Assembly: GCA_009761415.1 (NCBI GenBank)
Contig: QUOL01000004.1
Span: forward strand, 2,108,001-2,172,000
Length of the DNA: 64,000 nt
Source of the DNA: Sarcomyxa edulis
Taxonomy: Eukaryota > Basidiomycota > Agaricomycetes > Agaricales > Mycenaceae
Reading direction: 5' to 3'
Part shown: piece after piece, positions 1-64,000 of the stretch
How positions within the stretch are numbered: the stretch's first letter is position 1
How the letters are laid out: every line of letters begins with the position of its first letter
Notes under the pieces: generated by a model
Databases searched by the model: none
What the model was told of the DNA's origin: nothing
What the model saw: the letters and a program-made list of their open reading frames with translations, nothing else
Translations under genes and position numbers: made by a program

Positions 1-199
1 AAGACGCTGTCCTACAGTTTATGGACATGTAAAGGCTCGATATTTGTCAGAAGCAACGTGGGAGGTTGGTGGAAGGTGTACCAATGCTATACTTAGACTC
101 GCTCGGATCGGATTTCGGGTCTGAAGCAACTTTGAGCTATAAGTTGAACTTCACTCGGGTAAGTTACCAGTATACCTCCTCCTCCAAGTATCTTCTACA

Positions 200-1791
200 A
201 TGACTGTACTCTCGACGATGAAACATCCTGATATCCCTCAGGTAACATTGTTTTTAGTCATCGAATCCGTCGTCTGACACGAGTTTCTATTCCAGATCGA
301 TTCCGATGCATTCATGAATGATCAAGATAGGGAAGACTTTTGGGACAATGTACCTTTCTTGACTGCCTGCAAGTCGTGGCTTGCTTTCCGTGGATACACG
401 CTCTATGATCTTACCAAGGATGATTGCGACAACACTATTGCGTCACCTGCGTTGCCTCCGCCCGAGGCATCACACGTATCGTATCCCTACGCGTTCTTTT
501 CGTATGATAAAGACACTCCTATACAACCACTTGGTGGATACCGGGTGAGGATCCTCACTTGATTCTATCTGGTCAATCTTTGGCACTCATTTAGGTACTA
601 AGACACGTATCACCTACGCCCAGGACGCCCTACGTCGCGACGTAGTCATCAAAATAGTGGAAAAGGGCTCGCAGGAATTTTTGGTATATCAAAATCTCTT
701 TGAATCCACCAAAATTTCTATACCAGCTCCAGGCGTCATGCGCCCTGTTGACCTACTCATCTCTCCTCACAACTTTGCCTTCGTTGTGATGCCGCGGTAA
801 GATATACCTAGAAAAGTGTTGCATCATATCGTGATAACTCTATCGTCAGCTGGGGCGATGATACCTACTATCCCGAATTCGGGACTGTTCGCCAGACGCT
901 CTCCTATATTGCATCATTGGTCCATGTGCGCAAAATTATAACTATCTTTCTATCCCGGCTCATCTAGGTCCATAGGGCTTAGCTTTTCTTCACAGCCGCC
1001 GGATTGTTCATCGGGTGAGTGCTTTGATCCTTCAAATGCTCGCTCTATAAACCGACGATTGCTTCTCCAAGGATCTAAGATATGCTAACATTCTCATTAA
1101 CCACTTCGACCGCAATGCCACCCCCGGTATGGATCCAACAGGCCGTCAGTCCTACGTGGATCGGATGTCTCTTTTAGAACGGGGGCTCGTTCAATACTGT
1201 CTATTCGATTTTGACATCTCGATGATATTCCCCCCTGATGCGCCTGCGGTGGAATGTCGCCTGGATGCTTCTCTATCCACCTGGGGCATGCCTTGTTTCC
1301 ATCCACCCGACACAAAGCAGGGAGAATTTGACTACGATCCCTTTGCTTTTGATGTCGCTTGCTTGGGGAACGTTTTAGCCAGATATGATGTGAGCTGTCA
1401 TTCTTGCGTCCTTTTGTGTCTGAATTTCATTTCGTTGTTTGGTCAGTTCGCAATCCCGAATATTCCACTTCTTGCTCCACTATTGGACGGAATGACCACC
1501 CATATTATATCGCGTCGTTTTACAGCTCTTGAAGCTGCCAACTTCTGCGATAACATCCTCGAAAACATGTCCTCAGAGCAACTCGACGGTCCAATACCTA
1601 TTGAGCCGGATCCTGCTGAGCGACGCGTGGTCAAAGACCGCTGGGAATCCCTTCCTCTTGACTTTGTTACGAAGTGGTCCTGCTACCGCGAAACTCCGCC
1701 ATCATTGTCTATTCGTATACTTCGATGGCTCTCAGATCACCGGCTGGCCTCGGGCTTACTTAGACTTGTTCGTCGTACCTTCCGTATCTAA
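200..1791 (+). CDS. protein-kinase-like gene, copy 1
   Basis: Spliced gene. I start it at the ATG at 200, because its 14-codon first exon (200-241) ends at a GT donor and the next exon opens at 296. Kinase hallmarks are visible across exons: an ATP-lobe stretch VVIKIVEKGSQEFLVYQ (candidate VAIK lysine), a catalytic loop split by an intron at about 1015-1073 that reads HRDLRYANIL, and DFD (in CLFDFDIS) where most kinases have DFG. A further intron lies at about 1389-1446. The end, RLVRRTFRI, is shared with the next gene. The fold is that of a eukaryotic protein kinase of the divergent type expanded in Agaricomycetes. Substrate and location are unknown. DFD in place of DFG makes activity uncertain. 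It is one of two tandem copies. Confidence 0.8.
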
Positions 1792-2160
1792 TCCCACAGA
1801 GCCGGATATATGAAGATAATACTAGAGCATTTTGGACTACTGTATGTGCTGAATACCCATAAAATGATAATGTTTGCCACTAGGGCATGTGCATGATCGT
1901 CGCTGCTACTTTTGTATTGCTATGTACGTCGATGAATCTCTTTGCGACAGCGGGCGACCAGCGGGCGACTTCACCACTGTCACATGTCACAAGTCGCGCG
2001 TCGGTTGGTGACGTGATTGTGATATTGCCGATCGATCAAGTTGACCGTGACAAGCAAGTGACAAGAAGTTGATCTTTGTTCGAAGCGCTGAGGTTGTCCT
2101 CACATCCTAACATATTCCTGGCGTCCTCTTCAGTCCTCTTGTCTTGACATCGCTCTCACT
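1792..2160. other. spacer between the two kinase-like genes
   Basis: About 370 bp with no convincing coding sequence. It must hold the 3' end of copy 1 and the promoter of copy 2. I see no strong TATA box. Confidence 0.5.
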
Positions 2161-3773
2161 ATGACCCTTCGCTTTGACACAGATATCCCCGACCTTCCTC
2201 AGGTGTCATTCTCCCACGAACGTCGAGGTGTTAAACACTTACCTTTTTACTGTTCCTAGATCGACCCCGACGCGTTTTCTTTCGAGATACATGAAAGCAG
2301 CGAGAAAAGATGGGACAATCTACCTTTCTTGACTGCTTGCAGACCTTGGCTCGCTTATCATGGTTACACACTCTATGATCTGGTCAAAGATGACGGGGCC
2401 ACCTTAGCAAAACCTTCCTTGCCTCCACCCGAGCCATCGCACGTATCATACCCTTACGCCTTCTTCTCGTATAACAGTGATCAGCCTGTGAAACCGTGCG
2501 GTGGATACCAGGTGCCGAATCTCCGCTACAATTGCTTTCATGAACTACAGCTGATTTCGTCGCCTAGACCTGTGTTATCTACGCTCAGGATGTTCTACGT
2601 CGCGACGTAGTCATTAAAATAGTGGAGAAGAACTCGCAGGAGCTCTTGGTGTACCAGAATCTTTTTGAGTCGAACAAACTTTCCATACCAGCTCCACCAG
2701 TCATGCGACCTATCGACATACTCGTATCTCCCCACAACTACGCTTTTGTCGTGATGCCACGGTAAGGAGACCACTACAGAGTGTCACTTTGTGTTCTGAT
2801 ATTCATTTAGCTGGGGTGACTTTCCTGATCGTCCTGGTTTTAATAGTATCGGTGAGATACTCTGTTATATAACATCTCAGATCCACGTAAGCACGACTGC
2901 ATGCCTTGCTTTATTTCTCTAGAAGTTCACCTAGGTTGCTCACTATGTCAGGGTCTTGCCTTTCTTCATAGTCGCCGGATTGCCCATCGGGTAGGTTTCT
3001 GATATATGTCCCCGATCTTGGTATTGACATCAGGATCAAGGATCTAAGTCACTCTAACGTCCTCATAAACCATTTCGATCGCAATGACTTTTGGAAAGCT
3101 AGCGGATCTAGTGCTCATGCTTCTGCTTCCTGTGCGGACCGAGTATCCCTTCGAGAGCGTGGACTCGCTCGGTACTGTCTATTCGACTTCGACATTTCGG
3201 TGCTTTTTCCTCCACACGCATCTGCGGCTGATTGCCGATTGGACTCTTCACTGTCTAACTGGGGCATTTCTTTCTATCATCCTCCAGACACGAAGCAAGG
3301 CGAATTTGATTACGATCCTTTTCCATTTGATGTCGCATGCCTTGGAAATTTCCTAGCAAAGTATGATGTGAGTTTCCTTTCCATACTAATTATGTCTACG
3401 TCCAGAGCTCAATCCAGCGCTGTTTCAGTTTGTCGTCCCAAGCATCCCGCTTCTTGCTCCCTTACTCGACGGAATGACTACCCATATCATATCTCGTCGG
3501 TTGACCGCTGCAGAAGCTGTGAAGTTCTGCGATTACATCATGGATAACATGTCCCCTGAGGAACTGAACGTTCCGATGCCTCCTAGGCCGGTACCCACTG
3601 GACATCGTGCAGTCAATGACCGTTGGAAATCTCTTCCTCCTGACTTCGTTGCTCGGTGGTCCACCTATCGCGAAATTTCGCCGACGCTGACCATTCGTAG
3701 CCTTCGCTGGCTTGCAGATCACCGACTGACTTCAGGAATACTCAAACTTGTTCGTCGTACCTTCCGCATTTAA
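2161..3773 (+). CDS. protein-kinase-like gene, copy 2
   Basis: Tandem duplicate of the gene at 200-1791 with the same exon layout. Exon 1 starts at ATG 2161 and ends ...DIPDLPQ before a GT donor; exon 2 opens with IDPDAFSF. Shared blocks include WDN(L/V)PFLTAC, SHVSYPYAFFSY, VVIKIVEK, HRDLSHSNVL (loop joined across an intron), CLFDFDIS, HPPDTKQGEFDYDP and the C-terminal LVRRTFRI. As in copy 1, the DFG position reads DFD. The last intron (about 3370-3429) interrupts after the codon pair YD, as in copy 1. The family is protein-kinase-like and no substrate can be inferred. The two copies differ throughout at the protein level, so the duplication is not very recent. Confidence 0.8.
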
Positions 3774-3926
3774 TCATAGAACGAAGTCTGCAAGCGCGAG
3801 AGACGAACAATTCAGACAACGAGTCCGACGGAAAGAACTGGGTTTATAGTCCACAGAACAAGTCAAATTCTAGGATCCCCTAGGCTCACTAATATACATA
3901 TACATGTGGGGGAGGGTATACCTGCG

Positions 3927-6900
3927 TCAATCCAATGACGTCCGACCAAGTAATTTTGTGATCTCCCTATGCTCCAACAGCCAAGTAGAAAACGTTACGT
4001 CCAGATTACTCTCCTTCGTCTCGATAAGATAGTTGGCAAGGACAATCAATGTCCCATATCGGTATCTAGCCTCAAATTGTCAACACCTAGCAAGAAGACG
4101 ATAAAACGCAAGACTGACAAGTAATTCACGGTAATACTCCGAAGCTTGCGTTCTTTTGCGGTACCCTTTTCGCAAGCATCCACCTTGAGCTTGTAACTTG
4201 ACAAGAAATATAAGTTAGCCGTAACCATGATGAAATAACGTATACGGACTCGTATATAGCCTTTCGAAGATTCTGAACATCTTGCATAAGGTCGATCGCC
4301 CGGTCAGTCAAGCGTTTTGCCGCTTTCCCATGCGAAAGGACTCCGACTAGGTGTAGGATAGTCTTGTATTCGCCTAGGAAGCTATTTAGTTTCGTGAGCG
4401 TTACACTGATTCGTGCGATCGTACCTTGAAGGTAAGCCTCCTCTTCCGAAGGGCCGTCTATAGAATCGTAATTTTCAATCGTCGCATCTTCCTGATCTGG
4501 ATCGTTGTCCTTGGATTGCCAGTTCTCTGTCGTCGCAATTAGACACGCAGCCACTTGCCCTGTGGTCGTACGGCCTCGACCCATTTGACAATTGAACACG
4601 AAGTCGCCGGCTTGTGAAAGCCCAGCCTTGACACGGTCCAACAGTTCTGACAGAGCGTCTGGAAGAGGGGCTTGTTCATCCGTCTGGAAGGAAAACGATA
4701 AGCAACGAACAGAGATATATGCATGTCAAGACGACTCACAATAGCTATGCGACCATAATTGATCTGAGAGGATACCAGGGAATCCGGATAAGCAATGTAG
4801 AAAACAATAGAATAACAAAGACACCACATGCCTTGTAGCCTTCCTTGGTCATCAGATCGAAAACATCTCTGGGTGTAAGAATGTCGTCTTCTCCGACAGT
4901 TTCCCATAGAGGAACAATAGAAAATACACCAGGGCGCTCTTCTATTTCATCATGAAGCAGAATCCGCCCATTTCCTATCCTGAGTTCTCGAAGCACATCT
5001 TTTTTGAAGCTCTTCTCCATCCCCTCCACTATCGCAGTGGTGACGCCCGTAGCTCTATCGATCAACAGGTTCAATGACGAGCCAATGCATGTGACAGACT
5101 AGACGTACTCTACGTTTTCAAGCGGTCGATCGACAAGGCGAAGGACATGAGGTCTCCCTGCGACGTAAATAACTGGCTCCTGGGATATGTTAGCTTCGAT
5201 TCGAGGATGCACGAAGAATACACACTTCTCTTAATGATGTCCAAAAGACCATATTTTTACCTGTCGGTCCAGCGTCTACTCTTTCTAAAGCGTGTCTTAA
5301 CCTGAGAAAGGAGTCGGTATTACGAAACTGACACCAGAGAGATATTTTTACCCTTGGACAGTCGGCATTCCACTGGATGTTGAAGGTCCCAATTATTTAT
5401 GGGATTGTAGGCAGGTAAAAAAGACCACGAACCTTCCGCACACCATTTTTTCGTCACAAAGACTACCTTCAGTCGTAAGACGCGCTGAGGATGAGAGTTT
5501 TAGTATCAAAGGAACCCGCCGGAAGTTGGGACAGCCATCGATCCGTCTGAGTAAATGTTGCAGGATAAGTTCGAGCAAGATGAGGTGAAACCGATGAATT
5601 TGTGATCACGCACTCTGGAAGGGTCATCTTTTGCAGATTAGAGAAGAAATCGCTCTTCAAAATAGTAGAAGCGGAGAGTATGCTCCCAGATCGGTTGACG
5701 ACAACCTGTTTTACTTCGTCGGGATGGGCTACACCATCTAGAACGTCTGCGCGTTCGAGTGGTTTCAGCGAGTTGATGCCGTCAGCCAGTAACTCTTTCT
5801 CAAATGTTTTGATGACTGCCCAAATTTTTTTGAGCCTCGTCAATGAATGATACAACGTCAAAGAGATCTCATACCGGGACGGTTTTTGACAAATGTTTCG
5901 ACGCTTTCGAAAGACTGCATTGTATCTGGCTCTGTAGATTGGAGATACGACTGAAACACGATCAGTTCGAAATATCTTCTGAGTGTTTGGAGTCCTGAGT
6001 GAATGTATATCAGAATGCGTAGGCGATGGAAGATGTATGAGATGCCATACCCTTTTGTGCATGGGCTTTCTTTTGCTTCTCGTCGGTAGCCTCTTCTGCT
6101 CGTGCACGAGAGTCTTCGATTGCGTCTCTTAGATTGTATACATCGGAGCATTGGTCTATGGCTTCGTCGACGGAGTTTTTGACCGCTGGACCTTTGCGAA
6201 TTACTCGGAGAAGATCTATTCCTAGCTCAGCGCAGTTCGAAATGTGAAAGCCAAACAGCACCTACTATTGATGACTTGATAAGAATGACGATGAGATGAT
6301 TTGAACTGTGGGTCCATTGGGCCGGCGGAGTTGATCGACATTGCTCGTTTCCCGCTCCGAGGAGGTGGTGTGGTGTTACGATGACTTTCCAACCACTGTT
6401 TGATCAGAAGCAAGATTATCTGTAACAAGCTGATAAACACAAAGGCCAATGAATATGCTGTGTCCCAAACGTATACTTGCCGAAGTCAAAGTGCTCCTCC
6501 CACGGCCAAGTTGGCAATTCACAACTATCGGAGTATTGCTGGAATCGGTCCGGACGACCACGTCAATGAGCTCATTGAGGTCAGCAAAATCTGGTGGCCG
6601 TTCTGCAGTGATGGGTATACGCGTATAATACAACTCGACGTCCTTTGCGTTCCGCCGCGATGCCATGATGTCTTTGAGAACCACGACGTTTGAGGCATCT
6701 GCTTCTTCCCATATGGGAACCACGGATCCATCGGGAGTTTCGGTGTGAAGCAAGAGTCTAGCAATTTTGTGAGAAAACGCCAAGTAGTGAGCAATGAAGA
6801 GTAGGTTATTCAGTACCTGCCACCAAAAGCGTTGAGCTCCGAGACAACATCATCTCTCAGTCTCTCTTCCAGAACCTCCAGTCTAGAGGCGGAAATACCT

Positions 6901-9900
6901 CCATAATCTGCGGGTAATCCGAGTTGTGAGTACTAGTTCAAAGGAGACCTTTCGAAACCACTTGAACCTTTCATATTGCGCAACGAAAATCCTTCTCGCC
7001 TCAAGCAATAAGGAGCCCCATTCACATACACAATCGGCTCTTCCCTCAACGTTATCCACACGATTCTATGAGCAGTAGGATGTTCCTGTTTGATACGATC
7101 AATGACTTCATCTATAGCCTCTATCGTCGGTTGACCGAGCGCGTATATCTTCGTATCGGGAATACTCCTGAAATTGATTGCCCCACGGACACCGTGATCG
7201 ACATGAAAAGATTCACGAAGCCATTGGTCCGATTTCAGAAGTGTGCTGTGTGACACGATGTTAACAAATGAAGGGAGGAACGAACAGCAGAGAGATAGAT
7301 ACCGTACCTTTCTCGTAGAATGATTCCGGCACGGTTCTATCAGGCGTAACGTCAGCTTCCTTCTGAGCATCGAAAATGACATTGTAAGCATACCTTGACG
7401 ACGTGATCTGAATATTCATCTCCCAAAATCTGTCCACCAGCGATAGCGAAATCGTTCTTCTTTCCAGCAACCAACGAGCGGTTCTCGGATCCAGTCTTGG
7501 ATAGACTAGATAGGTCGTTGACAGGCGCGAAGACGTTCAGCCGTGAACCGTGCGATTTGCGCAAGAACATGACTTGGCTTGATGAAAGATCGACCTAAAT
7601 TAGCGCGTGCTTCACCGTACGACATAGAATCACTGACTTCCAGATCTCCGTCCGATTCTGTATTGTCGTTCAACATAATTTAGACGAAATCGAGAAGCGA
7701 GAAGAGAGGACGTCACCTTCAACCAATCCGAGAAACTTTGGTCGAAGTTATCTGAATGCTCGACGTAGCTAGCGAACGCAATGATGAAGAAACTTTGAAG
7801 GGGGAGTTCATCAGAATACAGATACAATGAATAAGAGATCGGAGCCTACTATTTTTCTAGAGCTCTGCCAGCCTTGTTCAGATATTCCTCCCTCTGAGTT
7901 TCGTCCATACTTGTCGTCAAGGAATACTCAAGCCGATGTATCAGTATATCTTCGCGCAAGTTCGTCACATGGTCCGCTAAGTTGATGATCGATAGTCAGA
8001 GCGAGGACACTAGTATATCAATGATCCTGTGTGCTCACCAGAATCGATGACTCGATCAACCAACTTCTTGACCTGGATTCCATCGCGATCTAGACACCCG
8101 AGTAAACTAAGTATAACACCGTAGTTGCCCATGTGGGCTTTACGCAGGTTTTCGAGGAGGGAGGGTTGGGTCATCAGAAGCTCGATTGCTGATTGCGAGT
8201 TCTTGTTCTGGAGGCCTATATTAGGGAGTTTAGTTGCGAGTGGCAAGATCCGTTATATAGGGTACGCACTTTGCTGAAGCAAGTAGGTCAATCTGAGCAG
8301 GGATTTGCTTAGATCTTGTTGCGCATTCGCTTGTTCTAATGCTTGCATGATCCTGGATTCCGTTTGCTGAACGACATGGAGTTCGTCAACCACAGAAGTA
8401 TCAGCAAACAACTAAATTAACATACCTGAGTCGTCGCGATAGGATTATTCGTCGGCTACATGGAAAGACGCCACACGGGAATGATCGTAAGGCACGACAA
8501 AGTAGATCTTAAGACTTCAGAACATACCGTATTAACCCCAGATCCCGAGTTACTATTACTCATTGGAATTAAATTGGACCCAATAGGTTTAACAGCATAT
8601 GGATCTGCCATACCCATGTTTATCAACTGTTTCCGTCTCACAATGCACGCAGCCACCATGGCGAAAGTGGTTCGTACAGCACCCATCCCGCAGGAAAAAA
8701 CTAACGCGGTTTGGAGTGGGGAGGTAGGTGTTATGATTCGCAGATACGCGTCTAGGTAGTTGTCCTTCAAATTGCGAGTTAGTATCACAGAGAGAGAACT
8801 GATGGCGTGTGTTCATGGCTTACCTCGATAGGCCGATTCGGAGAGATAGGAATTCTGCATGGATATCTCGTGAGTGGATGCTGTTTTCGATGAGATATAT
8901 AGCATACCGATAGTACTGTGCGTGTAGACCGATTAGAAAGAGTCAAAATGAAGAGAGGTGGAACTCACATCAACATTCCAGCCTTGTTCTTTCAACTGCT
9001 CCCATAGTTCCTTGCAAGTTCTTACGTTTCCAGAGTCAACAGCTGTCCAGGTCGGCAAGATTGCACCCTGGCCTGATTCTTGTCCTTGGCTTGGATCTAG
9101 AGCTACAAAAGAATAGGTTCGGAAGGGTCACGATGAGAGAAAAGTCATTTGCCTTACCAACTTCGTTATGGGTCAGGATGAGGCCACCAAACCTGCGGAG
9201 GATATGCTTAGCCTAGTCTCTTGGAATAACATCTTTATCCTTTACCTAACACTTTCAGCCAAAATATCTGCCTTCAACCGCATTTCTATAGCCTCCAAAT
9301 TCTCTGCGCGATCAGAAAGGGAGAGTGTGCGTCGCGGCTGGGACGAGTCGCGAAGAACGAATGGTCGGCCAGATATATAGACTATCATCGTGGTATTGAG
9401 GTTTGACTTTGGAAACTCGGTCAAGACCACGCACCTATAGGTTCCTCCCTGGTCGAAAACCAAACTACGTGAGAAGGGTTTGGCGTACTAGAGTTGCATC
9501 TCAAGACGGAAAGAATAGCTCTGAGACCTTGAGTGCGTGGTTGGGCTACTCCGAAGACGTTCAGATTGCCCAAACGCGGTGCTCTGAAATTAGGAGCTCC
9601 GTGGACATTCAGATCCAAGTCCAACGCCCTTCCTGGAACAGAATCAACGATAGAATACGACTGAATCTGCAGTCAATACTCACCAGATGGATAATGATCC
9701 GTTTTGAGAATGAAGCCCCTAGACAAGACACTCCCCGTTCTCGTTTTGACGACAGATGGCCCAGAACGCTGGAGGTGGTTCATAAGATCCAACGACGCTA
9801 TACTCGCGTCTTTAGATCCAGACTTATCATGACTACTAGGATCGCTGGATATCCTGTGACGGTCTGCTGCTGGAGGGATGGAGGCTGGGCGGATATCATG

Positions 9901-10002
9901 GCTAGGAATTGGTTCTGATCGTACAGGTAGACTGAGCTGCGGTGGTACGGATGAAGGCCTGTTGGATTCGCCCTGGAGTTCAGCACGGCGACTGGGCATC
10001 AT
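3927..10002 (-). CDS. paladin-like (PALD1 family) phosphatase-domain protein
   Basis: Long multi-exon gene. The N-terminal part contains SVVKTRTGSVLSRGFILK and NLNVFGVAQPRTQGLRAIL, and the repeated block VWFSTREEP / VWITLREEP / YVNGAPYCLRR is typical of paladin proteins. Three cysteine-phosphatase loops of form CX5R are visible: CGMGAVR (about 8685), CQLGRGR (about 6510) and CQMGRGR (about 4580). This matches the triplicated architecture of fungal paladin-like proteins, which are related to inositol-phosphate and tyrosine phosphatases; the substrate is not established. I chose the start at the MMPSRRAELQ methionines (10002/9999). The frame is open up to 10131, so an upstream start is possible. 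The last exon ends ...LLGRTSLD with its stop at 3927, after introns at about 4200-4255 and 4075-4120. The gene converges on kinase copy 2, leaving about 150 bp between them. Confidence 0.85.
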
Positions 10003-11757
10003 GGACGTACTTGGGAGAGATACGTTGCAACCGTTTTCGAGGCTATCTCGGAGAAGGCTCGCTTCCGTTGAAATTGAGAATTTAAAATTAGCGATCGGGA
10101 ATTGAAGACGCGTGCGCCGCACCACCAACACGCGTCTAACTTTACAGTCGCGTCTAACGCTAATCTAGCAAACTACGTACGCGGATGTATGGACTATGGA
10201 CCGAATACAAAGCTGGGTCCCTATAGCAATCGAACTCCAAGTGAGGCGAATGGCCTCAAGGAGGCTGTAGAGATGTCGTACGAGCATCGTTGAGTTATAG
10301 AAAACCCGTTCAAAGACGCGAACAATGGACAGTCCTGGTGCGGTCCATTCATTCACTAAATCCAATGGAGGAATCTTCAGGTATAAAGCGGTAATGTGGC
10401 GAGTTCGTCGGAAGAGAGACTGTCACACGACCTAGCAACAAGCAACCTGTGATGCAGCGCCAAAGACTATGTTTCAGAAGGAACACAGGTGACTTGGACA
10501 AAATTAAAACGCTGGAAACCTAACGAAGGTACAGGAGGGGTCAGTGAAGAAAAAGCGAAAGAACTCGAACAAAAGGAATGTGCCCGAGGGGCTGCTTACT
10601 TTGCCTTTTGGCAGGGCCGAACGCTCAGTCTCTCGCTAGACGCCGAACTCTCGTGGGTTCTACGTCTGAGGATTGTCGTTTCATGGCTATTCCTTTAGGC
10701 CATTTGGCCAATGAAAATGGTGCACCGTACACAGATACGTCGAGGTGTTCGGGACACCGGTATACTTCAATTGAACTATACTTTGACTCCAAGGACGCAG
10801 AAGGAGGCCTGGAAGATGACTTGATGACCATAAATATGATACCTATATTGTGATATTGTCAGTAAAGCGAATTTGAGCCTTGACAATCCTTCTTATTATT
10901 CAGTGTTCACCATTTTCGAGAGAGGGAACGATCGCAAGTAATTCTTGATGCAACGCAAATCATTGAAATCATGCAGTGAGGCGACAGTAGCAGCAATATC
11001 GTGATGATGGTGGGGATACAAAGAATGAGAATATCTCAAGAAAGAAGGCAACATGCATGCAGATGCATGCCTCACCGTACAACACGTGGGCGACGCGTCT
11101 AGCGCACCCCTGTCCTTCTTCACGCTCCACAGTGGTACTTACAATCACGAGAGCCTGCAAAAGAACTCCAAAAAAACCGATGAGAATTGCGTGTGTGTAT
11201 TAGTATACAAAAATTGCGGGAAAGGTGCACACGACACGATGAGGGAAAGGCCCGCTGCGAGTCCGTCAGGGAAAAAGAAATGCTCGAGTCCAACCAGTTT
11301 ACCAGGAGAGATAGAAAGAGAGGGAACGAAGGAGAGGATAGACGAAACATAGAACAGGCAAACACAAATCCGAACTAGATGGATAAGTTGAGGCAAGAAA
11401 AGATAAGCAAAGTCGGTGGTAAATAGATAGGGATAGATGGTAGACAATACAGTATAGTAGGATGTCGTGGGTTATAATGATCTAAGAATGATGCGTGTTT
11501 TTTTTTGGTGTGTGGTTAGGGTAGAGATGCTATAAGATAACAAACAAGTTACTCGTGGGCGAAAGTTTTTGGTAAATTGAGTCTTGTCCGTGTGCCTCGA
11601 GGTGGGGTATATAGGGGAGAGTAGAGTAAGATAGATATAACAGAAAAGCATCCGTTGGTCGATCATGCAGGTTATCCGCCGGGCTTAGAATGAATTTAAA
11701 AGTCTGAACGAAAGAGGGGGTTAGTCAATCCATTCCAGAAACAAAGTAAGGAAGGGC
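10003..11757. other. intergenic region
   Basis: About 1.75 kb with only short overlapping open frames on both strands that look like noise. It should hold the promoter of the paladin-like gene at its left end and the 3' UTR of the F-box-type gene at its right end. Purine-rich stretches lie around 11230-11420. I see no RNA gene. Confidence 0.4.
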
Positions 11758-13648
11758 TCACTTTAACCACAACCGCCCCCCACCACTCTTCTCCCTAACA
11801 AGCTCCCACTCCCTCCTAACCTCCACCTCCCCACCCAAACAATCCAACAAAATCTGTCTCCCCTCCCTCGTCCCCTCCGCCTCCAACACCCACTCACCCT
11901 GCCACCCATCCCCAACCCCATCCTCAAAACTCTGCCGCCAAACCCTCGCCGTCCACATATACTTCTTCACCACCGCATACCCCGACGGCGAATGCGGGCT
12001 CCGCACCGTCGACGCCACATGCGCTAGAGTCAATTGCGGGACATCGTCGCATGGGGGTAGGCGGTTCAGAACGTATGTTGGGTTTACTAGCGCTGGTATG
12101 ATATGCGTGTAATAAAACGGGGATGGGAGACTTAGTGGGTCTTGGATGGGTGGGGGTAATGGGGAACTGTACGAAATCAGACACTCGCCGTTGAACATGA
12201 GCCATTTCCGACGGGAGGATTCTCGTTCTCGTTCACGTTCGGGTGGGTGCATGGGTCCGGAGAGGGTGTCGGTCAAGTGGTCCTGGGAGGACTCACTGCT
12301 TTCAGTGCTGTTCGGTGGGACATATCCGAAATTGCAGATGATATCGCCGGTTGAGAGGTGGCTCCAGAGACCCGAATCGACGAGCTGGTCTTCGCACTCT
12401 TGGATACTTTCCGAACCGTCTGATAATTCCGAACACGGGACGAACACCCGTATAATAGGCGCTCGTGAACGTGACGTCGCCATGGACAAATCGTGAGGCG
12501 TCGAGGTTGACGTGGGTGGTAAAGTAGGACTCGGAGATCCTCTCATCGAGTTCCTGGAAAATGGAGGGCTGGGACTTGATATGGAAGAATCACTGGTACT
12601 TGATAGATTACCGGATACGAAATGGCGGTGTGGGCGTTGCAACGGCTTTGTGCCTTCGTCGTCCGATGTGGATCCGGAAGCGTGCATCAACGTGCGTCGC
12701 CATCCACTCGAGTATTTACGCAAGACTTTTGGCTCGCAGGGGGGTGGGGGTGGTGGGCCCTTTGAACGGAACAGGGATAGTCTGACTTTGGAATTTCTTC
12801 TCGATGACGAGAGTGAGACGAGACTGTCCTTGACAGATTGGTTGGGAGTTATGACGCCGCCGGAACTCGAGCCCATGCTGCTGTCACTCGGACTGTCTCC
12901 AAAGGCGGAGAGCATGTCGTTACTGTTGTAGGCCGACGGGGAAAAAGATAGCGGGGCGGGGAATGTGAGTTCGCGAAGAGCGGGTTTTGGAAGTCTGGCT
13001 TTCCATTGGATGGGTTCTGGTTCTGGGGTAGGAGGGGAAAGAGAGCTGAAAACTAGTGATTGGAGTAGTAGGACGAAGCGAGAATGTGCCTGAGCTAACG
13101 CGATATATTTCCGCGTCCGTTCCTCTTGCTCCCATGATGGCAGAAGAGACGAAAGGAGAGCAACGGCGTGCATTGGGTATCGATGAAGGGGTACTTTTTG
13201 AGACATGACTGCGCGGGATCAGTAATAAACTAGGTATGTTCAAAGACGGCGAGAGCGACTCACGCAGTAGGTCTACATCGTGCATTGTAACCTCTACATC
13301 CTGCCATCGTTCAAGATCACGATTCCGAAGGCAGTAACGATACCCTGGGACGAAGCGGGCGAGTATTACGTCCTTGAGTTCCTGGGAGAGTGGTAATTGC
13401 CTGTACGCGCGAGCAGAACACGACAGAGCCCAAAAGTCCTGCCATTCGAGAGCAGTAAGAACCTGTGCCAATATTCGTGGGTACTTGAGTATGGGGAGAA
13501 GGGGGTTATTCCGGGACTGGTAGAACGAGAAAACGCGGGGTGGGTCTGTGGGTGGGGTGTATAGTTTGTCACGGGCAGTGGTAGGGCCTGGATGGTATTT
13601 TTCTGGAGGAAGTGGGGGTAGATCCCTGTCTGAGCCTGTTGGGACCAT
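11758..13648 (-). CDS. F-box-type protein with long low-complexity middle
   Basis: Two exons: 13648-13264 and 13208-11758. The intron 13263-13209 has GTGAGT...GCGCAG ends, and the joined frame gives 611 aa. The N-terminal part has [20 protein letters not shown] followed by an F-box-like helix pair ([20 protein letters not shown]). The second exon opens with [11 protein letters not shown] and a helical segment ([15 protein letters not shown]), then a Ser/Pro-rich region of roughly 200 residues, then a structured C-terminus ([31 protein letters not shown]). F-box proteins are usually substrate adaptors of SCF ubiquitin ligases. That role is inferred from the family, and the F-box assignment is by pattern only. 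Confidence 0.7.
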
Positions 13649-13801
13649 CGAAGAAGAGTCTGGCAGCCACAGTAAGTTGGAAGGTATGTAGGTGCGGGTT
13701 AGTAGGCCTGTAGCACCTGTAAGGTATAAAACTGCGTAAAAATCCGTAAAAGTAGAAAAGTGTGATCGGGCTCGTCAATAGTTGGTCCAGGTTGGAGCGC
13801 G

Positions 13802-14101
13802 TCAAATATTCGACGTCAGTTGGCCTGGGCCCCCGTTCGTTGTGTCAGCGTTACCGTCAACGAGTAGGACACATTCCCCAGGACATTCCCCAGGAAGGAG
13901 TAGGTATAGTTCTGTAAAACGACAGACGATGTTAGCAGGCAACTCGTGCTTTTGGAGGCGGTTTAAAATCGCCTTTGGCCCCTGGCCCTTGGCATAGCTG
14001 TCTCCGGTTGTTCCGGGGCTCGAGGAACGATTTAGACTCACGGTTGACGCCATTTTCAGGTCAGGCGTCAGCAGCGCAGTGGTCGTGGGTATCCTAGACA
14101 T
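13802..14101 (-). CDS. hypothetical 99-aa reading frame
   Basis: Open frame beginning MSRIPTTTALL. A second methionine (MASTVSLNRSS) is followed by GQGPKAILNRLQ, a plausible amphipathic helix. The frame lies between the F-box-type gene and IWS1 and is read divergently from IWS1. I do not recognise it. Its C-terminal third is Gly/Pro-rich, and an intron ending CGTTTTACAG could change the end. It may be a real small gene or chance. Confidence 0.22.
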   Translation of the reverse strand: MSRIPTTTALLTPDLKMASTVSLNRSSSPGTTGDSYAKGQGPKAILNRLQKHELPANIVCRFTELYLLLPGECPGECVLLVDGNADTTNGGPGQLTSNI

Positions 14102-14602
14102 ACACGTTCACCAGTATCGAGACGCAGTACCGCGAAGAAGATTCTGAAGAGATATCGATGCTATGCAAGCTTTTCTATCTCTAGATTTCTATCCAGAATT
14201 CTTTACAAAGTGACAGAGCCTTTGCCGCAACTTTGCCGTGAATTTTCGACGCGCCTGTGGGAACTACGCTTGCCAGTCTACGGGGTCTTCTCAGCGTCAA
14301 CATCAACGTGCTCAACGCTGCATCCCTGATGCAGTATGTCTTTCTGGACGCCCGCAATGCATGTCCTCTGCCAGCCTCTGCCCTGCCCTCTGCCCTGAGC
14401 GCTGAGGCACCTTGAGGCACTGAAAATTTTGACAAAAGGTATCGGCATCTCATCCGAAATTTTGACGCGTGAAGGACCCCGAGGACTGTCAAACAATGTG
14501 ATCCATCAACTTTCGATGCAAACAGCCCAAATCAGGCAACTCGCGTGGCGCAACTCGCACTTTCCCTCCAAGTGACCTCGACGTTCAGCCAGCATCAGCG
14601 AA
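14102..14602. other. intergenic region upstream of IWS1
   Basis: About 500 bp, presumably the IWS1 promoter. A short direct repeat (CTCTGCC/CCCTGCCCTCTGCCCTGAG) occurs near 14355-14400. Nothing else can be supported. Confidence 0.4.
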
Positions 14603-16004
14603 ATGGCGCCCAATCCTAATGTACGTCCTCATAAAACTATTCGTGAAATATTCTAACACGGGAGTATACAGGTAGACGACCTCGAACGTGATATTTTCGG
14701 AGGATCCGACTCTGAGCTTTCAGACGAGGAGGAGGAGGGTAAAGTCATATCTTCACTCACTTGCCTTCCAATTTGCTAACAATGAGTATGAAACAAAAAC
14801 GCAGTACTACCAAAGCAGCTCGTACAAGATCGTCGCCGTCGTGAACGATCACCAGCTGCAGCACCCGGAGGTGGAGATTACGAGTCTTCAGGTGGAGATT
14901 CAGAAGACGATTACCAGGATAGGCGTTCTGCCAAACCGAAAAAGAAGAAAGCAGGTGCTCGGAAGACTGCAGATGACGATGGGGAGGCTGGGGAGAGGAG
15001 GAGGACTGTGACGAGGAAGAGAAAGAGAAAGCAGCAGCCTGTTGAGATTGATTTGAATGATTTGCCTCCTGAACAAGGTGAGTGGTGTTGGTGTCTCGCG
15101 AGTATGCTCGTTGGCTGATGGCTGGGAAACAGCGAGCAAAATCCGTCTCGACCAGCAGATTGAAGCTATTCTGAAGCCGAAGAAGGGGAACAGACAGAAG
15201 AAACGAAAGAACGATGAAGAGGTGTTGGATCGATTTGCCGACGAAGAGGTAGCAAGACTCAGAGAAGCCATGACGAACGCTGCCAACGAGGATGCCCAGG
15301 CGAACAGAGAAAAGATGCCTGCTACGGCGAAACTCAGATTATTACCAGAGGTCATCGAGGTTTTACGCAAGTACGTGCTCTACATACACTCACGCATCCA
15401 TATAATACAACGCTGACAACATTGTAGAGCGGCACTAGCCCAATCTATAGTAGACAACAATCTCCTGGAAGGTGTACGTCGATGGCTCGAACCCCTTCCT
15501 GACCGATCCCTCCCCGCACTCAACATCCAACGAGAATTCTTCCCCATCCTCAAAAAAATGGAGTTCATCGATAGCGCTGTCCTGAAAGAATCAGGCTTGG
15601 GCCGGGTGGTTCTATTTTACACGAAATGTAAGAGGGTGACACCGGACGTGGGAAGGATCGCAAACGACCTAGTCTCGACGTGGTCAAGACCCATCATCAA
15701 ACGAAGTGCATCGTACCGAGATCGTATCGTGCCCACCGCCATCGAAGGAGAAGGAGGTGAGAGTGGTGTTGGTCGAGAACGGTTGAATGCCATTCTTGCG
15801 AGAGCGAAGGAGAGCGAGAAGAACAGGGTCCGGAAGAATGCGGTGATGATCCCGCAGAGGGAGCTGGGCAGTTATACGGTTGCGCCGAAGATGAATGCGG
15901 GGATTATGAAGACGAACGCTAGTGTGGATGTGGATATCGATAGGAGGAAGAAGAATGCGGAGAGGATGAGGGCTTTGACGCGGAAAGTGAATAACAAGCT
16001 GTAG
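14603..16004 (+). CDS. IWS1: transcription elongation factor IWS1/Spn1
   Basis: Five exons. The first is only 18 nt (MAPNPN, ATG 14603) and is followed by an acidic block (DSELSDEEEE), then a Lys/Arg-rich stretch (PKKKK, RKRKRKQQ). The conserved core follows: KIRLDQQIEAILKPKK, then KMPATAKLRLLPEVIEVL and LLEGVRRWLEPLPDRSLPAL, IQREFFPILKKM, ESGLGRVVLFYTKC. This is the TFIIS N-terminal-like (LW) helical bundle of IWS1/Spn1. The C-terminus includes RPIIKRSASYRDR and ends NNKL. IWS1 works in the nucleus with Spt6 on elongating RNA polymerase II. The introns (for example 14621-14671 and 15079-15132) have clean GT-AG ends. This is the most secure identification in the window. Confidence 0.95.
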
Positions 16005-17324
16005 GTATGGTATAGGTGCGTATGGGTCCTTGAACGGTTCCGTAGCCCTGCCAGCCTGAGCGCATGGTCACTTTCTCGTCGGTTCCCTTCATCTCTCTCT
16101 CTTTCTTCGGCATCAGACATCAGTGATACGTCTTTTATGTTTCTAGGTTGTACTATAATAAAATCCTAGCTGTCTTGGTGACCTCCCTCGGATAAGGATC
16201 TCCGACTCGACGTCCATCCGGTGGTGTCAGTGGTGTACTTATTCTTGGACTCGAAGCACAACGCCACAAAGCCTCACGAACCTCGATATGATGGTGTCCT
16301 GTCCATGAATTATGGCATCACCCCCTCGAGGGCGAACAGTGCGAGAAGCTCTATTGCTCGATGATGATGATCATCGTGATCTTGTATGATCCCTTAGGCT
16401 ATAAATGGTGGTGCCAGTTACGATAGGACGTTCGTTCGTTCGTTCCTCCTGTTACTGCAACCTAGTAAGCTGTAACTTTGGCTTGAGATCGGTGGCGACG
16501 GACATCCTTCTTGAATGCCAGTTGACCTCTTGTGAGCCTCGAACTCCTAGATCTTGAACTGGTTTCGGGCTATACTTGACTAGCTTGACTGGTTACAAGA
16601 GTCATATCATGCAGTCATGACTCAGTCTTAGTCCAGGCAGTGTCTGGGGTCCCCTGCACAACGCGAGCTGCGCGACGCGACGCGACGAGTCCACATTCTT
16701 ATCTCATCGCATAGAATCGGAGTGGCCTGGTGCAGTCACCGTCTGAATCGTCCTTTCCTCAAACTATCCAGAGAGGTACCTTCATGCATAAGAGTTTTCC
16801 CCGATAACAGGATGGACATCATGGACCCCGCACACTGGCAAGCTCTAGCAAATAACGATCTATTGATCATGATCAGAGATAACCAGGCCTTTCCCCGGTT
16901 ATTCCGTAAGTTATAATGAATTGAGAATTTCGGAAGTTCCATACGGGCTTGACACGAGGCGAGAGCTAGCAGGTACGAGCTGGAGTGGCTCGTGGTGTGA
17001 GTGTTTACAAGGGAAAGTGGTACAAACTACACGCTTGGGCGTTATATTCCATGATATGGATGATCGATGATGGTCGGTACCTAGTGCGCTAGTGGCATGC
17101 ATTGTTCTTGAAGAATTCGAAATCGAAGTTTGAGTGTGAGAAATCAAGATCGCGGAGTCCTCGTGAGCTTTTAGAGTCGTGCCTCGTACGGCGATCCTTT
17201 TGTCGGACACGTTCCCCTCCATCCTCTCTCATCTTTCATCTCTCTTTCTTATCCTACATAAAGGGCTGATCTCTGCGCTAGAAAACGAGAAAAAAATATA
17301 GCGCTGAATCGTCAAGTTAATTCA
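16005..17324. other. intergenic region
   Basis: About 1.3 kb. Polyadenylation-like ATAATAAAATCC at about 16154 suits the 3' end of IWS1. A four-copy CGTT microsatellite lies at about 16430-16445. Short open frames on both strands look non-coding. The right end holds the promoter of the next gene; an AT-rich stretch (AAAAAAATATAGCG) lies 30-40 bp before its start codon. Confidence 0.45.
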
Positions 17325-19121
17325 ATGCAGCCTAGTAGGAGACAGACGCCCTCGGCCCAGGGCGTGTCTCCTCTGGCTATCGTCGTGCCCAATCCTTCCC
17401 AACCAAGAAGAAGGTCTTCTCTCCTTTCAGCTGCTTCCCCTCGTACCCCTCGAACAAGCTGCGGTTCTCCCAATTGCTCCTCTATCTTCTTTGCTCCCAA
17501 CAATCGCAAGAGCACCGATAGCTGGAACAGCTCCAATCAGGATGAAAACGAAGATTTCGAGTGGATGCCAGAACAAACCTTGTTGCTTTCAAGGGTAAGC
17601 CACTCGACATCTACCTCCTCTTGACAGCTAAATAATTTTCTGGACACCCTGGTAGACCCTCGACGCTCTCCCAGCACACCTCGTAACCCCTTTCAATAGT
17701 GCCGTCCCACCCCCAAACCTCCTCGACAAGATCGCGCGTGGAGTCTCCCAAGCTAAAGGCCCAGTCGAATGGCCTCATTCACTCCGTGCAACGCGTCTCA
17801 AACTCCTGGAGCTAGCTCGTCTTCGTGCAAAAGAAGAGGCAGCGGCCGTTATCACCGAAGAGGACAATGTCATGGGCCACGATGGCGATGGCGACTACGG
17901 ATACGAAAAACCTGGCGACGTACTGCAACAGACTACCAACACTACCAATATCCGCGGGATCAGACGTCCGCTCTACCGTCAGTCAAGCATGGACTTTATG
18001 AACAACACTACAACAGATAATGATAACATCAGTCGGTGCGTAGTATTCTTCCACATCAGACCACATTTTCTTTATTGAAGATCTCCTCCACCAGTCTATC
18101 CAACCGTCTGCAACGAGCAGATCGTATCGTTCCTACTACTCCAATATATCATCCCTATTCACGATCTCGAGACCAAGCATCTCGCAATCCTACATCCTCC
18201 TCTCCTTCCGCCCCTCCGAATCTGAATCTCCCCTTCTTTGATCCCTCAAACTCGTCCATTCCCTCTCTGATCAGCCCTTCCACTCCAAGCTCGTCAACCT
18301 TGAATTCCCTCTCCTCCATCTCCGCTTCAGCTCACCCCAGAGTCCTCCGTCGCTCCGCCAGCACTATCTCTTCCATCTCGTCAAGCTCGCGCTCTGACTT
18401 TCAATCAACCAATGTTCAGCGTCTCCGCCGTACCGATAGTTGCCATCCGCTCTTCCAAAGCTCAAGCTCAAAAGGCTTCAAACGAGCGCCCTCCTTTGGT
18501 GTGGCTTTGGTGAACAACAGTAGCAGCACTAGTTCCGTATCTAGTGATGAGGAAGAGAAACTCCGTACTAAGCAAGCAAAGAAGGCTAAGACACGGAGTG
18601 GTAGCCCCCCGTTGATTCCTTCGACTCCTACCACGAAGAACAACGCGAAAGGGAAGAAGTTGACGATTACTACCGCTGGCACCACGGCTTGCTCAGGAAC
18701 GGTTGATAACACCAAGAAGAAACCCGTTCCCGTACCCGTACCTGCGAAACCGAAGCGGAGCTTACAGAGGAACCCGAGTATCTTTGGAGAAGAGCTCCCG
18801 CATTTGCGTTCCACTCCCCTTCAACTTCCTACTCTAGCTCTCCCTCCTCTCATTTCGCGCCAACCATGCCAACAGAAACCGCAACGCCAACATCAATCTC
18901 CTCCTGCACGATCTCCTCCTGCGCGATCTCCCCCTCCGCTCTTGACCCAGCCTTCGTCTCCGGCTCCGAGAGTCAAGACGTTAAGGAGAGTGCGGAGACT
19001 CGCTCCGGCGAGGAAGATTTCTTTTGGGAGTTTGGTTGCCCCCAATGAAGATGATGTTGATGCCGATGCCGAATGCGGAGGCCACGAAGAGACGCTAGGA
19101 AGTGCGTTTCAACTGCGGTAA
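17325..19121 (+). CDS. serine/proline-rich protein with a short conserved-looking N-terminal module
   Basis: Three exons (17325-17594, 17656-18035, 18095-19121) joining in frame to 558 aa; all junctions are GT-AG. The structured part is short: DALPAHLVTPFNSAVPPPNL, LLDKIARGVSQAKG and a helix (RATRLKLLELARLRAKEEA). The rest is low-complexity Ser/Pro/Thr with basic patches (KKAKTRSGS, KTLRRVRRLAPARK) that could be nuclear localisation signals. I know of no functional family. The N-terminal block looks like a conserved basidiomycete module, but that is an impression. Near the end is a PPARSPPARSPP repeat. Confidence 0.7.
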
Positions 19122-21114
19122 ATCTCAATTTTCCTAAATCTAAGGAAGGAAGGAGGAAGCAAGGGCGGATGAAATTTTAAAACCTAACCTCTGTAAATCT
19201 TTGTACCAACATGGCACCCTATCGACACCTCCCCTCTCATCATCATCAATCAATCAATATCTATCCGCCAACTGACTTATTCACCACTCGTTCATCCCCC
19301 CTTCACTCACTTATTCGGTCACCCTAACGCATTGGATTCATTCAAACAATCTGCGCCACCTCCCTACTAACTCCATCTCTGTGTGGCCATCAATCCTCCT
19401 GCTCTCTTCTCTGAATCTTGTGGCCTACAACCCAATCACCTCACGCGCGGATCATACTTCGCTATCGCCTACTAACCTCCCATCTCGTATCGTCACTCCC
19501 CCGGATCCCGATTCAGCGTCTTCCTACACTTCCGGCTATATAAGCTCGGAAATGTTTCTTTGCCGTATCTTTCTGTTTCTTTTCACTTTTCATTGTTTTT
19601 TTTTCGATCGTTCATTTGCTTCTTCAATTTCCCTGTTCACAGAAACGCCTCTCTTTCGCTGTTCATCTTTTGAATTTCCCTCCTCTTCTCATGACAACTC
19701 ATTCGAGCCAGGTCACCTTTCACTCCTTGTACCCTTGTACCAACAAGCTCTCAAACTCATCTCACTTTTCTCACCACCAACACACACGGGACATTCCAAC
19801 AACACTCAATACATTCATTCATGGCCATGTTTGTCCTTTCTCATTCATATATCGCAAACGCGCGGCGCGACACATTCTTTGCATTCGTTCCTGTTTTCCA
19901 TTCGTCTGCCACTTCCTGGCCCGGTATTTGCATACCGGCCCGTGGCACAATCATCGCTCGCCTATCGCCTGCGCCACTCATCCAACTTCTGTTTCGTCTC
20001 TCTCACACATTCACTCACTCACAACCCGGAATGGTTCGCCTAGGCCGAGCTTTGTACTTACCATGTACCACATCCTGCCGCTCTCTTTTTCCCTTTGTCT
20101 TTCTCTGCCTCTTCGATTTTCCATATACATGCTAGATTCGAATTCGGTCTTGACTTGATCGCACTTCACACTTGTTCTTCCCTTCCCCTTCTTTTTGTGT
20201 TTTGTCTTTGTTTGTTCATACGTACATGTTTTCCAATCGACGAGGGCGGGTTAACCCTCCGCTCTTTCGAACAAGTACTTAGTTCTTCCAGGACTAGTAC
20301 TACTTTCTTCTCCTTCTCATGTTCTCTTTCAATGTTACCACTACATACTACGTAGGTACTTGTACTAAAATGTGGTTTTATACAATCGTTCTCGACATTA
20401 GACAACTGGGCTGCCAGTGTGGCAGTGTGCGCCCCAGACCGGCAAAGGGTGAATTTCTCTCTTCGCCCGGGTGGTCAAAGGGTGAAATAAAAGACAGTAA
20501 ATTGGCAACACATTAACGGGTGGTAGCAGGGCTATTTTCACCCTGTCGATTCACCCGTTTTCGAGTGATTTCCACCAATTTTGGACTTTGACATCTCTTC
20601 GCTGCTGTGGCTGAATGTTGTCAACTGCTTGCTCGGCGCGTCCTCGTTTGTGGGCTTAGGTTTGATATGGCATGACGTTACGAGTGTGTACAACAAAGCG
20701 CCTAACCCAACAACGACAAAGGCGTCTATCTGTATACGGCCGGCTGTATACACTCCATCTGTGGTCTAACCGCACTGTCGTCCACTAGATTATTGACTCT
20801 TCCACTACATCTAAAATGACAAACCCTCCAATGGTTCCTTCCAATACTGACACTAGTTGATTGAATGAATGATAGTTCGGGGCTCTTCGTGGTTGCTATG
20901 AACTATGCCTCTCATCCAGAACGTCTCAGGTGGTCGTGAGTGTCCATGGCTCCATTATGTGGGCTACTATTGATCTTCGCCAATGTCTTCCATAGCTCCC
21001 TGGCACCACGGAAGGAGGGACGTGAGTTGTGCGGACCATCGGCGATGTACCTGGATCCAGTGCACGTCCCCTACAGTCCACCTTACTCTCTTTCAATCTG
21101 TTCGATACATGGCA
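19122..21114. other. pyrimidine-rich intergenic region at the edge of the mobile DNA
   Basis: About 2 kb. From 19200 to 20350 the + strand is strongly C/T-rich, which creates long open frames full of Ser, Phe and Leu that I do not believe are coding. At 20445-20570 there are short repeats of AGGGTGAA (two direct, one inverted) and an inverted AACGGGTG/CACCCGTT, possibly a small decayed element. From about 20,900 the sequence grades into the tandem array. Confidence 0.4.
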
Positions 21115-23030
21115 GTCTGGGCAGTCTACCCCGACTGCGTATAAGTACGTGACATTTGCCTGTAGTCTGTGTGCGACACTGACGATGAATCCTACGATTT
21201 ACAGAGAAATTGATGCACCTGCATCCTCGTACGCCCACCAGCTCGGCGTCATGTCTCTCCCCATCCACTCCGACCTTCTTTTTTGAAACATCTGCTTTCT
21301 GGGTGGCCTGGCCCGACTACAGCCTAGTGAGTGAACTTCGTTCATAGTCTGTGCGCGACACTAACGATAAATCCTACGATTGACATAGGAATTCAATGCA
21401 CCTGCGTCCTCGTACGCCCACCAGTTCGGCGCCGTGTCTCTGCCCATCCACCCCGACCTTTCTTTTTTGGAAACATTTCGTTCTGTGTCGCCGTGTCTCT
21501 GCCCAGCCACCCGGACCTTCTTTTTTGAAACATCTGCTTTCTGGGTGGCCTGACCCAACTACGGCCTGGTGAGTGAACTTCGTTCATAGTCCATGCCCGA
21601 CACTGACGTTAAATCTTTTGATTTACATTGAATTCGATGCACCTGCATCCTCGTACACCCACCAGCTCTGCGCCGTGTCTCTGCCCATCCACCCCGACCT
21701 TTTTTTTTGAAACATCTGCTTTCTGGGTGTACTGCTCCGACTACCGACTGGTGAGTGAGTTTCGGCCATAGTCTGTGCGCGACACTGACGGTAAATCCTC
21801 CAGTTTTTAGGAAAATTCGATGCGCCTGCATCCTCGTACGCCCACCAGTTCGGCGCCGTGTCTCTGCCCATCCACCCGGACCTCCTTTCTTCAAGCATAT
21901 GCGTTCTGGGTGTACTGCCCCAACTACAGACCGGTGAGTAAGCTTCGGCCATAGTCTGTGCGCGACACTGAATATAAGTCTCCGACTTTTAGGTCAATTC
22001 GATGCATCTGTATCCTCGTACACTCGCCAGCTCGACGCCATGTCCCTAGCGCACCACCCCGACCCTCTTCTTTGGAAAAGCTTGTTTTGGGTGGGTTGCT
22101 CCGACTACAGACTGGTGAGTGCGTTTCGGCCATAGTCTGTGTGCGACAGTGACGGTAAATCCTCCAGTTTTTAGGGAAAATTCGATGCACCTGCACCTGC
22201 ATCCTCGTACGCCCACCGGTTCGGCGCCGTGTCTCTGCCCATCCACCCGGACCTTTTTTTTTAAAACATCTGCTTTCTGGGTGGCCTGGCCCGACTACAG
22301 ACCGGTGAGTGAGCTTCGGCCATAGTCTGTGCGCGACACTGACGGTAAATCCTCCAGTTTTTAGAGAAATTCAATGCACCTGCATCCTCGTACGCACACC
22401 AGTTCGGCACCGTGTCTCTCCCCATCTACCCCGACCTTCTTCTTTGAAACATATCATTGTGTGTGTCCTACTCGGACTACGGGCGGGTACGTGAGCTTTG
22501 GCCATAGTCTGTGCGCGAGACTGACGATAAATCCTCCAGTTTTTAGAGAAATTCGATGCACCTGCATCCTGGTACGCCCATCAGCTCTGCGCCGTGTCTC
22601 TGCGCATCTACCCCGACCTCCGTTTTTGAGATATTTTGTTCTGGGTGCCCTCCCCGGCCTATGAATGGGTAAGTGAGATTTGTTCACAGTCTATACGCGA
22701 CACTGAGTGTACATCCTACGATTTGCAGATAAATTCGATGCGTCAACATCCTCGTACACCCAGCAGCTCGACGCCATGTCTCTGGCGCACCACCCCGACC
22801 TTCTTATACTAGGATACGTACTCCGGGTGTACTTCCCCACCTACAGAGTGGTAAGTGAGAGCTGTTCATAGTCTGTGCGCAATACTGAGTGTGTATCCTA
22901 CGATTTGCAGATAAATTTGATGCGTCAACATCTTCGTACACCCAGCAGCTCGACGCCATGTCTCTGGTGCACCAGCCCGGCCGTCTTTTACTAGATGCGT
23001 GTCTCGGCGGTCTTGACTGCGTTGAAAAGG
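21115..23030 (+). repeat. left tandem array of ~182 bp exon/intron-like units
   Basis: About ten imperfect units. Each starts with a splice-donor-like GTGAGT/GTAAGT/GTACGT at 21145, 21327, 21569, 21751, 21934, 22115, 22305, 22487, 22669 and 22851. Spacing is 181-190 bp, with one 242 bp unit that carries an internal duplication near 21440-21540. About 35 bp later comes a branch-like CTGAC, CTAAC or CTGAG. About 60 bp in, an AG follows a T-run or TTGC, except in one unit (near 21635) where it is lost. A block of ~122 bp then encodes, in one frame, sequence like SSYTQQLDAMSLAHHPDLL. The array ends about 110 bp before the 3' end of the KDZ transposase gene. The same family recurs inverted at 61.84-64.0 kb. 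Confidence 0.9.
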
Positions 23031-23142
23031 TTCCCAAACTGGCCCCTAGTCTGCACAGACTATCGCCGTTTCAACAAGTTGACCTCAGTAGCTGCAGTGC
23101 ACTATTAACATGTATAAGATATCCTACAGTACAAATGCATTC

Positions 23143-26100
23143 CTATCTCTGAATAGCAATGATTTTGGTGATCTGAGAACGGTTCCAGATCGACAAGAAG
23201 ACCTTGCTGTAAATGATAGCCCGCTCTTGCGACATGTAACTGACCGATTTCCGTATCCGAGACAACCCACTATTCCCGCATTCCGCGGCGCTCGAATTGA
23301 TATGACCGAGTCAAGGATCTATCGCAGAATATGAGGTCACAAAGGCGGCAGGTGCGCACTTTGTATGACCTTTTGAATGAAACGCGTCGATTACGAAAAG
23401 TGTGTCGGCGAAAAACTCGGCCTCCCAAATCATGCAGTACGGACCAAGAGCGCATGCGAAATCATATACCACACGCTTCGGAGCCTTGGGCCATCTTGTG
23501 ATCATTGCAGAAAATACGTCGTTCCGACCTTCGCCTTGCGGAATACAGTGAAACCCGTAGCAGATGCTATGGGTGCACCATGCACACATGATGCCTCCCG
23601 TCAGTCGCCGTTCACCGTAATGTGCATAATACTTCGAACACTTTGCACCACGACTTCCGACCACTTCTTTCCGCTGGTCGTGAGTCAGTTGTGGGTATTT
23701 GGGACGGTGTCGAATTTGGGGCATACTATAGCAGCACCCCGTCTGTCATAGACAAACATCAGCGTCACCAGGCCCACATGCGAAAGGTTATTCGTACCGT
23801 TTTCCATCCCGGTGGATCTGGCGGAGGTACGAAGATGTCACCCTCAGTTGAATGGACACGTAATTGGAGGAATATCTCATTGCCACGTTGGTACACCCAT
23901 CCGCAAAGCGCTAGAATGGTCCCTGAAAACCTCCCGTCCGTTTTGATGTTTTCCTTCAATATGTGGTACAGCATAGGAATTGAAACTAAATGTGAGAGGG
24001 TGATCGCGCTCGGGTCATCCAAAAACTGCTTCAAGTCGTGAAGTGCGGGACGGTTGACTGCCTGCAAAACCGATTCATCCGCGCTGATCTGGCATAAACG
24101 ACTCTTTCATTCCATGGACCGTGGCTTTCCAAGTTGATTTCACTCACTTGAACGAACAGATCGCGATAGACTTTAGGTACGACCTGCCTAGACGTGAATG
24201 CGTCTAACCCGAAGACTGAGTCGAATATCTCTGCAACTGAGGTATGCAGGGATTGCAGACTAGTTGATACCTCCTGGATCAACTTGATATGTAACAACGC
24301 CGCCGCCGCGTCTGCTTTTCTCTTCACTTCCTCCGCTTTCCGCTTAGCTTCCTCCACTCTCCGTCTAGTCGCTTCTTTCCTTGTTAAGCGTTCGCCAGTC
24401 TGGACAGGAAGTCCCCGTGGTTCTGCGCCGCTGAGGAGTGTATCGTCGGAGGTGGAATCAGAGAGAGATGGAAGTGGTTTTCCGGTCACAGCCTTGCGCA
24501 CCATGCTCCGTAGTTTTGCGTCAATAATTAGCTGTTGCTGGGGGTTGTAGCATGCATCACTACGGATAGGAGAATTTAGACTGAGAGTTGTTGGAGGCTC
24601 CAGTGAAGATAGAAGATGTTTGCGACTAAATGCAAGCGTGACCCCATCCCAAATCACATCCTCCGGGCTTGGCCCGCATGTAGGGCATTTCATGTCGTCC
24701 TCGAGACGGATTAATTCCACGAATGCGAACCATACAGCGCGGAACATCTCCTCGCCAATAAATGGGTCGGGCGATTCGTAATTCTTGTAGCGTCGCGATA
24801 CTTCCGTAACGAAAGCGGTAAACGGGGTCTCCGAGATCGTATATGCACTGATGTATTCCTCGAGCAAATCGTGGGTGAACAGAATGCGGTTGTTGTAATT
24901 GAAAAGACCGCATTGTCGGGCATCTGGTCCGATAGATCGACGACGAGCAGGTTCGCACTGTGGGCATACTTGGAGTTCAACAGAGCTGCGGACAGCTCCA
25001 GTCAAAGTATATATAGTGCACGGACGCAGCATGACTGGGAGTAGCCTGTTGTACATAGATCTGGTACCAGGGCAGGGGCAGGAAGACTCGGAATCTAGGA
25101 CCACGACAGTCGGTATAGAGCTTTGGGGAGACTGACGTTCGTATATATTTGGATCGGTCGGGAGCGTTGCCCATCTGGGTGGAAGGATAGGCAGATACGA
25201 AACACTGCGTGTCTCCGTTCTGCCTCCCTTTCGAACACCCACAATGATGTCTGTGGCTCTTAATTTTAAAAATTGACTGACATACGGTACAGGATTATTC
25301 GTACCGTTGCAATCTATTCCTGGTAGTCCTCCAGCGATCGTGTCGCCGCCTACGTCTCCCTCTCCACTGCGTGTGTCTTTCGCCTGGGAATTTCGTTGCA
25401 GTAGTTGCTGCAGCTTGTCGCGGGCGCGTGAAATGTGTACGCAACGCGTCGTCGTAGGATCCTTTGTGCATGACCACAGACCACTCCCTGTGTCAGCACC
25501 ACGGTGAGACACAAATGCACGACTGTACATCTGTGGATTTCCAGGAGTAGGAACCGAGAATTCGTTGACGAAGCTATCGTCTTCCGTTCCAGATCGCGCA
25601 AACAGAACAGCTGCATCTTCTATATTTACCGTCGCTATTATCAGAACCTTCGAACGCTTGGCACAAGGTCAGGCGTACCTGATTCAAAAACCTGGTTCAT
25701 GTGGTCCGGAAACCGTTCTACTTCGAAGTCGTTCAAGAATTGCCTGTGCACACAGATATTTGTAGAGCCCGAGCGACGATCTTGGGGGCATAAACAAGCT
25801 GTGGCCGTAGCGTCTCCAATATGAACAGCCTGAAGGTGATACCAATGACGCTAAGCTGCTGATAAGTAGACATTCTAGCACCAAGTCGCTCATGAGTTTC
25901 CAACTTACCGACAATCGGGTACCATCCCAGCCCTGCACCACGAAGAGAGTGGACAAAATCTGGAAGAATTCAGCACAGTTGGCCAGAGCGAGTTCGAGAT
26001 ATTGTTCGTAAGTATCATTCGACGAGGCGCCATTCATTTCCGGATTCACTGCCACAGTCCCAAGATCTTCATCATACGTGTCCATGCATCCGCTGTCTTC

Positions 26101-26352
26101 ATTGTCCCTCGTCGTGGCCTCTAGTGTACTTGTACTTGGGAAGTCCTCTTCGCTCATCTCCAGCCTGCTCTCTTGCCGTTTCCGTTTCAAGGTCCGAGCA
26201 GTCAAAGGCCGACTTCGTTTTCGTGGACTTTCAAGTTCCATTGGAAGTTCATTCTCGTGAATATCTGGTGAGCAGTGGACATCGAATGCAGCAGTTGGAG
26301 AATCAGGAGGCGTGCATACATCTATCCTCTCTGGTGGCGGAGATACTGACAT
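23143..26352 (-). pseudogene. KDZ-type (Kyakuja-Dileera-Zisupton) transposase, one nonsense codon
   Basis: Five exons join without frameshift: 26352-25909, 25829-25679, 25619-24148, 24088-23769 and 23725-23143, 990 codons in all. Exon 1 is acidic/basic low complexity, then ELALANCAEFFQILSTLF. Exon 3 carries the Cys-rich region seen with KDZ transposases (CPQC...ARRRSIGPDA, FNYNNRILFTHDLLEEY, CPTCGPSPEDVIWDGVTLAF). Exon 5 has the transposase core: GFHCIPQGEGRNDVFSAMI, VVYDFACALGPYC, then INSSAAECGNSGLSRIRKSV. D in VVYDFACAL and E in AAECGN are the likely catalytic acids. A TGA at 23311-23313 sits where relatives have Arg in DPRL, consistent with a CGA-to-TGA transition, leaving 55 codons after it. 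Otherwise the gene looks intact. KDZ transposases move DNA elements by cut-and-paste; this copy is probably disabled. Confidence 0.88.
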
Positions 26353-26690
26353 GGTAATATTGACCAGATCCGGTAAATCAACTTGAAATCAACGCCACAC
26401 TAAGAGTTCTCTGTTCCATGGGCTGCCGCCACCATGAATCTGTTTTGACAAACATGCATGGGGTCTCAAAGCTATGTGGTACAAAAGTGCTACTAAAAGG
26501 TACTGACAGGTACTGACACGTCTTAGCTTGTTTTTTCGATGGGTTCTCCCCACCACAGATGGTCGACGGACATACGTATCCTTCCACTATCACAGATTCA
26601 TTTCGACGATTGTGCATGGGCTCTCACAACCATCGATTGCTGTCTATAAAAGTGGTACTGACACGTTTTAGTCTCATATTTCTCACCACC
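26353..26690. promoter_or_regulatory. divergent promoter region with internal duplication and TATA box
   Basis: This lies between the KDZ transposase start (26352, -) and the next gene (ATG 26691, +). Two related ~145 bp halves share CATGGG(C/G)TCTCA, AAAAGTG and GGTACTGACACGT(C/T)TTAG. The right half has TATAAAAG at 26645-26652, 39 bp before the start codon, a good core promoter for the + gene. Confidence 0.55.
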
Positions 26691-27965
26691 ATGGCCAAAT
26701 GTCCCAGTCCTCGAAAGACACAGCTTCGTGCTGCTCCACGGTGCCATAGATGCAGCTCTCGTCCACTTCGATCCCAGTGCATTCATACAGCTATAGGAAG
26801 AGCCTATCTTGCGAATGTAGGTGTTAATAATGTCCATGTCGCCGAAGACGACTTTTTTACTGAACCACATTTTCATAGCTCCCAGACGCAAATCAAAGCG
26901 TGTCAACCCCGGAAGCTGTCCAATCTCAGCATGAGCTTCCTCAAGCATCTATGACATCGGAACTCGAACTTCTAGGACCTACATCCCACACAGAAGTACG
27001 TTTTACGCGTCTTACCCGACGAGCGGGCATTTGACTTATGTACCGTCTGTTAGGCATCCGATACACCTTTGCCAGTGGCCTCTGGAGATGAGCCGAGTAT
27101 GTCGACCTTGGGCAACGTTTGTATCTTTTTAGTGATTTTTGTTCGCCTCCCAAAAACTCACCTCTCCTCTTCGACAGTCTGCTGAGTCGTCTGTTGATCC
27201 CGAGTCGTCTATTGACCCAAGCCTTCTCACATTGTATCCTATCGATGGTCATATTCCCTCCACCCTGGGAATCTTGCAACCTAACACTAACTTCTCCAAT
27301 CACTCACTTGCACAAACTCCGCCGTCTACACCCTCACGAGTTCGCCCTACAGCTGGTAATGCTCTGTATGGAATAGTGGAGGGCGCTAAACAGGGGAACA
27401 CATCTCTCGGTTCGTTCTCCTTTATATTCTTCTGCCGCGTTTCTGATTTTCGGGTATAGACATAGTGCGAACGAAACCTTTGCGAAACCCTGCTATGAAC
27501 TCGCGTGCTGCCGGAGCTCGATTCCACCGGGTCCTATCCGAGATTATAAGTCGGGTACGTCTTTTCGCTGCGTAATCTAATATTCCTGGTTGATGGACCC
27601 GTATTTAGTGCGAACGTATCTCAATGGAAACAAACTGCTGGCTATTCATTGGAGCCCAGCACATGAATGCTACGACAGGCCTGTTGACGTATGCATCTCC
27701 TCGCCTGCGACGTGACGCGAGGTCGGAACTTTCCGATCTACAAAATCGGTTCAACACTATCATCAGCGCACTTCATAGGTCACGTCGTCGAGAGGCGGTG
27801 GAGCTCGCTTTGGAATTAGATGTAGTGTACAAGAAAAAGATACAGGCTGAACAGGAGGTTATCAGGGCACGCTCCGAAGCGTGTTTACGCGAAGACAAGA
27901 TTCGTGCACAGGACAAGCTTATCGCCGAATTACAGGCACTGGTCAATGGCACCGCACAAGAGTAG
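26691..27965 (+). CDS. putative KDZ-element cargo gene A: N-terminal Cys/His cluster, C-terminal coiled coil
   Basis: Six exons (26691-26816, 26879-26995, 27054-27116, 27178-27409, 27460-27554, 27609-27965) join in frame to 329 aa. The N-terminus MAKCPSPRKTQLRAAPRC continues to a cluster CHRC...SQCIH that could bind zinc. The middle is Ser/Pro/Thr-rich. The C-terminus has CERISMETNCWLFIGAQH and YASPRLRRDARSELSDLQNR, followed by about 70 residues of coiled coil ending QALVNGTAQE. It is divergent from the KDZ transposase and shares its promoter region, which suggests it travels with the transposon. I do not know a function. DNA or protein binding is a guess from the Cys cluster and coiled coil. 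Confidence 0.65.
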
Positions 27966-28599
27966 TTTACATTACTTGTAAATGCTCATTCTTCTGAAAT
28001 CAAAATGTGATCTGCTGGTTCGTCAATCTCTACCACCGCTTTCTATTGTGACTCGCCTTCTCTATAAGAAGATAAGAGATTCAACGTAGCTGTGGGGGGT
28101 ACAAGCGCAAAAACGCGTAGAACGTGGGGAACATAGGAAGGGGTGGCAGCTGTACATGGTCACCTGTTACTTGTACGTTACTGCAAAAAGATCCTGCCAC
28201 CAGTCAGGATAGAACTCTAGGGTGCAGAGCATCTGATCCTCACTACACATCAGAGCATTCTCGCCATTGCACCATAGAGGCATGGTGATATTTCGGTGCA
28301 TATGTGTGCTAACCGTGCTGTGGTAAGTGTTCTGCGGTTTACGACAAGTTTCAGATAAGTTTCAGATAAGTTTCAGATAAGTTTCAGATACGTTCAACAT
28401 GTCTTCCGACCTTGTTCTATCCACATACATGAAGATTAGCACTTACTTAAGGGTGAACAGGGTGTACATTAGCCATTATATCACTATTTGAAGAGTCAAG
28501 TACTGGTGGAATCGGTGTAAATTTTATCTAAAAGTGAGTATCAATGTCTTGTGAACTTTCGCGCGCGTTCATGTACGTTCGCTCTGTTTGACGTTCTCA
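27966..28599. other. intergenic region
   Basis: About 630 bp. It holds an 11 bp tandem repeat (listed separately) and a tRNA-like but non-foldable stretch at 28195-28281 (see rejected items). Nothing else is supported. Confidence 0.4.
28347..28390 (+). repeat. 11 bp tandem repeat, four copies
   Basis: Four perfect head-to-tail copies of AGTTTCAGATA (28347, 28358, 28369, 28380), about 210 bp upstream of the next start codon. Confidence 0.9.
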
Positions 28600-29700
28600 A
28601 TGCCTGCGACTGCACTGCAAAAAACGCTCAGTCACAAGAAAGCATGCCACAAATACTACGAAGCGTATGTCTATGATTGTATCATCCATTACCGAGTACT
28701 GACAACTTGTATAAATAGAAATAAAGAGGCAATCAGAGAAAAGGCACGACTTCGAAGTGCTGTCCGGTATGATTGTTTCATCGAACATCTGATATGGTGA
28801 TCCTCCGAGTCTGGTACTGACCCGAACCTTAACAGGCGTGCTGCAACCAAAGGATCTACCGTGCAGACACACACAATATGTGTACCAAATACTACGAATG
28901 TCGTCGCAGTCTCTAACAAGTCCAAGCCACTCACGTTGGCCGAGCAGCCTATCGATGTACTGAAGCATCCTTCGACTGCACCTACGGCTCCTAGGCTCGC
29001 GTCACCTATCACTTCCGAGTCACAGCTCAAGGTGGCCACAGAGGTAACTCCTACGACTGACATCACATTCTCTACCAAGTCAAAGCCACTCACCTCGTCC
29101 GAGCAGCCTATCTCCGTATTGGAGCATGCTTGGACCGCACCTACAGTCTCGAGGTCTGCATCACCCATCACTTCCGACTTACAGCTCAAGGTGGCCACAG
29201 AAGACACTCCTTCGGCTGTATCCTCCAAGTCGATCCCACTCATTGTTTGGGAAAATACTTCGACCACAGCAAGCTCTGTACAAAAGTATTGCTCGACGGA
29301 TACACCCCCACTCTCCAAGTCAACTGGCAGGACGTCACCACCGACCACCCCCGACTACCACGGTACAGAGCTTTCATATATTGAGGATCATGACAGATTA
29401 CGCCAACGCACTCTCCGAAAAAAACAAATATACAAGCAATATTGCAAAGATATTCTCGCCACTCTTACACAGAGAACCATAGGTACTCCACTCTCTAAGC
29501 GGTCTGATAAATCTACTGTCATCGAAAAACCCCTTCGACGCAACCTCTTCGGTCCTAGCGCCAGTGATATCCTCTCGAGCGACAATCCCCCGCCATCTTT
29601 GTCGACTTCTGATTGCGATGCATCGGAGGACGACGGCTACGAAAGCCCTTGTCCAAGGTCTGTACATATATTGCGGGAGATGTTGTCTATATATTATTGA
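28600..29700 (+). CDS. putative KDZ-element cargo gene B: basic N-terminus, internal repeats
   Basis: Three exons (28600-28664, 28719-28766, 28836-29700) join in frame to 325 aa. The junction protein KKACHKYYEANKEAIREKAR is a basic helix of the kind seen near the start of many basidiomycete transposon-associated proteins. About two and a half repeats of roughly 57 residues follow, each with a KSKPLT..EQPI.VL core and SPITS..QLKVATE. The C-terminal part has a second basic helix (DRLRQRTLRKKQIYKQYCK) and an acidic end. No catalytic motif is visible. It follows cargo gene A on the same strand. A DNA-binding role is possible but not shown. Confidence 0.6.
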
Positions 29701-29919
29701 TGTTTTGTCGCTTATTTTCAAGCCGTTACAATCGAAGGGCACGAACATGGTTCAAGCAAGGCAAGCCTCGTGCAGAGCTATGAATATGGTGACAGGAAAT
29801 GCGTACAAGTTTATCAGGAAGCTCGGAGACTTATTTAGTAGTTGCCTGTCCTATGGCGCCCCCAGCGCGACACAGGTTCTGATGAACGACATAGATGCAG
29901 CACATCCAAATATTCAGCA

Positions 29920-30824
29920 CTAGTATCTACGGACTACATGACCTCCTTCGTATGCCTGAGTGTAAGCAGCAAGAGCCTCTTCGCGCGACGACATTTTGAC
30001 CGCAGCAGCACAAGAAACACCTACAACTAGCGGACTTGCCTCGGCCCTGATGCTAAGTGAACAAGAGAATGCTATAGCGAAGCAGACGACGTACAATGAG
30101 CTGTATATACCCGGCTCCTTTCCTGAAGCCACCAGGTACCATCTAGCGCCAGGCGGATTCGGCCTGGTAAGAAGTGATTGTGCTAATTCCTCGGGAGTGA
30201 TCGAGGGACGTAAGACTAGGTTGATAAGTATTATCAGTGGGAGATAGCAGGGAGGGGGGACATGCAAATACCTTGAGCGACGGCGTTGACTTCGGAAGCA
30301 CTGGCAGTGACGGCTGACGGAACGAGGGTAGCAAAAGTTGCAGCACCAGGGTCAGTTGCCACCTCATCGGCGTCGAACGTAGTATGTAGGGTGCTAAGGG
30401 ATGCAGATGCGCCTGTTACAATCAACGGAAATATATTAGCACGTGAGATGGCGAAGGAAGAAATGTTGGACTCGTAATACCCGAAGTATATTGCTCTTCA
30501 GTGACGCTACTGGAAAGGCTTTGAATGGTGGTTGACATGGACAAGGGGCCAGCCGGAGCAGGAATAGGAGTAGTTGATGCATCAGCATCAGGGGTACCTG
30601 CAGTAGAGGTGAGGATTTCAGACAGTAAGCTGTGGCGCGACACTCACCAGCAGGCGGCGGAAGTCTCTCTAAGAGATGAATCAGCGTCAACGAACATGAC
30701 AAAAATGATGTTGCCCACCTTCGATAATGTGGATGAGACGGTTCAGAATCGTGGCCAGTGCAGACATAGAGGCCGCCATGTTGGCGTCCCCTAGGTTGGC
30801 ACTGTCTTTGATGGTGTCCGTCAT
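29920..30824 (-). CDS. protein with C-terminal RNase H1 N-terminal-like (viroplasmin-type) domain
   Basis: Multi-exon minus-strand gene. ATG 30824 gives MTDTIKDSANLGDANMAASM and a helix (LATILNRLIHIIE). A Ser/Thr/Pro/Ala-rich linker spread over short exons follows, then SITPEELAQSLLTR. The last two exons, joined across an intron at about 30045-30090, read RWYLVASGKEPGIYSS and then VVGVSCAAAVKMSSREEALAAYTQAYEGG. The pattern W-Y-x-V-x-x-G-x-x-P-G-I-Y...S.EEA..AY matches the small hybrid-binding domain at the N-terminus of RNase H1 and in caulimovirus viroplasmin. That domain binds RNA/DNA hybrids or dsRNA. No RNase H catalytic domain follows; the stop is at 29920. It sits among putative KDZ cargo. 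Confidence 0.6.
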
Positions 30825-31223
30825 ATTACCGTACGAAGAGCTGGAAGAGCGATGGATAGGAGAAGGTGGGTGATTTCAAGCTCCACCTTGGCTTAAAAAT
30901 GCAGGACCTGATTCGATAACAGATCAATCCGATGGGGCCCGACAATCCGATAAGCAATGAACATGCCGCGCGGTTCCTATAATGTCTTGACGCGTACACT
31001 TTTATGCCAAGTTGAGCCGAGACGTATTTGAATCGAAGGGTGAACTCTCTGTGACCGTATGAGGAAGTAGTACTATGTGGACGTCCCAGATCATTTTTTC
31101 AAATCGTCCAATTAAGGCAACCCTTCTAAAATTTCGACTTTGGGCGTCTGTCGTCGAGCGTCGATTGCAAGTACGTGCTACAACTGTGCTATCTCGAAGC
31201 TGCTACTGTGTTAGAGCATCAGA
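30825..31223. other. intergenic region
   Basis: About 400 bp between two minus-strand genes, presumably the promoter of the RNase H1-N-like gene. I see no other feature. Confidence 0.4.
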
Positions 31224-31742
31224 TTATTCAGACTCTCCCTCGTCTACGCTACTGCCAGAGTCAGAGCCCCCTCCAATCCTATAGCAACGAGGAACGACAC
31301 TGGTTGTAAGTGTATCTTCATCGACGATTCTATGGAGCCTGCGTATAAGATCGGATATGCCAAAGCACATTTCATCCCCTGCCTCGCAAGGTCGCAGTAT
31401 CCCGAATTCGCCCTCCCGAAAGAGGATGGATCCATGAAGATCGGCCAGCGTCCAGCCTTCATCCACCGTATAAATCTCGTAATCTATCGCTGACATCTGG
31501 GTCAGATGGCACAGATAATCGTGAAGCCACATGGAGAAGAATGAGTGGTATGTTGGAGCTTGCCAGACGATTGGCACACTCTAAAGTCGTTTTGTGAGTA
31601 CGCCACACTGGGTTTTGAAACAAAGTTCGAAACTCACGGTAGATGGGAGATATATATATAAGGGAACTGATGGTGCTGCCCTACAGCGGCGATCTACGCA
31701 ACGAGGATTACCACAGAGTCTGGATAGATTGGCGTACGGCAT
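31224..31742 (-). CDS. small acidic-tailed protein, unknown
   Basis: Two exons joined in frame across an intron with GTGAGT...CTTTAG ends (about 31578-31637). Exon 1 starts at ATG 31742 with a Cys/Arg-rich N-terminus (CGNPRCVDRRCR). Exon 2 reads PIVWQAPTYHSFFSMWLHDY, then DEGWTLADLHGSILFREGEF, ending in Gly/Ser/Glu (GSSVDEGESE). The product is about 150 aa. I do not recognise it. The hydrophobic/aromatic first half and polar tail suggest a small folded domain. It is divergent from the gene starting at 32028, with which it shares a 285 bp promoter region. Confidence 0.5.
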
Positions 31743-32027
31743 TTTCGTCGTCGTTTTGGTGGTAGGTGGTGGTGTGCACGACTGCGACGATTGTCTCCGA
31801 ACGGGAACACTGTGTTCATATGATTAGCTTTATTTCTCGGACTGACCGTCCGATCCAAATTCCCTTAATCTAGATTCCTTGGTTTCGGTAGGCCGCTAGA
31901 ATATTTCGCACTGTCCGATTCCTGTCCAATTGCGCTGTGTGTCTGCCTCTGCCTATCGACACAATTCTGCATCATTTTTTCTACCGTCTGGAAAACCCTG
32001 CTCAGACTGTCCAGCTACCGAATAGAT

Positions 32028-34283
32028 ATGGATTCCAATCATCAAGGTAACGTTGCTATTGTACATGCAATCGTATCGACCAGTCTCTTATCCCGAGTTA
32101 TTTTCCCCCCAGAAATGTGCAATTCCTGCGAGAAAGCGATAGAAAACGCTGAAAGCGAGAATCAAATGGCTCTTCAGGTGTTGCTTGCTACAAGAAACAA
32201 CCTAAGTCGCGTTCAGGAACTGCATAGGAACAAGCAAAGAGGTGGAAGCAAAAGTAAAGTTCGTTTATACTCCTCCGGCAGACCGCGACTGATCTTACTC
32301 GCAGGCAATCTTGATAAAGCAGTCAAAAACGATAACGCTGCTCAAGCCAGGTTTCAGGTTGCGGCAAAGGCTTTGCAGGCAGCCAAAGATGCTCTTATCG
32401 CAGTCAATTCAGGACTGACAAACTTGACTGGCTCCACAACTGCGAACATCTCTGAGTCCTCAACAGAATTTCTTCCGACAGTCGAATCCCCCGCGGGGCT
32501 TGATCCCCAGTCGCCTGCAACAATTGTGGATGGGTGTCCCCCTCCGGTAGTGCGTTCTATCCCTTCCACAAGTGCGACCTCCTCCGATTCCTCACCAAAT
32601 TTTCCAATGGTTGCATCTCCCTTGGACGTTCGTTCTCGGTCTCCTGCAACACTTGCGGATGAACAATTCCCACCGACTGTCCATTCGGCTCCCTCCGTAG
32701 GTGCGGCTGCATCTCCCGTAGACGTTCGTTCTCAGTCTCCTGCAACAATTGCGGATGAACACTCCCCACCGACTATCCATTCGGCTCCCTCCGTAGGTGC
32801 GGTTGCATCCCCCGTGGACGTTGGTTCCCCGTCCCACAAGACAATTGCGGATGAACACTCCCCACCGACAAACCATTCGGCTCCCTCCGTAGGTGCGGCT
32901 GCATCTCCCGTGGACGTTCGTTCTCAGTCTCCTGCAACAATTGCGGATGAACACTCCCCACCGACTATCCATTCGGCTCCCTCCGTAGGTGCGGTTACAT
33001 CCCTCGTGGACGTTGGTTCCCCGTCCCACAAGACAATTGCGGATGAACACTCCCCACCGACATCTCTCGTAGACGTTCATTCCCAGTCTCCTGCGACACT
33101 TGCGGATGATCCATCTCAGACACCCCATTCCGGTGGAGGTGCGGTTTTCTCTCCCGTAAGCGTTCGTTCTCAGTCCCCTGGAACACTTGCGAAAACTGCG
33201 AAAGGGCATAGTCCGTCGACAATCCTATCAACGACTGAAAATTTTCATGCGTTGCAGCAGTCGCAGGCTCCTTCCATCGCTGCTCACTCAGGAGATCGTT
33301 CTGCACTCCTCGAGGGCGCGTCGTCTCCCAACTCAAAGACTGCTCTCTCCGCTACAGAGCTCATGATGCAAGCTTTTACGAAAGCACATGTCCATAGGCG
33401 CTCGACTGCACCGAATGCATCGACTGCTCTGTCGAAAATCGCCATCAGGCTTGGCCTTCCCAATTCTCTGTCTGGTCCAACGATTGCTCCTCCCTCGATT
33501 CCCTTACAGCTACCAGATCCATCAATGGCCACACAGCTTCAGCGTGCCCCAACATCTGCCATCGCGCATGCTCTAACTACCCCCACGGCCGCGGCTGACT
33601 CGCACTTTCCCATTCCTCCTCATGCGAGCGCTGCTTCGTCTTCCCCTGACAAGGCTCATTCCCCAGTGATCAACTCCCTTGCCCATTCGTCCGACAAATC
33701 TACCGATTCTGTGACTTACGATCAGATGCCAGCCACTGGCCCGAAACAAATTGAAAAGACGGAGCGAGAAAGACAGGACAATATCGTCGCGAGGGAGAGG
33801 GCCAAAAGGGCCAAAGCTGCCGCGAGCTCGACGGGGCCGGTTCTGTCAAATGACCTGGAGGACTACCGTCAAAAGCTTAAGGACCTCGAGAAGCGGGAGG
33901 CTGCTCTTCGGGCATGGGAAAATTCTTTAGCGCAGGGATCTCAACCTCACCTGGATTCCAAGAGCGAGAGGGCTCAGAAGCAAAGGACTACGTCGAAGGC
34001 ACTGCACAAGGCTGAAGAACAGGCGCTGGCGAAGAAGGTAAAGCAGGAGCAGAAAGAGGCGCTTTTGGCCTTAGTCGAAAGTAATCGTCAGTCTAAGAAG
34101 CGTAAACGAGGCGTCAAGAGGGAGGAGGCACAGGAGGAGGTAATAGACATGACTGGTAGTGCGGGAGAATCTAGCGGCGAGCCTGAAAACAAGAAGGTGA
34201 AGGAAGGAGAGTCGTCTACTAGCAAGAAAATCACAAGTGGTACGAAAAAATCAACTTTCATGCCCGCCCCGCTTCGACGCTGA
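32028..34283 (+). CDS. putative KDZ-element cargo gene C: coiled-coil protein with 32-residue repeats and nuclear-type basic tail
   Basis: Three exons (32028-32046, 32113-32253, 32305-34283) join in frame to 712 aa. Exon 2 starts EMCNSCEKAIENAESENQ, one CxxC followed by helical sequence (LDKAVKNDNAAQARFQVAAK). The middle holds several copies of a 32-residue repeat like SPVDVRSQSPATIADEHSPP. The C-terminal third is charged coiled coil (EKTERERQDNIVARERAKRA) ending in a basic, NLS-like segment (KKRKRGVKREEAQEE). I know of no family. The stop is only 20 nt before the start of the next gene. A weak intron (34237-34300, GT...GTGTGTAG) would fuse the two in frame, so they may be one gene. Confidence 0.65.
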   Translation: MDSNHQGNVAIVHAIVSTSLLSRVIFPPEMCNSCEKAIENAESENQMALQVLLATRNNLSRVQELHRNKQRGGSKSKVRLYSSGRPRLILLAGNLDKAVKNDNAAQARFQVAAKALQAAKDALIAVNSGLTNLTGSTTANISESSTEFLPTVESPAGLDPQSPATIVDGCPPPVVRSIPSTSATSSDSSPNFPMVASPLDVRSRSPATLADEQFPPTVHSAPSVGAAASPVDVRSQSPATIADEHSPPTIHSAPSVGAVASPVDVGSPSHKTIADEHSPPTNHSAPSVGAAASPVDVRSQSPATIADEHSPPTIHSAPSVGAVTSLVDVGSPSHKTIADEHSPPTSLVDVHSQSPATLADDPSQTPHSGGGAVFSPVSVRSQSPGTLAKTAKGHSPSTILSTTENFHALQQSQAPSIAAHSGDRSALLEGASSPNSKTALSATELMMQAFTKAHVHRRSTAPNASTALSKIAIRLGLPNSLSGPTIAPPSIPLQLPDPSMATQLQRAPTSAIAHALTTPTAAADSHFPIPPHASAASSSPDKAHSPVINSLAHSSDKSTDSVTYDQMPATGPKQIEKTERERQDNIVARERAKRAKAAASSTGPVLSNDLEDYRQKLKDLEKREAALRAWENSLAQGSQPHLDSKSERAQKQRTTSKALHKAEEQALAKKVKQEQKEALLALVESNRQSKKRKRGVKREEAQEEVIDMTGSAGESSGEPENKKVKEGESSTSKKITSGTKKSTFMPAPLRR
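32616..33110 (+). repeat. 96 bp minisatellite within the coding sequence
   Basis: About five units of 96 bp (32 codons), some truncated, each containing GCATC(T/C)CCCGT(A/G)GACGTT, GCAACAATTGCGGATGAACA and TCCCTCCGTAGGTGCGG. The period is a multiple of three, so copy-number changes keep the frame. Confidence 0.9.
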
Positions 34284-34718
34284 TAGTCCTGTGTGTAGTT
34301 TCGATGGTAGAGACGTATCTTGTGTCGGACGCCAGTCAGCAGAAAGCAATCAGAGGTCAGAACCGGATCCAACCATCCATGTCCAGCAGAATTAACCCGT
34401 TCGTTCTATCATCCAGGTGAGGTACGATCTCATGTCAAAAACTTTCTTCGCGACCCGAAGCACTACTCCATTCCATTCAAATTCCGGCGTCTTATCCGTG
34501 AGGTGCAGGAGTTCCTACCCGAGGCTGCAGAGCTTAGTCGCGCGTTAGCCCTTCACTGTTTGGAAACAAGGCCCGGGAATCTGATTTGTCTATATCATTT
34601 CGAGAAAGACAAGAACGGAAGGATCTACGATGGCGCCGTGGATGGGAAGTACAAGGTTACCGGTACCCCACATCCACGGAATGTACGAGGCCCTGATGAC
34701 GCAGAAGTACCCGTACGC

Positions 34719-36701
34719 TGTGATGAGGACTGCGGCGCTAGGTGCGAAATAGTTTCTGCAACCTAACAGTAGTTCGTCCACTAAGGGTTTAGGTGACGTT
34801 TGTTTGAGGGGATTTGTACTTGACGGTAATACCTAAATGCTCGAGGTTTTTATAAGTAGATATAATGGAGAGGTCTAAATGACCTCTGTGAGAATTATAA
34901 TGCGACGAGAGGAAGCCCTCTCGAATTTAGAGGTAAAGGAACTGGGAGTGAACGACTTAGCCGATCGGTTTACGGTCGCAGCAATAGTTTGTTCGGATTT
35001 GGGAGATTTCAGAAAGGCGATCGGTCGAAGCAATTCGTTAGAAGGTGAGAAGCGAGCTACTTCTCCTTGTATAGAGTGGGTTTGTTGATTATTTCGTTCG
35101 TACAGAGATGGGGGGGGGGTCTACCCGTAGCTACCGTAATGTATTTTACAAGTCCGGTATAAGTATTCCTCGCCTCTTGCGATTAGGGGTTCGCCTTTCC
35201 ACCCCTCGAGGCCTATTTCCGATAAAGAACGATGCAAGCAGCATGAACCGGATATTGGTTCCACCGGGGGGATGTCCGTTAAAATTGGTAGAGCGTATTT
35301 CGAATGCAGACTTTTCGTTTCCGATCGGTTGTGTCGAAGGGCAACCCCTTATTGTCGCTATGTCGGTCTTTGGCGAATTTCCTACCGAATCGGCCGCTTT
35401 ACTGGATCGGTCGATCGGCCAATTCTTGGAATCGGTCGGCTACGAGCCATAATCCTTGGGTAGAGACGACAATCGGCCGTTCCTGGAACAGCATGTCGCG
35501 TTGAATAGTGTTACACATATGCTTCATCTTGTCTTGATAGATCCATAATTTAGAATCGCTTGGTGAATGGGTCAACCGATCGGCCAGTGCAAAGGATTGG
35601 TCAGTCGCGCGCTCGAAATCTTAAGCCGGGATAAACTGGTCGGCTGTTTAATTGGATCGGCCAATCGGCCATGGTATCATCTGCATGGATAAGTTCCGTA
35701 ACTTGAAATTGCCGAGTGACTAGGTCGGCCGATCGGTCAGCACATAGGATCGGTCAGTCGCGGGTTCGAATCATTGGATGGAAACGACGATCGGCTACTC
35801 CTGGGACAGCATGTCGCGTCGAATGGCATTACACATGCGTGTCATCTGCACGGATAAGATCCGTAACTTGAAATCGCTGGATGACTAGGTCGGCCGATCG
35901 GTCAGTGCATAGGATCGGTCAGTCGCACGTTCGAGTCCTTATACCAAGATAAGTGTCGGCCGATCGGATGGTGCATATTATCGGTCGGTTGCGCGTTCGA
36001 ATCCTTAGACCAAGATAAGTGTCGGCCGATCGGTTGGTGCATATTATCGGTCGGTTGCGCGTTCGAATCCTTAGACCAAGATAAGTGTCGGCCGACTTTG
36101 TAACCGAACCTTCTACAGAAAGCGATCGCGTTTGGCCTCCTACTAAGTCGATCGGCAACGTTCCAATTCGAATTCGTAGGATAGGGCTTGGTCTTACATT
36201 GTCGGCAGCGATAGCCAGGTCTCGGATCCTTTCGGCGACCGATCGGCTGATAGATAGGGAAGTTCGTCAATTGTGTATCAGGAGTGATAGGGTAGGCCAC
36301 CAGGTACGTGTGGGCGCAAGGTACAAGGAGTGATAGGAGCGTGTGTGTGGATTGGGCGATCGGTATTTCCAGAGGAAAATGCGTTTTGGCAGGGAGTTCA
36401 TGGGTAACTGTATGACGGACGGGATCTTTTTAGGAGTCGTGGAGTCGTCTATTGGAAACTTCAGTCGTGATTTCTTCTAGACTGTCGTTAATTTTTCTGG
36501 TAACTGGTTGAACTCTTCATCTGTGGGAATACAGGGGTAATGGCTGAGGAAAGTCGTCAAAGCGTGAACGCAGTACTGAGCGGGTAGGTGAGGGATGGTC
36601 TTTCGGGGAGAAACCTAGATCGGCATGGGGTTAATGTCTTCGTACTCATGAAATGGATAGGAACTAGGATGTCGCAGGCTAGGGATGTTCACATCCTCAC
36701 A
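34719..36701 (-). repeat. left LTR (3' LTR) of the giant element
   Basis: 1983 bp, identical to the right LTR in every stretch I compared, including a run of ten G near 35110 and four translated frames. It ends TG...CA with imperfect 10 bp inverted termini (TGTGATGAGG / CATCCTCACA). The open frames inside it are present in both copies only because the LTR is duplicated. Confidence 0.93.
35703..36105 (+). repeat. 66 bp subrepeats inside the LTR
   Basis: Near-perfect 66 bp units (CAAGAT marks at 35945, 36011 and 36077) plus two more diverged copies upstream. Each contains a GTCGGCCGATCGG palindrome and a tRNA T-loop-like GTTCGAATCC or close variant. The same block is in the right LTR at 60261-60663. 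Confidence 0.85.
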
Positions 36702-36721
36702 CTCCATCCTAACTTTTGAAC
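36702..36721 (-). other. polypurine tract of the giant element
   Basis: Read on the minus strand, the bases directly before the left LTR are AGGATGGAG preceded by GTT, a short purine run ending at the LTR edge. This is the expected position of the plus-strand primer. It is weak (9 nt). Confidence 0.5.
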
Positions 36722-36855
36722 ATCGACCGTCCTCGGTCGATCAACCAGATCAGGGAACCCGTAGGCAGAGGACCAGAGGGCAATCGCCGGGGTCCCGAGG
36801 GTCCTGTGGTACGCATAAAAGCGGCAGGCCGATCACGAAGTAGACGCCGCTCATC

Positions 36856-37668
36856 ATGGATTCCGTCGCTATAGAGCTTTTTGCTGACCTCTCACTCGAC
36901 CTGGAGGGTATCGACCCCGAAATATCGAAAAATACTTTCCGTCGGTATCTACGCGTTAATCTCCGGTCCATGGTCAACATCGTCTTCTGTACACTGTTCC
37001 AGGACAGGATCGGCAACGAACTTCATGAAGAATTTACGCCGCGTGGGGTAGAAGTTATTCGTAAGCACGTTCGGATTATATGCGATCACCTAGTGAGCAC
37101 AGTCGGTCGAACACCAGGACCCGAAGCTAACCCTGCACTGTAGTCATTTATCCTCCGCCTGCGTTGGACCATTGAAAATCGGTATCGCGATAACAAGGAG
37201 CCGATCCCCACAGAAGCAACAGCGCTCGTCGTCCTGACTCGCCGATTTGTGTATGTCATTGGTTTCACACACGATACCCTAGTGGAAGAGGCTAGTAGGA
37301 TATACAGTGATCTGCAGTTCCTAGAGCTGTATGCGCGTCGATCTCGGTCGGGAGTAAACTTGGACTACATGGAGGCCGATCCATCGAACATGTTATGTGC
37401 GGCCATCGAGGAGTTTCAACCAAGACTATACGGCGATCGCATTAGCCTTACTGGCGAAATTCTACACACCAATCTGCAGGTCGCGCGTCGCACTCTACCT
37501 TTCCCGGGCCGACGGGAAGAAGAGGGAACCGTCGCCACTGACAGCGATACAGAAATGGGCGAAGAGATTCGCGAAGGGGAAGGGGCAGTTGACAGGCCAT
37601 CTCTGAATCGGGAGACAGACATAGAGACAGCTCGTGAGTGGAACGCTCACCGCCGGTCCGCGGTTTAA
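36856..37668 (+). CDS. accessory gene 1 (LRP-motif family)
   Basis: Two exons (36856-37092, 37144-37668), 253 aa, antisense to gag-pol. The intron is GTGAGC...CTAAC...TGTAG. Exon 1 has an acidic N-terminus, then TFRRYLRVNLRSMVNIVFC, the position where sister genes read F-x3-LRP. Exon 2 has the second family signature, PIPTEATALVVLTRR. The tail is longer and more acidic than in the sisters (TDSDTEMGEEIREGEG). CATAAAAG lies at 36818-36825, 30 bp before the ATG. No known domain was recognised. Confidence 0.65.
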
Positions 37669-37949
37669 ATGACTAATGTTTCTCAAGGGATTGCCCAACT
37701 AATCGCAAGTGCCGAAGACGGAATGCCGCGACTAGTGGTCGCACGGAACGGCTGAAAAAGGGGGTACTGCAATCGGTCCTTCGGGGAGAGGGTTTCTTGG
37801 AAGGGAGAGGTAGCCGATCGGGGGCACAAAAAAAACTATTCCATGGAAAAAGCCGGATTTCCAATCCGTAGTTGGTATAAAGGTCGTCCAGGAATGGCTT
37901 GATATCTAGAATACAGCGCCTTCCCGTGCCGTGAAAAATCCCCGTTAGA

Positions 37950-38499
37950 ATGAATCCCGATCACTCTCTCCTAACGGAGTTCTTCTCTTTGTACGTTCGT
38001 ATCGACCAATCGGCCAGCGTCGCAGCACGCGAAACCATTCCTGAATTCTTCGAGCACCGCCTTCGACCAATGTTCAGTATTATAGAGAGAATCCTACCGC
38101 ACCCGGTGATGTTCTTGCCGACCACGTTGTTCAACCCGATCGCGGAGTATAGCGTTCCACGCCATCTCATGGCGTTCTTCTTATCCAACATCGTGCGTCG
38201 AAAAGTCCTTTTCAAACGTTCTGCAGGGGAGCTAACCGCTGGTAAAGGCCATGATAATCGATCACAGAGAAAACACAGTATCCGATACAGGAACCGTCGA
38301 TCGGCAAATTCCCGCCGAGGCGACAATCATGCTCGAACGAGCCCTGATTGTCATAGACAGAGTCGGCTTCTATGAAGACTGGAAAGACGACGCGAACAAC
38401 TTCTACGTAGCCCTCTTGGGGAAGCTGAAAGCTGAAGCAGAGGAACTGGGCAGGACACTGATCGGCCATGGCCAATATCCTGATTTTGATCAAGGCTGA
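37950..38499 (+). CDS. accessory gene 2 (LRP-motif family)
   Basis: Two exons (37950-38192, 38248-38499), 164 aa. Exon 1 contains EFFEHRLRPMFSIIERIL, the clearest form of the family motif, and ends FFLSNI. The intron has GTGCGT...GGTAAAG ends and a GCTAACC branch. Exon 2 has QIPAEATIMLERALIVIDRV, then an amphipathic helix (LLGKLKAEAEELGRTL). TATAAAG lies at 37876-37882, 67 bp before the start. The protein looks all-helical. No function is recognised. It is antisense to the retrotransposon transcript. Confidence 0.65.
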
Positions 38500-38849
38500 A
38501 ATTCTACCAATACCGGAACCGGCAAGCGATCACTTTTCTCCTGTGACCCTTTGACTAAACGTTGCAAAAAAAAAACAGAGACGATCGGCCGCACAGTCGA
38601 GGAGAGAGAGCCCAGGCAGGAGAGGCAGACGATTAGATGAACGATGTCGATCCAACGGCAGATGACGGGGTCTCGTAGATACCTCTCAGTTGGAATAATC
38701 GTGGAATAATTACCTGAGCCAGTCCAGGACACGCGACGCGATCGAGCGGCAGTGGCGTCCACAAAGCCCCACAGGTCCAAACATGCGGCGGTGCTTCAAA
38801 AATTTTCCTATATCTCCTATAGACACGTCGATCTCCTGTATCCTTCGTA

Positions 38850-39535
38850 ATGGCGTCGTCAAAGCAGTGGAACTTTGAAGGTAACCAGAAGATACAGCAA
38901 TTTGTCCAAGTTGCCCTACCCGATCGGCAAAACCTTGGATCAGAAAACGAGCTTAGAAACTTCCTTGCGGAGCACGTCCGCCCTTTGTTAGCCTATATCG
39001 CTGCCGTCGTGCCCCTGCCCTTGCCCGAGACGAGAAGCGATCTCTACAAGATGAAGGAGAACCAAGGCGTCCACAATGCCCGGTGGATGGTTAAGCAAAT
39101 AACTGAAATCCTGGTGCGTCGAGCAATCAGGACAAGGAAGCCGAGCGCGACTTTTGACCTTTCTGGCTTCAGGCGGCAGTCCAAGAGATCAGACGTCACA
39201 AACGCAGCGACGGCCAGCCTATACCGACCCTTCCCGTCGAGGCTCAGTATATGTTGAGGGCAATCCTCGGCCTTATTCAAGCGATCGGCCTCAACGGTGA
39301 ACCTTGCATTCCCATTAGGACACCTATCGCCTATCAAATAGTCAGAGACATGTTGGACGAGGTCGAGGTTAGAAAGATAGCCGAGCAGACGCTTGCAGAT
39401 TTCAAGGGGTACGACAAGGGAGGCTGGCCACTAGATAATGCAATACATGGCGTACCGATCGCCGCGTTCCAAACTGAAGGTGCGGCCGATCCATGCTTTC
39501 GCGTGCCGATTGAGATTGACAAGTTGCAACTATAA
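38850..39535 (+). CDS. accessory gene 3 (LRP-motif family)
   Basis: Two exons (38850-39113, 39173-39535), 208 aa. Family motif 1 is FLAEHVRPLLAYIAAVVPLP; exon 1 ends KQITEIL. The intron is GTGCGT...TGGCTTCAG. Exon 2 begins AAVQEIRRHKRSDG and carries motif 2 as PTLPVEAQYMLRAILGLIQ. TATATCTCC lies at about 38809. The stop codon (TAA, 39533-39535) is embedded in the TATAAAAG box of gene 4. No catalytic residues are apparent. Confidence 0.65.
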
Positions 39536-39536
39536 A
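39529..39536 (+). promoter_or_regulatory. TATA box of accessory gene 4, overlapping the stop codon of gene 3
   Basis: TATAAAAG at 39529-39536, 52 bp before ATG 39589. Its TAA is the stop codon of the upstream gene. A similar overlap occurs at 41141-41148 (AATAAATA), where the stop of gene 5 lies inside the AT-rich box upstream of gene 6. Confidence 0.6.
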
Positions 39537-39588
39537 AGGACCTGTAGTTGGATCGCCAGAATAACGTACTCTTCAGCATTGTTCAGGA

Positions 39589-40123
39589 ATGGCGTCCAAT
39601 AATGCGACAGAATTTGCCCTGTTAACCTTGCCATCGTCCTCCTTCATCCCGACGTTCGTACCGATTGAGGGATTTCACGGATTCCTTCATTATCGGCTCC
39701 GCCCGATGCTTTACCTGATAGAGCGCGAATACAACACCGCCAGTATCAACCTTCATGCAGATGCTATGGTCGCGCAAGCCGCACTATCTGTCGCTCGTAC
39801 ACATTTCATCAGATTCCTCGCGCACTTGGTAGGTCAGTGTCGATCCATCGTTCGAGAAGATCGCTCATGCACAACAGGCCCTCATCCTAGATTACCGATC
39901 GCGCACAGTTGCTAGCGGACTCCGCAACACCGTGCGCATCCCAACCGAAGCGCATAACATGGGGTCACGCGCACATCTCTTGTTAATTGCCCAGGCAGAT
40001 TCCCTCGGCCTATCTTCGATCGTTATTACAACTTTTCGGAATATGACAGCGAGCTTTGCATTTTACACGCGGCATGTCGTTGCCAGGGGAAACGGACAAG
40101 TCGATTATCCCGGATACCAGTAG
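39589..40123 (+). CDS. accessory gene 4 (LRP-motif family)
   Basis: Two exons (39589-39828, 39878-40123), 161 aa. Motif 1 is GFLHYRLRPMLYLIEREY; exon 1 ends FIRFLAHL. The intron has GTAGGT...CAACAG ends. Exon 2 reads ALILDYRSRTVASGLRNTVR, then motif 2 (RIPTEAHNMGSRAHLLLIA). A short, possibly decayed frame at 40161-40427 follows before gene 5 and may be a remnant of another copy. Function is unknown. Confidence 0.62.
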
Positions 40124-40408
40124 AAGAGAAAGCCAAAAGAGCGTGGAGATAACGCATTAGGTGACGAAACGAGGGCGATGTCCTAGCTGGAGCAGCGATC
40201 GGCATATCATGCGGTACAATGTCGGCGAGGGGCGAGCAGAGTCGATAGCCTCGCTCTACGATATACTTGAAAATAAAAACGATTTCACAGCCGATCGGCT
40301 CGAATCTTTTTTCACAGCATCGGCCGATCTTGTCCATTCGAGGCGTTCGGCGTCGAGTATAAGAGCAATATCATCGCGACCGACTGCTGTCAATATCGCA
40401 GACCATAC

Positions 40409-41146
40409 ATGGACCCCCTTAGTATAGCCATACTCGACGTTCTCGTCAAGGACGCCAGCTTCCATTGGATCAGTAACGATGAGAGTGCCGATCGCTTTCT
40501 TCGTCGGTACCTTCGTCCCATTATCGGCCTTGTCGCATCCAAAATCTTTCCCGTACTCGACCCAAGTGGCGAGTTCCCGTCCCTCTCTGAGGTCGATCGC
40601 ACGTCCTTTGCCAGCTCCATTCGATCGGTCATGAAACTGTTGGTGCGTATGTCGATCGGCCCTCGATCGGCCCTTTTCTGACCTAGACAAGTTTTTTAGA
40701 TTGTATTCTGGAACGCGCGCAACCGTGTCTCAGATGCCGATTTAAACAAGAACCGGGTACCATCCGAGTCCGGTCAGATGCTAAGCGATCTACGCCTTAT
40801 ATGGAGGGCAGCCGATCGCTCCGAATTCGTTTTTGAGGGCAGCGATACATGGAGGGAGAGATCGGTAGAGATCCTTGTTGAGCTTAGCCGATTGGCTGCT
40901 CTCAACTACAGCCAAGCCACAGACCCTTTCGACTGGCCTCAATACGGCTTCGCTCGCGAGGCATCGCCAGACTACGATGTAGCGGCCGATCGGTTCGGTG
41001 CCTGGGGAACCGATGGAGGATACGAAATGAATGGTGACGAGGGGAACGGCTGGGGCGATCAATCGGATTCTTACGAGATGTGGCCGGCCCCGAACGGAGT
41101 ATCGTCCGAGGACGACCCAGGCGTGAGCGACGCTGAATTCGAATAA
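40409..41146 (+). CDS. accessory gene 5 (LRP-motif family)
   Basis: Two exons (40409-40642, 40700-41146), 226 aa. Motif 1 is RFLRRYLRPIIGLVASKIF; exon 1 ends SVMKLL. The intron is GTGCGT...TTTTTTAG. Exon 2 opens IVFWNARNRVSD and has motif 2 as RVPSESGQMLSDLRLIW. The C-terminal ~60 residues are acidic and Gly/Trp/Tyr-rich (NGDEGNGWGDQSDSYEMW), unlike the other copies. TATAAGAG lies at 40359-40366, 43 bp before the start. Confidence 0.65.
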
Positions 41147-41191
41147 ATAGAGAGTGTAACCCGGTCTTGATTCAAAAATCCCTGTACCGCG

Positions 41192-42144
41192 ATGTCATTT
41201 TTACTTCGCTTATCGGCGAACAAATTCGCAGAGGACCCAAGTGACACCAGGGGCGCTCCTCCACAAGACATGGCCACCCTTTGGTCCGCCTCGATTCGGC
41301 ACCTTCTAGGCATTGTTCATTTATCGACCGTCGACCGCGCGACCAGCGCGATTGCCATTGAAGAACGCCTTTGGATAAGAACCGTTATCGCCAAAGTGAT
41401 TAATTATGTTGTAAGCCGATCCAGTATCCAGGCGCTTCCCTTGTTGATACTGAGGAGCGACAATGCTCAGCATCAAGCTATGAAGTTACGAATCGCTCAA
41501 GCGATCCAGGCGGGGGACTGGCGGACAGTCGACGTTCCTGCCGAGGCGACGCTCTCGGTAGCCATGCTCGAATACTTTATTCGGGAGTTCGGCTTCGAAG
41601 GTGATTATGTAGGGGTCAATGTCAGAAATGTCGGCTTTCTGTTAAACGGGTTGAAGTGCGATCTTATAGCCCAGGTATGCCCAAAGCTGTCTATGACCAA
41701 TCGGCCTTACTGATCTCTGCCTATTTCAAGCCCGGATACGCATCGTCCGCCATCGACTTCCAGGGTTATAGTTTTTCGGATACTTTCGCACGGTATGGTG
41801 CCGATGAGGGAATGAAGGAAAGACAGATCAATGACTTGCTTAAGTCGAAGGCGATCGGTCAAGTCGATCCTGGAACGATTGATCCCGGAATGCCCTTTCT
41901 CCCATACGTGCGCCAGTTCCCCACAAAGGATGGACACGAAGAGGTACTGTTACACGGGGCGGTTCCCGCACCTGTTCGCAATTCGAGCGGCACCAACAAT
42001 ACGTTCGGTCGGCCATTGATACCTGATGCCAGAGGGCCAGGTCTCGCCGGTCCGTCAGGCAGTCGGGAAAGGTTGCCGCGCCGTGGTCCTAGGGAAAACC
42101 CTCATTGCCGATCCGCTCCTAGTCGCCAGGCCAGCCGATTCTAA
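41192..42144 (+). CDS. accessory gene 6 (LRP-motif family, three exons)
   Basis: Exons 41192-41410, 41471-41674 and 41731-42144 join in phase to 278 aa. Motif 1 is degenerate (LWSASIRHLLGIVHLS). Exon 2 has motif 2 as DVPAEATLSVAMLEYFIREF. An additional third exon adds a Pro/Gly/Arg-rich tail (GPGLAGPSGSRERLPRRG). The first intron position matches the sister genes. The extra exon suggests this copy has gained a terminal domain. Function is unknown. Confidence 0.6.
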
Positions 42145-42913
42145 AGTTAACAAAAAAGTCAGTTCATAATTTGCCCGTCTTCGGCACATAATCTAATAAA
42201 AGTTCTGCATAGTTAGTAGCTTGTGCCACAAATGTGTATTTTGCCTCGAGCGGCGTTCTTTTCGTCTATAATGCATAATTTGGCACATTGCGTTGTCCCA
42301 TTCCGCTGGCCAGCCGAATCGGGGTCGCCTAGTGTCGTTCATAATTGATTTCATTCAGAAATCCAGTCGGCATAAATTTTATAAGGATCGTCATCCTTCA
42401 TAGGCGCTGGTTTGTCGACCCTTGCGCTCTCCTAATCGTGTTTCGCTAGCGTCGCAGCGCTTTGACTTCCTTCTGTTTGACTTCCTTGGTTCACGTCCGA
42501 TTGATATTCGGTTGTGAACAGTGTTCGTGTGATTAGGCCGATCGCTAGTGGGTTTTTCAAAAAACTGGATCGGCTCCCCCGTTTTCGTTCGTTTCTTGTC
42601 CTTTCCATGTCGAATTTATGTAATCCATATTATTCCCGTATTATCGCCGATTTTTACCGTTTTTATATAATAGACTCTCCGGCGCGGTCCATGGGAGCAT
42701 CGAACTTAAGGATTATCGACCTGCTGCTGGCTAAAGCGGTTGTTTGGCTGAAGCTTCAGCTTGTTTGGCGGAGTCGCGAGTCGCGATCGCATTTCGGCCA
42801 TATCCGGGCTGAGTTTCAAAAGACTTCGAGCAATTTCTCGACGCGTATTTTTAAGCGCTCGCTCGGTCCTTCCTTTCCTCTTCTCCTCCATCATCCTTCC
42901 TTACTCGACTTCC
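42145..42913. other. region between accessory gene 6 and the Zn-cluster gene
   Basis: About 770 bp, AT-richer than its neighbours. It presumably holds the promoter of the Zn-cluster gene. A frame at 42514-42942 is open but looks non-coding. Scattered GATCGG motifs continue here. Confidence 0.4.
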
Positions 42914-45503
42914 ATGGCACGTACAAAGACGAATCCCGATGACGAGAATCGTCGCGGATCACAGCCAACCGCGTCGTCCTCTGCCATCCGCGGCGTTCCT
43001 CGGCGGATTAGTCCTGCCAGGATGCAGGCAGCCGCTCCTCGCAACCCCTTCCTCGCCATAAAGTCCGAGCCGTTTGCTCGCAGCCAACCTTCGACATCCA
43101 CCCCTCGTACTCATTTCGCGGCAAACGCGTCTTTGACGTCGCCGATCGCTTCTCATACATCAACGTCTCGTCTCAGTGGCCCTGGGGAAGGCGTTCCCCC
43201 CATCCTGCTGACCCAATCTACGTCACGTCGTTCTCGTTCCGTCCTTCCTCAGCGACACGATTTCTATCCCAGACTCGCCGGGAGCTCTTTTAACATCAAC
43301 GCTCACTCGCCCGTTGCCCGTAAACCAGTTCCCACTCTCATCAACGAGATTAAGGACTGGGCCGAGGCGGTGTACGGAGACGACGACAATTTTCCCGACT
43401 GGGTCGACGACCTCCCCCAGATAACGCCTGAAGCCCTCGAATTCATAAGGTCGTCGAAGTGGACTCCAAAATGGGCTTTCGATTGCCTCTGGTATCACTG
43501 TCCAGACACTCCTCCGCCTCAGGTCAGCAGCTTTGGGTTGCCAAGCCCCGTTCCTCCTTCACCGACGAGCGGACGGTTCGACGTCGAGCCGGGCGCAGAA
43601 GGCTTTGAGGGCGAGGGATCGAGAGGGGACTTCGATCGTACGATCGAGAGCGACATTTTGGGGATGAAGATCGTCGAGGATGGAACAGTCGCTCGTCCAG
43701 AGAACTCGGCAGGCAACGTTCTGAATGAGTCGGAGAACTTGGGTCGCGAGGAGACAGACGCCGCTGCCATCAGTAAGTCCTACCCAAGCAAACGTCCTCC
43801 TCTTTCTAAACTTCATTCAAAACCTTTACTTGTCTTCTAGGAAACCGACGACTCGACGAGCTCGAAAAGGAACAGGCAGAAGCCCGAAGGGCGGACGTCG
43901 TACCAGAGAAAGGGGCGAATTCGGGAACGGGGGATTCATCGCAGGGAGAGGTGGAAAATATGATGATTGGTGAGTGACCCTCCCCTTGTTACCCATCATT
44001 CTTACTGCTTCATTCCTGATTATGAAGATCCTCCTCCGGAGTCGCCTCCAGCAGAGGCGCGGATGGAAGTCGACCTCCCCCCCCCGATCGCTCGCCCTCC
44101 TTCACCCGCCCTCGAACTCATCGTCCCTAACCTATCCCTTCCTCCCCCGACTTTGTCCGATTCCTATGCGCCTGACGGTCCCGATCGTCAAGACGTTATC
44201 GATCCTCCTCGCTCGCGCCCTCCTTCTCCCATGGCCGAGAACGATGATCGTGATCGCACACCAACGTCTCCTCGCATAGCTCCTCCACCGCCGCCAAAAC
44301 CGAAGAAGGCCGTCCCTCAAAAGTCCGCTTCGTCGAAAGGAAAGCGGAAGGCACCGACTCCAATTCCTCTGTCCGACACTCCAACGCCGCGCGATTCCCC
44401 CGCGCCAGCAGCGTCTACGTCGACATCGTCAAAGCGAAAAGGAAAGAAACGCGCTAAGACCGACGAAACCGACTCCGAGATCGAATTCACCGGTATCGTT
44501 CCCTTCGAACCCAAGATCAAGGTCGATCCGAAAGTCATCGCGACTTCTTCCACCAGAGAGTCCGATGCTCCGGCAAAGAAGAGAGCTCGAAAGGGAAAAG
44601 GTCCAGCCGACCCCAAGGAGGCACAGAAACCCCCTCCTAAGACCGTGCCGGCGACTACGCGTGTTCGACGTCAACGCGCTTTGGCTGTAGGCGAAGTTTT
44701 CCGACTCGAGGTGAGTAGTTTCCTTTCTCCTTGTAATATTACCGCCCTCCAGCGGTTTCCTTTTATTGACTTTGTTCATTTGTTTATAGCATCTGATGTG
44801 TCGCCCTTGCCGGATCGCGCTCGATGTACAGCCATGCGTCGGTCTCCCCGGCCGACGTTGCCGAAAGTGCATCCGCGACAAGCACAAGTGCTCGATCAAG
44901 TTTAACGAGTTCACCAGCGCGGACAAGGCAAAGTACATCGCAGACGGCCTCTTGAAGTTGGTCACCGAGCCCGGCATTCCTCCTCCTGGTGAATCGTTCA
45001 GTCGGAACATAGTCCCTTCGCACCAACAGCAGAAAGCCGACGAGGACCAGGAAATGGAGGATGACGACGAAGGTCCGTATTCCCGTACGCGTCTGCGTAC
45101 GGGAGTTAGTATTAAAATTCCTGACCGACGTCTAAACATCCCTCCCCCGCTCTCTCCAGACTTCGACACCGCTTCTCAGGTTGCTGCCAATGACGCCGAG
45201 GAGGCCGCCGCTAACGATGCGGCCAAAAAACACCTCCGAGCCCTGTGGTCTGCTTCTAGCAAGAGGTTCGAGCGGGATTTCTCGTCATTCGTCGCTGGCC
45301 AGATCGCCAAGATAACCGAGGACGCAATGAACTTGCACTTCGGCGCCGTAGAATCGGCTTTCAACGAAGGGCTTTCGTACTCGTTCGGTGGGCCTCCCGC
45401 GCCTCTTCCTGGGCAGGACGACGTCGGAGAAGGGTCGAGCAGGTTAGATGGGGTGGTGATCGTTAAGAAGAAGGAGAAGAAGGATTCAAGGCAAGCTAAG
45501 TAG
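42914..45503 (+). CDS. Zn2Cys6-like nuclear protein carried antisense by the giant element
   Basis: Four exons (42914-43772, 43841-43969, 44028-44710, 44790-45503) join in frame to 794 aa. The N-terminus (MARTKTNPDDENRRGSQP) is low complexity. A compact block KDWAEAVYGDDDNFPDWVDD leads to a helix WTPKWAFDCLWYHC. The centre is Pro/Ser-rich with several basic nuclear-type signals (KRKGKKRAK, KKRARKGKG). Near residue 560 is a cysteine cluster C-x2-C-x8-C-x7-C-x2-C-x6-C (CRPC, then GRRCRKCIRDKHKC). This resembles the fungal Zn2Cys6 DNA-binding domain except that spacing 2 is 8, not 6. A helical region (SKRFERDFSSFVAGQIAKI) and a lysine-rich end follow. Such domains normally bind CGG triplets. A regulator of the element is inferred, not shown. 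Confidence 0.7.
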
Positions 45504-45661
45504 TTTGTATAATCACTTCTTTTAAAATTTCCCTTCTTCCTTTTCTTTCATGTAATTCCCCCTCCTCGCGCGTCCTTTGTTCGGTCGGGCTCTCGCGTCT
45601 GCGGACATTTTTCCTCGGGTTTCGGCCCATATCACATTTTTTTTACGGATCGTAGCTTGTC

Positions 45662-45688
45662 GTCGGTACCACGTTAGGTGGTGCCGAC
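45662..45688 (+). other. 11 bp-stem hairpin downstream of the Zn-cluster gene
   Basis: GTCGGTACCAC and GTGGTGCCGAC around a 5 nt loop; ten of eleven positions pair and the remaining one is a G-T wobble. It lies about 160 bp after the stop codon, inside the likely 3' UTR. Confidence 0.55.
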
Positions 45689-45689
45689 T

Positions 45690-46422
45690 CGTATATCTGT
45701 ACGGTTATCTGTAAATACAGAAAACCGATTCTTCACGAGTCAATGGGTCCCGTTCTTAAGTCGCCGCAAGATCGGCCATAAACAATTGGTTATATGTCCA
45801 ACACATAGGTTTCCTGTCAAAAATCCCCAAGTCGATCGGTCGGCCTTAATACCGGAAAGTGCACGATTTCGAACAACTTCGATCGGCTTTTGTCCAGAAA
45901 TTTCGTCAAAGTCCTCATGAACAGCAGCGATCGGCATTTTGTTGTAGTCGCCCACAATCGGCTTTTTTCTACGTTCCATCACCCGGCCACCGATCGTTGA
46001 ACACTGCGATCCTCTCTGATTCCCTTTGTATAGACAATTGGCTTTTGTGCCAGGAACTCGTCTAGGTCCGGTGAGAGTACGACTTGGGATACAATCGGTC
46101 AAAACGATCAGTCTACCGATTGTCCTCTTGCTTTGTTTCTTCGGCCGATCGTTTGAACACTGCGACTCTCTTGGATTGCGTTCGTGTCGTCGATCGGCTT
46201 TCGGTGCAGCAATTTGTCTAAGTCCTCTTAGAGCAGCAGTAATCGGCAATTTCTCGCAGTCGGCCACGATCGGCCTTTTTCTATCTTTCCTTTAATCGGC
46301 TACCGATTGTTGAACATAACTACCTGCTCGGACTGTATTTGTATCGTCGATCGGCTTTTGTTCCAAGAATTCGTCCTTTCGCGTCCTTTTGAGCTATAGT
46401 CGGTTATTTCTCAGGATCGGCC
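45690..46422 (+). repeat. degenerate GATCGGC-rich repeats, continued at 52574-52975
   Basis: Two to three imperfect ~300 bp copies share CGATCGGCTTT(T/C)G...CCAG, TCGTC(T/A)A(A/G)GTCC, ACCGAT(C/T)GTTGAACA and CTTGCTTTGTTTCTTC. The stretch right of the nested element (52574-52700) repeats GTACGACTTGGGAT(G/A)CAAT and CTCTTGCTTTGTTTCTTC. The nested element therefore landed inside this repeat block. No gene is visible. Confidence 0.7.
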
Positions 46423-46854
46423 TGTCAGGGCAACACCAATCTATACAAGACCAGCGGGCCACTGAAGCGTCACGAGCGAAAGGCGAGAACAGAGAAAGAG
46501 GAGGAGAGGAGATACAAAGGGAAAGAGAGAGGAGAGAGGAGCGATAGAAGATGCTACAGGAGTTATATGACTTAGGTTCCCACTAGATTAGCGGTAATCC
46601 TGAGAGATCGAACTGAGGATCCCCAGGGTGCATAGCGCCCTTTATATATCTACCTACATTACATGATTGGTAAGCTATAGAATCCTATGGAACATAATGG
46701 AACACCGTTAGTAAGATGATGATGCAACTCCGCAGCACCTTAGTAATCGCATCAGTCAGCAGCAGGAATAAAGGTATCCCAAGGAATAACTATAGCCCCC
46801 TGATAAGATAAGATAAGATCAAAGATAAAGTCCAAAATGAGTCGTTTCCTGACA
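46423..46854 (-). repeat. 3' LTR of the nested chromovirus
   Basis: 432 bp. On the minus strand it contains TATATAAA (about 46645-46652). About 30 bp downstream is AGTTCGATCT (46605-46614), the presumed transcript start. Confidence 0.93.
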
Positions 46855-46865
46855 TCACCCCCCTT

Positions 46866-49800
46866 CTAGGTCGAATCGTCCTCGATATGACTACGATTAA
46901 GTGGTATCGACCAAGTCGGGATGTGTTTTGTCCTTTCCTTCTCCAAGACTGAGATTGTGGCATCAGTGTAGGTTTCGAGAGGTCTAAACGGCAGTTGAGT
47001 GAAGAGTGCAGCGTTAATCCGTCGCGGTGCATTGGGGTGCAACTGATGGAACTGTCGAACCAGTCTTTTTGCACGATCAACGTTATCCTCCGGTTCCCAG
47101 GTGTTGTGTTCGTCGGTGTACCCCTTCCACTTGATCAAATAGTACAGCTTGCCTCGTTCCAATTTAGAGTTCAAGATTTCTTCAACTTCGTATCGGGGTT
47201 CACCTTCGACCTGGATTGGAGGGGGAGGATCGGATCTTTGGCCTTCGATCTGGGGTGGAACGTAGCGTCGCAGTTTGGAGACATTGAATACGGGGTGTAG
47301 CTTGTTGTAACGCTTTGGCAACTTGAGTTTATACGTGTTGGGCGACACAACTTTAGTGATTTCGAATGGTCCGTCCCGCTTGTGACTTAGCTTTTTGGAG
47401 GGGCGGTCTGTCTTGATGTCGCTCAAGTCAAGGTACACCTTGTCTCCAACCTTGTACTGTGGGGTTTCGATCCGACCTTGATCTGCAAATCTCTTCATCT
47501 CATCTGCCGCCTTATTTAGAGCCGCCTCTACTTCCTCATGGACCTTTTTCATGCGTAGTGCAAAGTCCTCAGCAGCTTCTGACTTGACATTTCTTTTCGG
47601 CTCGACCCCCATCCTTGGATGTCTTCCAGTATTGGCGTAGAAGGGGGAGACTTGAGTCGACGACGAAACTCGGTTGTTAAGCGCAAACTCGGCGATGGCT
47701 AGCCAATCAGCCCAATCATTTTGCCTATGATTGATGAACAAGCGAAGATATTGTTCAATTTCCTGGTTGGTTCTTTCCGTTTGTCCATCACTTTGAGGGT
47801 GGTAGGCTGTCGACAGTTTGCGTTTGACACCGAGTAGCGTGTGAAGGTCTTTCATGAGCTGCGAGGCAAATTGCGGTCCGCGGTCCGAGATGACTGAGTC
47901 CGGGAGACCGTGGTACCTCCAGACGTGATCTCTGTAAAGCGCGGCTAGTCCAAGGGACGACAATTCTTCGGAGCATGGGATGATGTGGGTCATTTTGGTG
48001 AATCTGTCAACGACCACGAGAATTGCATCGTTCCCTTGGCTATCTGGCAGTCCAGTGATCAAATCTACGGAGATATCTGTCCACGGCGCCGAAGGGGTGC
48101 GGTTAGGCATGAGCTTTCCTATTGGTGGGGCAGGGAATGTCTTTGTTCGATTACATTTGTCGCAACCTTCGATGTACTGGGTTACGAATTTAGTCATTCC
48201 TGGCCACCAGTAGTTCCTGCTCATAAGCTCTAGGGTCTTCCACTTTCCAGGGTGTCCCACGACTGCAGAATCGTGATGTAATTCCACAATCTTTCGCCGT
48301 AGTTCTTCCTTCTTAGGGACGTAGACTTTTCCCCGGAATAGTATCAACCCTTGCTCTTCTGACCACTCTTCTTCTCTGAGACGTCTGACAGGGGAATGTT
48401 TGAGTTCTTCAACAGCTTTGACCACCGACTCATCATAGTCTTTGCACTTTCTGATGTCTGATAAAATGCTAGACTCGTTGTTTTCGATCAAAACGTGGCC
48501 CTGTTGAAGCGCTCGGATTCGGAAAAACTCTGGTTTAAGAAGGATTTGGTTCTGGTTATCCTCTTCCCCCTTGTCATGATCTGCTCGTCTCGAGAGATAA
48601 TCTGGTTTGGCCGATGCAGACCCTGGTCGGTGTTTCAGCACGAAATCAAATCGCGATAGGTAAAGTGCCCATCTCGCTTGTCGTCGATTCAAGTTCCGTG
48701 CTGTTTTGAAGTATTCCAGGTTCTTATGGTCGCTCCAGATTACCACCGGGTGGTCAGCCCCTTCGAGGTAGTGTCGCCATTCTTCCAAACATCGAATGAT
48801 GGCTAGCATTTCTTTATCGTGTATATCATAGTTGCGTTGCACATCATTCAATCCTTTGGAGAGATAGGCGCACGGTCTCCATTTACCATCATCACAGAGC
48901 ATGCTTAGAATACCCCCAGTCGCATGACCTGAGGAGTCGGCCTCAATCTTCATCTGCTTTGTCGGGTCAGGATATACGAGGACAGGCTCGGAGGAGAATC
49001 TTCTCTTTAACTCGTCGAATGCCTTTTGTTGTTCCTCCGTCCATTTCCATGGTGCATCCTTCCGAGTGAGCTGATGAAGGGGTTTTGCCACTTTAGAGAA
49101 TCCCTCTATGAAGCGCTGGTAGAAGTTAGCAAAGCCGAGAAAGGCTTGCAGCTCCTTGACTTTTGTTGGTACCGGCCACTTCATGACTGCTTCGACTTTC
49201 TTGGGATCCATTCTAATGTGGTCACCCGAGATGATGAGACCGAGGTATTCCAGCTCTGTTTTCTCAAACTCGCATTTTTCGGGTTTAAGGAATAGATCAT
49301 TGTCTCGTAGGATTTCAAGAACTTGTTTGACTATTTTCCTGTGTTCTTCCAGTGTCTTGGTGAAGATCAGGATGTCGTCCATGTAAACAATGACTACTCC
49401 TTTATCGATCAGCGGTTTGAGAATGTGGTTCATCATGGTCTGGAAGGAAGCCGGCGAATTCATCAGTCCAAAGAACATAACGGTTGGTTCGAACATCCCT
49501 CTGTTGGTTTTGAAGGCTGCTTTCCACTCATCCCCTTCCTTGATGCGCAAATTGTTGTATCCCCACCGTAGGTCTAATTTGGTGAAGATCTTTGCGTTTT
49601 TAAGTTTATCGACAAGTTCGGGGATTAGGGGTAGTGGGTAAGCGTTCTTGACTGTGTGGGAGTTCAGATGCCGATAGTCTTGAACCGGGCGGTTCGTACC
49701 GTCTTTCTTCTTCACGAAGAAGAAGGGAGCCGCTTGGGGAGACTTCGAGGGTCGGATATATCCTTTGCGTAGGTTCTCGTCGATGAATTCGTCGAGTTCC

Positions 49801-50597
49801 TTTTGTTCTTTTGGTGACAGAGGGTACAGTTTAGGGTTTTGAGGGATAAAGGTGTCTTTCAGATCTATGGGATGGTCCCAAGGTCGTCGTTCAGGGAGTC
49901 GTTCCGACGCCTTCTTTTCGAACAGTTCTAAGAATTCATGATACTGTTCGGGGACTATGGTTTCGGGTTTAGGTTTAGATTGAAAGACCCCTGCGTCACC
50001 AGCAAAGAATATCCGTTCCGTTGGAATTTCTTCATACTCGTCGTCTTCTTTATGAGCCCAAGGATCATACCACGTGTGGTAGATGGCTTCTTCGTCTTCA
50101 CCTTCTTCATCTTCGTTGACCATGGTGGGGAATGGGGTCTTAGCTTTGGCTTTTGCCTTGCGGCGTACCTTAGCGTCGTACCCACATTCTTTTGGACACC
50201 TAGTCATCTCCACTTCTCCCTTTTCCCAGTCTATTTCCGGGTTGTGCTTCTTCAACCAGGAGTGTCCGATAATAACTGCCATCTTTCCAAGGTTGGTGAT
50301 CGCAAAAGTAGCACGTTCCTTATGCCCCTTATAGTTCAGGATCATGTCTACTTCTTCTGTGATCGACCCTCCTTCGTTCAGGGTTCCATCTACATTGTAT
50401 ACTTGAATGGGTCTTTTCAGTCGTCGGGTTGCTAGCCCATTGCCTTTTGCAAATTCTTTATCCATAAACAATGTAGTGGCCCCTGAATCCAGCAACGCAT
50501 CAATGTTGATCGCACGATGAGTGTCAAGAGTTCTAAGACCAACGTTCATAGAAACGTGTGTCTTAAGGTTGAGGGTTCTGACATAATGTTTTTCCAC
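46866..50597 (-). CDS. pol: chromovirus Pol (protease, RT, RNase H, integrase, chromodomain)
   Basis: 1243 codons are open from 50597, where the first codon is GTG; the frame continues upstream without a stop into the end of gag, in the -1 frame. Order: aspartic protease (LLDSGAT, residues 36-42), reverse transcriptase with YMDD at 405-408, RNase H (IEADSSGHATGG, about 545), integrase zinc finger (HHDS...GHPGK...CDKC, about 760-800), integrase core (SVDLITGLP, SDRGPQFAS, TERTNQEIEQ) and a C-terminal chromodomain (LYYLIKWKGYTDEHNTWEPE, about 1145). All catalytic signatures are present, so the copy may be active. Chromodomains of this class direct integration to particular chromatin. Translation probably needs a -1 frameshift from gag. 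I found no classical heptamer. Confidence 0.93.
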   Translation of the reverse strand: MEKHYVRTLNLKTHVSMNVGLRTLDTHRAINIDALLDSGATTLFMDKEFAKGNGLATRRLKRPIQVYNVDGTLNEGGSITEEVDMILNYKGHKERATFAITNLGKMAVIIGHSWLKKHNPEIDWEKGEVEMTRCPKECGYDAKVRRKAKAKAKTPFPTMVNEDEEGEDEEAIYHTWYDPWAHKEDDEYEEIPTERIFFAGDAGVFQSKPKPETIVPEQYHEFLELFEKKASERLPERRPWDHPIDLKDTFIPQNPKLYPLSPKEQKELDEFIDENLRKGYIRPSKSPQAAPFFFVKKKDGTNRPVQDYRHLNSHTVKNAYPLPLIPELVDKLKNAKIFTKLDLRWGYNNLRIKEGDEWKAAFKTNRGMFEPTVMFFGLMNSPASFQTMMNHILKPLIDKGVVIVYMDDILIFTKTLEEHRKIVKQVLEILRDNDLFLKPEKCEFEKTELEYLGLIISGDHIRMDPKKVEAVMKWPVPTKVKELQAFLGFANFYQRFIEGFSKVAKPLHQLTRKDAPWKWTEEQQKAFDELKRRFSSEPVLVYPDPTKQMKIEADSSGHATGGILSMLCDDGKWRPCAYLSKGLNDVQRNYDIHDKEMLAIIRCLEEWRHYLEGADHPVVIWSDHKNLEYFKTARNLNRRQARWALYLSRFDFVLKHRPGSASAKPDYLSRRADHDKGEEDNQNQILLKPEFFRIRALQQGHVLIENNESSILSDIRKCKDYDESVVKAVEELKHSPVRRLREEEWSEEQGLILFRGKVYVPKKEELRRKIVELHHDSAVVGHPGKWKTLELMSRNYWWPGMTKFVTQYIEGCDKCNRTKTFPAPPIGKLMPNRTPSAPWTDISVDLITGLPDSQGNDAILVVVDRFTKMTHIIPCSEELSSLGLAALYRDHVWRYHGLPDSVISDRGPQFASQLMKDLHTLLGVKRKLSTAYHPQSDGQTERTNQEIEQYLRLFINHRQNDWADWLAIAEFALNNRVSSSTQVSPFYANTGRHPRMGVEPKRNVKSEAAEDFALRMKKVHEEVEAALNKAADEMKRFADQGRIETPQYKVGDKVYLDLSDIKTDRPSKKLSHKRDGPFEITKVVSPNTYKLKLPKRYNKLHPVFNVSKLRRYVPPQIEGQRSDPPPPIQVEGEPRYEVEEILNSKLERGKLYYLIKWKGYTDEHNTWEPEDNVDRAKRLVRQFHQLHPNAPRRINAALFTQLPFRPLETYTDATISVLEKERTKHIPTWSIPLNRSHIEDDST

Positions 50598-50707
50598 AGG
50601 GGGTTTCGATTCGTGAGCGGGGGAAACAACTTTATTTTCTTCAAAATGTACATGTTTTTCTATTCTAGAATCGGAACCCTTGGTAGCGGCAATCGAGTTT
50701 GTGGAAG

Positions 50708-51697
50708 TTACTGATTGCCGTTTTGAAAACCCTCTTCCTTTCGGAAGTACTCTCTCAACTCGTCAAACGTCATGCTTCTGATGTCGGCATAGGTACAGTT
50801 ACGAGCGATGTGTCCTAGCCGTTGGCAACGGAAGCATTTGATAGGTGGACGTTTGCCGGCGCGATCCACATCCATGGCGTCTGGGTCCCTTTGCCTTGGC
50901 GCATCGGGCTGACGTTGAGGTGGTACAACTGGGGCTGGAGGCGGAGCTACTGGTTTGTCTCGACGAGGTTGTGTCCTGGATGTGTCGTTCCAGACGTTCT
51001 TGGCTTTCTCGTTGTAGCGAATGCGTTGATTGTCCAGCTTTAGCACCCATTCGTACCAGCCAGCCAGGGTGTTTGGCATAGCAGGTAATGCGTAGACGCG
51101 TTCTCGAAGCCGATGGTTTAGACCCGTTTCGAACTTTTCAATCAACGCTACCTCATTGTACCCAGTACGTGGGGCGATCGATGCAAAAGCCCGGACGTAC
51201 TCGTCGGCGGTCTGGCTGCCCTGGAACAACTTGCTCATGTCAGTCTGAGCCGTATCTTGGGGATTGGGATCGGCAAAAGACTTTCTGAACTTTTGGATAA
51301 AGTCATTCCAGCTGGTGAAGGGAGCCTGTCGCCGGAGAGAGGTCATAGGATCTATTGTTCCAACCTGACTGATAGCCGTTAACGCCAAATCCACAAAGGT
51401 TTGTGCGGTTCCCCCCTGGATGTATGAGAGCGCAAACGAGATTTTGGTATCATCGTTTGGGAACTCAATGGCTCGACCGTTCATATAGTTGATGTTTTCG
51501 TTGATGAACGCGTCAGCCTGGGCTTTGTCTCCAGAGAAAATACGAGGGGGATTGATTTTAGGAAGTCGGGGATGAGGGGCAGGAAGTGGTTGCGGCATGG
51601 GTTGTGGCTGGGGTTGGGCAAGCTGTTGGTTCAGCAGGTTGGTGAGGGCGGCGATTTGGGTTTCGAGTTGCGTAATGCGATCATCAGGGTCCTCCAT
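50708..51697 (-). CDS. gag: chromovirus Gag
   Basis: 329 aa from ATG 51697. A short coiled coil at the start (DRITQLETQIAALTNLLNQQ) is followed by a Pro/Gln linker, a capsid-like helical domain (ISFALSYIQGGTAQTFVDLA, FRKSFADPNPQDTAQTDMS), a Pro/Arg-rich linker, and one CCHC zinc knuckle (CFRCQRLGHIARNC) near residue 290. It ends at 50708, about 110 nt before the first start-like codon of the pol frame, but that frame overlaps the gag end. Confidence 0.93.
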   Translation of the reverse strand: MEDPDDRITQLETQIAALTNLLNQQLAQPQPQPMPQPLPAPHPRLPKINPPRIFSGDKAQADAFINENINYMNGRAIEFPNDDTKISFALSYIQGGTAQTFVDLALTAISQVGTIDPMTSLRRQAPFTSWNDFIQKFRKSFADPNPQDTAQTDMSKLFQGSQTADEYVRAFASIAPRTGYNEVALIEKFETGLNHRLRERVYALPAMPNTLAGWYEWVLKLDNQRIRYNEKAKNVWNDTSRTQPRRDKPVAPPPAPVVPPQRQPDAPRQRDPDAMDVDRAGKRPPIKCFRCQRLGHIARNCTYADIRSMTFDELREYFRKEEGFQNGNQ

Positions 51698-52129
51698 GGT
51701 AGTGGCAAGAGGAGATGCGAGGTGGGAAGGAGTTATGGAAAGGTGGGGAGGTTACTACAGACACGATCGAATGCGTGATACTAAACAGGTCCCCGTTGGT
51801 TAGACGGATCAACCCAACCGGATAGTATGCACGAGCGAAAACAATATGAGTGTAGTGCGGTATGCGTAAGGCGAGGTGCCGTTAGCTTGTGTTCTGTTGC
51901 TACTCAGACAATATCCTTCTTCTCTTCCAAAAGGACTATTGCGCGGTTAAGCCTTGGCGACTACTGCAGATCTGAAGTCGGGCTCAACGTTACTTCAGAT
52001 TATGCTTGTCAGCTGAGTTGAGTGGAACACAAGTTCTTGATGGCGAGGTAAAAGGTAGTTAGTAATGTGAATGGAAAGAGGGAATGGAGGGGCGCAGCGT
52101 GTATTTCAGGATTAGGGCGTCGTAGGGTG

Positions 52130-52139
52130 AGTTCGATCT
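52130..52139 (-). other. self-priming primer-binding site of the chromovirus
   Basis: On the minus strand AGATCGAACT begins 2 nt after the 5' LTR. It is the exact reverse complement of AGTTCGATCT in the LTR (minus strand, 52333-52324), which lies about 30 bp below the TATATAAA box, where transcription should start. No TGG-type tRNA site is present. This is the arrangement known from Tf1/sushi self-primed elements. Confidence 0.7.
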
Positions 52140-52141
52140 TC

Positions 52142-52573
52142 TGTCAGGGCAACACCAATCTATACAAGACCAGCGGGCCACTGAAGCGTCACGAGCGAAA
52201 GGCGAGAACAGAGAAAGAGGAGGAGAGGAGATACAAAGGGAAAGAGAGAGGAGAGAGGAGCGATAGAAGATGCTACAGGAGTTATATGACTTAGGTTCCC
52301 ACTAGATTAGCGGTAATCCTGAGAGATCGAACTGAGGATCCCCAGGGTGCATAGCGCCCTTTATATATCTACCTACATTACATGATTGGTAAGCTATAGA
52401 ATCCTATGGAACATAATGGAACACCGTTAGTAAGATGATGATGCAACTCCGCAGCACCTTAGTAATCGCATCAATCAGCAGCAGGAATAAAGGTATCCCA
52501 AGGAATAACTATAGCCCCCTGATAAGATAAGATAAGATCAAAGATAAAGTCCAAAATGAGTCGTTTCCTGACA
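52142..52573 (-). repeat. 5' LTR of the nested chromovirus
   Basis: 432 bp with the same ends and box elements as the 3' LTR; one base differs. Confidence 0.93.
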
Positions 52574-52975
52574 CGGCCTTCGTTGTGACGCTTTATCGGA
52601 GAAAGTACGACTTGGGATGCAATTGGCCAAGACGATCGGTCTACCGGTCATCCTCTTGCTTTGTTTCTTCAGCCGATCGTTAGAACAAGGCGTTGACCTG
52701 GATTCCGCTTGTTCTGGCACCTGGCCAGTCAAGTCTACGTAGAATCGATTGCTTCCTCGGGGTAGTATCCCTCTTCTTGTCGAAACAGGGTCGGAAACAA
52801 GGGTTATTCTTGAGAGAAGGGTGCTGATATTCCTGTAATAATGTACATTTTTGTATGGAAAAATAGAAAGGTGATTCAAAGTATCATGTGGAGAAGGGAG
52901 CCTTATCCAGAGTTGTTCGTTCGCGGTCCCTTGTTGGAGTATTTCCCGATGTTTCCAGATATCCGCGCGATATCT

Positions 52976-55900
52976 TTACGATCGTTCCGGAGGCCTTAGC
53001 GTATTAGATTCTTGTTCCGGCCTTTTTGGAAACTGCCACAATCGTGTCCTATACGTTCCCGGAAGTGCATCGTCTCCGGGCTCCACGAGAGTAAACTCGT
53101 CAGGCGTGTCCTCATCGGCCATATCATCCAGCTGCTTCGTCGACTTCCCAACTAGCGTAGTAACTGGTAGGGTTATCTCGTTCCTCCTCATGTATGGGAT
53201 CAATCGGTATGCGGCGAATCGGTGTTCAGCGATCGCTCCTGTCACTTCCGATAGGATGTAGCTTCCCGATTTGGTTTGGCGAACCACGACCATTGGACCG
53301 ATGTATCGGGGCTTCATTTTGTTGTTCAGTTCCTTCTCTATCCGAGTATTACGAACAAGTACGAGTCTTCCTGGCGCGAACTTGAAATCGTGAATTTGTC
53401 CCTCGTATTTCTTTAAAAACTGCTCTGCCGACTGGAGACGCGATCGGTATTTGTCTCGCTGAACCTTGGAGAGCTCTTTGTCCCTCTTTTGAAGCTTCAT
53501 CGCCCTTCTTGAAATAAGTTCTCCAAAATTCATATCGTCGTCTATGAAGGGATGCATGAATGTGGACTGTTCCAGGTCGAAGGGGTGGATTGCCTGAACC
53601 CCGTGCGCGATATAATAAGGCGAGTACCCCGTCGATTTCTGGATCGTAATACGCTCCGCCCAGAATATCGCATGAGCCGCCTTTGGCCATATTGATTGGT
53701 TGCCGTCGCAGGATTTGATGAGTGATTCCCGAACATCATAGTGCTTTCTCTCAATAACACCCTGTGCTTGAGAGTTATATCCTGAAATGCGAATGTGATG
53801 AATTCCATATTGCTTTTGTAGCTGATCGGCCGCCTTGACCCATGGCTTTCCGTTATCGGTTACGATTTCCATTATGCTTCCCCACCTGCAGAGAATGTCT
53901 TCAAAGATGAAGTTAGCTAGGTTTACTGCGCTCTCGCTTTTCAGCATTCTCCACTCGGGGTATGAACTGAGCGAGCATCGGCCATGCGCGATTACGTGGA
54001 AGCCATCGACCGTCGGTAAATGCATTGTATCCATATATATTTTCCCGAATAGTGGGAAGGGGATGGCTATCGTCGGCGGGATATGGATTTTCGCGTCATT
54101 ACGGAGCTGACACTGGTGACATGTTCGAACAAACCACTGGATATCCTCGCTCATACTAGGCCACCAGAAACGAGACATAAGTCTGACCTTTGTCGACCAC
54201 GCCGCTTTGTGTCCGTACTTGTCGTGAAGCTCGGCCATTATCGCTAATCGCTTGTCTGGTGATAAAACCAATTTATGGGATAACTGCTTGTCTCTTCGCC
54301 ACAAGCGGCCATCGAGGACAAAGAACCGGGTCGCCTTTTTCATGAATGCCTTGTAACTTTTATCGCTAAAGCCGATCGGTCGCTCGGGTTTTTCTAGGTA
54401 TTTTTGAATTTTGAGCAGCTCAGCATCTCGTTTTAAGGCGTTTTCCGTTTGCGGAATGATAACATTTGGTCGTTGTTCCGTGGTGAAAACTGATACCGAT
54501 CCTCTGGCCTTTTTCTTGGATCGCTGGTAATTCATTGATATCGCGACCGGCAATGGGCGATCGTCAATCATGAGTCGACAGGGCGGTACCGAGTCGAGCA
54601 GCGAATCGACTTGTGCTCTTCCCCTATTGAGGACTTCCACCGAGAATCCACAGGCCCGATCGATCCACTCTTCGACGTCTTCATCTTCTTCCGGGTCCTC
54701 CGGAGCCCTACGCCTTCGCGACAGCCCATCGGCTGGTCCCATTGAAGTACCCGGTATGTGAACAAGTTTAAACGTAAACAGTTGAATGGCGGCTATCCAG
54801 CGATTTATTGCAGCGTTAGGTTGTATGTCCGGGTTATTGAGCATGCCTTTGATGTACTTTGCATCGGTTCGGACAGTGAAGTTCTTGATCCCAACAATAT
54901 ACAGTCGGTAAGCACGCAACGCCCTGAATAGCCCATAGAGTTCAATCTTCGCTTGCGAGTAACCCTGTTCCCGATCGTTCCAAGTGATCGATCCGAATCG
55001 GGATGGGTATTCGACACCGTCCGATCCAAGTTGAAGTAATACACAGCCCATGGCGATCCATGACGAATCGACTTCCAAGTAAACCATTCGTTCAGACAGG
55101 TAGTCGATCGCCCTTAATGCTGGCGATGTGATTAAGAGGTGTTTTAAAATCGCCATTGCTTTCTGTTGGGCCGACTCGAAGATGAAGTCTACGTCCTTCC
55201 TAGTGAGCATGACCAGGGGCCGAGCGTGAAATGAGAAGTTTTTGATAAAGATCCTCATCAAGCCGAGCGTCCCTAAGAATGCTCGTACATCGGTGAGGTC
55301 TTCGCATGGCGGCCAGTCCCGGATTTTCTGTACTTTAGATTCGTCAGGAATTCTTCCTTCGGCACTGCAACGATGTCCGACAATGATGACCGATTTCACT
55401 GCGAGGAAAGATTTCTTTGCATTGAAGGTGCCTCCTGCATGCCGAATCCTGTGAATGATGCGATTAACGTTAACCAGGTGTTCCCATATAAAGCGTCTAA
55501 TTCCAGAATTTTCCGGTATAGTTTCAAATTCACCGGTCGGTAATTTGTAATAGGTGCTTGGTCCTTTGACTGGGCAATCGTCCACAAAGGGCTGAGTGTA
55601 CTTTGGTATCTCGTCTTGAAGGATAAACGAGACATCGCCTTGTTGGATCTGCACCGAATTAGTGTATCCTTGAGGCAACCGCGTCAGTCGGAATGTTCCC
55701 ATCGGTGTTTGGAAGGTAGTCAGATCTCTCGATGGTACCGCTAGGATTCTATGGTCGAATCCTACGAACAGGTCGAACATCCCGTACACGCATGCGCCAC
55801 CGAACGACTCGGCATAGACTTCGACAATCGGTGGGCATCCTGCGTCTTTGATAGTGATCGCGTTGAGCGGTTGTAAGTCGTGAACGATGCGCAGGGATAC

Positions 55901-56794
55901 GCCGTCTTTTTTAGGAACACAAAACCACCTCGAGCGATACGAGGAATTCGACGGTTCATAAACACCTACCGATATCTTATCCTTTACCGCCTGTACAACC
56001 TTGTCCCGAATGCCTGGTGGAATAGGTATGTTTTTGTAACTCCACGGCGTATGTTCTAGGACTGGAAGTTTGATCGGCTCGAAGTAGTCCGATCGAAAGT
56101 GTCCTTTCTCCGTCTCATCCCATGCAAAACCCATTTCGTGTATTTTAATAATATGATGTACCAGCTTCTCCTCTTCGGGCCATAGGAATCCATCGGCATT
56201 TATGTGTTGGTCGATCATTCTTTCCTGAGTATATCTTGTGCCAGGAATGAAGTCTGGGGGACTAGTTGGTAGGATCGGCAGAGTCTCTAATGGATCGCAC
56301 GGGAATTTCCGTATGATACGGAATTCCTCTGGTAGGGTGGCAGCTACTGGCTGCGTTCGTCTTTCTACAGGTTTGTACTTTTTCCCTTTCTTTTTCTTCG
56401 CCGGTGGATCGGCTTTTAGTGTAGCGTCCGCATCGATTGTGACGATACGGTGTGCTTCTTTGTTATACAACGGATGAAGCTCCGATTGGGACCACCTTGC
56501 TCCCTCTGTCACTGCTTCTCCTGGGTATATATCGATGGGTGGTGTAAGTTCGGGTTCGGTAGTACGCGGAATAGAATGGATCGCCTCGGTCGGTGATTCG
56601 TTTATTAATAGTGAGTCTTCTAATTCAGTCGGGGTATCGTCGGCCACTGTTAGGTACAGAGCCGATGTATATTCGCGGAGGGTTTGTTCGACTAAGGGTA
56701 CCCTCCTACCGGGTAAAAACCCACTGAAGCTGGAGGACCGCGTCGTGGTTTGATAAACGTTGGTAGCGTCACGATTCGGCCAGTGTTTGGACAA
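52976..56794 (-). CDS. pol: Pol of the giant element (RT, RNase H, integrase)
   Basis: 1272 codons open in the -1 frame relative to gag-protease, overlapping it by about 100 nt. The first start-like codon is TTG at 56794, so pol is probably made by frameshift. After ~250 residues of linker and a basic patch (PPAKKKKGKKYKP), the RT reads WFCVPKKDGVSLRIVHDLQP with FVDD at 403-406 in place of YMDD. RNase H includes YLEVDSSWIAMGC and ADGLSRRRR. The integrase zinc finger is HDKYGH...CHQC. The catalytic core is MDTMHLP, IVTDNGKPW and GVIERKHYDV (D, D, E). No chromodomain follows: the end is low complexity, so it belongs to a Ty3/gypsy lineage distinct from the nested element. All domains appear intact. 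Confidence 0.92.
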   Translation of the reverse strand: MSKHWPNRDATNVYQTTTRSSSFSGFLPGRRVPLVEQTLREYTSALYLTVADDTPTELEDSLLINESPTEAIHSIPRTTEPELTPPIDIYPGEAVTEGARWSQSELHPLYNKEAHRIVTIDADATLKADPPAKKKKGKKYKPVERRTQPVAATLPEEFRIIRKFPCDPLETLPILPTSPPDFIPGTRYTQERMIDQHINADGFLWPEEEKLVHHIIKIHEMGFAWDETEKGHFRSDYFEPIKLPVLEHTPWSYKNIPIPPGIRDKVVQAVKDKISVGVYEPSNSSYRSRWFCVPKKDGVSLRIVHDLQPLNAITIKDAGCPPIVEVYAESFGGACVYGMFDLFVGFDHRILAVPSRDLTTFQTPMGTFRLTRLPQGYTNSVQIQQGDVSFILQDEIPKYTQPFVDDCPVKGPSTYYKLPTGEFETIPENSGIRRFIWEHLVNVNRIIHRIRHAGGTFNAKKSFLAVKSVIIVGHRCSAEGRIPDESKVQKIRDWPPCEDLTDVRAFLGTLGLMRIFIKNFSFHARPLVMLTRKDVDFIFESAQQKAMAILKHLLITSPALRAIDYLSERMVYLEVDSSWIAMGCVLLQLGSDGVEYPSRFGSITWNDREQGYSQAKIELYGLFRALRAYRLYIVGIKNFTVRTDAKYIKGMLNNPDIQPNAAINRWIAAIQLFTFKLVHIPGTSMGPADGLSRRRRAPEDPEEDEDVEEWIDRACGFSVEVLNRGRAQVDSLLDSVPPCRLMIDDRPLPVAISMNYQRSKKKARGSVSVFTTEQRPNVIIPQTENALKRDAELLKIQKYLEKPERPIGFSDKSYKAFMKKATRFFVLDGRLWRRDKQLSHKLVLSPDKRLAIMAELHDKYGHKAAWSTKVRLMSRFWWPSMSEDIQWFVRTCHQCQLRNDAKIHIPPTIAIPFPLFGKIYMDTMHLPTVDGFHVIAHGRCSLSSYPEWRMLKSESAVNLANFIFEDILCRWGSIMEIVTDNGKPWVKAADQLQKQYGIHHIRISGYNSQAQGVIERKHYDVRESLIKSCDGNQSIWPKAAHAIFWAERITIQKSTGYSPYYIAHGVQAIHPFDLEQSTFMHPFIDDDMNFGELISRRAMKLQKRDKELSKVQRDKYRSRLQSAEQFLKKYEGQIHDFKFAPGRLVLVRNTRIEKELNNKMKPRYIGPMVVVRQTKSGSYILSEVTGAIAEHRFAAYRLIPYMRRNEITLPVTTLVGKSTKQLDDMADEDTPDEFTLVEPGDDALPGTYRTRLWQFPKRPEQESNTLRPPERS

Positions 56795-59247
56795 GTCAAT
56801 GTCAAGTCTTGATCACCCGATAGGTGGTCCTTCGTGACACATTCCGTCAGTTTGAAGAAAGGTCGGCCCATGAGGATGTCGAAGGGGGCATTTTCTACGA
56901 CGTGAACTTTAAGGTAGATTTCCAGACCAGCGATCGAAAACTTCAAGTCTTCGATTAGACCCGTAGTCGTATCGGTTTGACTGTTGGCAGATTCCATAGT
57001 GATTTTATGGTCGGGGCGCAAGTGAATTCCAAGCCTTTGCCATAACCCTTTGTTCATGGCGATAATCTCCGACCCACCGTCCAAGACGCATTCAATCCTC
57101 TCATCCTCTATTTTCGGGTAAATGACCCTCAGCTTTTCGATCGATGATCCCGTCAAAAGAACTTCTTCGTCGGGGCCGATCGGGTTAGCGTACCGTAGGA
57201 TGTAACTGGTATCGGGGTTGTCCTCGTCATCCGGGTTGACCGATTCTAATTTGCCAACCGTTGGTATTCTCTTCGTTGAGACTAGTTCTTTATACTGTTT
57301 CCTCACGTCCAGGCTGAGTGACAGAAGTTCGCGCTGCGAAATTGTGAACTGGGCGTCGAGCGATCGCTTGAGCACGGCTTTAGCTATTTCGGGATCCTCG
57401 ATCGGCGTCGAGAATTTATATTGTGGACCTGTTGGTAGCGATCGGCGACCATCCGGCAGTGGTTCCTGGAATTCGACCGATTTCTTCTTTGGGGGAGGGA
57501 CAACGGGCGTTTCCTCCGATAGCGGGGAAGGACGCCCTGGCGGCCCCTTTCTCCTCATGGCCGGTGCCGGCCTTTCGTCCGGTGTTTTACCACTTCTGGT
57601 TGTCCTTTTTACGCCCTCATTGACCAGTGTGTAACCCGATTCGCTCTCGTCGTCATCTTCTTCGATTGTCCCACCAGAATAATAATAGGCCCCTTGGTCT
57701 GCATTCGACGTATACCACATTGTGGATGCATGAGGCGGTTGTTCGCGAATGAAGTTTACACCATTGATGATCGCTCCTGGATACAGTTCGTGGTACCTCG
57801 AGATCCGAGCCGCAAGGTTTGGTCCCTCAATGTTTCCGGGCACCCAGGACCCGTTCGGCAAGACGATTCGGCCTGTGTCGTTTCTCATGCATTTGCCGTC
57901 TCGTATGAATTCTGCGACCTTGGGGCATTCTCGTATAAAGTGAGTCGGTTCGGAGCAGAAGGTGCAGAGAGAGCTCGCGCCTCCCGGTGCCGGTGGTCTG
58001 CGGATCGGCGATCGGTCGATAAAGGGGTTCGGCGCTCTATACGCCTGTGGAACATATCCCTGATTTCTCGGCGGGTAGGCCTGGGTTGCATTGATCCCCA
58101 TATTAGACAGCGTCCTAGCCATGGTGTTCATGTTGGCGACCATCTCTCTGTTGAGCGCCTTCATTTCTCTAGACATCTCGTCAATCTCGGTTTTGTACGA
58201 CGGAATCGGCTGTGGCGATATGACACCCGATCCATATAGAATCTGTCCTCCGAGGATATACAAGGCCGCGTCGTATACGTCAGTGACTTCGTATGGCGTG
58301 TCGATGTCGTGATTTGGCTTCGTGATTCTGAGTCGGCTTATAACCTGCATCAGGAACTCCGGATGTATCCCCCTGGTATAATACCGCTTGACTTCGCCTT
58401 CGGTGATTCTTTTCTCTTTTAAAAGGTGCGAGGTGATCTTCATGAATTCCCTATGATATTGCCCGAGGTCCGATTTAGTGTTGATCGGATTCGCTACCTC
58501 TTTCGCGAGAAGGACCTCCAAGTCATTCAACAAATACTTCTTCTTCTCGTTCGACCCCGGATACAACGCCTTGATGAGTTCCTTGAATTCTTCCCAAGTC
58601 GCATGTTTCGTTATTGATTTCCACACAGCTTCGTCGTCAGTGCTTAGATAGAATAGTGCTGCGTCGACTTTTCCCGCCACGTCTATTACGTTGGCCGTGG
58701 CGCATATTTGTTCAATATCGGCAAAATATCGAAGGAGCGATTTGTCTTTCCCATCAAACTTCGGCGCGTCTCTGCCTGTGCGAGTGGGTAAAGGTCTGGC
58801 GGCCATCGCTATGTTAGGTTGGCGATTGGGAATCGGCTGCTGGTTTCTAAGTGGGTGACGGGTGAGGATCGGTATTTGGGATCGGTTATTGCTTGGTCCA
58901 GCGATCGGCTCCGCAGTGGCTTCGGGGGAATTCGACTTCGAAGAGGTGAGTGATGAAGGTGTAACCGATGATTCTGTCGTGCTTTCCGATTTCTGTGTTA
59001 CAGGGGGATCTTCGTCTTCCGATTGGGAATCAATGATAGAAGGAGGATTTAGAGATGGTATCCAATCGAGGCTTAGCGAAGGCTCGTCAGGTAACGGAGA
59101 TAGGGGAGAACTTGGCGACGGAGTGTCTTGTGGTTCGGGAAGAGGGACGTCTTCCGGAAGGATTTGTGGTTGTGGAACCTGAGCGAGTGCTTGTGATTCT
59201 GCTTGCAGAATGCGGTATGAAGCGCGGGTTACACGTCTAGTAGACAC
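56692..59247 (-). CDS. gag: Gag-protease of the giant element
   Basis: 851 codons are open from 59247, but that codon is GTG. I found no in-frame ATG upstream back into the LTR; the first ATG is near residue 148 (MAARPLPTRTGRDAPKFDGK). The N-terminal 147 residues are Pro/Ser/acidic. Capsid-like region: LLRYFADIEQICATANVIDV, HATWEEFKELIKALYPGSN. One CCHC knuckle (CTFCSEPTHFIREC) lies near residue 435. The C-terminal part is an aspartic protease (CVLDGGSEIIAMN, then FDILMGRPFF), with DGG where DSG or DTG is usual. The stop is at 56692, past the protease, inside the pol overlap. Confidence 0.9.
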   Translation of the reverse strand: MSTRRVTRASYRILQAESQALAQVPQPQILPEDVPLPEPQDTPSPSSPLSPLPDEPSLSLDWIPSLNPPSIIDSQSEDEDPPVTQKSESTTESSVTPSSLTSSKSNSPEATAEPIAGPSNNRSQIPILTRHPLRNQQPIPNRQPNIAMAARPLPTRTGRDAPKFDGKDKSLLRYFADIEQICATANVIDVAGKVDAALFYLSTDDEAVWKSITKHATWEEFKELIKALYPGSNEKKKYLLNDLEVLLAKEVANPINTKSDLGQYHREFMKITSHLLKEKRITEGEVKRYYTRGIHPEFLMQVISRLRITKPNHDIDTPYEVTDVYDAALYILGGQILYGSGVISPQPIPSYKTEIDEMSREMKALNREMVANMNTMARTLSNMGINATQAYPPRNQGYVPQAYRAPNPFIDRSPIRRPPAPGGASSLCTFCSEPTHFIRECPKVAEFIRDGKCMRNDTGRIVLPNGSWVPGNIEGPNLAARISRYHELYPGAIINGVNFIREQPPHASTMWYTSNADQGAYYYSGGTIEEDDDESESGYTLVNEGVKRTTRSGKTPDERPAPAMRRKGPPGRPSPLSEETPVVPPPKKKSVEFQEPLPDGRRSLPTGPQYKFSTPIEDPEIAKAVLKRSLDAQFTISQRELLSLSLDVRKQYKELVSTKRIPTVGKLESVNPDDEDNPDTSYILRYANPIGPDEEVLLTGSSIEKLRVIYPKIEDERIECVLDGGSEIIAMNKGLWQRLGIHLRPDHKITMESANSQTDTTTGLIEDLKFSIAGLEIYLKVHVVENAPFDILMGRPFFKLTECVTKDHLSGDQDLTLTCPNTGRIVTLPTFIKPRRGPPASVGFYPVGGYP

Positions 59248-59255
59248 CTTTAAAT

Positions 59256-59274
59256 CCCCTCGCGGTGGGCTCCA
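59256..59274 (-). other. tRNA-type primer-binding site of the giant element
   Basis: Read on the minus strand, TGGAGCCCACCGCGAGGGG begins 2 nt after the end of the right (5') LTR. That position and the TGG start are classical for a tRNA primer. The matching tRNA would end GGTGGGCTCCA with discriminator U; tRNA-Cys or tRNA-Gln are candidates, unverified. Confidence 0.65.
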
Positions 59275-59276
59275 GT

Positions 59277-61259
59277 TGTGATGAGGACTGCGGCGCTAGG
59301 TGCGAAATAGTTTCTGCAACCTAACAGTAGTTCGTCCACTAAGGGTTTAGGTGACGTTTGTTTGAGGGGATTTGTACTTGACGGTAATACCTAAATGCTC
59401 GAGGTTTTTATAAGTAGATATAATGGAGAGGTCTAAATGACCTCTGTGAGAATTATAATGCGACGAGAGGAAGCCCTCTCGAATTTAGAGGTAAAGGAAC
59501 TGGGAGTGAACGACTTAGCCGATCGGTTTACGGTCGCAGCAATAGTTTGTTCGGATTTGGGAGATTTCAGAAAGGCGATCGGTCGAAGCAATTCGTTAGA
59601 AGGTGAGAAGCGAGCTACTTCTCCTTGTATAGAGTGGGTTTGTTGATTATTTCGTTCGTACAGAGATGGGGGGGGGGTCTACCCGTAGCTACCGTAATGT
59701 ATTTTACAAGTCCGGTATAAGTATTCCTCGCCTCTTGCGATTAGGGGTTCGCCTTTCCACCCCTCGAGGCCTATTTCCGATAAAGAACGATGCAAGCAGC
59801 ATGAACCGGATATTGGTTCCACCGGGGGGATGTCCGTTAAAATTGGTAGAGCGTATTTCGAATGCAGACTTTTCGTTTCCGATCGGTTGTGTCGAAGGGC
59901 AACCCCTTATTGTCGCTATGTCGGTCTTTGGCGAATTTCCTACCGAATCGGCCGCTTTACTGGATCGGTCGATCGGCCAATTCTTGGAATCGGTCGGCTA
60001 CGAGCCATAATCCTTGGGTAGAGACGACAATCGGCCGTTCCTGGAACAGCATGTCGCGTTGAATAGTGTTACACATATGCTTCATCTTGTCTTGATAGAT
60101 CCATAATTTAGAATCGCTTGGTGAATGGGTCAACCGATCGGCCAGTGCAAAGGATTGGTCAGTCGCGCGCTCGAAATCTTAAGCCGGGATAAACTGGTCG
60201 GCTGTTTAATTGGATCGGCCAATCGGCCATGGTATCATCTGCATGGATAAGTTCCGTAACTTGAAATTGCCGAGTGACTAGGTCGGCCGATCGGTCAGCA
60301 CATAGGATCGGTCAGTCGCGGGTTCGAATCATTGGATGGAAACGACGATCGGCTACTCCTGGGACAGCATGTCGCGTCGAATGGCATTACACATGCGTGT
60401 CATCTGCACGGATAAGATCCGTAACTTGAAATCGCTGGATGACTAGGTCGGCCGATCGGTCAGTGCATAGGATCGGTCAGTCGCACGTTCGAGTCCTTAT
60501 ACCAAGATAAGTGTCGGCCGATCGGATGGTGCATATTATCGGTCGGTTGCGCGTTCGAATCCTTAGACCAAGATAAGTGTCGGCCGATCGGTTGGTGCAT
60601 ATTATCGGTCGGTTGCGCGTTCGAATCCTTAGACCAAGATAAGTGTCGGCCGACTTTGTAACCGAACCTTCTACAGAAAGCGATCGCGTTTGGCCTCCTA
60701 CTAAGTCGATCGGCAACGTTCCAATTCGAATTCGTAGGATAGGGCTTGGTCTTACATTGTCGGCAGCGATAGCCAGGTCTCGGATCCTTTCGGCGACCGA
60801 TCGGCTGATAGATAGGGAAGTTCGTCAATTGTGTATCAGGAGTGATAGGGTAGGCCACCAGGTACGTGTGGGCGCAAGGTACAAGGAGTGATAGGAGCGT
60901 GTGTGTGGATTGGGCGATCGGTATTTCCAGAGGAAAATGCGTTTTGGCAGGGAGTTCATGGGTAACTGTATGACGGACGGGATCTTTTTAGGAGTCGTGG
61001 AGTCGTCTATTGGAAACTTCAGTCGTGATTTCTTCTAGACTGTCGTTAATTTTTCTGGTAACTGGTTGAACTCTTCATCTGTGGGAATACAGGGGTAATG
61101 GCTGAGGAAAGTCGTCAAAGCGTGAACGCAGTACTGAGCGGGTAGGTGAGGGATGGTCTTTCGGGGAGAAACCTAGATCGGCATGGGGTTAATGTCTTCG
61201 TACTCATGAAATGGATAGGAACTAGGATGTCGCAGGCTAGGGATGTTCACATCCTCACA
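59277..61259 (-). repeat. right LTR (5' LTR) of the giant element
   Basis: 1983 bp copy of 34719-36701 with no length difference. It carries the same 66 bp subrepeats and the same G10 run. Confidence 0.93.
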
Positions 61260-61839
61260 ACGCGTGAAAGGATATCTTCATTGTGGGTGCCCCGAGGATG
61301 AGGTTCTAATGTCGTTCTTGTGGTGGAAGACGCTGGTGGCAGAATCACCGATCACCAAGGTCCAGGAGGGATTCCGTGACCAGCACATGGATCCACGGAC
61401 TTGTACGTTTATGTATGACATGTGGTGTCAGACCACCTTGCAAACTGTGGACAGGATGTATAGGGATGGAGCTTCGGGTCCGCTGACCAGGATCCGTATC
61501 TTGAGGGACCGTCTGGAAGGAGTTCGAGAGGCTCTTGCCATCGAAAAAGAAGAGCAGGCGGCTTTGAGAAAAGAACTTCGTCAGTAGTGAATTGTTGATA
61601 CAAAATGTATCCTTAAACCATATAGCATCTGCCATTTATCGAATTTATGATTGGTGTGCGAAAAATGGTGCACAAAAATAATACAAATAAGAATATACGA
61701 ATATAGAGTTGAAGTTGAACAGTCTGACGAGTAGCAATTAGAGACACGACGTTCAGCCGGTGGGTATACGAGGATGTGTATGGTATTTCTATGCAAGATG
61801 CGTGAGATAAGAAGGTTGAGGTAGTTGGCTCGAGACAGG

Positions 61840-64000
61840 ACACCTAGTGGTGGGTGTATGAACGATGCAGGTGCATCGAATACCTATGTAGATCGTAGGA
61901 GACAATGTTTAGTGTCGCGCGCAGATTATGAAAGACACTTACCTATCCGTAGTCCGGCCAGGACATCCAGAACCAAATGTCTCAAAAACGGAGGTCGGGG
62001 CAGTGCGCCAGAGACAGTGCACCTAGCTAGTGGGTGTACGAGGATGCAGATGCATCGAGTTTATCTAAAAATTGTAGGATATACACTCAGTGTCGCGTAC
62101 AGACTATGAACAGCTCTCACTTACCACTCTGTAAGTGGGGAAGTACACCCGGAGTACGTACCCTAGTATAGGAAGGTCGGGGTGGTGCGCCAGAGACATG
62201 GCGTCGAGCTGGCGAGTGTACAAGGATGCAGATGCATCAAATTTATCTAAAAATCGGAGGTTTATATTCAGTGTTGCGCACAGACTATGACCAAAGCTCA
62301 CTTACCAGTCTATAGTTGGGGCAGTACACCAGGAATACGCATCATAGTAAAAGACGGCCGGGGTGGTGCGCTAGGGACATGACGCCGAGTTGGTGGGCGT
62401 ACGAGGATGCAGGTGCATCGAATTTCTCTGTAAATTGTAGGATTCACCGTCAGTGTCGCGCATGGACTATGGCCAAAGCTCACTTACCAGTTCGTAGTCC
62501 CGATAGGACACACAGAACGAGATGTTTCAAAAAAGAAAGGTCGGGGTGGATGGGCAGAGACACGGCGCCGAACTGGTGGGCGTACGAGGATGCAGGCGCA
62601 TCGAATTTTCCTAAAAACTGGAGGATTTACCGTCTGTGTCGCGCACAGACTATGGCCGAAACTCACTCACCGGTCTATAGTTGGGGCAGTACACCAGGAA
62701 TACGCATCATAGTAAAAGACGGCCGGGGTGGTGCGCTAGGGACATGACGCCGAGTTGGTGGGCGTACGAGGATGCAGGTGCATCGAATTTCTCTGTAAAT
62801 TGTAGGATTCACCGTCAGTGTCGCGCATGGACTATGGCTGAAGTTTACTTACCAGTTCGTAGTCCCGATAGGATACACAGAACGAGATGTTTCCAAAAAA
62901 GAAGGTCGGGGTGGATGGGCAGGGACACGGCGCCGAACTAGTGGGCGTACGAGGATGCAGGCGCATCGAATTTTCCTAAAAATTGGAGGATTTACCGTCC
63001 GTGTCGCGCACAGACTATGGCCGAAGCTCACTCACCGGTCTGTAGTCGGAGCAGTACACCCAGAACGCAGATGCTTGAAGAAAGGAGGTGGGTAGATGGG
63101 CAGAGACACGGCGCAGGGCTGGTGGGTGTATGAGGATGCAGGTGCATCGAATTCCTATGTCAATCGTAGGATTTATCGTTAGTGTCGCGCACAGACTATG
63201 TACGAAGCCCACTCACTAGGCTGTAGTCGGGCCAGGCCACCCAGAAAGCAGATGTTGCAAAAAAGAAGGCCGGGGTGGATGGGCAGAGACACGGCGCCGA
63301 ACTAGTGGGCGTACGAGGATGCAGGCGCATCGAATTTTCCTAAAAACTGGAGGATTTACCGTCTGTGTCGCGCACAGACTATGGCCGAAACTTACTCACC
63401 GGTCTGTAGTTGGGGCAGTACACCCAGAACGCATATGCTTGAAGAAAGGAGGTCCGGGTGGATGGGCAGAGACACGGCGCCGAACTGGTGGGCGTACAGG
63501 GATGCAGGTGCATTGAATTTCTCTGCAACTCGTAGAATACAACTCAGTGTCGTGCACGGACTATGAGCAAATCTCACTTACCCATTCATAGGCCGGGCAG
63601 GGCACCCAGAACGAAATATATAAAAAACGGAGGTCGAGGTAGATGCGCAGAGACACGGCGCAGAGCTGGTGGGTGTACGAGGATGCAGGTGCATCGAATT
63701 CAATGTAAATCAAAAGATTTAACGTCAGTGTCGGGCATGGACTATGAACGAAGTTCACTCACCAGGCCGTAGTTGGGTCAGGCCACCCAGAAAGCAGATG
63801 TTTCAAAAAAGAAGGTCCGGGTGGCTGGGCAGAGACACGGCGACACAGAACGAAATGTTTCCAAAAAAGAAAGGTCGGGGTGGATGGGCAGAGACACGGC
63901 GCCGAACTGGTGGGCGTACGAGGATGCAGGCGCATCAAATTTTCCTAAAAACTGGAGGATTTACCGTCAGTGTCGCGCACAGACCATGGCCGAAGCTCAC
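61840..64000 (-). repeat. right tandem array, inverted relative to the left array, cut by the window edge
   Basis: About twelve units of ~182 bp of the same family as 21.1-23.0 kb, on the opposite strand. Donor-like CTCAC/CTTAC marks (minus-strand GTGAG/GTAAG) recur about every 182 bp. The peculiar 242 bp compound unit (left at 21390-21540) reappears at about 63780-63900, next to the same neighbouring unit that has lost its AG. The outer parts of both arrays are thus homologous in mirror order. A two-unit higher-order repeat of 365 bp (62308-62672 and 62673-63040) marks a recent local duplication. The array begins about 250 bp after the end of cargo gene D. Confidence 0.9.

What the first reader, a model, noticed from the sequence alone, without database searches (positions are those of the whole stretch)
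36856..45503. An LTR retrotransposon that carries a set of intron-containing genes on its antisense strand
Between pol and the 3' LTR lie at least seven spliced genes, all opposite to gag-pol. Their introns have GT-AG ends and keep the frame in every case I checked (15 or more junctions in the element and its neighbours). Introns on the sense strand would be lost on retrotransposition; antisense introns survive because the genomic RNA shows no splice sites. Antisense placement would thus let a retroelement carry normal eukaryotic genes. Some plant and fungal gypsy elements have antisense ORFs, but a tandem family of spliced ones plus a Zn-cluster gene is new to me.
Basis: partly seen in the sequence, partly recalled or inferred. 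Interest (0 to 1): 0.9.

Follow-up and report, generated by a model that had tools for sequence, protein, structure and literature searches.

The report
Retrotransposon with spliced genes in reverse
A 20-kb fungal retrotransposon carries seven intron-containing genes backwards, between pol and its 3' end; the reversed cluster recurs in other copies and in a sister family and is under selection, so it appears to be a built-in accessory gene set rather than chance cargo.

Summary
The parent is not the nearest gag-pol (46423-52573, a younger nested chromovirus) but an outer gypsy-like element, E1, at 34719-61259, with identical 1983-bp LTRs. Between E1's pol and 3' LTR lie six paralogous genes (g1-g6) and one Cys-rich gene (g7), antisense to gag-pol, with 11 modelled GT-AG introns. 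The block is in the five other fetched E1 copies that reach that far and downstream of 8 of 9 E1-type pol hits; the ninth is at a contig end. A sister family, F2 (pol about 80% identical), has antisense orthologs of five genes at 31-48% identity, with intron places matching in four; 13 of 14 F2 pol hits have g6 downstream on the opposite strand. Pooled pN/pS is 0.21, against 0.25 for pol. New leads: TATA-like boxes before most genes tested and a family-specific CGG-containing motif in each family. I read it as a resident accessory cluster, perhaps regulatory. Transcription, splicing and function are untested. Antisense ORFs at this place are known in plant elements and fungal Boty: a new variant.

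The parts
34719..36701 (-). E1 3' LTR (sense of element is the - strand), TGTG...CACA
   Evidence: 100% identical to 59277-61259 over 1983 bp; ends and flanks; 13 full-length matches (query 1-1983) in the genome, the two in this window included (40 of 96 candidates scored)
59277..61259 (-). E1 5' LTR
34715..34718 (.). E1 target-site duplication, left (ACGC)
61260..61263 (.). E1 target-site duplication, right (ACGC)
56692..59247 (-). E1 gag-protease ORF (851 aa)
   Evidence: Pfam gag-asp_proteas, Asp_protease_2; pN/pS 0.32 pooled
52976..56794 (-). E1 pol ORF (1272 aa): RNase H and integrase zinc domain found by Pfam; RT and integrase core not recognised (FVDD seen by eye)
   Evidence: pN/pS 0.25 pooled
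46423..52573 (-). E2, a nested chromodomain gypsy element (gag 50708-51697, pol 46866-50597), 433-bp LTRs, inserted between E1 pol and g7; not the parent of the block
   Evidence: uninterrupted site in the C12 copy and 5-bp duplication CGGCC
36856..37668 (+). g1, exons 36856-37092 and 37144-37668, 253 aa
   Evidence: F2 ortholog 43% id; foreign ortholog P0002, 67% id over 98% of the query
37950..38499 (+). g2, exons 37950-38192 and 38248-38499, 164 aa (acceptor AAG chosen by homology to the paralogs)
   Evidence: F2 ortholog about 36% id with an earlier model of the intron
38850..39535 (+). g3, exons 38850-39113 and 39173-39535, 208 aa; no clear F2 ortholog
39589..40123 (+). g4, exons 39589-39828 and 39878-40123, 161 aa
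   Evidence: F2 ortholog 31% id
40409..41146 (+). g5, exons 40409-40642 and 40700-41146, 226 aa
   Evidence: F2 ortholog 31% id
41192..42144 (+). g6, exons 41192-41410, 41471-41674, 41731-42144, 278 aa
   Evidence: F2 ortholog 47.5% id, intron 1 at the same place, intron 2 too if a GC donor is allowed in F2; metagenome relative P0001 E=3e-39
42914..45503 (+). g7, Cys6 gene, 5 exons 42914-43772, 43841-43969, 44028-44710, 44790-45072, 45160-45503, 765 aa; Cys cluster 44799-44891
   Evidence: relatives P0005, P0006; pN/pS 0.20 pooled
45504..46421 (.). noncoding stretch between g7 and pol with repeats that hold GATCGG-type motifs

Best explanation
E1 is a large (about 20.4 kb without its nested insertion) gypsy-like LTR retrotransposon of a fungus. 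It has a resident accessory gene cluster on the strand opposite to gag-pol, between pol and the 3' LTR. Shown by computation: the cluster is a regular part of E1 and of the sister family F2; its reading frames are under purifying selection; most have introns of spliceosomal type at places shared between families; g1-g6 are one duplicated family. Inferred: the genes are transcribed from their own promoters (TATA-like boxes near most starts), and the introns persist because the genomic RNA that is reverse-transcribed is the complement of the spliced transcripts and offers few splice signals. Inferred, about 35% likely: the cluster is regulatory. g7 would encode a Cys6 DNA-binding protein that recognises the family's own dispersed CGG-containing motif (E1: CGATCGGC; F2: TTCGGACA), with the g1-g6 proteins as partners, and the set would control expression or silencing of the element, as VANC does for VANDAL elements.
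For: Parent LTRs identical, site duplication present. Block colinear and 96-99% identical in the five other fetched E1 copies that reach it; C12 is a full-length copy without E2. Downstream and on the opposite strand in 8 of 9 E1-type (g7) and 13 of 14 F2-type (g6) pol hits; the two misses lie at contig ends. F2 block: tblastx 35-59% in pieces of 49 residues or more, where blastn sees only short pieces; F2 LTRs confirmed. pN/pS 0.21 pooled, Fisher p about 1e-33 as computed; pol 0.25, gag 0.32. Codon position 3 and introns change at 0.0194 and 0.0165 per site, positions 1 and 2 at 0.0058 and 0.0062. TATA-like boxes at -49 to -59 in 5 of 5 F2 genes tested and at -41 to -74 in 4 of 7 E1 genes; 12 such matches in the whole 9.7-kb strand. 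CGATCGGC: 37 in 18.4 kb of E1, 1 in 50.7 kb of background; TCGGACA: 17 in 9.4 kb of F2, 5 in background. Cys6 motif on the antisense strand of both families.
Against: No RNA evidence. No Pfam family for g1-g7 at E<=5 apart from one weak stray hit in g4, so no Zn_clus match either (HMMER's filters drop most hits above E 0.1). Structure models too poor to use (mean pLDDT 36 and 52). g7 of E1 and the Cys6 gene of F2 do not align significantly (best E=0.008), so the match is at motif and position level only. A third Cys6 motif lies just outside an F2 copy, so such motifs are not unique to the block. The link of the motif to g7 is a correlation; CGG binding by zinc-cluster proteins is recalled, not tested. 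By shuffling, CGATCGG exceeds expectation only in the E1 LTR, not in the block or gag-pol. TATA-like boxes were not found for g3, g6, g7 of E1. F2 has no clear g3. One-base coding indels occur in some copies. The pN/pS comparisons all use the window copy and are not independent.
Confidence: 0.8

Rival explanations
1. A recent capture of host genes by one element copy (transduction), with no role for the element.
For: The genes look like ordinary fungal genes with introns. Captured genes are known in LTR elements (PMC7264820, parts 1-2 of 3 read).
Against: Present in the five other fetched E1 copies that reach the place and in F2, selected about as strongly as pol. Genome searches with g1 and g6 gave only two classes of match, E1-like (about 85-100%) and F2-like (about 37-60%), no third, host-like kind. 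An ancient capture as the origin is not excluded.
Confidence: 0.05
2. The block is a separate mobile element that inserted into the ancestor of E1 and F2 and now only rides along.
For: Self-contained cluster with its own promoter-like boxes, at one place.
Against: No inverted repeat of 40 bases or more in 34000-48000; no transposase-like domain; g1 and g6 matches fall only into the two classes above. The association with elements was counted from pol hits, not for every gene match.
Confidence: 0.07
3. The cluster is a resident accessory set, but its proteins act on something other than element DNA: RNA packaging or export of a very long genome, particle assembly, or counter-defence.
For: A 20-kb RNA is long for a gypsy-type particle (traditional limits near 10 kb are mentioned in PMC6431247, passage); six diverged paralogs could be structural or counter-defence parts; the one model of a g1-type protein is all-helical, at very low confidence. 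Antisense ORFs of plant elements have been compared to retroviral accessory genes (PMC7264820).
Against: Nothing direct for or against; the motif arrays and Cys6 cluster point to DNA for g7 at least.
Confidence: 0.35
4. The plus strand matters only as antisense RNA (silencing or regulation); the ORFs are incidental.
For: Antisense transcripts can regulate retroelements (discussed in PMC7264820).
Against: Codon-level selection with pN/pS 0.21 and spliced frames kept over 31-48% protein identity.
Confidence: 0.02

Closest known systems
Retand lineage of plant Ty3/gypsy elements (PMC11963269; 12 of 21 passages seen)
   Same: Long pol-3'LTR region with antisense ORFs in all clusters studied, most clusters coding for a TRP28 domain predicted to bind DNA; family-specific tandem repeats in about half; regulatory role suggested.
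   Different: Retand region 2.9-6.6 kb with antisense ORFs found by an ORF finder (a word beginning with intron does not occur in the text; splic- occurs twice, passages not shown). Here 9.7 kb, seven genes, 11 introns, a six-member paralog family, a fungal host and no shared Pfam domain.
Maize Grande gene23, rice RIRE2 and other antisense aORFs (PMC7264820, parts 1-2 of 3 read)
   Same: [quoted passage not shown] Grande's has its own promoter and a nuclear product.
   Different: Described in what I read as single genes per element; the review asks people to look for antisense and spliced transcripts. The Grande paper itself is not held.
Boty / BcGypsy1 of Botrytis cinerea with antisense gene brtn (PMC8365987, 5 passages; original Zhao 2011 not read)
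   Same: Fungal LTR element with an additional antisense gene.
   Different: One extra gene named for this element in what I read; no multi-gene spliced cluster mentioned there. brtn sequence not compared here.
VANDAL21 / VANC21 anti-silencing system of Arabidopsis (PMC5735166, 12 of 20 passages)
   Same: Element-encoded protein binds a short motif accumulated in its own element; targets differ between related elements and often form tandem repeats.
   Different: VANDAL is a DNA transposon (recalled); VANC binding and loss of methylation were shown by experiment, here only motif enrichment and a Cys6 motif are seen; VANC21 sits mostly in non-coding parts, while in E1 the motif is also in coding sequence.
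Giant retroelements Burro, Ogre, Terminons (PMC6431247, 12 of 13 passages)
   Same: Large size, in part through extra coding capacity.
   Different: Burro's extra domains are described in a huge polyprotein and accessory ORFs; the word antisense does not occur in that review.

Membership tests
LTR retrotransposon, Ty3/gypsy-like | Two LTRs, target-site duplication, gag-pol with protease, RNase H, integrase zinc domain | tested here: met
   LTRs and 4-bp duplication; protease, RNase H, integrase zinc domain by Pfam
LTR retrotransposon, Ty3/gypsy-like | Recognisable RT and integrase core domains | tested here: inconclusive
   No RVT_1 or rve match for E1 pol at E<=5; FVDD and integrase-like stretches seen by eye only
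LTR retrotransposon, Ty3/gypsy-like | tRNA primer binding site and polypurine tract | tested here: inconclusive
   TGG-starting stretch 2 bp after the 5' LTR and AGGATGGAG before the 3' LTR seen; matching tRNA not identified
[quoted passage not shown]
Retand lineage | TRP28 (PF04195) domain in antisense ORF | tested here: not met
   Not among Pfam matches of g1-g7 at E<=5
VANC-like self-recognition system | Element protein binds a motif array in its own element and relieves silencing | not testable with these tools
   Motif arrays found; binding and silencing need experiments
Fungal Zn2Cys6 regulators | Match to the zinc-cluster domain model and C-x2-C-x6-C-x5-12-C-x2-C-x6-8-C spacing (spacing recalled) | tested here: inconclusive
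   Spacing met by F2, nearly met by E1 (x8 in the first loop); no Pfam Zn_clus hit at E<=5 for E1 g7; the F2 protein was not scanned (one search failed)

The most novel reading that the evidence does not exclude
A retrotransposon lineage that carries a whole spliced accessory genome in reverse, with separate promoters, and uses one of those genes to make a DNA-binding protein that recognises its own family-specific motif array: a self-recognition or anti-silencing system like VANC, evolved independently in an LTR element, with antisense placement as the general rule that lets retroelements keep intron-containing genes.
Probability: 0.28. Interest if true: 0.87.

Novelty: new variant of a known kind. 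Interest (0 to 1): 0.74.

Why it matters
It gives a clear natural case for the idea that antisense placement lets a retroelement keep intron-containing genes through reverse transcription, with seven genes and 11 modelled introns, under selection and shared by two families. It extends antisense accessory ORFs, described so far (in what I read) mostly as single genes in plants and one fungal element, to a multi-gene, spliced cluster. The family-specific CGG motif arrays beside a Cys6 gene make a testable hypothesis about how transposons and hosts fight over silencing in fungi.

Tried and rejected
Tried without result: g6 profile (A1) and E1 pol against viral contigs (42 and 57 pattern matches, none confirmed); Pfam for g1-g7 (one weak stray hit); solved structures with the g1-g5 profile A2 (none at E<=10); two AlphaFold models, too poor for a fold search, so none was run. 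A third, more distant pol family (about 51%) showed no recognisable antisense genes in the 8 kb fetched downstream of one copy, only a chance-level g2 match at E=0.04 (L029). E1 g7 against F2 gave no significant match.

Considered and rejected: that the block belongs to the nearest gag-pol (the nested E2); that it is a one-off capture; that frame-keeping GT-AG pairs alone prove the introns (7 to 84 open models per gene for g1-g6). In the dinucleotide-shuffle test CGATCGG is above expectation only in the E1 LTR (21 against 0.6); in the block and gag-pol the counts (33 and 14) equal the shuffle means (3.9 and 2.1 were far lower for the block; see the next sentence). To be exact: block 33 observed, shuffle mean 3.92, maximum 8; gag-pol 14 observed, mean 2.12, maximum 7; LTR 21, mean 0.60, maximum 2; outside E1 2 observed, mean 5.67. 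So CGATCGG exceeds shuffles in all three E1 parts, and the sentence in the Against line and the words before this correction that say otherwise are mistaken. LTR copies of the motif lie partly in tandem repeats and are not independent. Some other stretches also have enriched 7- or 8-mers, at lower counts.

Results against my reading: one-base coding indels (g7 in C12 and C2, the same homopolymer length change; four in g7 of C15; one in g6 of C5); TATA-like boxes missing for g3, g6, g7 of E1; sense-strand shortage of intron signals within the shuffle range; pN/pS of g2 only 0.61, on 9 changes.
Full report
What is there. Self-comparison of the window shows two direct repeats of 1983 bp, 100% identical, at 34719-36701 and 59277-61259. 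They start TGTG and end CACA and are flanked by a 4-bp duplication, ACGC. Between them, on the - strand, are a gag-protease ORF (56692-59247) and a pol ORF (52976-56794) with RNase H and integrase zinc domains. I call this element E1. A second element, E2, a chromodomain gypsy with 433-bp LTRs (99.8% identical), sits inside E1 at 46423-52573. The E1 copy on contig C12 runs straight across that site, and the window shows a 5-bp duplication, CGGCC, around E2. So the gag-pol nearest the reported block is an intruder, and the block belongs to E1. The genome is a 35.6-Mb assembly in 40 contigs; that it is fungal, and a KDZ-associated CxC4 domain in the window suggests a basidiomycete, is inference.

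The genes. On the + strand, opposite to gag-pol, seven genes can be modelled: g1-g6 (161-278 aa) and g7 (765 aa), with 11 introns of 49-87 nt. g1-g6 look like paralogs: aligned with the F2 genes they share an LRPM-like helical stretch, then the intron, then a P-x-E-like stretch; in A2, which leaves out g6, three columns are invariant. g7 carries C-x2-C-x8-C-x7-C-x2-C-x6-C.

Are the introns real? Frame keeping by itself is weak: 7 to 84 open models per gene came out for g1-g6. Better evidence is comparative. F2 orthologs of g1, g2, g4, g5 and g6 align at 31-48% identity. The pair search placed the intron at the same point in F2 for g4, g5 and intron 1 of g6. For g1 and g2 of F2 it did not, because there the intron can be read through; by eye F2 g1 has a donor at the same point, and F2 g2 was not settled. 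Intron 2 of F2 g6 lies at the same point only if a GC donor is allowed. A foreign protein, P0002 (g1, 67% identity over 98% of the query, on 36 contigs), reads through 20 extra residues exactly at E1's g1 intron, where E1 has an in-frame stop. P0005, a relative of the g7 end, has nothing at the place of E1 intron 4. All 11 introns keep GT-AG in all fetched copies that cover them.

Is the block part of the element? It is colinear with the window, at 96-99% identity, in five other fetched copies: C12 without interruption, C4 and C2 across insertions, C5 and C15 as far as the contig ends. A sixth fetched copy, C36, ends at the contig edge before the block. From coordinates printed, one search finds g7 downstream of 8 of 9 E1-type pol hits and g6 downstream of 7 of 9, each time on the opposite strand; C36 and, for g6, C15 run off contigs. 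In family F2 (pol about 80% identical), 13 of 14 pol hits have g6 downstream on the opposite strand; the miss, C17, is near a contig start. These lists are lower bounds, since a search scores only part of the candidates (36 of 168, 10 of 15, did not list the C12 copy). The F2 element has its own LTRs: about L026 position 8001 is where 5'-LTR matches begin. tblastx joins the two blocks colinearly at 35-59% in pieces of 49 residues or more, while blastn sees only short pieces there, so the block has diverged more than pol.

Selection. Against the five other E1 copies, codon positions 1, 2 and 3 differ at 0.0058, 0.0062 and 0.0194 per site, introns at 0.0165 and other noncoding at 0.0103. Pooled pN/pS is 0.21 for g1-g7, 0.25 for pol and 0.32 for gag. 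g7 supplies most changes (113 of 148 synonymous, 69 of 95 nonsynonymous); g1-g6 alone have few, with ratios from 0.04 (g6) to 0.61 (g2). The comparisons share one copy and are not independent. Reading the same exons in three sense-strand frames gives 1.59, 0.45 and 0.89. Four of the five copies have one or more one-base coding indels (C12, C2, C5, C15; none in C4), so not all copies are intact.

Promoters and splicing direction. TATA-like boxes lie 49-59 nt before the start codon in all five F2 genes tested and 41-74 nt before it in g1, g2, g4 and g5 of E1, but not within 150 nt in g3, g6 or g7; the whole 9.7-kb strand has 12 such matches. Intron-like signal combinations number 8 on the gene strand and 1 on the sense strand of the E1 block, against shuffle means of 3.9 each; in F2 9 and 1 against 4.1 and 2.5.

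Motif arrays. E1 is full of CGATCGGC: 37 in 18.4 kb against 1 in 50.7 kb of other DNA, in the LTR (10), the block (21) and gag-pol (6). CGATCGG exceeds its shuffle maximum in all three parts (LTR 21, maximum 2; block 33, maximum 8; gag-pol 14, maximum 7), while the window outside E1 has 2 against a mean of 5.67. GATCGG is denser in the noncoding part of the block (6.5 per kb) than in its exons (3.9 per kb). F2 nearly lacks CGATCGGC (1 in the block, none in the LTR part) and has TTCGGACA/TCGGACA instead: 17 TCGGACA in the 9.4 kb counted, 11 of them in the LTR part, against 4 in E1's 18.4 kb and 5 in 50.7 kb of background. Around TCGG the E1 sites favour A before and C or T after; F2 sites favour ACA after. 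Some other stretches also have enriched 7- or 8-mers at lower counts. That zinc-cluster proteins bind CGG is recalled. Together with the Cys6 motif on the antisense strand of both families, this suggests, but does not show, an element-encoded DNA-binding factor with its own targets. E1 g7 and the F2 Cys6 gene do not align significantly.

Wider distribution. Protein searches found one relative for g6 (P0001), three for the g1-g5 group (P0002-P0004; only the 7995 candidates sharing most words were scored) and two for the g7 end (P0005-P0006) in 5.8 billion sequences. P0003 differs from the read-through ORF of F2 g5 in one of the 90 residues printed. No function is named for any of them.

What is known. 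[quoted passage not shown] The review ends by asking people to look for antisense and spliced transcripts. Paper searches listed no description of a multi-gene spliced antisense cluster in an LTR element: 8 of 8 papers listed; 2 of 2; 20 of 640; 20 of 1406; 8 of 1482; 2 of 2; 3 of 3; 12 of 33; 1 of 1. I saw titles and abstract beginnings only, most subscription papers are not held, and Repbase reports were not searched. The VANC comparison rests on passages of PMC5735166.

Corrections made on re-checking. 

Verdict. Real, resident, selected and antisense, with spliced gene models: high confidence. Transcribed and spliced as modelled: likely, untested. Regulatory self-recognition: a testable guess. 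Kind: new variant of a known kind.

Noticed in passing
window 21163-23000 and 61807-64000: Arrays of satellite-like repeats with a period of about 182 bp, in opposite orientation to each other, about 70-95% alike; E1's 5' LTR ends about 550 bp from one array.
   Followed up: no
window 24031-25530 (-): ORF with a CxC4 cysteine cluster associated with KDZ transposases.
   Followed up: no
window 32028-34283 (+): 751-aa ORF without Pfam match at E<=0.01, with an internal repeat of about 96 bp at 32609-33191.
   Followed up: no
L018, L013 (E1 copies C15, C4), g7 region: The g7 region of the C15 and C4 copies is more diverged from the window than other parts of those copies (C15: synonymous difference 0.10 in g7 against 0.01 in pol; C4: 96.3% against 97-99% elsewhere), as if exchanged with another subfamily.
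   Followed up: partly
L027 383-469 (-), next to the 3' LTR of an F2 copy: A third Cys6 motif of the F2 spacing lies about 200 nt outside the LTR, in flanking DNA; possibly a host or other-element gene of the same kind.
   Followed up: partly
L028 3849-4878 (-): A g7-like fragment in a stretch where no g1-g6 or pol match was found; P0006 is 63% identical to it.
   Followed up: partly
window 34715-34718 and contig C4 612743-612746: The window and C4 copies of E1 share the same 4-bp site duplication (GCGT in element sense), which may hint at a target preference; C12 has no clear duplication.
   Followed up: no
E1 pol, window 52976-56794: The RT domain escapes Pfam's RVT_1 model at E<=5 although RNase H and integrase zinc domains match: a divergent gypsy lineage.
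   Followed up: partly
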